Origin: a virus
IMG/VR virus record: IMGVR_UViG_3300000553_000221
Location: 1 to 30,112 of that record
Length of the DNA stretch: 30,112 bases
Reading direction: 5' to 3' (one strand)
A program made the translations under genes and the position numbers. Positions 1 to 30,112 of this stretch are shown here, piece after piece. Each line of letters opens with the position of its first letter. Position 1 is the first letter of the stretch. The notes beneath the pieces are model-generated. The model was not told where the DNA came from and did not search any database. It was given only the letters and a program-made list of their open reading frames with translations.

Positions 1-81
1 ATCCTAAAAACCTAGCGGCTGAATCCACCAAGTTGACTACGTCCACCACACCGACGCGATCAACCCACAAAAAACGCAGGC

Positions 82-109
82 AAAAAAAAGCCCGCCGGTT
101 AGGGCGGGC
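82..109 (-). terminator. Intrinsic terminator of the leftward gene
   Basis: A perfect 7-bp stem (GCCCGCC at 90-96, GGCGGGC at 103-109) with a 6-base loop is followed, in the leftward direction, by eight A on the plus strand (82-89), which become a U-run in the transcript. This is a textbook rho-independent terminator about 55 bases past the stop codon of the gene at 164-709. It marks that gene as a separate leftward transcription unit. Confidence 0.9.
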
Positions 110-146
110 GAGTAGAGGAAATCAAGCAAGCACGTCCCTGTGCTTT

Positions 147-162
147 TCTCGAATATTCGAGA
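147..162. repeat. Perfect 16-bp palindrome, copy 1 of a flanking pair
   Basis: TCTCGAATATTCGAGA is a perfect palindrome starting one base past the stop codon of the leftward gene. With flanks (144-165) it matches 19 of 22 bases of the segment at 803-824, upstream of the same gene's promoter. The pair looks like binding sites for one dimeric protein. A terminator role is less likely, because in the leftward direction it is followed by A rather than T. Confidence 0.75.
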
Positions 163-163
163 T

Positions 164-709
164 TTACTTTTTCGGGCTGGCCGGAATGTGGTCAGCAATT
201 AGTTTCATAAGTTCGCGTGCAGTCTGCATTCCATTCCGTTGCGCCAAGGTTTGATCTGATTGCTTGACCGATGTTCGCGTACATTCATCTAACCATGCAG
301 CCAAGGCGTCCTTGAATATCTGGTCTTTAGTCCTACGCTCATTCCGTGTATCGGGTTTCCCACCGCCAGCACTTTCCGTTTCGTCTACCTTTGGTGCCAA
401 GCTCGCAGCGTATGCCCGCTTAAGCTCATTCCATGCGCTGTCGGGGTTACCTGCTTTCGCCGCCTGTTGCATTGACTGGAGAGCAATCCGGCACTGCTCG
501 ACCTCGGAAGCAAACTTGATACCCTTGGATGCCATACCCTTTGTGAGGGTATGCCAGTTCACCCCGAACTCCTTCGCTAGCACAGTATACATTGAGGCTT
601 GCGCCTTCGCCTTTTCGCCCTTGATCCTCAGGCTGGCAGATTCCGCTTTAGTAGCGGCTTTACTGAAATCAGACAGGGCGGACAAAACAACTTGATTGAT
701 AGATGACAT
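164..709 (-). CDS. Leftward phage protein of unknown function, possible regulator
   Basis: This 181-residue protein is the only convincing leftward gene in the window. The start follows a GGAG Shine-Dalgarno sequence with about 9-base spacing, and the 3' end is followed by a clear terminator. It is charged, Ala/Lys-rich and mostly helical in appearance, with no signal peptide or membrane segment. Residues about 44-60 (LAKEFGVNWHTLTKGMA) could form a helix-turn-helix-like element, but this is only an impression. A Gly-rich linker around residues 112-118 separates two helical halves. Its promoter is close to consensus and two related palindromes frame the gene, so autoregulation or a control role is plausible. 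I do not recognise the family. That it is a real gene is well supported by its signals; its function is not. Confidence 0.8.
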   Translation of the reverse strand: MSSINQVVLSALSDFSKAATKAESASLRIKGEKAKAQASMYTVLAKEFGVNWHTLTKGMASKGIKFASEVEQCRIALQSMQQAAKAGNPDSAWNELKRAYAASLAPKVDETESAGGGKPDTRNERRTKDQIFKDALAAWLDECTRTSVKQSDQTLAQRNGMQTARELMKLIADHIPASPKK

Positions 710-733
710 GATTTAACACTCCGTAGAATTAAC

Positions 734-752
734 TGATCACGACGTGTGACCA
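734..752. promoter_or_regulatory. Imperfect palindrome in the 5' leader of the leftward gene
   Basis: TGATCAC and GTGACCA are inverted repeats (6 of 7 positions) separated by GACGT. They lie just downstream of the expected start site of the leftward promoter, a usual position for a repressor operator. No protein is known to bind it. Confidence 0.45.
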
Positions 753-761
753 GTGGTGAGA

Positions 762-790
762 ATAGTATCAAATTGTGCCACGTTTGTCAA
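762..790 (-). promoter_or_regulatory. Sigma70-type promoter of the leftward gene
   Basis: Reading leftward, a perfect -35 box TTGACA (plus-strand 785-790) is followed after exactly 17 bases by TACTAT (762-767) as -10 box. Transcription should start near 755, leaving a leader of about 45 bases before the start codon at 709. The 17-base spacing recurs in the promoter candidates at 12778 and 13423. Confidence 0.75.
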
Positions 791-805
791 GTATAACGCT
801 GGTTT

Positions 806-821
806 TCTCGAAAACTCGAGA
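806..821. repeat. 16-bp inverted repeat, copy 2 of a flanking pair
   Basis: TCTCGA and TCGAGA arms are separated by AAAC. The segment 803-824 matches 144-165 at 19 of 22 positions. It sits 15 bases upstream of the -35 box of the leftward promoter, where an activator or repressor could bind. The ten bases GGTTTTCTCG at its left edge (801-810) recur at 13466-13475, just after another promoter. Confidence 0.7.
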
Positions 822-946
822 TTCCCACCACGTCGAACCCCACCTACCCCGTACCCCCAAGAACTACGGAGTAAGGAGGTGAGGGTTCTATACATAATGA
901 TTTGCACATTACATCCCTCATTTTTAAACTCGTCCCCTATTCCCCC

Positions 947-975
947 TTGACCCCCACCCTCCTTTTATGTAAAAC
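947..975 (+). promoter_or_regulatory. Weak promoter candidate for the rightward operon
   Basis: TTGACC (947-952) and TAAAAC (970-975) are separated by 17 bases, about 49 bases before the first rightward start codon. The -35 box matches the one at 13423, but the -10 box is poor. The operon may instead use a phage-modified or activator-dependent promoter. Confidence 0.3.
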
Positions 976-1023
976 ACCCCCCATCACTTTTTAAATTCGT
1001 CACCCCCGGGGGGTATATATTTT

Positions 1024-1623
1024 ATGGAACGCTTCGCCCTATGGTTCTGCTCGTGGATTCTGTGGTTGGGTGTTGCCTTATTCCTCCTCCTGTCCCCTCA
1101 TGCGCACTCGGCCCCGGCATGTTTCCCCGGTGAACCCACTGCATCCTCGACCCTCCCTGTGCTTACTGCTGACTCTACTGGCTGCGCTGCAGTCTGGTTC
1201 TGCGATGAAGGTAAAGGTGCATGGGCTATGAATTGGATTGGTGGGACTGGTTCCGAATGTGACTACGGGTATGCCAAAGCGGTTGCGGTCCTTGCTCTAA
1301 CCCATGACCAGAAAGTTGACTTGTGGAACACTACCTTCCCCGCTGCCACATCCACCCCGACTACTACCCCCTCACTTGTATCCAGCGTACCTCCACCCAC
1401 CGCACCGCCTGCAACTGGGTTAACAACCAAAGAGATTAAGGTTTACAAGTTAGTAACTCAGACTAATGCCGCCCCTACATTCTCACTTGTTGGAACCACC
1501 AAACTGGGTCTACCATGCGATACAAGCCTACGCGTCGGCACATTGTTCAGGATAGATCGGACCATGGTAACATTCCCCGCAGGCGTAATTATGCCTCTTA
1601 TGACATTTGCCAAGTGCGACTAG
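1024..1623 (+). CDS. Secreted or membrane-anchored phage protein, function unknown
   Basis: This 199-residue protein has a clear N-terminal export signal: a short charged start, a long hydrophobic core (residues about 4-24) and a plausible signal peptidase site near HAHSA-PACFP (around 30). The mature part begins with a Cys-containing domain (Cys at about 33, 54, 60 and 79) and runs into a Pro/Thr-rich linker (about 106-130). A C-terminal domain with two more Cys follows. Even-numbered Cys and export suggest a disulphide-bonded periplasmic protein. It is the first gene of the rightward operon and lies upstream of the terminase. A G-run precedes the start by 10 bases. I do not recognise a family. 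A role in superinfection exclusion or the host envelope is conceivable, but nothing in the sequence shows it. Confidence 0.75.
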   Translation: MERFALWFCSWILWLGVALFLLLSPHAHSAPACFPGEPTASSTLPVLTADSTGCAAVWFCDEGKGAWAMNWIGGTGSECDYGYAKAVAVLALTHDQKVDLWNTTFPAATSTPTTTPSLVSSVPPPTAPPATGLTTKEIKVYKLVTQTNAAPTFSLVGTTKLGLPCDTSLRVGTLFRIDRTMVTFPAGVIMPLMTFAKCD

Positions 1624-1723
1624 ATCAAGTACTGATTCAACGTAATGCCCCTGCCATGCATAAGTGGCTGGACGAAGCTTTGAAGAAACCGTTAACCTGC
1701 TGGGTAAAGAAGTAAGGCATGAT

Positions 1724-2122
1724 ATGAAACAACGATTGGCAGATATGTATGATAAGATCAAGGCAGAAATTAAAGCCGCTCAGGACCGCATGTTGCACCT
1801 TGTGGGGTTTTGGCCCCGTTTGTTTACCATATTCACTAAGTTAGAGGAAGCTATTATGTCCGCAATTACCACCTATATTGACCAACTAGTCGCCAAAGTA
1901 GACGCACTGAAAGCTAGCAACGACACACTGACTGCTGCCGCAGCGCAAAAGGATGTAGATATTGCTACCCTGAATACCCACATTACCGACCTGCAGAACC
2001 AGATCGCCACTGCTCAGACCCAAGCTGCCGCTGCACAAGCCCAACTTGCTACGGCTCAGGCAAATGCGTTTGATCCAGCTGACGTACAGAAACTTCAGGA
2101 CCTCCTAGCTAAATTAGGATAA
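1724..2122 (+). CDS. Small coiled-coil protein, function unknown
   Basis: This 132-residue protein is helical throughout. Residues about 1-20 are amphipathic, about 23-40 are more hydrophobic (LVGFWPRLFTIF), and 45-120 form a heptad-rich coiled coil of Ala, Gln, Asp and Leu ending in DVQKLQDLLAKLG. I chose the ATG at 1724 because GTAAGG lies 6 bases before it; the frame is open from a GTG at 1664. A second ATG at 1856 has an even better Shine-Dalgarno (AGAGGAAG, 5-base gap). It would give an 88-residue coiled-coil-only product, so two proteins may be made from one frame. Proteins of this type often oligomerise. Its position before the terminase gives no firm clue to its job. Confidence 0.7.
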   Translation: MKQRLADMYDKIKAEIKAAQDRMLHLVGFWPRLFTIFTKLEEAIMSAITTYIDQLVAKVDALKASNDTLTAAAAQKDVDIATLNTHITDLQNQIATAQTQAAAAQAQLATAQANAFDPADVQKLQDLLAKLG

Positions 2123-2128
2123 TCTTTG

Positions 2129-2214
2129 TTTTATGCGGGCGGATGCTATATGCTCCGCCCTGACTCGGTCTGGGCCCCACCCACTCTGCACTCCGGGGTA
2201 ATTCCCGCATAAAA
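2129..2214 (+). promoter_or_regulatory. Structured intergenic RNA with two competing folds
   Basis: An 11-bp perfect inverted repeat joins TTTTATGCGGG (2129-2139) to CCCGCATAAAA (2204-2214). Inside it a second perfect hairpin pairs GGGCGGA (2137-2143) with TCCGCCC (2154-2160) around a 10-base loop. The two share bases 2137-2139, so the full forms compete. The following gene at 2222 has no Shine-Dalgarno at normal distance, so the fold may control its translation. There is no T-run, so it is not a simple terminator. Confidence 0.5.
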
Positions 2215-2221
2215 TGCCTTT

Positions 2222-2845
2222 ATGTCTGTTGTTAATATAGAACCAACCAAAGACTCTTTACCTCCGTACTCTACGGACCCCGAGGTTGCTCCCTCTCTAA
2301 TAGACCAAATTAAGGTCTTGGGGGAGACGGCGGAGTTGCAGGTGGCTCTGGGGGCTCCGTTAGAAGTTGACGAAGCTAGTCTGGAACGGGAGAAGCAGCT
2401 GCTGGAAGCGGCTATAAAAAACAGGAAAGTTGAGAACTTCCAAACCCCAACAACGGCGTTTGCTGCCGCAGCATTCCTGAAAACTTATGGGGCTCAGTTA
2501 GCCATGGATGTAGCTACTGCCCGGGCAGCAATCACTAATAAGTTAATGGAAATAGCCAACTGTGGGGATGTTAAGTTTGAATTGAAGGCTCTTGAGCTAC
2601 TAGGCAAACATTCAGACATTGGGATATTCACTACGCGCTCCGAAGTCACTATTAACTACAAGGACCCGGCTGATCTGGAGAATGCGATCAAGGAACGAGT
2701 TAAGCGCCTGCTTAATGCTGATGTGATTGACGTATCCCCCCTGACTGCTAACTTGGATGAGGAGTTAGGTATTGCCGGGGTAGATGAAGTTGAAGAAGCG
2801 GACGAGACTGATGAGGTAGCTGGGGAAGCAGACGATGCAACCTAA
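2222..2845 (+). CDS. terS: Terminase small subunit (putative)
   Basis: This protein of 207 residues lies directly upstream of the large terminase and overlaps its start by 11 bases, the usual place for the DNA-recognition subunit that loads the packaging motor. Residues about 85-135 form a helical block ending in ALELLGKHSDIGIFTTRSEV, a pattern typical of phage small terminases. The C-terminus (about 175-207) is strongly acidic, with repeated Asp/Glu. The N-terminus is disordered and carries a charged helix around 52-72. Nothing resembling a Shine-Dalgarno lies within 15 bases of the start codon; upstream lies the structured RNA at 2129-2214. The assignment rests on motif and position. An N-terminal helix-turn-helix is not obvious. 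Confidence 0.75.
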   Translation: MSVVNIEPTKDSLPPYSTDPEVAPSLIDQIKVLGETAELQVALGAPLEVDEASLEREKQLLEAAIKNRKVENFQTPTTAFAAAAFLKTYGAQLAMDVATARAAITNKLMEIANCGDVKFELKALELLGKHSDIGIFTTRSEVTINYKDPADLENAIKERVKRLLNADVIDVSPLTANLDEELGIAGVDEVEEADETDEVAGEADDAT

Positions 2846-5800
2846 CCCCACTAAGTCCTTACTGGACTCTATATCCCTCAAAGATATCCCGACAATCCTG
2901 CCAGCATTATCCCCATCGGAGCAAGAAAGGTTACTTGCGGAACTGGATAAACTAGCGGACCTGAAGAAGCAGAAGATATGTCAGGAGAAGTTCCTTGCCT
3001 TCGTTAATGCGGTTTGGCCTACGTTTATCAGCGGTAGACACCATGCAAAGATGGCGGAAGCGTTTGAACGCGTAGCTGCGGGGAAGTGTAAACGGCTTAT
3101 AATCAACATGTCTCCTCGCCATACGAAATCGGAATTCGCCTCATACCTGCTACCTGCTTGGTTCCTAGGTAAATACCCGCACAAGAAAGTTATCCAGACC
3201 TCCCATACGGCAGAACTGGCAGTGGGGTTTGGTAGAAAAGTGCGAAACTTGGTTGATACTGAGGTATACCACGACATCTTTCCCGATCTACAACTCCAAG
3301 CGGACTCAAAAGCTGCGGGACGATGGAACACAAGTAAGCAAGGTGACTACTTCGCTATCGGTGTGGGCGGTGCAGTGACTGGTAAAGGCGCTGATTTGCT
3401 CATCATCGACGACCCACACGCGTTGGAGGTTTCTACTCCTATAGCTACCCCTAAGGGGTTCGTGGCTCTGGGCGACCTGCAAGTTGGGGACGCGGTGTTT
3501 GGCCCTGACGGGGAACCTACGCAGGTTGTTGCCAAGTCTCCCGTGTACACCAACCGCACGCTATATGAAGTTAAGACTTACGACGGCGAGGTTGTTTATG
3601 CCGATGCCAAGCACTTGTGGAACGTGCGCACTTCAACACGGGTGGCCGACCCATACCGGAACCTGACGACGGAGGAGATGGTGGCTTCTAGGTCGAGTGC
3701 GTTCATGTTGCCGCGCCATGCGGCGGTTCAGTACCCGTGGCGAGAACTCCCTGTGGACCCTTGGGTTCTGGGGGCGTGGTTAGGGGATGGGACTTCTTCA
3801 CTTGGGCGTATGACGGCACATCCAGACGACTCAGTGTTCATGCGGGGCGAGTTTATGCGTCGGGGGTATACAACTACCGATTTGGCGGACAAGTTTAGTT
3901 TCGGTGTGCCTCGGCTTCGTGGGCAACTACGCGATCTCGGTATACTGAACGCCAAGCGTATCCCGGAGGAGTATATGACTGCCGCTTTCCTGCAGCGTAT
4001 GGACCTGTTGTGCGGTCTGATGGATACGGATGGGAACGTGACTGTGGATGGACAGTGCGCCTTCCACAATAAAGATCAAGCGCTGGTAGATCAGGTAGTG
4101 GAGCTTCTCCACTCGCTTGGGCGCAAGTGTCAGCGGCGCAGTTATCTAAGCAAAGGCAAGTTTGGCACCTGCATGATGCACCGGGTTACGTTCAAGCTTA
4201 AAGATTGCGCCCTAATGCCACGCAAGCGTATGCGGACACGCACGACCCACGACAAACAGCACCGATCAATTATGGTAACCCCGACGGAGCGTACGGGGGC
4301 AGTGCAGTGTATAACGGTAGCACGAGAAGACGGGTTGTTCCTTGCAGGTAGAGGGTATGTCGTTACCCACAACTCAGAACAAGAGGCTGCGTTGGCTGAA
4401 ATTAACCCGGATATCTACGACAAAACGTACGAATGGTACACATCAGGCCCTCGTCAGCGCTTACAACCGGGCGGGGCTATAGTAATTGTGATGTGTATGA
4501 CCGGAGATACGCGAGTATTGATGGCTGATGGTACGGAAAAACCCCTAAGCAATGTTCGTCCGGGGGATTTAGTTGCGACTTTTGATAGGGGGCGGCTACG
4601 TACCAGCAGAGTTAATAATTGGCGGTCAAGTGGTGTTGATAAAGTCTTTACAGTACAAACACGATCTGGCAGAATCCTTCGCGCAAACGAGAGGCATCCG
4701 TTTCTTGTGCTAAACGAAGGGGTACTAGAATGGACAAGACTGAACCAACTGCAAATCGGGGACGAACTTGTATCGTTGAAGGATGTAACCGTCCCTCGAG
4801 GGCAACAACTAAGCCCAGTAAATGCAAGCCGTGCCTTGCGAAAGACCGGTATCATAGGAAAAACCCCAATGCCCCGTATAGAGAAATGGGGTTCCACGGA
4901 AAGTGGAAAGGGAAAACATGTTCGGAATCGGGATGTGGTGCTCCTATACACTGCAATGGATTCTGTACCGTACACTACGGCAGAAAATATTGGGCTTCCG
5001 GTCGGGGTAGACAATCCCCAGAAGCAACACGAAAACACCGTATTAAAAGTAGATACGGGATTACATTGCAGCAGTATGAAGAAATGGTGGCAGCGCGGAA
5101 TAACCGTTGCGATATATGCGGGCAAGAACCTACTAAACGCAATACGCGGGCGCATTGGAACGGGAAACTCTGTATCGACCACTGCCACGATACAGGGAAG
5201 GTTAGAGGCCTGCTCTGCAACGATTGCAACCTCACCATTGGGTATGGAAAAGCACCTGAAGTACTTGAACGAGCTGCAGCGTATCTCAGACTTCACGGCG
5301 GACCCGATAATCTCGATAACAGCTAGCGGGGAGGAAGAGGTTTTTGATGTAGAAGTAGACCGCACTGAGAATTTCATCGCCAACGGCGTCGTCTCCCATA
5401 ATACTAGATGGTCTAAGCGCGATCTGACCGGTCAAGTTCTTAAAGCCGCAGCCCAAAGAGGCGGGGAAGACTGGGAAGTGATCGAATTTCCCGCTATTTT
5501 GCCCTCGGGGAACCCACTTTGGCCTGAATTTTGGACGTTAAAGGAGCTTGAAGCCCTACGTGAGGAGCTTCCTAACTCAAAATGGATGGCGCAGTACCAG
5601 CAAAACCCGGTTTCTGAGTCATCTGCGATCATTAAACGTGATTGGTGGCGTACTTGGGAGTCGGATACCCCTCCGCAATGTGATTTTATCCTCATGTCAT
5701 GGGATACGGCCTTTGAAAAGACCCAACGTGCGGACTATTCGGCGCTTACTACGTGGGGTGTGTTCCACCAACCTGACGATACGGGCACGGTGCAGACTAA

Positions 5801-6242
5801 TATCATCCTGCTTAATGCGTTCCGTGAGCGCATGGAGTTCCCACGACTGAAACAAGCGGCACTAAACCACTACAAGGACTGGAAACCTGACTCTATCATC
5901 ATTGAAAAGAAGGCATCAGGTGCCCCGCTCATCTACGAGATGCGGGCTATGGGTATACCAGTGCAGGAGTTTACCCCTAACAAGGGCAACGACAAGATCA
6001 GCCGGTTGAATGCCGTGGCGGATTTGTTTGCTTCTGGTAGAGTATGGGCACCTAATACGCACTGGGCCGAGGAAGTAATCGAAGAGGTTGCCAGTTTCCC
6101 TAGCGGAGAACACGATGATTATGTGGATGCAACCTCCTTAGCATTAAGTAGGCTCAGATTGGGTGGGTTTGTGTCTACTGAGCTGGACGAGCCTGAACCC
6201 GTGCGCCAGTTTAAATCATTGAAACATCGGGGTTATTACTAA
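2835..6242 (+). CDS. terL: Terminase large subunit precursor with two inteins
   Basis: The 1135-residue precursor encodes the packaging ATPase-nuclease. The extein segments are residues 1-195, 514-553 and 857-1135, together 514 residues, normal for TerL. The ATPase part has a Walker A-like SPRHTKSE (93-100), Walker B LLIIDDPH (188-195) and coupling motif TRW (857-859). The C-terminal RNase H-fold nuclease shows its three acidic motifs: SWDTA (Asp957), IIIEKKASG (Glu1024) and HDDYVDATS (Asp1094/1095/1098). Intein 1 interrupts the gene after Walker B and intein 2 directly before the coupling Thr. Until both are spliced out the ATPase site cannot form. The start overlaps terS by 11 bases and the portal gene follows 1 base after the stop. 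All catalytic residues I can judge are present, so the spliced protein should be active. Confidence 0.97.
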   Translation: MQPNPTKSLLDSISLKDIPTILPALSPSEQERLLAELDKLADLKKQKICQEKFLAFVNAVWPTFISGRHHAKMAEAFERVAAGKCKRLIINMSPRHTKSEFASYLLPAWFLGKYPHKKVIQTSHTAELAVGFGRKVRNLVDTEVYHDIFPDLQLQADSKAAGRWNTSKQGDYFAIGVGGAVTGKGADLLIIDDPHALEVSTPIATPKGFVALGDLQVGDAVFGPDGEPTQVVAKSPVYTNRTLYEVKTYDGEVVYADAKHLWNVRTSTRVADPYRNLTTEEMVASRSSAFMLPRHAAVQYPWRELPVDPWVLGAWLGDGTSSLGRMTAHPDDSVFMRGEFMRRGYTTTDLADKFSFGVPRLRGQLRDLGILNAKRIPEEYMTAAFLQRMDLLCGLMDTDGNVTVDGQCAFHNKDQALVDQVVELLHSLGRKCQRRSYLSKGKFGTCMMHRVTFKLKDCALMPRKRMRTRTTHDKQHRSIMVTPTERTGAVQCITVAREDGLFLAGRGYVVTHNSEQEAALAEINPDIYDKTYEWYTSGPRQRLQPGGAIVIVMCMTGDTRVLMADGTEKPLSNVRPGDLVATFDRGRLRTSRVNNWRSSGVDKVFTVQTRSGRILRANERHPFLVLNEGVLEWTRLNQLQIGDELVSLKDVTVPRGQQLSPVNASRALRKTGIIGKTPMPRIEKWGSTESGKGKHVRNRDVVLLYTAMDSVPYTTAENIGLPVGVDNPQKQHENTVLKVDTGLHCSSMKKWWQRGITVAIYAGKNLLNAIRGRIGTGNSVSTTATIQGRLEACSATIATSPLGMEKHLKYLNELQRISDFTADPIISITASGEEEVFDVEVDRTENFIANGVVSHNTRWSKRDLTGQVLKAAAQRGGEDWEVIEFPAILPSGNPLWPEFWTLKELEALREELPNSKWMAQYQQNPVSESSAIIKRDWWRTWESDTPPQCDFILMSWDTAFEKTQRADYSALTTWGVFHQPDDTGTVQTNIILLNAFRERMEFPRLKQAALNHYKDWKPDSIIIEKKASGAPLIYEMRAMGIPVQEFTPNKGNDKISRLNAVADLFASGRVWAPNTHWAEEVIEEVASFPSGEHDDYVDATSLALSRLRLGGFVSTELDEPEPVRQFKSLKHRGYY
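3420..4373 (+). other. Intein 1 in TerL: class 3 type with LAGLIDADG endonuclease
   Basis: This is a 318-residue in-frame protein intron. It begins with Ala, not Cys or Ser (ALEVSTPIATP), ends in VVTHN, and is followed by Ser (SEQEA). It shows the three residues of class 3 inteins: Trp67 after the block B His65 (KHLW), Cys297 opening block F (CITV), and Thr316 two before the final Asn. In that class the block F Cys makes the first attack. Residues about 115-127 (WVLGAWLGDGTSS) and 195-207 (DLLCGLMDTDGNV) are the two LAGLIDADG helices of a homing endonuclease, both with their Asp. It therefore looks like a complete, potentially mobile intein. Its site is immediately after the Walker B motif IIDDPH. 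Confidence 0.92.
4494..5402 (+). other. Intein 2 in TerL: class 1 type, with an out-of-frame endonuclease
   Basis: This is a 303-residue in-frame protein intron at the ATPase coupling motif, between VIVM and TRW. It begins with Cys (CMTGDTRVLMADGTEKPLSN, block A). Block B is at 59-72 with His68 (ANERHPF), and the last N-terminal splicing strand is LNQLQIGDELVS. It ends with block F/G, VFDVEVDRTENFIANG then VVSHN, followed by Thr. This is a class 1 layout with all splicing residues present. Residues about 95-262 of this frame match no endonuclease I know and are rich in Thr, Ser, Arg and Gly. That stretch is covered by the endonuclease VII-like gene at 4730-5326 in another frame. Confidence 0.93.
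4730..5326 (+). CDS. Endonuclease VII-like HNH nuclease, nested out of frame in intein 2
   Basis: This 198-residue protein lies wholly inside intein 2, shifted +2 relative to the terminase frame. A treble-clef HNH domain fills residues 108-170: RYGITLQQYEEM, then Cys127/Cys130, IDHCHDTG (Asp150, His151, His153), VRGLLC, and Cys163/Cys166 with Asn167. This is the full zinc and catalytic pattern of the T4 endonuclease VII family. Two further Cys clusters (Cys14/19/32/35 and Cys64/69/75/79) look like extra zinc fingers for DNA binding. AAGGGG (4717-4722) sits 7 bases before the ATG, so separate translation is plausible. It could cut intein-less terL alleles and so mobilise intein 2, or resolve DNA branches. 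The family call is strong; expression and target are inferred. Confidence 0.88.
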   Translation: MDKTEPTANRGRTCIVEGCNRPSRATTKPSKCKPCLAKDRYHRKNPNAPYREMGFHGKWKGKTCSESGCGAPIHCNGFCTVHYGRKYWASGRGRQSPEATRKHRIKSRYGITLQQYEEMVAARNNRCDICGQEPTKRNTRAHWNGKLCIDHCHDTGKVRGLLCNDCNLTIGYGKAPEVLERAAAYLRLHGGPDNLDNS

Positions 6243-6243
6243 G

Positions 6244-8880
6244 ATGGCATCCAACGTAGACAAAGCACTATACCAAGCGCCTAAGGGCCTTGCCGCCCTA
6301 GATGAAGCTGAGCCTATCTCGGTTGAGATTGTAGACCCTGAAGCAGTCCATATCAATGGCCCGGGGTTCGAGATGCATATGGAGCAAGACGGTGAGGACG
6401 ATGATGAGTTTGATAAGAACCTAGCTGAAGAGCTGGATGACAGCGTGCTTCAGTCCCTTGCTGCCGACTTGCTTGGTGACTACGACGATGACCTACGGTC
6501 ACGCAAAGAATGGATTGATACGTACGTAAAGGGTTTGAAGCTACTAGGTTTGAAGTATGAAGAACGGTCTGAGCCTTGGCCCGGTGCATCCGGCGTATTC
6601 CATCCGATGCTCATGGAGGCAGGAGTTAAGTTCCAATCTGATCTTATTATGGAAACTTTCCCCTCTGCTGGTCCTGTACGTACCAAGATTATTGGCAAGG
6701 AGACACCTGAGAAAAAGGAGGCAGCAGCTCGCGTCCAAGAGGACATGAACTACGAGTTAACTGAAGTGATGCAGGAATACCGCCCTGAACACGAGCGCCT
6801 GCTGCTTTGTACTTCGTTCTCAGGTAACGCATTCAAGAAGATTTACTTTGACCCGGCCTTGGGTAGACAGGTTGCTCCGTTTATCCCCCCGGAAGATGTG
6901 ATTGTCCCTTATGGCGCGGCTAACCTTGAGTCCGCAGAGCGCATCACACACCGTATGCGTAAGACCCAGAATGAGATTAAGCGCCTGCAGATTGCCGGGT
7001 TCTACCGTGATATTGACCTAGGCGACCCCGTGCAGATCATGGATGAAGTGGAAAAACAGAAGGCTCAGGAACAAGGTTTCTCTGCTTCCATGGATAACAG
7101 GTTCCAGCTACTTGAGATGCATGTGGACCTAGACCTTGAAGGGTACGAGGACAAAGATGAGAAGGGGCATCCCACTGGGATCAAGCTCCCTTACGTAGTT
7201 ACTATTGAGAAGGGTACGAGTGAAGTCCTTGCTATCCGCCGTAACTGGTTAGCTGATGACAAACTTAAATCCCGTCGCCAGCACTTCGTGCACTACGGGT
7301 ACATCCCGGGATTCGGCTTCTACTACTTTGGTCTGATCCACTTGATCGGTGGTCATACCCATGCGGCCACTTCGTTGATGCGCCAGTTGATCGACGCAGG
7401 TACATTGTCAAACCTGCCCGGTGGATTGAAGGCTCGTGGGCTTCGAGTTAAAGGCGATGATACCCCCATTGCTCCCGGTGAGTTCCGTGACGTTGACCTG
7501 CCATCGGGGGCCATACGGGATAACATCCTGCCGCTCCCCTACAAGGAACCAAGTCAAGTATTGATGGCGTTGATGGACAAGGTAGTCATGGATGGTAAGC
7601 AGTTTGCCGCGACTGCAGAGTTAAGTGTGTCCGATATGTCAGCCCAAGCTCCCGTGGGGACTACGTTGGCTATTCTTGAGCGCGTGATGAAGGTAATGAG
7701 CGCGGTTCAGGCTCGTGTCCACTATGCGATGAAGCAGGAATTCAAATTACTTGCGGGGATTATCCGTGACCAAACACCTGAGAGCTATGATTATGAACCT
7801 GAAACTGGAGCAGCTGGGGCTAAGCGTAGTGATTACGATTGTTGTGACGTCATTCCTGTTTCCGATCCTAATGCTTCAACTATGGCACAGCGGGTGGTGC
7901 AGTATCAGGCAGTTATGCAATTGGCTCAGGGAGCGCCTCAGTTATATGATTTACCGTATCTCCACAGGCAAATGATTGAAGTCTTGGGGATTAAGAACGC
8001 TAATAAGATCGTGCCACTCAAGGATGACATGAAACCCATGGACCCGGTGTCCGAGAATATGGCGATCATGACTGGTAAACCGATCAAGGCATTCATTTAC
8101 CAAGACCACCAATCACATCTAGCCGTGCATCAGGCTATGGTACAGGACCCGCAACTAGCTGCTACGATGGGGCAAAACCCACAGGCTCAGGCGCTCATGG
8201 CTGCAGCTCAGGCGCATATCATGGAACACTTGGCCTTCCAGTACCGGATGCAGATACAGCAAACCCTTGGGGCTACATTGCCACCACCTCCAAACGACGA
8301 GGATGATACGGGGTACCTAGACCCACAAGAGGAGATTCAAGTATCCCAACTGGCAGCAATGGCCGCACAACAGCTATTGCATAACAACCAAGCCGCAGCT
8401 CAGCAGCAACAGATACAACAGCAGATGCAGGACCCTGTGATCCAGATGCAGCAACAGGAGCTCCAGTTGAAAGCTCAGGAACTTCAGTTGAAGGCTCAGG
8501 CACAACAGGCTGACCAACAGTTCAAACAGCAGCAACTTGCTCTGGAAGCCCAGATAGCGGGGGCCGAAGTAACCCAGAAACAACAGGATGCACAGCGTAA
8601 ACAACAGTTGGATGGAGTCAAACTGGGGGTAGAAGTGGCTAAGCACAAAGCCGATACCCGCACTAAGACCCAGTTGGAAGGTGCCCGCATGGGTATGGAC
8701 GCCGCTAAGCACAAGGCCGAGATGAAGAAACAACATACCCAGATGGGGATGGATGCATTACATAAGACCGCTGATATGGAGCATCAGGCAGGGCAAAACG
8801 CAGCTAATCGCAAACATCAGGCGGACCAAGCCCGCTTGCAAGCGCAACAGAATCAACAACCACCGAAGGAGACTGAATGA
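6244..8880 (+). CDS. Portal protein
   Basis: This 878-residue protein sits directly after terL, the usual portal position, and would form the ring at the capsid vertex that DNA passes through. The first 70 residues are acidic and probably disordered. The core (about 75-640) carries features of large podovirus-type portals: WPGASGVFHPML, an Arg/Glu-rich crown-stem region and FVHYGYIPGFGFYYFGL, followed by conserved helices (GTLSNLPGGLKARGLR, QAPVGTTLAILERVMK). The last 200 residues form a Gln-rich helical tail with repeats such as QELQLKAQELQLKAQ and KHKADTRTKTQLEGARMGMD. This tail may be the barrel inside the head. Its stop overlaps the next start by 4 bases (ATGA). The assignment is strong from context and sequence style. 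Confidence 0.9.
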   Translation: MASNVDKALYQAPKGLAALDEAEPISVEIVDPEAVHINGPGFEMHMEQDGEDDDEFDKNLAEELDDSVLQSLAADLLGDYDDDLRSRKEWIDTYVKGLKLLGLKYEERSEPWPGASGVFHPMLMEAGVKFQSDLIMETFPSAGPVRTKIIGKETPEKKEAAARVQEDMNYELTEVMQEYRPEHERLLLCTSFSGNAFKKIYFDPALGRQVAPFIPPEDVIVPYGAANLESAERITHRMRKTQNEIKRLQIAGFYRDIDLGDPVQIMDEVEKQKAQEQGFSASMDNRFQLLEMHVDLDLEGYEDKDEKGHPTGIKLPYVVTIEKGTSEVLAIRRNWLADDKLKSRRQHFVHYGYIPGFGFYYFGLIHLIGGHTHAATSLMRQLIDAGTLSNLPGGLKARGLRVKGDDTPIAPGEFRDVDLPSGAIRDNILPLPYKEPSQVLMALMDKVVMDGKQFAATAELSVSDMSAQAPVGTTLAILERVMKVMSAVQARVHYAMKQEFKLLAGIIRDQTPESYDYEPETGAAGAKRSDYDCCDVIPVSDPNASTMAQRVVQYQAVMQLAQGAPQLYDLPYLHRQMIEVLGIKNANKIVPLKDDMKPMDPVSENMAIMTGKPIKAFIYQDHQSHLAVHQAMVQDPQLAATMGQNPQAQALMAAAQAHIMEHLAFQYRMQIQQTLGATLPPPPNDEDDTGYLDPQEEIQVSQLAAMAAQQLLHNNQAAAQQQQIQQQMQDPVIQMQQQELQLKAQELQLKAQAQQADQQFKQQQLALEAQIAGAEVTQKQQDAQRKQQLDGVKLGVEVAKHKADTRTKTQLEGARMGMDAAKHKAEMKKQHTQMGMDALHKTADMEHQAGQNAANRKHQADQARLQAQQNQQPPKETE

Positions 8881-9071
8881 GTAGCGATAACGTCCTAGGT
8901 CACTTAGTTCATCTACTAAAAGACCAGCGCGAAAGTGTGAAAGAAGACATGGTACGGGGGATGATGTCCTTCGAGATGTACCACAAACAATGCGGAGTAG
9001 TTCGGGGTCTCGACTACGCAGTGCAACTTATAGAAGACCTTGCAAAACAATTGGAGAGAGACGATGAGTAA
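8877..9071 (+). CDS. Small helical protein between portal and GroES-like genes
   Basis: This 64-residue protein is entirely helical in appearance (NVLGHLVHLLKDQRESVKED, then MYHKQCGVVRGLDYAVQLIED). It starts with an ATGA overlap on the portal stop and ends overlapping the next start, so it is translationally coupled on both sides. Similar short acidic/basic helical proteins are common after portal genes in aquatic phages. I do not know the function. A virion assembly or portal-associated role is only suggested by position. Confidence 0.8.
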   Translation: MSSDNVLGHLVHLLKDQRESVKEDMVRGMMSFEMYHKQCGVVRGLDYAVQLIEDLAKQLERDDE

Positions 9072-9459
9072 AGAAGGCGGCAGCGTACTAATCCTAGATA
9101 CCAAAGAGGAAGCAGCGCGTAAAGCGAAGCAAGTTCCTGAACCTACCGGGTTTCACATCCTGTGTATGGTTCCAAAGATCGATGATACCTACGGGGACAG
9201 CGGACTAATGAAGTCCAGTGAGACTCTTCGTGTGGAAGAGCAGTCAACCATTGTGTTGTATGTCGCCAAGCTAGGTCCACATGCATATAAGGACACTACC
9301 CGTTTCCCATATGGCGCTTGGTGTAAAGAAGGTGACTTCATCATCACTCGTGCTTACGCGGGAACTCGTATCCTTATCCATGGTACCGAATGGCGGATCG
9401 TCAATGATGATACCGTAGAAGCCGTTGTGGACGATCCTCGCGGAATTCGCCGCGCATAA
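9064..9459 (+). CDS. GroES-like co-chaperonin fold protein
   Basis: I chose the ATG at 9064 (131 residues), which follows GGAGAG at close spacing and overlaps the previous stop; an upstream ATG at 9040 in the same frame has no good ribosome site. Residues about 60-120 follow the Cpn10 beta-barrel pattern: IVLYVAKLGPHAY, FPYGAWCKEGDFI, YAGTRILIHG, EWRIVNDDTVEAVV. The mobile-loop region appears to lie around 35-55. Such proteins could cap host GroEL or a phage chaperonin and help fold the capsid protein, as gp31 of T4 does. Its place between portal and scaffold, in front of the capsid gene, fits that. The fold is likely; GroEL binding is inference. Confidence 0.75.
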   Translation: MSKEGGSVLILDTKEEAARKAKQVPEPTGFHILCMVPKIDDTYGDSGLMKSSETLRVEEQSTIVLYVAKLGPHAYKDTTRFPYGAWCKEGDFIITRAYAGTRILIHGTEWRIVNDDTVEAVVDDPRGIRRA

Positions 9460-9472
9460 CTGGAGATAACTC

Positions 9473-10411
9473 ATGACTAAAGAAGCATTTAAGTTTCCGG
9501 ACGAAACTCCGGCAGACGAGGTTAAGGATGATCTTGCTGTAGAAATTGTTGACGATACCCCACCTGAGGATCGTAACCGTACCCCGTTGCCACAGAACCT
9601 TGTGGAGGAACTGGAGAAAGACGACCTTAACGAATATTCAGAAAAGGTTAAACAGCGCCTCAGCCAGATGAAGAAAGTTTGGCATGACGAACGACGTGAG
9701 AAAGAGCGCGTGTCAAGGGAGCGTGAGGAGGCCCTTAACTTTGCCCAGCATACCTATGAGGAGAACAAGAAGCTCCGTGAGAAATTGGGTGCGGGTGAGA
9801 AGGTATTTATCTCCGAGGTTACTAAGTCAGCCACGGCGGAAGCTAGTGCTGCCAAAGATGCGCTTCAGAGAGCGTATGAATCCGGTGACCCTAAGGCTAT
9901 TGCGGATGCTCAGGAGGCATTGACCGATGCCAAGATCAAGCTACGGGAGGTTCAGAGTTTTAGACCAAGTACTTTACACGAAGATAGAAGTAGTGTAGAA
10001 GTGCAGCCACGTATCCAGCAATCCGCTCCAGTACGAGACACTAAGGCCGAATCTTGGCGTGAACGTAATACTTGGTTCGGGTCCGACGGGGAAATGACCT
10101 CACTCGCGCTGGGTGTGCATGAACGGTTGGTCAAGTCTGGGTACAATCCAAGTAGCGATGAGTACTACAGAGAAATAGATTCTACCATGAAGAAACGGTT
10201 CCCTGAGTATTTCTCAGAACCATCTTCAACAACGACGCAGGAAAAACCTGCTGCTCGCAAGCCATCAACAGTTGTTGCACCAGCTACGCGGTCCACCGCG
10301 CCTCGTCAGGTTCGTTTGACTTCCTCGGAAGCGGCTATTGCTAAGCAACTTGGCTTAACCCCTGAAGCATACGCTCGTGAAAAGATAAAACTGGAGAACG
10401 ACAATGGCTAA
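9473..10411 (+). CDS. Head scaffolding protein (putative)
   Basis: This 312-residue protein is acidic at the N-terminus and highly charged. A long coiled coil covers about residues 45-165 (for example MKKVWHDERREKERVSRERE), and a low-complexity Ser/Thr/Pro linker lies near 255-290. The C-terminal helical patch is EAAIAKQLGLTPEAYAREKI. This architecture, two genes before two head proteins, is typical of scaffolding proteins whose C-terminal helix binds the capsid protein during procapsid assembly. No protease domain is seen. The C-terminus overlaps the next gene by 8 bases. The function is inferred from composition and order. Confidence 0.75.
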   Translation: MTKEAFKFPDETPADEVKDDLAVEIVDDTPPEDRNRTPLPQNLVEELEKDDLNEYSEKVKQRLSQMKKVWHDERREKERVSREREEALNFAQHTYEENKKLREKLGAGEKVFISEVTKSATAEASAAKDALQRAYESGDPKAIADAQEALTDAKIKLREVQSFRPSTLHEDRSSVEVQPRIQQSAPVRDTKAESWRERNTWFGSDGEMTSLALGVHERLVKSGYNPSSDEYYREIDSTMKKRFPEYFSEPSSTTTQEKPAARKPSTVVAPATRSTAPRQVRLTSSEAAIAKQLGLTPEAYAREKIKLENDNG

Positions 10412-10865
10412 TCCTGAAAACCGTTTGACTCGTGAGCTTGATACTAGAGCTACCACGCAAAGACCGACCTCATGGAAACCACCTGAAACTTTGCCATCTC
10501 CTAACCCGAGACCCGGTGTAGCACATAGGTGGATTCGTACCGCTTTGATGGGCAACTTTGACCCTACCAATGCGAGCGCAAAACTTCGTGAAGGATGGGA
10601 ACCGTGTAAAGCGGAAGACTATCCTGAGCTTATGGTATTGGCTGATAACAATCCAAATAGCCGATTTAAAGGCAACATTGAGATTGGTGGGCTGATGTTA
10701 TGCCGGATTCCTGAAGAGTTTATGAAACAACGAGCTCAACACTTCGAGAACATAAACAAATCGCAGTTGGAATCAGTAGACAACAGCTTTTTGCGCCAGA
10801 ACGACCCCCGGATGCCGCTCTTTAGTGAGAAATGGTCCACGGTGTATTTTGGTAAAGGTAAATAA
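10404..10865 (+). CDS. Head-region protein of unknown function
   Basis: This 153-residue protein overlaps the scaffold gene by 8 bases. The first 40 residues are Pro/Arg/Thr-rich and probably disordered. The rest is a compact charged domain (REGWEPCKAEDYPELM, IEIGGLMLCRIPEEFMKQR) ending in basic residues (YFGKGK). Proteins with this GWEPV/C-type strand followed by a RIPEE helix are frequent in the same place in uncultured aquatic phages. Its job is unknown to me. Position between scaffold and head proteins argues for a role in capsid assembly. Confidence 0.8.
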   Translation: MANPENRLTRELDTRATTQRPTSWKPPETLPSPNPRPGVAHRWIRTALMGNFDPTNASAKLREGWEPCKAEDYPELMVLADNNPNSRFKGNIEIGGLMLCRIPEEFMKQRAQHFENINKSQLESVDNSFLRQNDPRMPLFSEKWSTVYFGKGK

Positions 10866-10882
10866 TTTTTTAGGAGATTTTT

Positions 10883-11794
10883 ATGGCTTATCCATCTGTT
10901 TCAGGGGCCTACGGGTTCCGGCCAGTGAATGAGATCGGGGGTCTGCCTTATGCTGGCTCGACTCGTATGATCCCAATCGCCACTGGTGCTTCTGCTATGT
11001 ATCTCGGTGACATCGTTCAATTGAGCGGTGGGACTGTGGTGCCTTCTACTATGTCTGCACAATCGACTCCTGCTACTCCGGTAGCGGGTACTATTGGCGT
11101 ATTTCTGGGCTGCGAATACACTGCTACCCCTTCAGCTACTGCTGCTAACCCTAGTGGCCCGCTGTTTGGTAAAATTCGCTCGCAGTTTTATCCGGGAAGC
11201 ACCTATGCGAATGACGCCGTTGCGTATGTATGTGACGATCCTAGGGTGGTCCTGAAGGTAGTAATGCTGTCTGCGGGTACTTCACTGTCTAATACTTCTA
11301 CTACTGTTGCTTATGCTAACCCATCTTTTATCGGTACTAACCTTAACCCAGTATTTGGTACTGCCGGTAGTACTGCTACAGGTAGCTCTGCGCAAGGAGT
11401 ATGTGGTGGAGTAGTGGCTCAAGGTACTGGTGGAGTACGTGTACCAACTCTGTTGCCATTCCGTGTTGTTGGTGTTGTTCCAGAAACTGCAGTAACTGTT
11501 CAAACGACAGGTACTACTTCTGGTTCTAGTACTTCAGTAACGGTTCCTTCGTCTACTGGTTTGGTCGCTGGTATGCAAGTTATTGCTCAAGTAGTAGCAG
11601 CTGGCGCATATGTTAGTGGCGCAGCCCCCGGTAACTATTTGACTCTGACGAACGTTAACAGCACTACGTTAACTGTTTCATCAGCAATCAATATCGGTTC
11701 GACTGCTGCTAATTTGACTTTCATTGGCTACCCAGAAGTATTGGTAACTTGGAATAGTACGTTCCATAGCTATACCAACACCGCTGGCGTTTAA
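10883..11794 (+). CDS. Head structural protein, possibly capsid decoration
   Basis: This 303-residue beta-rich protein has a strong ribosome site (TAGGAG, 8 bases before ATG). The N-terminus (YPSVSGAYGFRPVNEIGG, then PYAGSTRMIPI) matches a type of virion protein that commonly precedes the major capsid gene in podovirus-like aquatic phages. The middle is Gly/Ser/Thr-rich. Residues about 205-275 contain a small repeated beta unit (VTVPSSTGLVAGMQVIAQVV) seen in many phage surface proteins, perhaps an inserted domain. High copy number is suggested by the strong Shine-Dalgarno and simple codons. Decoration function is inference. Confidence 0.75.
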   Translation: MAYPSVSGAYGFRPVNEIGGLPYAGSTRMIPIATGASAMYLGDIVQLSGGTVVPSTMSAQSTPATPVAGTIGVFLGCEYTATPSATAANPSGPLFGKIRSQFYPGSTYANDAVAYVCDDPRVVLKVVMLSAGTSLSNTSTTVAYANPSFIGTNLNPVFGTAGSTATGSSAQGVCGGVVAQGTGGVRVPTLLPFRVVGVVPETAVTVQTTGTTSGSSTSVTVPSSTGLVAGMQVIAQVVAAGAYVSGAAPGNYLTLTNVNSTTLTVSSAINIGSTAANLTFIGYPEVLVTWNSTFHSYTNTAGV

Positions 11795-11810
11795 TAAGGG
11801 GAACTAAGAA

Positions 11811-12722
11811 ATGGCTATTTCACGCGCACAACTATTGAAGGAATTGCTCCCCGGCTTGAACGCTTTGTTCGGTCTGGAGTATTCATCCTATGGCGAAGAA
11901 CACAAAGAGATTTACGAGATTGAAACCTCTGAGCGTTCTTTTGAAGAAGAAACCAAGCTGTCTGGCTTCTCAGCAGCTCCGGTGAAAAACGAAGGTCAGG
12001 CTATTGCGTACGACAATGCGCAGGAAGCTTGGACTGCCCGCTACAACCATGAAACCATCGCTTTGGGTTTCAGCCTGACTGAGGAAGCTATTGAGGACAA
12101 CCTCTATGACTCTCTGTCTAAGCGTTATATCAAGGCTCTGGCTCGCGGTATGGCATACACCAAGCAAGTTAAAGGTGCTGGCGTTCTGAATAACGGCTTC
12201 AATGCTGCCTATGCGGGCGGTGATGGTCAGCCTCTGTTCAGCTCTGCACACCCACTTGTATCTGGTGGTACCAACAGCAACGTGCCTCCTACCATGGTGG
12301 ACCTGAATGAGACTTCGTTGGAAGCCGCTACCATTCAGATTGCCGCTTGGACGGATGAACGTGGTCTGTTGATCGCTGCTAAACCTCGTAAGCTGGTTAT
12401 CCCTCCTGCCCTGATGTTCGTTGCTAAGCGCCTGCTGGATACGGAACTCCGTGTCGGCACCACTGACAATGACATCAATGCGTTGAAGGCAATGGGTACG
12501 GTATCAGAAGGCTTTACGGTCAATCACTTCCTGACTGACTCAAACGGCTGGTTCCTGACTACCGATGTACCTAATGGCCTGAAGATGTTCCAGCGTACCC
12601 CGTTGCAGAACTCAATGGACGGCGACTTCGACACGGGGAATGTACGGTACAAGAGCCGCGAACGATACTCATTTGGGTGGTCCGACGCTCTGGGTGTTTG
12701 GGGTTCTTCTGGTTCTTACTGA
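11811..12722 (+). CDS. Major capsid protein, Mu gpT-like (HK97 fold)
   Basis: This 303-residue protein resembles the Mu major head subunit gpT family. The N-arm is LLKELLPGLNALFG; then come the E-loop-like YSSYGEEHKEIYEIETSERS, helix ALARGMAYTKQVKGAGVLNN, the core strand PRKLVIPPALMFVAKRLL, and an Arg-rich C-terminus (RYKSRERYSFGWSD). It begins after GGGGAACTAAGAA and is followed within 30 bases by a strong terminator, so its message is the end of a transcription unit. The family assignment is good by eye; HK97 fold follows from known family members. Confidence 0.88.
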   Translation: MAISRAQLLKELLPGLNALFGLEYSSYGEEHKEIYEIETSERSFEEETKLSGFSAAPVKNEGQAIAYDNAQEAWTARYNHETIALGFSLTEEAIEDNLYDSLSKRYIKALARGMAYTKQVKGAGVLNNGFNAAYAGGDGQPLFSSAHPLVSGGTNSNVPPTMVDLNETSLEAATIQIAAWTDERGLLIAAKPRKLVIPPALMFVAKRLLDTELRVGTTDNDINALKAMGTVSEGFTVNHFLTDSNGWFLTTDVPNGLKMFQRTPLQNSMDGDFDTGNVRYKSRERYSFGWSDALGVWGSSGSY

Positions 12723-12749
12723 TAAATCAAGCACTTACGTTGATTTGGG

Positions 12750-12775
12750 AGGGGCCTTCGGGCCCCTTTCTTTTT
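12750..12775 (+). terminator. Strong intrinsic terminator after the capsid gene
   Basis: AGGGGCC and GGCCCCT form a perfect 7-bp stem closed by the very stable TTCG tetraloop. It is followed by TTTCTTTTT. It lies 28 bases after the capsid stop codon and should end most transcription from the terminase-capsid operon before the HNH gene. Confidence 0.95.
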
Positions 12776-12777
12776 GG

Positions 12778-12806
12778 TTGACTTTTTAAAGGGGGTGGAA
12801 TACATT
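12778..12806 (+). promoter_or_regulatory. Sigma70-type promoter of the HNH gene
   Basis: TTGACT (12778-12783), a 17-base spacer and TACATT (12801-12806) lie directly behind the capsid terminator, 30 bases before the start codon of the HNH gene. The spacing equals that of the leftward promoter at 762-790. Confidence 0.65.
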
Positions 12807-12835
12807 ACCAGTTACTAAATTCCTGAGGGCATAAC

Positions 12836-13426
12836 ATGGACACTTCACTACTACCTAAAACTCGAGCAGAAGCAAAAGAACTTGGGGCTAAGTATTACTT
12901 TACGGGGGACCCCTGTATTCACGGACATATCGCCCCACGCAAAACAAAAGGGGCTTGTACTGAGTGCTTAAAGGTGGAATGGCGTCAAAATGCAGTACGA
13001 CGTCGGGAATACTACATACAGTACAACTTACAGGGGGCTGTGAAAGAGAAGAAGCATGAATGGTATATGGCTAACCGAGATAAGGTTATTGCCGCTTCCT
13101 TAGCTAGGCCGAAAGAATTACTACGACAGTACAAAACTCAATGGAAACGTACGCATAAGGTAGAAGTTTTGGCGGGTAATAAAGCCCGACGGCGCAAGCA
13201 TCGTCAAGCTACCCCAACATGGTTGACTCGTACGCAAAAAACTGAAATCCGTCAGTTATATCAGATTGCCATTACCACTACGAAGTTGACCGGGGTTCAG
13301 TACGTGGTGGACCACATAGTCCCGCTTAGATCGGATGTGGTCTGTGGCCTGCATGTGCCATGGAATCTTCAGATACTTACTCAGGATGAGAACCTAGCTA
13401 AATCCAACAAGCTATCTTCCATTTGA
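12836..13426 (+). CDS. Free-standing HNH endonuclease
   Basis: This 196-residue protein has an N-terminal zinc-binding segment ([16 protein letters not shown] followed by CTECL) and a very basic central region (about 45-125). A C-terminal HNH nuclease core follows: [17 protein letters not shown], then [15 protein letters not shown], with Asp-His and Asn of the motif present. Such genes sit between phage structural genes and often act as homing enzymes on neighbouring DNA. It has GAGGGC a few bases before the ATG. It lies between a terminator plus promoter on one side and a new promoter on the other, so it is a self-contained unit. It appears intact. Confidence 0.9.
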
Positions 13427-13451
13427 CCCCCCTCAATATACAGTGTATATA
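13423..13451 (+). promoter_or_regulatory. Promoter restarting structural gene transcription
   Basis: TTGACC (13423-13428) and TATATA (13446-13451) are 17 bases apart; TATACT at 13448-13453 is an alternative -10. The -35 box overlaps the stop codon of the HNH gene. It would drive the tail gene block beginning at 13542. Confidence 0.6.
13436..13450. promoter_or_regulatory. Perfect palindrome overlapping the promoter
   Basis: ATATACA-G-TGTATAT is a perfect 15-bp palindrome covering the spacer and most of the -10 box. A dimeric repressor bound here would block RNA polymerase. A role in DNA melting alone is the simpler alternative, since the site is AT-rich. Confidence 0.45.
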
Positions 13452-13475
13452 CTAGCCCCATTCTAGGTTTTCTCG

Positions 13476-13528
13476 CCGTACCAGCCCGCCTAGGGGACAA
13501 TGCACAGATGGTACGGTAACTCGTGCAT
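13476..13528 (+). promoter_or_regulatory. Possible H-type pseudoknot in the 5' leader
   Basis: CCGTACC (13476-13482) can pair with GGTACGG (13510-13516). ATGCAC (13500-13505), inside that loop, can pair with GTGCAT (13523-13528) outside it. The loops are 17, 4 and 6 bases, which is feasible for a pseudoknot. The structure ends just before the ribosome site (GAGGT) of the gene at 13542, so it could affect translation or stabilise the message. Confidence 0.4.
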
Positions 13529-13541
13529 AGAGGTATCCAAA

Positions 13542-14036
13542 ATGGGTTTAGCCACACACCAAGGTCCATGGCTGCTTGGGACTGTTAAGAACAACACGGC
13601 AGCAGTAAGCACTGCCAACGCTCAGCTAGGGCTGAATCGAAATACTGGGGCTACCTCAGTTGGGCAGACTGCTACGGTTACTTGGAGTGATGCAGCGAAT
13701 TCTAGCGCATTTGTGGTTCCAGCCGGTTCTTGCATTACTAATATCGCTTTCTATTCTGCATCAGGTTTTGTTGTTGCTAGTGGTAGTTCTACTTTAACCG
13801 TATATGCGAATGCAACTCAGATTGCTTCAGTGACTGTAGGTACAACCGGTGCCGCTTTTGCTGGTACTGTTACTCTTACCGCTGCAGGTGCAGCTACTAT
13901 TGCTAACGTAGGCACTTCTGACGTTGTAATCAAATACACTGTAGCGGGTACTACACTTTCCAGCGGTTCTGGCACCTTGCTCGTTGAATACATCGTCCGT
14001 AATTCCGACGGTACTGCAGTCCCTGCATCTGGCTAA
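13542..14036 (+). CDS. Small beta-rich virion protein
   Basis: I chose the ATG at 13542 (164 residues) because AGAGGT lies 8 bases upstream; earlier in-frame codons would fall inside the structured leader. The protein is Gly/Ala/Thr/Val-rich with alternating hydrophobic residues, as in a beta sandwich (SSTLTVYANATQIASVTV, AGTTLSSGSGTLLVEYIV). Proteins of this style follow capsid genes in aquatic phages and may decorate the head or tail. No catalytic motif is seen and function is unknown. Confidence 0.75.
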   Translation: MGLATHQGPWLLGTVKNNTAAVSTANAQLGLNRNTGATSVGQTATVTWSDAANSSAFVVPAGSCITNIAFYSASGFVVASGSSTLTVYANATQIASVTVGTTGAAFAGTVTLTAAGAATIANVGTSDVVIKYTVAGTTLSSGSGTLLVEYIVRNSDGTAVPASG

Positions 14037-14052
14037 CTAAGAGGAGCATCCC

Positions 14053-14334
14053 ATGATGCAAACTGATGTAAAGAGTACCCATTTAAACGCCAGCGGGGTC
14101 GTTGTGGTGGGTAGGTGTCGTATCAGGGGGTATCAAATTGCCCCCGGTTCTGCCGGACAGATTAATTTCTACGACAATGCTACTACGAATAGTGGGCTGA
14201 TTCCATTGTCTGTGGATACCACGGCTAATACGGCAATCATATCTACCATGATACCCGGAGAAGGAATCCTGTTTGTCAATGGGTGTTATGTAAATCTTCC
14301 TGCTTCTACTACTATTACGGTTTTTTATGCCTAA
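14053..14334 (+). CDS. Small beta-rich protein, probably virion-associated
   Basis: This 93-residue protein follows a strong GAGGAG ribosome site. Start could be either of two adjacent ATGs (14053 or 14056). The sequence reads as alternating beta strands (SGVVVVGRCRIRGYQIAPG, GEGILFVNGCYVNLPASTT) with little charge. It overlaps the next gene by 8 bases. It resembles the second-strand half of the preceding protein in style but not clearly in sequence. Function unknown. Confidence 0.75.
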   Translation: MMQTDVKSTHLNASGVVVVGRCRIRGYQIAPGSAGQINFYDNATTNSGLIPLSVDTTANTAIISTMIPGEGILFVNGCYVNLPASTTITVFYA

Positions 14335-14581
14335 GTCACCTGCTTGGCAACGCAAGGAGGGTAAAAATCCTGCTGGCGGCTTAAATGCTAAGGGGCGTGC
14401 TTCATACAACAAAGCCAATCCGGGGAAACCCGGGTTGAAAGCTCCCCAGCCTGAAGGTGGCTCCCGTCGTGATTCATTTTGTGCTCGGATGAAGGGCATG
14501 AAGAAAAAGCTGACTAGTGCTAAAACCGCTAATGATCCTGATTCACGTATCAACAAAAGCCTACGGGCTTGGAAGTGCTAG
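14327..14581 (+). CDS. Small basic protein, DUF6321-like
   Basis: This 84-residue basic protein has a conserved look: SPAWQRKEGKNPAGGLNAKG at the start, then RASYNK, SRRDSFCARMKGMKKKL, and SLRAWKC at the end. I recall this pattern from small phage proteins annotated as DUF6321, whose function is unknown. Two conserved Cys and many Lys/Arg suggest nucleic-acid or protein binding. It overlaps the gene before by 8 bases and ends 3 bases before the next. Confidence 0.8.
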   Translation: MPKSPAWQRKEGKNPAGGLNAKGRASYNKANPGKPGLKAPQPEGGSRRDSFCARMKGMKKKLTSAKTANDPDSRINKSLRAWKC

Positions 14582-14584
14582 AAC

Positions 14585-16114
14585 ATGTCTGATACCAAGA
14601 TAAGTGCGTTATCACCTACAACCACTGTATCAAGTACGGATGCGTTACCTATTGCACGAGGTGGTAGTAACTTTCAGCTTAGCGTAAACCAGATATTTAA
14701 TTACGTGGGGCAGAATGCTATCCCCATTCCCACACTGCAAAGTCCAGCTAAAACTGGCACAAGTGCCAACATACAAAATACAAGTCTTTCCGTAGATGGC
14801 AGAGTATTACTAGGTGGTGGGACCGCAGGGGCTAATGGGAATACTATTCTAGGTGGTAGTACGATTGCGGGTAACGTAGCTATTACTGGGGTAACTAATA
14901 CTGCTTCAGGGGTTCTGTATACTAAGGCACAAACTCCACTCACTACGACCCTAGTCAGTACTATTACTGCTACCGAGACTACGAGTATTACTATAGCGGA
15001 TGGCACTAATTTTCCAACCAGTGGCTCGGTAGTAATTGATAACGAGACTATTTCGTATACGGGGCTAACCTCCGGAACTCTACCCGCCTATACTTTATCC
15101 GGGGTCACTAGAGGAGCTTCATCAAGCGCAGCTTCAGCCCATACTGCTTCGGCGGTTATTGCGTCTACCGCAACTACGTCTGCCACACTTAACGGGATTT
15201 TGACGCAGGGGGCTACGAGTATTGCGATTAACGGGACTTTTGGGCTCTCTTACTTCCCTACCTCTGGCGTAGTGCTAATAGATAACGAACAGATTTCGTA
15301 CACGGGGAAGAGTGCCGCTACGGGATCAGGTAACTTAACGGGATGCACTAGAGGGTATAACGGGACTATTGATGTGGCACATGCCTCCGCAGCTGCAGTA
15401 ATCCTAGCCCCCATAGTCGCCTCAGATAACTCATATACCTACAATGCTTCAACAGGGCGGCTAGCTGTACCTTATGTACAGGCTACTGGGGTTACTACTT
15501 CAGCTGTAGCTACTTCATCTATCTCCGCACCTAATTCTACTGTAACTGCGATGTCCATAGACTCTGCTGGAGTAGTAACTGGTGGGAGCGTAAACCTGTC
15601 CTTGCAGCAACAAGTCTATCAGCAAGTAGGAGCGAGTTCTCCCAACGCCCCTTCCGCCAGTACGTACTTTCAGTGGACCATCCCAAGTTGGGCTAAGAAA
15701 ATCACGATTATGTTTAGTGGGGTGAGTAATTCAGGTACGGCAACAACAGATATTCCTCTGATTCAACTTGGATATGGCGGGACTCCTACGTATCTTACAT
15801 CCGGTTATTTAGGATGCGTATCAGAATTTTTTTCATCGACTAATTTAGCTTCTGCGCAGCTTTCTTCATCTTCAGGTTTTGCAACATCCTTTTCCCAAGC
15901 GGCAACCTACGTTAGGCACGGCATTGCTACGCTTACAAATGTTGGTGGGACTAAGTGGGTATATAGTTGTAACTTAGGGCTTTCTGATTCTTTAAGAACT
16001 TCCTTAGGTGGGGGCTCTGTTGATCTTGGGAACGCCCTCACAGCCGTCAAGGTAACAACCCAAAACAACACATCCACTTTCTCCGCTGGCACAATTAATC
16101 TCTTGGTTGAATAA
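14585..16114 (+). CDS. Tail fibre-like protein with internal repeats
   Basis: This 509-residue protein begins MSDTKISALSPTT...ALPIARGGSN, a common opening of phage fibre proteins that dock to the tail. Residues about 134-195 and 210-273 are two copies of a unit with the signature FPTSG-VV-IDNE-ISYTG followed by G-TRG, probably small beta domains along a shaft. The C-terminal 170 residues (from about 335) differ in composition, with WTIPSWAKKITIMFSG, and look like a globular tip of C1q or similar jelly-roll type. It probably trimerises and contacts the host surface. The gene overlaps nothing upstream and is followed 1 base later by a small membrane protein. Confidence 0.8.
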   Translation: MSDTKISALSPTTTVSSTDALPIARGGSNFQLSVNQIFNYVGQNAIPIPTLQSPAKTGTSANIQNTSLSVDGRVLLGGGTAGANGNTILGGSTIAGNVAITGVTNTASGVLYTKAQTPLTTTLVSTITATETTSITIADGTNFPTSGSVVIDNETISYTGLTSGTLPAYTLSGVTRGASSSAASAHTASAVIASTATTSATLNGILTQGATSIAINGTFGLSYFPTSGVVLIDNEQISYTGKSAATGSGNLTGCTRGYNGTIDVAHASAAAVILAPIVASDNSYTYNASTGRLAVPYVQATGVTTSAVATSSISAPNSTVTAMSIDSAGVVTGGSVNLSLQQQVYQQVGASSPNAPSASTYFQWTIPSWAKKITIMFSGVSNSGTATTDIPLIQLGYGGTPTYLTSGYLGCVSEFFSSTNLASAQLSSSSGFATSFSQAATYVRHGIATLTNVGGTKWVYSCNLGLSDSLRTSLGGGSVDLGNALTAVKVTTQNNTSTFSAGTINLLVE

Positions 16115-16115
16115 A

Positions 16116-16310
16116 ATGCATGACGATCACCCCGTAAAACACCTTGTAGACGTAGCTTCAGCCCTAGTAGCATGGGGGGCTGTGTTTAATTTCATCCCTA
16201 AACTGGCTGCATTAGGGTCATTGGTTTGGTACATCCTATGTATCTATGAGTCTAAGACCGTACAGGAGTTCATACGTAAAGGGTATAAACACGATGCCAA
16301 GCACAAGTAA
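16116..16310 (+). CDS. Small membrane protein, holin-like
   Basis: This 64-residue protein starts one base after the fibre stop. Residues about 11-29 ([19 protein letters not shown]) and 31-46 ([16 protein letters not shown]) form two hydrophobic segments separated by a Pro-Lys turn, followed by a basic tail. This is the layout of small two-helix phage holins. A second, more typical holin gene lies at 27000 beside the endolysin, so this one may be an antiholin or accessory pore, or may serve another role. It overlaps the next gene by 17 bases. Confidence 0.7.
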
Positions 16311-16989
16311 AAAACAGCATAATATGATGGCGGCGGTGGCGCACTCCCCCGCGTTTGCCAAGAAGGTTGGTATCCCACAGAGTGTCGGCAAAGAGTTTGT
16401 CACAGCAGATAAAGGTAAGGTTATGAAAAAGTATTCTGGTGCTGATGGGAAGAGTCAGGTTTCCTCTAGTTCAAACAAACCTACGCCTAAGGATATAGCC
16501 GCTATGCAAGCAGCTAAGAAAAATGATGATGCGCTAACCAAAACTCTCAACGCTCCATCTACGCCTCCAGTAAAAATTACTAAAGCTCCATCAAACAAAC
16601 CTACACCGAAAGATATAGCTGCTATGCAAGCAGCTAAGGAAAATGATGATGCGTTAGTTAAAACTTTGAATAGTCCCGGACCCAATATGAAACGAGGTGG
16701 TAAAGTGAAAAAGATGGCTAAAGGTGGAATGGCTGAAAAAGATTGGGAAGGTTCAGCTAAAGACGTAGCTCAGGATAAGAAGCTTGCTAAGAAACGTGGT
16801 ATGAGCATGGCGGACTGGGAGAAATCCCCTATGGATGCTAAACACGATAAGCAGCAGTCTATGAGCGGCTTGAAGAAGGGTGGCCCTGCTAAGGTTAAAA
16901 AAATGTGTAGTGGGGGCATGGCCTCTGGCGGTTCTGCGCGTGGCAATGGCTGCGCAGCTAAAGGAAAGACCCGAGGGAGATTCATCTAA
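16294..16989 (+). CDS. Lysine/glycine-rich low-complexity phage protein with repeats
   Basis: I chose the ATG at 16294 (231 residues, [20 protein letters not shown]) rather than an upstream ATG that lies inside the preceding gene. The N-terminal 40 residues look conserved ([20 protein letters not shown]). Two near-identical units follow, with [20 protein letters not shown] at about nucleotides 16470 and 16590, 120 bases apart. The C-terminal half carries Gly/Lys motifs ([30 protein letters not shown]) frequent in aquatic phage proteins next to tail genes. It is strongly basic and largely disordered. Function unknown; binding to DNA or to virion parts is possible. Confidence 0.75.
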
Positions 16990-17060
16990 TGCGTTCCTCA
17001 CGGGGTATGGGTGCCATGAACCCTAAGAAACTTAAACGACCTAAACCGAGGAAGAAGTAA
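16989..17060 (+). CDS. Tiny basic peptide coupled to neighbours
   Basis: This 23-residue ORF begins at a TAATG overlap and ends directly before the next start codon. Its sequence ([18 protein letters not shown]...) matches the opening of a longer conserved small protein I recall from other aquatic phages, so it is probably a shortened form or a remnant kept for translational coupling. It is almost entirely Lys, Arg, Pro and Gly. Expression is plausible but unproven. Confidence 0.5.
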   Translation: MRSSRGMGAMNPKKLKRPKPRKK

Positions 17061-17092
17061 ATGGCCGGTTCACATTTTACAGGTCCAGTATA
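17061..17092 (+). repeat. 32-bp tag repeat, copy 1 (copy 2 at 18730-18761)
   Basis: The first 32 bases of the two tailspike genes are identical, coding for MAGSHFTGPV and the next Tyr, then diverge although the protein similarity (KGF-GP) runs slightly further. Identity at DNA level in otherwise different genes points to recent duplication or recombination at the virion-anchor tag. Confidence 0.85.
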
Positions 17093-18683
17093 TTCGGCTA
17101 AGGGGTTTGTTGGCCCCGGACGGGTTGATGTTGTCTCTATGGCAACTGGTGGTGCGGGTACGCAGGCAAATCCTTGGACTGGCTGGGATACGGCTATCAC
17201 TTGGACACCGAATGTCAAGTATGAGTTTGCCGCTGGATACTATTCATACGCTTCTGCTCCGCCTGATTGGAATCAAGACAACATGATCCTGATGGGCACT
17301 GCTGACACAGTACTGAGATGTACTGGTGTAGGGCCAGTGATGTATTTTGATGCTGGCACATCCGGCACTGTTGGCAAGACTAATTTATGCGTTGGCCCGT
17401 TCATCCTTGAGGGAAACGGCACAACGACTCAGAAAGGCTTGTGGCTGCGTAGCGTAAATCGGTCAAAGTTTTACGGTATTCGTGTTCGTGGCGTGACTCA
17501 GTATGGCATTCACCAGAACTTTGGTGTGCTAAACGAATTTTACATGCCAATTATCAGCGGGAACATGGATACAGGATATGTGCTTCCCTCTACGCATTTT
17601 TGTATAGACTCGCTTACCTCCACAAACACTTATTACAGCTCGTCAACAAACGTATATAACCCTATCATCGAAGCAAATAAATTAGGCATCGGAATTCAGC
17701 TAATAAATCACGCATACAGCACTCAATTCTTTGGTGGTACGTCCGAAGGAATGGGGGTTGGCGTTGAGATTGGAAATGACATATACAGCGGAGCAAACGC
17801 CTGTGCTTTTAATTCATTCTACGGTTTGGATTTTGAGGCAAATGCTAATTATGATGCGTATGTAAAAAATTCATTCAATGCTGAATTTCATAATTGCACA
17901 TTCTTTTCAAGCATAAATACTGTAAACATTACTGGTTCAAATGGGCAATTTAGCTGCATTTCAGGCAGTCTATATGTAGGTCAGGCAATTGTTGTTTCTG
18001 GAGCAAACAGCGGTTCCGGCATCATCACGGGGTACACCAATCCAACTACTTACTATGTGATTGCCACCAATGGCTCTACAACATTTACCTTGTCAGCATC
18101 CGTTGGTGGGGCGGCGATTTCTACCACAGCAGGGTCAACAACGGGTTTATTCTTCGGATACTCAAATGTAACAGTAGCCTCTGGAGCCAGCTTTACAAAG
18201 TTCTTTGGTGGTCAAAATACCAATGCTATTTATGATGGCGGTCTAGGGACGCAATTTGATAATCATGCGTTTGTTGCCGCCAACTATACAAATATAAGTA
18301 CTGGCGATTTACAATGGAATCGGTGCCGCGACTTTGCAACAAGCAGGACGTTAAACTTCAATCCTCCTGTTGTTCAATATACCAACTCCGTTACTGGGAC
18401 AATAACAGTAGCAACTGGAACTGATATTTTGATATTGGACGGTTCTTTGGCTGGAACGCTAACGGTTGCACTTCCGGCATACATTGATATGGCTGGTGGT
18501 GGCGCGTTGAATCCGCAGTTCTTTAAACTGTGCAGTACTGGCACAATTACAACAGTTACTTTCACTGATCCAAAAGGCAGAACAGTGCCAGCTAACCTTA
18601 CCGGCACTACGGCCGTTACGGCTGGGTCTTCGTATACGTTCTACTACGGCGCGGCTGGCTTCAAGTGGATCAGGATTGGTTAA
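17061..18683 (+). CDS. Tailspike 1, beta-helix receptor-binding protein
   Basis: This 540-residue protein has a short N-terminal tag (MAGSHFTGPVYSAKGFVGPG) shared with the next spike, then a segment typical of pectate-lyase-fold spikes (ANPWTGWDTAITWTPN, AAGYYSYASAPP). Residues about 75-290 show the irregular short strands of a right-handed beta-helix with stacked Asn/Gly. A small beta insert (about 300-350, TTYYVIATNGSTTFTLSAS) is followed by a C-terminal beta domain rich in Thr and Val. Such trimeric spikes bind and often cleave host surface polysaccharide. Catalytic acids cannot be placed by eye. Its start follows directly on the tiny basic peptide. Confidence 0.8.
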   Translation: MAGSHFTGPVYSAKGFVGPGRVDVVSMATGGAGTQANPWTGWDTAITWTPNVKYEFAAGYYSYASAPPDWNQDNMILMGTADTVLRCTGVGPVMYFDAGTSGTVGKTNLCVGPFILEGNGTTTQKGLWLRSVNRSKFYGIRVRGVTQYGIHQNFGVLNEFYMPIISGNMDTGYVLPSTHFCIDSLTSTNTYYSSSTNVYNPIIEANKLGIGIQLINHAYSTQFFGGTSEGMGVGVEIGNDIYSGANACAFNSFYGLDFEANANYDAYVKNSFNAEFHNCTFFSSINTVNITGSNGQFSCISGSLYVGQAIVVSGANSGSGIITGYTNPTTYYVIATNGSTTFTLSASVGGAAISTTAGSTTGLFFGYSNVTVASGASFTKFFGGQNTNAIYDGGLGTQFDNHAFVAANYTNISTGDLQWNRCRDFATSRTLNFNPPVVQYTNSVTGTITVATGTDILILDGSLAGTLTVALPAYIDMAGGGALNPQFFKLCSTGTITTVTFTDPKGRTVPANLTGTTAVTAGSSYTFYYGAAGFKWIRIG

Positions 18684-18694
18684 GGGCTAAATAA

Positions 18695-18730
18695 ATGGTC
18701 GCCAAAACTACACATACAGGTAACTTCTAA
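18695..18730 (+). pseudogene. 11-codon ORF resembling the start of the adaptor gene
   Basis: Between the two spikes lies ATG...TAA coding MVAKTTHTGNF, whose stop overlaps the start of spike 2 (TAATG). The first 23 bases match 19 of 23 bases at the start of the adaptor gene at 23696 (MTAKTTNTTTF). It may be a remnant of an adaptor gene start cut off by insertion of spike 2 and the genes after it. It may also act as a coupling peptide. No good ribosome site is seen. Confidence 0.4.
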
Positions 18731-20739
18731 TGGCCGGTTCACATTTTACAGGTCCAGTATACTCATCCAAAGGCTTCTACGGCCCGACGTATAGTAACGC
18801 CTCAATAGTTTATGCTTCTGGGCTTTCTACTATTGCGGGCAATGGCACCACTGATGACTCTGCCGCGATCAATGCAGCATGTCTGGCGCTGTATAACGCT
18901 GGTGGCGGGACGCTGGTATTCGATGCCAAGACCTACTATGTGCCGTCAGGTATCAAAGCGTATGTCGGCGTTAGATTGCAGGGTCAGGGATATGTAACCA
19001 GCCAGTCATCTTTGAATGCCTCATTCGCGTATGCGTCAGGAACGCGCTTTCTTGGAAACAATACTAATCCCGGCTATTTCGGCAATTGCAATGGCTGGTT
19101 TCAAAGGCTATCTCAACAGACCGCCCAGCCTACAATTGACCAAGTAATCCAGCAAGGGTTGATGGGTATTGGTTGTTCAGGCATCTTGTTTGATACCGTT
19201 ACCTATGGCACCAAGATCGGCTCGCTGTACAACACTGGTGCATTCTATAACTCCGAGTTCAGCAATTTGTGCTGCATCAACTATTCAGTGTGGGGGCTTT
19301 ATTTTGAGAATTGCACCTCCACAATGTACAAGAGCCTTAATGCCTATACAGCTGTGTCGGGTGCAGTCGGCAGCGTGTATTTTGGGTCAAGTCAGACCGC
19401 ATATAACGCTGGTGTGTTGGATATTAACAAGGTTGAAACCTACCCCAACAATGCAGGCACAGGTGCAAACGTGCGCGGTATTGTTGTTCAGGCGCGTGCA
19501 GGTGCGCAGCTCAATGCCGTGGAGCTTAACTCGGCGACGAATAGTAATGCAGGCAATGTAAAAGTTTCTCAGGCGGCAACCATGTCAAGCGGTTCTGCCA
19601 CCATTACGGTGACAGATGGGACAAAGTTCCCACGAGATATGCCGGTCACGGTCAGTGCAACAGCAAACGGATTCACAGTCAATCAGACCTACTTTGTCAT
19701 AAAGAATGGCACAACTGACGGACTATCGGCGAATCAGGTTCAGCTTTCAAATGTGCAAGCAGGTGCGTCGGTCAACGCAACGGGTAATTCTGCGGTAAAC
19801 CTTGTGACTTACGGATACCCATCATTTGAGGTGTGTGGCAGGGCTTATAACAGCGATTACCCAACAGCTCAGGACAAGCTAGAGATTCCAAGCATTTCCC
19901 TGACCACCTCACTATCAGCGGCAACTGGAGCAAATATAAAAGGGTTCACGGGCATCAAACTGTATCCAGAGTCATACCAGACCACGAGTATTTTATGGCA
20001 GGCGGCTGGTGCAAATATTCAAATGGCATCGCCCCTGACTGGTGGCGCACAAGGAACAAGCTGTGCGTCTCACATGTGTGTCAGAACAACTACTGTTGCG
20101 TCATCTGGTGTATGGTCCGTAGTAGATCAAAACGAAGCCTTCATTTATGATGCGGATTCTGCGTCAAGCGGGCTGTTTTGCTCAGGAGCAGTAGTTTCAA
20201 CATCATCAGGCATAGTTCAAAAGCCAATAGTCGGCTTCTATAACACTGACACCGCATCTGGATACCCAGCATTCAATTTATCTGATGGAACGCTAGTTTC
20301 TCAAGGTACATCCCCCACCTGTACATTCCTAAATGTCCGCACGGATAATGCCGGTAACATGACATATCCGGGAATCGCGCTTGCACAAAAGCAAAGATTG
20401 TTTTCGGGAAATTCGGCAGGTTATACGCTTGACTCTGGATACATGGGCACTGTTGTTTTCACCAACGCAACGCCGGGAAGCTGGTTATTCCCAAGCATCT
20501 CAGGCGGCAATTCCGCATACGGCACAAACGGCAACTGGGTTGGCGGCGTGTTTGAGTTTGTCAATGCGGGTGGTGCTGCGGTTACGATTAACAGCGCGAA
20601 TGCCACTCAATCATTCAACAAGCCCTCATCCGGAAAAAACAACTATTCACTGGCTGCGGGTGGCACAATGACAGTGCGAATCTGCACAGACGGAACCAAC
20701 GCATTCCTCGCCGTAATCGCTAACAACGGTGCGACTTAA
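18730..20739 (+). CDS. Tailspike 2, pectate-lyase-3-like receptor-binding protein
   Basis: This 669-residue protein carries the same N-terminal tag as spike 1 (MAGSHFTGPVYSSKGFYGP). Then comes the classic opening of a pectate-lyase-3 domain: GNGTTDDSAAINAACLALYN, GGGTLVFDAKTYYV and VRLQGQGYV, starting a right-handed beta-helix to about residue 280. A small beta insert lies near 285-335 (TVTDGTKFPRDMPVTVSA, YFVIKNGTTDG), related in style to the insert of spike 1. The C-terminal part (about 350-669) is beta-rich and ends in a typical fibre-tip strand pattern. It should trimerise and recognise or degrade a different glycan than spike 1. It starts and ends in TAATG overlaps. Confidence 0.82.
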   Translation: MAGSHFTGPVYSSKGFYGPTYSNASIVYASGLSTIAGNGTTDDSAAINAACLALYNAGGGTLVFDAKTYYVPSGIKAYVGVRLQGQGYVTSQSSLNASFAYASGTRFLGNNTNPGYFGNCNGWFQRLSQQTAQPTIDQVIQQGLMGIGCSGILFDTVTYGTKIGSLYNTGAFYNSEFSNLCCINYSVWGLYFENCTSTMYKSLNAYTAVSGAVGSVYFGSSQTAYNAGVLDINKVETYPNNAGTGANVRGIVVQARAGAQLNAVELNSATNSNAGNVKVSQAATMSSGSATITVTDGTKFPRDMPVTVSATANGFTVNQTYFVIKNGTTDGLSANQVQLSNVQAGASVNATGNSAVNLVTYGYPSFEVCGRAYNSDYPTAQDKLEIPSISLTTSLSAATGANIKGFTGIKLYPESYQTTSILWQAAGANIQMASPLTGGAQGTSCASHMCVRTTTVASSGVWSVVDQNEAFIYDADSASSGLFCSGAVVSTSSGIVQKPIVGFYNTDTASGYPAFNLSDGTLVSQGTSPTCTFLNVRTDNAGNMTYPGIALAQKQRLFSGNSAGYTLDSGYMGTVVFTNATPGSWLFPSISGGNSAYGTNGNWVGGVFEFVNAGGAAVTINSANATQSFNKPSSGKNNYSLAAGGTMTVRICTDGTNAFLAVIANNGAT

Positions 20740-21929
20740 TGTCCTCCGATAACACTACTACTATTGATGGGCTCCCCTCTGCTAGTACTCCGCTAGCTGG
20801 GTCTGAGGAAGTTCCTATATGGCAAAGCGGGGCAACTAAAAAGGTCCCAGTAAGTGCTATCGGTGGGGGTAGTGGGACGGTTACGGCGGTTTCAGTTTCT
20901 TCGGCTAATGGGTTTGCTGGATCGTCAAGTGGTGGTACTACTCCGGCGCTTACTCTGTCTACTACGGCAAGTGGGGTGCTAAAGGGGAATGGTACTGCAA
21001 TTAGTGCGGCGGTAAGTGGCACGGATATAAAAACAGTAAATGGAACCTCCTTGCTTGGCTCGGGAGACGTGGGGGTTGGCGTTACCTCAATCACTGCCTC
21101 TACTACACCAGTTAACGGATTATCTCTAAGCGGCGGGGCAATTACTGGTACCGGCACGATAGGTATCACTGGGTCACTTTCTGGAGTTGGCGTAAGTAAC
21201 TTATCAGGTATTACTGGTACACCATCGGGTACGACTTATTTGCGTGGTGATGGTACGTGGGCTACGCCGTCTGGGGGTTCTGGAACAATCACTGGAGTTA
21301 CAACAACTGGCTCTGCAATCAACGGGCTATCCCTAACCGGCGGCGGTACTTCAGGTAGCGTAAATGTTGCTTTGACTGGAACGCTCAATCTTTCTTCCCC
21401 TCCAGCTATCGGGTGGGCTACGCCAAATACAGTCGATAGTACAACTCTTACAGTAAGGGCGGAGACAATCTTTCCGGCTGTAACTAATCCTGCATCTAAC
21501 ATCGGGCACGTAAGGATGCTAGATGGGGGGGATGGATACGACTATCTAAATATATCTAGCGATGATGGAGAGGGAACTTACTTGCCAGTTGTCTTCCCTA
21601 CGGGGATTAACGTAGCTGGTGCTACAGGTTTTTCAGGACAAGTTTCTGCAACGGGGTTTTTTTCATCCTCTCCATTAGTTGGCACAACCGCGGGGTACAT
21701 TAGGCTTACAGATGCCAACAACATAGGGAGCTGGACAATCCGTAGCCCAGTTAGTTTAGCAACTACCCTGACGCTAACCCTACCCACAGGATACCCCGCG
21801 TCAACTCAGTTCTTGCAGTCCGATACTTCAGGTAATTTGAGCTGGTCTGCTGCGCAAAAAACAATTACGTCCGGTACAGCGGCTCCCTCTGGTGGGTCCG
21901 ATGGCGACATATATTTACAGTATGTATAA
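20739..21929 (+). CDS. Tail fibre-like protein
   Basis: This 396-residue protein begins MSSDNTTTIDGLPSAS...EVPIWQSGATKKV, a fibre docking segment analogous to that of the protein at 14585. A Gly/Ser/Thr shaft follows with well-known fibre phrases: VNGTSLLGSGDVGV, LTLSTTASGVLKGNGTAIS and YLRGDGTWATPSGG. The C-terminal end (TAAPSGGSDGDIYLQYV) is the usual short closing motif of phage fibres. It overlaps the spike 2 stop by TAATG. It probably forms an elongated trimer used for host contact. There is no chaperone domain. Confidence 0.8.
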   Translation: MSSDNTTTIDGLPSASTPLAGSEEVPIWQSGATKKVPVSAIGGGSGTVTAVSVSSANGFAGSSSGGTTPALTLSTTASGVLKGNGTAISAAVSGTDIKTVNGTSLLGSGDVGVGVTSITASTTPVNGLSLSGGAITGTGTIGITGSLSGVGVSNLSGITGTPSGTTYLRGDGTWATPSGGSGTITGVTTTGSAINGLSLTGGGTSGSVNVALTGTLNLSSPPAIGWATPNTVDSTTLTVRAETIFPAVTNPASNIGHVRMLDGGDGYDYLNISSDDGEGTYLPVVFPTGINVAGATGFSGQVSATGFFSSSPLVGTTAGYIRLTDANNIGSWTIRSPVSLATTLTLTLPTGYPASTQFLQSDTSGNLSWSAAQKTITSGTAAPSGGSDGDIYLQYV

Positions 21930-21937
21930 GGTGACAC

Positions 21938-23518
21938 ATGGCTGACAATGTAGGTTATACCCCCGGAACTGGTGCAACTATAGCTGCTGATGACATTGGT
22001 GGTATTTTATATCAGCGCGTCAAAATCGGCGTGGGCGTTGACGGCTCAGCTACAGATGTATCCTCTACTAACCCAATGCCTGTTAGTGGCACTTTTTGGC
22101 AGACAACGCAACCAGTAAGCGCAACTTCCCTCCCTCTCCCTTCTGGCGCAGCAACCGCTGCCAAGCAACCAGCTTTAGGAACCGCAGGAGCAGCGTCAAC
22201 TGATGTGCTATCAGTTCAGGGCATTGCGTCCATGACCCCACTAAAGGTTGACGGAAGCGCAACCACTCAGCCGGTCTCAGGTACTTTTTGGCAGGCTACT
22301 CAGCCAGTCTCAATCGCCACGATGCCAAGCACTCCAGTAACGGGGACATTCTGGCAGACGACGCAACCAGTAAGCGCGACTTCCCTCCCTCTCCCTTCTG
22401 GGGCAGCTACGGCAGCAAAACAACCAGCTTTAGGTACTGCGGGTACTCCTTCCGCAGATGTGCTGACTGTTCAAGGCGCAACCAGCATGACCGCCTTGAA
22501 AGTGGATGGGTCTGCGGTTACTCAACCTATATCAGGCACCGTCACAGCTAATGCCGGTACAAACCTGAATACTTCCGCTTTGGCTTTGGAGTCTGGCGGC
22601 AACCTAGCCACACTGGTAACAAGAACACCGGCAGTCGGGCAAACCACAATGTCCGGCAGTAGCCCAGTGGTTATTGCATCAGATCAAAGTGCGCTTTCTG
22701 TTAACTACGCAGCAGCAGCTACACAGACGTATAACGTAGCTGGTGTAATAACGATCAATACCGTGCTACTTACTTTAGACCTAGCTCAATACCGTGGCGC
22801 GTCTATTCAGTGTACGAGTATGGGTACAACTGGTGTAGTTACTCCAGAATGGTCAAACGATAATGCTACGTGGGTAGCGGCAACCATATTTACCCCTCCG
22901 GGGGCTAGTGCGACTACATTTAGCGCGGCTGGCTTGTGGAATGTGCAGAAGCAAGCTAGATACTTACGTTTGCGTTTATCCACGGCAACTACTGCGGGCA
23001 CGACTACGATATACACTGAAGCCTATCAGACTATACCCCAAGCGTGGTTTGCTACCCAGCCAGTTTCAGGAACTTTTTGGCAGGCGACGCAGCCGGTTTC
23101 CATGGCAACCAACACCCCAACATTGGCGGCTGGTACAAACTTAGCTGCGGACGTTGGCGTTCAGTACAGAGCAAGTGCAACAGGTGGGGCTACCATTAAG
23201 CACGTAATTGCAGCGGCTGGAACCAATGCCACAAGCGTCAAGGCATCGGCTGGGCGTGTTATTGGCTGGTCTTTCTCGAATACTACGGCAGCGTATAAAT
23301 ACGTCAGGCTATATAACCTGACCACAGCCCCTACGGTTGGCACTTCGACGGTGATTCAAACCATAGGCATACCACCTAACGGAATCGCGCAACTTCAATT
23401 CCCCGGCGGTATCGGGTACGCGACTGGCATTGCATTATCTATTACGGGGGCAGCGGCGGATAATGACACGACTGCAGTAGTTGCAAATGATGTGGTAGGG
23501 GACCTGTTCTACGCGTAA
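21938..23518 (+). CDS. Repeat-rich virion protein with GTFWQ motifs
   Basis: This 526-residue protein has a repeated unit PVSGTFWQTTQPVSATSLPL. Two long copies cover residues 48-113 and 133-198, and single GTFWQ-TQPVS motifs recur near 115 and 370. The repeats read as a segmented shaft. From about 215 the sequence becomes globular and beta-rich, including a region (QYRGASIQCTSMGT, then WSNDNATWVAATIF) like a jelly-roll carbohydrate- or surface-binding domain, and a second one near 400-526. It is probably a tail fibre or tail decoration. The ribosome site is AAGGTGA before the ATG. No enzyme motif is seen. Confidence 0.75.
   Translation: MADNVGYTPGTGATIAADDIGGILYQRVKIGVGVDGSATDVSSTNPMPVSGTFWQTTQPVSATSLPLPSGAATAAKQPALGTAGAASTDVLSVQGIASMTPLKVDGSATTQPVSGTFWQATQPVSIATMPSTPVTGTFWQTTQPVSATSLPLPSGAATAAKQPALGTAGTPSADVLTVQGATSMTALKVDGSAVTQPISGTVTANAGTNLNTSALALESGGNLATLVTRTPAVGQTTMSGSSPVVIASDQSALSVNYAAAATQTYNVAGVITINTVLLTLDLAQYRGASIQCTSMGTTGVVTPEWSNDNATWVAATIFTPPGASATTFSAAGLWNVQKQARYLRLRLSTATTAGTTTIYTEAYQTIPQAWFATQPVSGTFWQATQPVSMATNTPTLAAGTNLAADVGVQYRASATGGATIKHVIAAAGTNATSVKASAGRVIGWSFSNTTAAYKYVRLYNLTTAPTVGTSTVIQTIGIPPNGIAQLQFPGGIGYATGIALSITGAAADNDTTAVVANDVVGDLFYA
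22079..22531 (+). repeat. Two-copy long repeat inside the GTFWQ protein gene
   Basis: Segments 22079-22276 and 22334-22531 encode nearly the same 66 residues. The DNA is very similar in the first 110 bases (CCCTCTCCCTTCTGG and neighbours are identical) with mostly synonymous changes. This points to an older duplication kept by selection on the protein. Confidence 0.75.
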
Positions 23519-23527
23519 TATGCAACC

Positions 23528-23683
23528 ATGCTTACTACCCTATTAAGCCAGCAAACCTCAACCGCTACAAGGGCTTGGATAAAGGTCAGTGGGGTCTGGA
23601 AGCAGGCAACCGTGTATATCAAGGTAGGTGGCGTGTGGAAGGTATCCACTCCGTTTATCAAAGTAACTGGCACTTGGAAATAA
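23528..23683 (+). CDS. 51-residue protein with three IKV-G-WK repeats
   Basis: This short gene fills the gap between the GTFWQ protein and the adaptor. After a 15-residue lead (MLTTLLSQQTSTATR) come three tandem units: AWIKVSGVWKQAT, VYIKVGGVWKVST and PFIKVTGTWK. Each unit is a probable beta hairpin with conserved Ile-Lys-Val, Gly and Trp-Lys. Units of this kind occur at the ends of other phage tail proteins. It is too regular to be chance. It may be a small tail or fibre accessory protein. The start lacks an obvious ribosome site, so coupling to the upstream stop 9 bases away is likely. Confidence 0.75.
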   Translation: MLTTLLSQQTSTATRAWIKVSGVWKQATVYIKVGGVWKVSTPFIKVTGTWK

Positions 23684-23695
23684 TGAGCCCTAACG

Positions 23696-24421
23696 ATGAC
23701 CGCCAAAACCACAAATACCACGACGTTTAACCTAGACTTCAACAGCATTGCTGAGGAAGCGTTTGAGCGTTGTGGGGCTGAGATGCGTAGTGGATACGAT
23801 CTACGAACTGCCCGTAGGTCACTGAATCTGCTTGTGCTGGAGTGGGCTAACCGGGGTATCAACCTATGGACGGTGGAAGAAGGGGATGTCACTCTAATTT
23901 CTGGGCAGGCTACCTATAATATCCCAGTAGACACGGTTGATCTTCTGGACCACGTAGTTCGCACGGGGTCGGGTAGCACTCAGTTGGACATCAACATTAC
24001 CCGTATTTCGGGGAGTACCTATTCCTCGATACCTAATAAAACTGCCACAGGTCGTCCCATCCAAGTATGGATAAACAGGCAATCAGGTGCAACCAATGCG
24101 GACGGTACAACGAAGAGCCCGACGATTACTGTGTGGCCTACGCCTGATCCAAGTACCACTTATACATTCCACTATTGGCGTCTACGTCGCATGTACGAGG
24201 TGGGTAACGGGGTCAACGGGCAAGACTTGCCGTTCAGGTTCCTGCCAGCCATGGTAGCTGGGCTTGCTTATATGCTGTCTATCAAGATTCCCGGGGCGGA
24301 AGCACGCACTCAGATGTTGAAGCAGATATACGACGAGACTTTTCAGTTTGCAGCTGATGAGGACAGAGAGAAGGCGGCGGTTCATTTTGTGCCACGCGAG
24401 TCCTTCATAGGGTATCGGTGA
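23696..24421 (+). CDS. Head-tail adaptor, P22 gp4-like (putative)
   Basis: This 241-residue protein has an N-terminal helical pair (FNSIAEEAFERCGAEMRSG, RRSLNLLVLEWANRG) followed by beta strands (LISGQATYNIPVDTVDLLDH) and a C-terminal helical bundle (FLPAMVAGLAYMLSIKIPGA). The protein ends in RESFIGYR. This helix-strand-helix order matches adaptor proteins that bind below the portal in podoviruses such as P22 gp4. Its distance from the portal gene is unusual but seen in aquatic phages. A second protein with similar logic lies at 25609. Confidence 0.7.
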   Translation: MTAKTTNTTTFNLDFNSIAEEAFERCGAEMRSGYDLRTARRSLNLLVLEWANRGINLWTVEEGDVTLISGQATYNIPVDTVDLLDHVVRTGSGSTQLDINITRISGSTYSSIPNKTATGRPIQVWINRQSGATNADGTTKSPTITVWPTPDPSTTYTFHYWRLRRMYEVGNGVNGQDLPFRFLPAMVAGLAYMLSIKIPGAEARTQMLKQIYDETFQFAADEDREKAAVHFVPRESFIGYR

Positions 24422-24424
24422 TGT

Positions 24425-25168
24425 ATGGCTAGCCGGTTTTCATCTGCTAAGAACGCGATTGCCGAATGCGATATTTGTGGTTTCCGCTATAAACTAACAG
24501 AACTAAAGCAGTTGGTTATTAAGACCAAGAACGTGAACATCAAAGCGTGCCCCGAATGCTGGAACCCTGACCAGCCGCAGTTGTCCCTAGGTCTCTACCC
24601 AGTCAATGATCCGCAAGCTGTGCGTGATCCGCGTCCCGATACTAGCTATTATGCTGTCAATGGGAGTAGGGTTATTGAGTGGAGCTGGGGGCCAGTAGGC
24701 GGACCTAGAAACTTCGATGCTGCATTGGCTCCTAACTCACTAGTCGCTACAGGAGCAGTGGGTAGCGTTATTGCCGGACAGACTATTGTGGGGAACTCGT
24801 TTAGTATAACCGCTGGGTACGCTACTTATGATGATGGGTCTAATGTAGGTATTGCAATTGGGTATGGAAATAACGAAGATTATTACGGGACTTTTGGTAC
24901 TGCTACTCCTAATTCAATTTTAGGGTATCCAATATATGCGTGTTATGACCAAGGAGGGGCCTACCCCACAGCAGTTCTTTTTGGGTTATCAGGGTTTACT
25001 TCCCAGCCCGGGCAGGCATTTTTTAGCACTATAACTTGCAATGGGGTTACACTGACTTCAGCGAGTGCAGGTTATAACTGGGATGGAGTGTCCATAGCAA
25101 CTTGGAATTGGTCTCCGGCGCAGTTTGGTTTGGTTTCAGGTAATACATACACAGTTACATTGGGTTGA
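24425..25168 (+). CDS. Zinc-finger virion protein with extra C-terminal domain
   Basis: This 247-residue protein has a four-Cys zinc-binding knot at the N-terminus: CDICGFRYKL at residues 15-24 and CPECWNPDQP at about 42-51. A conserved arm follows (YPVNDPQAVRDPRPDTSYY). Small phage proteins with exactly this knot and arm are common next to adaptor genes and normally stop near residue 110. Here a beta-rich, aromatic domain (about 105-247, including TYDDGSNVGIAIGYG and GYNWDGVSIATWNWSP) is added. The extension looks like a surface-exposed SPRY- or lectin-like unit. The zinc part may dock the protein to the tail. Function not known. Confidence 0.75.
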   Translation: MASRFSSAKNAIAECDICGFRYKLTELKQLVIKTKNVNIKACPECWNPDQPQLSLGLYPVNDPQAVRDPRPDTSYYAVNGSRVIEWSWGPVGGPRNFDAALAPNSLVATGAVGSVIAGQTIVGNSFSITAGYATYDDGSNVGIAIGYGNNEDYYGTFGTATPNSILGYPIYACYDQGGAYPTAVLFGLSGFTSQPGQAFFSTITCNGVTLTSASAGYNWDGVSIATWNWSPAQFGLVSGNTYTVTLG

Positions 25169-25178
25169 GGAATTTAAC

Positions 25179-25337
25179 ATGAACGACAATAAATCGTTTC
25201 CAAAAGAGTCGGTACCGGTGGTAGCTCAGAATTATCACGGTATCCAAAATCACAAAGCCAAGGGGGTTACCTCCAAAGCTATGAAACAAGTAGGGCGCAA
25301 TATGGCCCGTGCTAAAAATCAGAAGGGGGGTAAGTAA
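25179..25337 (+). CDS. Small basic protein
   Basis: The ATG at 25179 (52 residues) is chosen because TTGAGGA lies 7 bases upstream; an earlier in-frame ATG would run through the preceding gene. The protein has an uncharged middle (SVPVVAQNYHGIQNHKAKG) and a basic helical end (MKQVGRNMARAKNQKGGK). Its stop overlaps the next start by TAATG. It resembles other short Lys/Gly-rich peptides in this tail block. Function unknown. Confidence 0.7.
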   Translation: MNDNKSFPKESVPVVAQNYHGIQNHKAKGVTSKAMKQVGRNMARAKNQKGGK

Positions 25338-25606
25338 TGGCTAGTGGAAAAGGCAACAGGCCTGAGTTTGAGTACTTCGACGCAAATACTGCTGACCCTG
25401 TCGGCAAGTATGCCCAACCTAAACCAAACACTAATTCCACCGGCAAGCAGGTAGATACTGGCTATCCTGACCTCGATACGGGATGGGATGATGTACGCGT
25501 GAAGGGTAGGTATATGTCGGGTACTAAGAAGAAACAGTACGCTGACATGCGGGGTTTCGGTGCGGCTACTAAAGGTAAGAAGTTTCTACTCGACTCTGAG
25601 GATTAA
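25337..25606 (+). CDS. Small charged protein of unknown function
   Basis: This 89-residue protein has coupled start and stop (TAATG overlap upstream, 2 bases to the next start). It is hydrophilic with many Gly, Lys and Asp, and includes YPDLDTGWDDVRVKGRYMSG followed by a basic stretch (TKKKQYADMRGFGAATKGKK). No membrane segment or enzyme motif is seen. Conserved-looking aromatic residues suggest it folds or binds a partner. Presumably an accessory tail or assembly protein. Confidence 0.7.
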   Translation: MASGKGNRPEFEYFDANTADPVGKYAQPKPNTNSTGKQVDTGYPDLDTGWDDVRVKGRYMSGTKKKQYADMRGFGAATKGKKFLLDSED

Positions 25607-25608
25607 CT

Positions 25609-26271
25609 GTGTTTTACAGTAGTACTACTAGCCTTACGGCACCAGATAACCTCTGGTATGCGATACAGACGTATTGTGAAACTACGGAGCCCTCCTTCGT
25701 AGCTAATATCCCTATGTTTGTGGACTTGGCTGAGGAACGGATTTATAACTCAGTCCAACTGCCTGCATTCCGTAAGAACGTAGTAGGTAATATTACATCA
25801 GGGAATAAGTACCTGACTCTGCCGACTGATTGGCTAGCTACATCTTCTTTAGCTGTGATAGATAGCTCGGGAAATTATTCTTACCTACTAGATAAGGACG
25901 TTAACTTTATACGTGAGTCCTACCCTAACTCTACAGTTACTGGAACCCCGCAGCACTCTGCCATATTTGACTCGAACACATTGTTGCTTGGTCCTACTCC
26001 TGATACTAACTACACCAGCGAGTTACACTACTATTATTACCCAGAGTCCATCGTAACGGCGGGTACTAGTTGGCTTGGGACTAACTTTGAGACTGTGCTT
26101 CTCTATGGCTCCGTGCGTGAGGCGTATACTTACCTTAAGGGCGAAACTGACATATCTGCATCCTACGAAGCTAAATACCAAGAAGCAATTGGGTTGCTTA
26201 AAGTTCTCGGTGACGGTAAAGATCGCCGTGATGCGTACCGGTCAGGACAAGTTAGAGTGCCTGTTACCTAA
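25609..26271 (+). CDS. Tail adaptor protein, second of two (T7 gp11/P22 gp4-like)
   Basis: This 220-residue protein begins at a GTG. A helical N-terminal pair (DNLWYAIQTYCETTEPSF, FVDLAEERIYNSVQLP) precedes strands with the adaptor phrase NKYLTLPTDWLATSSL. Next comes GTPQHSAIFDSNTLLLGP, typical of tail adaptor proteins, and a C-terminal helix bundle (VREAYTYLKGETDIS, ASYEAKYQEAIGLL). It probably forms a dodecameric ring between portal and tail hub. With the protein at 23696 there are two adaptor-like proteins, perhaps successive rings. The GTG start and missing strong ribosome site suggest coupling to the gene before. Confidence 0.75.
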   Translation: MFYSSTTSLTAPDNLWYAIQTYCETTEPSFVANIPMFVDLAEERIYNSVQLPAFRKNVVGNITSGNKYLTLPTDWLATSSLAVIDSSGNYSYLLDKDVNFIRESYPNSTVTGTPQHSAIFDSNTLLLGPTPDTNYTSELHYYYYPESIVTAGTSWLGTNFETVLLYGSVREAYTYLKGETDISASYEAKYQEAIGLLKVLGDGKDRRDAYRSGQVRVPVT

Positions 26272-26280
26272 GAGAACCCT

Positions 26281-26718
26281 ATGGCAATCACGCAAACACT
26301 TACTACCAGTTTCAAAACAGAACTCCTGCAGGGGCTGCATAACTTCGGCCCTACTTCCCCAAATACGTTCAAGATTGCATTGTATTCCTCTACTGCAGCA
26401 CTTAATGCGGCCACTACGGTGTATACAACAACTGGGGAGGTTACGGGGGCTAACTACACAGCCGGGGGTAAAACTCTTACTATTTCCACTACGCCTACGA
26501 CGGCTTCAGGGGGTACGACGGCGTTTGTTGGGTTTGCGGATATTTCGTGGACACTGGCTACCTTCACTACGGCAGGGGCACTCATATATAACTCGACTAA
26601 CGGAAATAGAGCGGTAGCAGTGCTTAACTTCGGGGGCAGTAAAACTAGTACCTCTGGGGTATTCACGGTGCAGTTCCCAGCTGCTACAGATACTACGGCT
26701 ATTATTCGGATATCATAA
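26281..26718 (+). CDS. Beta-rich virion protein
   Basis: This 145-residue protein opens with ITQTLTTSFKTELLQGLHNF and FKIALYSSTAAL, then GANYTAGGKTLTI and FVGFADISWTLATF. The pattern is familiar from short structural proteins found in tail blocks of many aquatic phages, usually with unknown placement. Alternating strands and low charge suggest a beta sandwich. It ends in a TAATG overlap with the next gene. A virion location is likely; the exact role is unknown. Confidence 0.75.
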   Translation: MAITQTLTTSFKTELLQGLHNFGPTSPNTFKIALYSSTAALNAATTVYTTTGEVTGANYTAGGKTLTISTTPTTASGGTTAFVGFADISWTLATFTTAGALIYNSTNGNRAVAVLNFGGSKTSTSGVFTVQFPAATDTTAIIRIS

Positions 26719-26990
26719 TGTCAGGGTGGGCACCGGTAACCCTGAATGTCCTCTTAGCTACGGAAACCGGGGCATTACTTGTAACCGGAGGAAGTTCTGT
26801 TACCTACGTAGCAGCCGTGCAAGGTGGGGTAGCTAATTGGAGTTCTATTTCTACTACGCAAACGCCGGGGTGGGGGCAGGTTTCAGACAGCCAAACCCCT
26901 AATTGGAGTTCTATTTCTACTACGCAAACGCCGGGGTGGGGGCAGGTTTCAGACAGCCAAACCCCTAATTGGACCGACATCACAACCTAG
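26718..26990 (+). CDS. Small protein with W-S-QTP tandem repeats
   Basis: This 90-residue protein has a beta-rich N-terminal half (MSGWAPVTLNVLLATETGAL). Its second half consists of 11-residue units, each beginning with Trp and containing QTP (WSSISTTQTPG, WGQVSDSQTPN). Four full units and the start of a fifth (WTDITT) are present, from an exact 66-base duplication. It may be a tail decoration or fibre tip accessory. It is coupled upstream by TAATG. Copy number of the unit is expected to vary between relatives. Confidence 0.75.
   Translation: MSGWAPVTLNVLLATETGALLVTGGSSVTYVAAVQGGVANWSSISTTQTPGWGQVSDSQTPNWSSISTTQTPGWGQVSDSQTPNWTDITT
26835..26966 (+). repeat. Perfect 66-bp tandem duplication
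   Basis: Bases 26835-26900 and 26901-26966 are identical, and six more bases of a third copy follow. The unit keeps the reading frame (22 codons) and itself contains two related 33-base halves. Complete identity implies a very recent duplication or slippage. Confidence 0.95.
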
Positions 26991-26999
26991 AGGTGACTT

Positions 27000-27413
27000 A
27001 TGAACTGGCTGGACATTATCGGTGGTATTTTCAAACCCGTAGTAGACCTGATCGAGCACACCATGCCCTCTGGTGCGGATAAGATTCAGTTACAACAGAA
27101 GATACTTGAGGCTCAGGCAGCGGCAGCTCAGCAAGCTATGGAGTACGAACGTCAGCTCATGGATGCTCAGAGCAAAGTGATTCTGGCCGAGGCCCAAGGG
27201 TCCAGCTGGCTGCAACGCAACTGGCGTCCACTCATGATGGTGTTTTTTGCCTCCTTGGTAGGTGCCCGCTGGCTGGGCTACTCCGCCCCCGGTATGTCCG
27301 AAGCTGAAGTGATGGAGCTTTGGGGGATCATCAAGTTAGGTCTTGGCGGATATGTGATCGGTCGCAGTGTAGAGAAAGTGGCCCCTACTGTTGTGGATGC
27401 GATGAAAAAATGA
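27000..27413 (+). CDS. Holin, GTA 3TM type
   Basis: This 137-residue protein has the pattern of the GTA/phage 3TM holin family. An amphipathic start (MNWLDIIGGIFKPVVDLIEH) is followed by a long Gln/Ala-rich helix (about 28-60) and the signature SSWLQRNWRPLMMVFFA. A second hydrophobic stretch (ELWGIIKLGLGGYVIGRSVE) is also present. It would form membrane pores that release the lysozyme at the end of infection. The endolysin lies two genes downstream, and the genes are linked by ATGA overlaps, so this is a lysis cassette. The ribosome site is GAGGTGA. Confidence 0.9.
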   Translation: MNWLDIIGGIFKPVVDLIEHTMPSGADKIQLQQKILEAQAAAAQQAMEYERQLMDAQSKVILAEAQGSSWLQRNWRPLMMVFFASLVGARWLGYSAPGMSEAEVMELWGIIKLGLGGYVIGRSVEKVAPTVVDAMKK

Positions 27414-27694
27414 ACACTGAAAACCTGTATGCGTACAAGTTTCTGGTAGCCCTAGATCGGTTCTTCGGAGCTGTGCTATTTAGAGACCCAAATACAACCA
27501 TTTCTGCCGAGTGTGGGCTTGAGTTACGTAAGCCAAATCCTGCATGGTGGGCCATACTAATAGGCCGACAGTTCCTTAACCGGTTCTGGCCGGGACACTG
27601 TGAGAAAGCGATCAGGTACGATGCCTATATAGCATGGAAAACAGTTAATGCGCTCGGTTTCGATTGTCCTGAACCTACTGAGAGACCCCGATGA
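27410..27694 (+). CDS. Small lysis-cassette protein of unknown function
   Basis: This 94-residue protein is joined to the holin and the endolysin by ATGA overlaps at both ends. It is amphipathic with many aromatic residues (YAYKFLVALDRFFGAVLF, NPAWWAILIGRQFLNRFWPG) and ends acidic/basic. The pattern is known to me from proteins lying next to endolysins in other phages, without assigned role. It has no signal peptide or lipobox, so it does not look like a spanin. A cytoplasmic role is more likely. Confidence 0.75.
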   Translation: MNTENLYAYKFLVALDRFFGAVLFRDPNTTISAECGLELRKPNPAWWAILIGRQFLNRFWPGHCEKAIRYDAYIAWKTVNALGFDCPEPTERPR

Positions 27695-28122
27695 CCTTCG
27701 ACGAAGCGTTTCAAATTCTGATCCAGTTTGAGGGAACTTTTGTGGATAACCCCGCTGATCCGGGTGGGGCTACGATGTATGGAATTACCCAGCGTACCGC
27801 CCGCGCCTTGGGGTTTATGGGGGATATGAAGGATTTGCCAGTGAATACGGCTAAGAATATCTACAAAACGGGGTACTGGGACCCGATGAAGATTGAGACC
27901 CTCCCAGTAGAACTGCAATATGCGGCCTTTGATGCGGCGGTAAATAATGGTATAACACACGCAAACCAGTGGCTCCTTGCGGCTCTGCAAGACGACCCTG
28001 CACCAGAGAAAGCACTTCGTAGGTTTATGAGCCTACGGTTGAAGTTTTTTACCAGCCTGAATACGTGGCCTACTTTTGGTAAGGGATGGTCGCGTAGGGT
28101 TGCAGCTATTTTACTGATGTAG
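27691..28122 (+). CDS. Endolysin, GH108-type lysozyme
   Basis: This 143-residue protein shows the glycoside hydrolase 108 signature: FEGTFVDNPADPGGATMYGI with catalytic Glu14, then QRTARALGF. A helical middle (YKTGYWDPMKIETLPVELQY) contains the conserved AFDAAVNNG, and a C-terminal GKGWSRRVAA closes a small peptidoglycan-binding-like region. It cleaves the glycan chains of the cell wall after the holin opens the membrane. No signal peptide is present, in line with holin-dependent release. Length is a little shorter than many family members (about 165-180) but the core is complete. Confidence 0.92.
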   Translation: MTFDEAFQILIQFEGTFVDNPADPGGATMYGITQRTARALGFMGDMKDLPVNTAKNIYKTGYWDPMKIETLPVELQYAAFDAAVNNGITHANQWLLAALQDDPAPEKALRRFMSLRLKFFTSLNTWPTFGKGWSRRVAAILLM

Positions 28123-28126
28123 GGCC

Positions 28127-30112
28127 ATGCCACTAATCAAAGTACCATTTAAGCCCGGGGTCAACCGGGAAATTCCGGAATACGCAAATGAGGGCGGGTA
28201 TGACTTCTCGAACCTTATTCGTTTCCGTATGGGGTACGCTGAGAAGATTGGTGGCTGGGCAAATACTAACTATGTAGCAAACCCTACTTCCCCGGGGAGC
28301 TATACATATAACGGAGTAACACGCTCACTTACTAACTGGATCACGTTAGATGGGGGTAATCTACTAGGGTTCGGTACGACCCAGCAGTACTACGTTCAAA
28401 ACGGCGTAGGCTCCGCATATAATGACATCTCTCCAGCGGCTAATACTGCTAGTTTGCTAGGTACCTCGTTTCGTACTGTAGCTATGGGTAGTCCTGTGGT
28501 AGAAATCTTTAATGCCGCATCTAGCTTTGTGGCCCCTACGTCGGCTAACGGTGGACTTGATGTAGGCTCGGTGGTGTACTTTTATGCGAACCTGTCGGGT
28601 AATTTGCTTTTGGAGTCGGGGGCGGGGAATTACATAGATCAAGAAGGTGGGACGGGTGCAGGGTTCAGATTCCTAGTCGGCAGCTCCGTATCTGCACTAA
28701 CTGTAAACGGGGTAACTCTGAATGCATCCTATCCACAGAGTAGTACGCTATCCACCCCCTACGTAGTAACCTCGGTTAACCGGAAAACTTTGACTTCCGT
28801 AACAGCCTCTGGTAGCGGGACGGTTGCAACCCTGATTGGAATAGCTGCGGATAGCACGCTGCCTGTCGCCGTAGGAAGCACTGTATATGTCTATGGGCTT
28901 AGTGTGGCTGGGTATAACGGGGCACAGATCGTACAGTCCGCTTCTTACAATTCCAGTACTGGGGTAACTACGATTACCTTTAACTCTACGGTTACAGCTG
29001 CGGCTTCCGGGGGCACAGTTACATGGGTTCATAGTTTCCAAGTTATTGGAAGTGGTACAGCATCCGCCGCAGGCACCGACTCCACTATTGCGTCCTTGGC
29101 CGTAACTGCAACTTACCTACCCAATGTGGGCGATAACACAACAATATATAGCTCATCTGCGGCACAGAGTTATACTAAGCGTGCATGGTCACAAGCTTCC
29201 TTCGGGGATGACTTAGTATTCGCTATTCAAGGTAACCCAATCTACTACTGGGCTAAGGATACGACTAACTGGAACGCAGCTACTACACTGGCTGCATATG
29301 CTAATACCAAGCAGTACCAGCAGGTGAATGTGACGGGGTTGACCTCCAGCACGGTTTTTACGGTGGATTTTAACGACTATGTATTCCCGGGGCAGACAAT
29401 ATCTATTGCTTCGGGGACGGGGACTATTAACGGGTCTACCACAGGTACCGTCAAGATAGTGAGTATTACAGGGCTGTCTGTTACGGTGGAATCAACTGCT
29501 ACCCTTGCATCCTTCTCCAGCACCACAGTCCTAAACCTCTCATACTCCGGCCAATTTGTACCTACCCAGACAAATAAGCTTTACATATCCCCTGTGTATC
29601 AGTTCGTTATTGCACTGGGGGCTAACCCATATGACCCTACTAATGCTAATACTACGTTTGACCCGCTGCTAGTCCGTTGGTCTGACCAAGCTAACCCGTA
29701 TCAGTGGATTCCGCAATCTAGTAACCAAGCAGGCGAACAGTCTTTAGGTAATGGGTCAAAGCTAGTCACTGCGGTTGCCAACCTGCAAATTATCCTGCTG
29801 TTCACTGATTCTGCCGTATACCAGATGCAATACGTAGGTGCGCCGTATGTATTTAGCTTTACCATGCTGCAAGACAACATATCCATTATCTCACAGAATG
29901 CAGCAATCACTGCTAACAACGTAACATGGTGGATGGGGGTAGATAAATTCTATGCGTTCTCTGGATCAGTACAAGTTATCCCATGCCCGATACGCCGATT
30001 TGTATTTAGCAACTTGAACAAACAATATGCATGGCAGACGGTGGCTGGGTATAACGAAGGCTTCAGTGAAATCTGGTGGTTTTATACCTCCAATAACAGC
30101 ACGGTTAATGAT
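28127..30112 (+). CDS. Tail hub/nozzle protein, P22 gp10-like, partial
   Basis: The frame is open from the ATG 5 bases after the endolysin stop to the window edge, at least 662 codons. It begins MPLIKVPFKPGVNREIPEYA and FSNLIRFRMGYAEKIGGWA, the opening of P22 gp10-like tail hub/nozzle (packaged DNA stabilisation) proteins. Further matches in style are WITLDGGNLLGFGTT, WSQASFGDDLVFAIQGNP-like phrasing and DPLLVRWSDQANPYQWIP. A middle section (about 175-440) has small Ig-like or beta inserts. The protein would form the tail tube ring below the adaptors, a platform for the fibres. The C-terminus is cut off by the window. Confidence 0.78.
   Translation, partial: MPLIKVPFKPGVNREIPEYANEGGYDFSNLIRFRMGYAEKIGGWANTNYVANPTSPGSYTYNGVTRSLTNWITLDGGNLLGFGTTQQYYVQNGVGSAYNDISPAANTASLLGTSFRTVAMGSPVVEIFNAASSFVAPTSANGGLDVGSVVYFYANLSGNLLLESGAGNYIDQEGGTGAGFRFLVGSSVSALTVNGVTLNASYPQSSTLSTPYVVTSVNRKTLTSVTASGSGTVATLIGIAADSTLPVAVGSTVYVYGLSVAGYNGAQIVQSASYNSSTGVTTITFNSTVTAAASGGTVTWVHSFQVIGSGTASAAGTDSTIASLAVTATYLPNVGDNTTIYSSSAAQSYTKRAWSQASFGDDLVFAIQGNPIYYWAKDTTNWNAATTLAAYANTKQYQQVNVTGLTSSTVFTVDFNDYVFPGQTISIASGTGTINGSTTGTVKIVSITGLSVTVESTATLASFSSTTVLNLSYSGQFVPTQTNKLYISPVYQFVIALGANPYDPTNANTTFDPLLVRWSDQANPYQWIPQSSNQAGEQSLGNGSKLVTAVANLQIILLFTDSAVYQMQYVGAPYVFSFTMLQDNISIISQNAAITANNVTWWMGVDKFYAFSGSVQVIPCPIRRFVFSNLNKQYAWQTVAGYNEGFSEIWWFYTSNNSTVND

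Follow-up and report, generated by a model that had tools for sequence, protein, structure and literature searches.

The two tailspike-like proteins of a short-tailed aquatic phage probably sit on its head rather than on its tail, since the tag with which both begin matches the front end of a head-decorating protein in hundreds of relatives. The window analyzed is a 30,112-nucleotide IMG/VR virus record (IMGVR_UViG_3300000553_000221), in which the open reading frames (ORFs) of spike 1 (P0001) and spike 2 (P0002) have exactly the coordinates given in an earlier note on this DNA (Table 1). The explanation we favor, which we hold to be likely though well short of certain, is that the spikes are plug-in capsid decorations, in which tailspike-like bodies stand behind the N-terminal address peptide of a cement protein.

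Table 1. Features of the window that bear on the two spikes and their placement
Feature	Position	Strand	Evidence
Major capsid protein	11811..12722	+	phrog_371; 21 phage records match, nearest 70% identical
Window's own cement protein, N-terminus MGLATHQGPWLLGTV, tag register (G8-P9)	13542..14036	+	alignment; model fold match
Truncated copy of conserved SRGMG gene, 23 aa, ends directly before spike 1	16989..17060	+	shortest of 25
Spike 1 (P0001), 540 aa	17061..18683	+	ORF; phrog_18522 body match
32 identical bases, copy 1 (tag start, spike 1)	17061..17092	+	
Spike 1 16-residue capsid-cement-type tag MAGSHFTGPVYSAKGF	17061..17108	+	profile rank 2 of 1062 starts
Spike 1 body part matching phrog_18522 (tail protein), residues 81-270	17301..17870	+	E 4.6e-13
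11-codon relic of neck-gene (23696) start; stop overlaps spike 2 start	18695..18730	+	22/33 nt; repeat D12
Spike 2 (P0002), 669 aa	18730..20739	+	ORF; PF12708 and phrog_7458 fragment matches
32 identical bases, copy 2 (spike 2)	18730..18761	+	
Spike 2 16-residue capsid-cement-type tag MAGSHFTGPVYSSKGF	18730..18777	+	profile rank 1 of 1062 starts
Spike 2 pectate-lyase-like beta-helix start, PF12708, residues 35-103	18832..19038	+	fragment, 29.7 bits, cut-off 27
Neck gene, stopper-like (label given here; putative), landmark	23696..24421	+	phrog_12985 (unknown function)
Tail adaptor gene, landmark	25609..26271	+	phrog_2941/phrog_10775

The exact repeat at the two spike starts spans 32 nucleotides, or 33 counting the base before the ATG, and a repeat finder extends it to 57 nucleotides at 82%. 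Codons 1-10 are identical in all ten cases, and at six of the seven later shared residues the synonymous codon differs, which places a sharp DNA border within the tag. BLASTP aligns residues 1-19 only (17 of 19 identical, E 4e-7), and the bodies show no likeness above chance, with 193 of 500 shuffles scoring as high. These results confirm the identical bases, the similarity to residue 19 and the strong divergence thereafter that had been described in the earlier note. Although the source is an IMG/VR virus record, and assemblers can switch at short exact repeats, it is very improbable that metagenomic mis-assembly created the pair by joining, at the 32 common bases, tagged genes that belong to different phages: the exact repeat is just 33 bases long, the copies stand in tandem, each with coherent separate flanks and relics, and three relatives also have two tagged genes (L133, L178 and L303).

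The tag has the consensus M-A-x-[TS]-[THS]-F-[ST]-G-P-V-x-S-x-x-G-F. The register-matching tags among at least 293 tagged ORFs of relatives, found on partly redundant IMG/VR contigs, yielded 138 unique 16-mers, and a profile built on these N-termini was used to score 1062 starts in the window. The starts of spike 2 and spike 1 received 33.8 and 33.2 bits, respectively, and the next window start -16.2; the two still rank first and second when only positions left free by the first scan are used. Instead of an anchor, the tag could be a processing, folding or translation signal of late virion genes, and a translation-start signal could explain why the identity of the first 32 bases extends to synonymous sites. 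We regard such a signal as improbable, because synonymous positions in the tag vary between phages, and conservation is at the protein level, reaches residue 16 and is confined to head-block genes.

The place of the tag in relatives points to the head. Tagged ORFs were picked by the tag alone, not by position, and at least 207 have more than 1.5 kb of upstream sequence, setting aside ten overlapping regions (L212-L221) and two copies of the window (L001, L002). Among the matches listed, 204 of these 207 have a capsid homologue upstream on the same strand, and in 198 the capsid gene lies within 1.3 kb (median 169 bp). All 160 tagged ORFs with a neck gene at their locus lie upstream of it, and all 112 testable ones, which have an adaptor gene at the locus, lie upstream of that gene (again among the matches listed). 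Sequence comparison thus identifies the tag as the N-terminus of a cement protein, which decorates the head and whose gene directly follows that of the major capsid protein in hundreds of relatives, and in DSL-LC04 a tagged post-capsid protein bears the annotation cement protein. Tagged proteins in the post-capsid place also occur in cultured relatives (HTVC027P gp62, CRP-901 gp56). Tagged bodies are mostly small (median 169 aa over 165 complete tagged ORFs), and one tagged 68-aa relative (L247) scores 19.1 bits against Head fiber protein (PF11133), below the cut-off of 24.6. The three tagged ORFs with no capsid gene upstream are L380, where the pattern seems to match by chance; L310, which probably begins past where the capsid gene would stand; and L298, which follows a portal gene. 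A 307-aa protein at a locus without a capsid homologue (L003) has a tag-like start, MATHFTGPVYAGG; it is the sole match of an early peptide pattern and may be due to chance.

The window's own cement protein aligns with the tagged cements in the same register and carries the tag variant ATHQGPW. Its gene occupies the same place as in relatives, with one nuclease-like ORF alone separating it from the capsid gene. An AF2 model of this protein (pLDDT 70, 12 sequences) is a beta-sandwich, and its four best matches are the cements of KHP30, KHP40, Pam1 and GP4 (Z 10.8, 10.3, 10.2 and 9.3; next 8.8), podophage proteins that share its fold and its post-capsid gene place. The cement profile reaches the KHP30 cement only at E 0.31. 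With a profile of nine capsid proteins, no solved structure scored significantly (best E 0.061), so that the link to Pam1 rests on the cement fold. The Pam1 and KHP30 cements contact the capsid through an elongated N-terminus, which in Pam1 is a loop that reaches under the neighboring subunit to the capsid E-loop (PMC9698820). Residue 26 of our model pairs with Pam1 residue 6, and the tag falls outside what has been solved of the Pam1 cement; a tag-capsid contact is therefore seen in no structure. Unlike these cements, the window spikes keep the N-terminal peptide only and have no small beta-sandwich body; because their bodies comprise ~520-650 residues and match tail or tailspike profiles, we do not class them as cement proteins.

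The two bodies are unrelated to each other, yet by profile matching both resemble tailspikes. Full-length family scans of both spikes returned no families, and matches appeared with fragments only. As for the beta-helix signs reported in the earlier note, PF12708 passes its cut-off on one fragment of spike 2 but not on a longer one, and the full-length scan lacks it; a fragment also matches the phrog_7458 tail spike. For spike 1 the only match is phrog_18522, and its predicted structure (pLDDT 33) is unusable as a model. A small inserted beta domain common to both, also proposed there, is weakly suggested but unproven (an equal or higher score came from 40 of 2000 shuffles). The spike bodies had no match among 50,697 phage records and none by peptide patterns in viral contigs, and a PDB sequence search with the spikes gave no useful match; against the 369 loci compared, the spikes matched in the tag region only, except for one 85-column spike 2 match starting at the tag.

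Both spike genes sit in the head gene block, ahead of the neck and adaptor genes. At 17061-20739 they precede the adaptor at 25609, unlike podovirus tailspikes of the Pam1 gp17 / P22 type, whose tail-gene place is after the adaptor; the Pam1 spike, for example, is listed there among tail proteins (PMC9382816). None of the 112 testable tagged ORFs lies beyond the adaptor gene, and together with the 198 of 207 tags on a gene close behind the capsid gene (both among the matches listed), this speaks against ordinary tailspikes, whose tag would dock on the tail or neck and would resemble cement because the docking peptide serves at more than one place in the virion. We consider ordinary tailspikes unlikely, even though the bodies are tailspike-like, the spike genes end the head block near the neck gene, and the window's cement has ATHQGPW where the spikes have the F[ST]GPV form, so that cement and spikes need not bind the same site. 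A tail anchor, as the earlier note could be read, is not supported, the tag being a head cement N-terminus and the spike genes lying in the head block. Other observations count against placing the spikes on the head: the PHROG relatives of the spike bodies are labelled tail; across different bodies, tag and capsid co-vary only weakly (rho 0.07, a value reached in 14 of 500 permutations); L247 stays below the Head fiber protein cut-off; and tagged bodies are mostly small and large ones rare, with one other convincing example above 400 aa among the matches listed (L133).

The earlier proposal that bodies are swapped behind a fixed virion anchor at the N-terminus gains support from the relatives. 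One tag precedes 26 body clusters among the matches listed, a rough count since clusters were formed by single-linkage BLASTP at E 1e-3. Between nearly identical contigs, DNA is similar across the capsid gene and up to where the tag ends; a different body follows, with identity back near the stop codon. The comparison covered 11 contig pairs with near-identical capsid proteins, drawn from the 12 listed as most capsid-alike and body-unlike (the twelfth comprised two tagged ORFs of one locus) and falling into two connected groups and one further pair; they are therefore not 11 independent events. In nine of the 11, identity stops at nucleotides 47-87 of the tagged ORF, and it returns shortly before the stop codon, still within the ORF, in eight of these and 10-17 nucleotides past that codon in the ninth; L101/L308 and L201/L374 gave no alignment running into the tag.

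Whole spike genes also appear in different settings. Taken in 100-nucleotide blocks from start codon to stop codon, a tagged gene for a 359-aa spike shows 79-100% identity between phages that differ in the flanking sequence and in its genome position; to judge from these alignments, the gene travels from phage to phage as an exact cassette. One carrier, L303, has a tagged post-capsid protein as well. In the window, both spikes abut relics of truncated or disrupted neighbor genes. The other 24 copies of the SRGMG gene encode 57-122 aa, and the next best of 562 window ATG 33-mers matches the neck-gene start at 17 of 33 nucleotides. We rejected the mini-ORF at 18695 as a decayed tag; it ranks 17th of 40,535 nine-mers and instead matches the neck-gene start.

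T4 Hoc, T5 pb10, SPP1 gp12 and phi29 gp8.5 are head fibers or outer decoration proteins with a role in host attachment (PMC7602432), and CBA120 is reported to have four tailspikes in one phage (PMC6517402). At their proposed location, the window spikes would resemble the former in being capsid-bound and in combining a part that docks with one that is exposed and binds; they differ in that a ~16-residue peptide is common to cement and many unrelated bodies and in that two tailspike-like bodies coexist. With multi-tailspike phages they share the presence of several receptor-binding bodies per phage and modular bodies behind a conserved N-terminus. The known anchors of such phages are tail adapter domains, whereas the anchor here is a head-protein N-terminus. 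Adenoviruses, an unrelated group with a different site, offer an analogy: a short N-terminal peptide docks trimeric fibers to the capsid, and some types have two fibers with one common N-terminal penton-binding motif. Our literature search, limited to parts of its sources, found no published account of a shared tag of this kind.

If the spikes are capsid decorations, the address peptide would bind the lattice of the capsid close to the three-fold positions where cement trimers sit, and spikes would occupy some of these sites. The two bodies would then give the head two surface-binding or polysaccharide-cleaving activities, and the phage may carry two specificities at once. More tentatively, the ~16-residue peptide could be a family-wide capsid address in a common group of aquatic phages, including those of SAR11 and Roseobacter. 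Bodies behind it would be displayed on the head, so that bodies and whole spike genes could circulate as plug-ins, and one phage could bear two tailspike-like bodies on its head, whose competition for the same sites would make them vary from particle to particle.

Receptor-binding bodies are usually looked for on tails. Should a short peptide of a head protein prove to be a general docking address, part of host recognition in a widespread group of aquatic phages may lie on the capsid, and hundreds of post-capsid genes that lack annotation would become readable as decoration plug-ins. The tag would also be a small natural display tag, testable on the capsids of the cultured relatives HTVC027P and CRP-901.

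The phage of the single 30,112-base virus record is related, through its portal and capsid genes, to pelagiphages HTVC023P and HTVC027P, Roseobacter phages CRP-901 and CRP-902, DSL-LC04 and Pag-Yong1. Its two spike ORFs are identical over their first 32 bases, 33 counting the base preceding the ATG, and the proteins are alike over residues 1-19 (17 identities). The shared start described in the earlier note thus holds, and past this tag (M-A-x-[TS]-[THS]-F-[ST]-G-P-V-x-S-x-x-G-F) the two bodies have no detectable relationship (193 of 500 shuffles were as good); this shuffle comparison did not establish the small inserted beta domain that the note had also proposed. Every synonymous position in codons 1-10 is the same in both genes and six of the seven later codons for shared residues differ, placing a DNA border within the tag at about residue 11; the protein-level tag continues to about residue 16-19. 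This codon pattern would be consistent with two tags that were homologous beforehand and whose first 32 bases were recently exchanged or converted.

Features of the window, with observations from sequence comparison
Feature	Coordinates	Length	Observation
Large terminase gene	2835-6242	1135 aa	Broken by two inteins: LAGLIDADG-like part, about residues 200-436; Intein_splicing match, residues 587-856
ORF within second intein	4730-5326	198 aa	Endonuclease_7 (E 2.4e-20), other reading frame
Capsid gene	11811-12722		
Nuclease-like ORF	12836-13426		Named by resemblance to relatives; no Pfam match
Cement protein gene	13542-14036		
Start of ORF 14585	14585-14700		TKISALSP...
ORF	16246-16989		Internal duplication, two 80-nt copies, 86% (16471-16670)
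Spike 1	17061-18683	540 residues	
Spike 2	18730-20739	669 residues	
ORF 20739	20739-21929		Start TTIDGLPSA... (20739-20870)
ORF	21938-23518		Internal duplication, two 206-nt copies, 72% (22079-22539)
ORF	28127-30112	at least 662 aa	Runs past record end; start like HTVC027P gp75 (by eye)

Phages with several tailspikes are known. When spike 2 is searched as a 101-residue fragment, its residues 35-103 hit the pectate-lyase-like family PF12708 with 29.7 bits, against a cut-off of 27; with a fragment of 311 residues the score is 26.4 bits, slightly under the cut-off, and PF12708 was not among the results of the full-length family scan. Spike 2 also matches phrog_7458 (tail spike), and residues 81-270 of spike 1 match phrog_18522 (tail protein, E 4.6e-13). 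On these matches, both spikes look like tailspike bodies.

The position of the tag was examined in 369 loci from tag-only scans and portal-based loci; at least 290 contain at least 293 tagged ORFs. Positions were counted for 276 tagged ORFs from the tag-based scans, 207 of them with more than 1.5 kb upstream. Among the matches listed, 204 of the 207 are preceded by a capsid-gene homologue in the same orientation, 198 of them within 1.3 kb (median 169 bp); the tag likewise precedes the stopper-like neck gene in 160 of 160 judgeable loci and the tail adaptor gene in 112 of 112. The tagged post-capsid product of DSL-LC04 is annotated as a cement (head decoration) protein. Of 152 capsid-gene loci in an earlier set, 116 have the tag within 2.6 kb and 22 lack it, with 14 too short to judge. 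These 22 include several close relatives of the window phage in which the post-capsid protein begins with MG[LFI]A[TS]HLGPW instead, and proteins of this type align in register with the F[ST]GPV cements (G8-P9 invariant, 15 sequences). Judged by gene position, the tag is probably a head tag rather than a tail tag. In one further locus, L003, where this capsid gene has no recognised relative, a 307-aa protein (305-1228) starts MATHFTGPVYAGG, which may be the tag or a chance likeness.

The cement protein of the window was modelled from 12 sequences (pLDDT 70, residues 1-32 low). In the structure comparison its first four hits are cement proteins, from KHP30, KHP40, Pam1 and GP4 (Z 10.8, 10.3, 10.2 and 9.3; fifth match 8.8). 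In Pam1, a long N-terminal loop of the cement protein passes beneath the adjacent subunit and touches the E-loop of the capsid (PMC9698820). The structural alignment begins at model residue 26 and Pam1 residue 6, so the tag reaches beyond anything seen in Pam1. The spot between capsid and cement genes, here holding the nuclease-like ORF, contains various ORFs in relatives. The main rival explanation, in which the docking peptide also serves on the tail or neck, appears unlikely to us: in the published Pam1 gene order (PMC9382816), the spike is listed after the adaptor and needle head among the tail proteins, whereas the window spikes are not so placed.

Complete tagged relatives span 55 to 546 residues, and among the matches listed tagged bodies form 26 BLAST clusters. 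Of the pairs among 173 dereplicated entries whose capsid proteins share at least 85% identity, 348 differ in body (one being two tagged ORFs inside a single locus, L303) and 126 have the same body. The earlier note had envisaged recombination at the tag, to be sought in population reads; in contigs instead, nine of 11 inspected pairs can be aligned across the upstream DNA and the capsid gene (one pair only from just ahead of the ATG) as far as nt 47-87 in the tagged ORF, where alignment stops. Identity returns inside the ORF shortly before the stop codon in eight of the nine, and 10-17 nt past it in one. Between loci L244 and L246, for example, identity is 92% across the 7.3 kb ending at nt 47, is lost in the body and returns at 90% from nt 332/272. 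The nine pairs represent two groups of related contigs, not nine independent events. As read from these alignments, bodies have been exchanged behind a fixed tag.

Whole tagged genes have also moved. A tagged protein of 359 residues (MAASHFSGPVVS...), with a match to phrog_4577 (tail protein, E 1.8e-5), is encoded in L310, L318, L344, L357 and L367, is cut off in L303, and has a slightly different, cut-off form in L298. Because L310/L367 and L318/L344 are near-copies, the six members represent four distinct contexts, and L298 a fifth; the gene is found ahead of the neck gene or of another head-block gene, or else follows a second small post-capsid gene or the portal gene. Compared between contexts, 100-nt blocks have 79-100% identity within the gene and 15-51% beyond it, the change falling at ATG and stop, a pattern showing that a tagged spike gene moves as a cassette. 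L303 carries both this gene and a tagged post-capsid gene. Separately, L133 (4661-6483) has tandem tagged genes of 55 and 546 aa directly after the capsid gene, making it another genome with two tagged proteins.

Scars remain in the window. Spike 1 begins exactly where an SRGMG gene of 23 residues stops; the 24 other complete copies of this gene that were found encode 57-122 residues. Spike 2 overlaps the stop codon of a relic of 11 codons, which matches the beginning of the neck gene, located 5 kb downstream, at 22 of 33 nt (next best among 562 window ATG 33-mers, 17). In the simplest history, spike 1 would have been inserted between the SRGMG and neck genes, and a block of spike 2 plus the two following ORFs (20739-21929, 21938-23518) later at the neck gene start.

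Elsewhere in the window, ORFs 14585 and 20739 have starts similar by eye, possibly a second shared N-terminal module of fibre-like head-block proteins. The out-of-frame nuclease in the second terminase intein is comparable to the hidden HNH of a phage methylase insertion, as reported in PMC11855218. Given the last ORF, the tail genes extend past the window.

The comparisons show the identity of the tag, where it sits across the family, the swapping of bodies, the movement of cassettes and the scars, and we consider it fairly probable that a cement address peptide docks the two spikes on the head. Head decoration proteins used in host attachment are already known (PMC7602432). In the literature searched, as far as the accessible text of those sources extends, no description was found of an address peptide of cement type that carries exchangeable bodies resembling tailspikes, with two of them in a single genome. 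In the proposed mechanism, the tag would bind the capsid, the spikes would presumably adopt trimer geometry and share or compete for cement sites, and their bodies would bind or cut surface polysaccharide.
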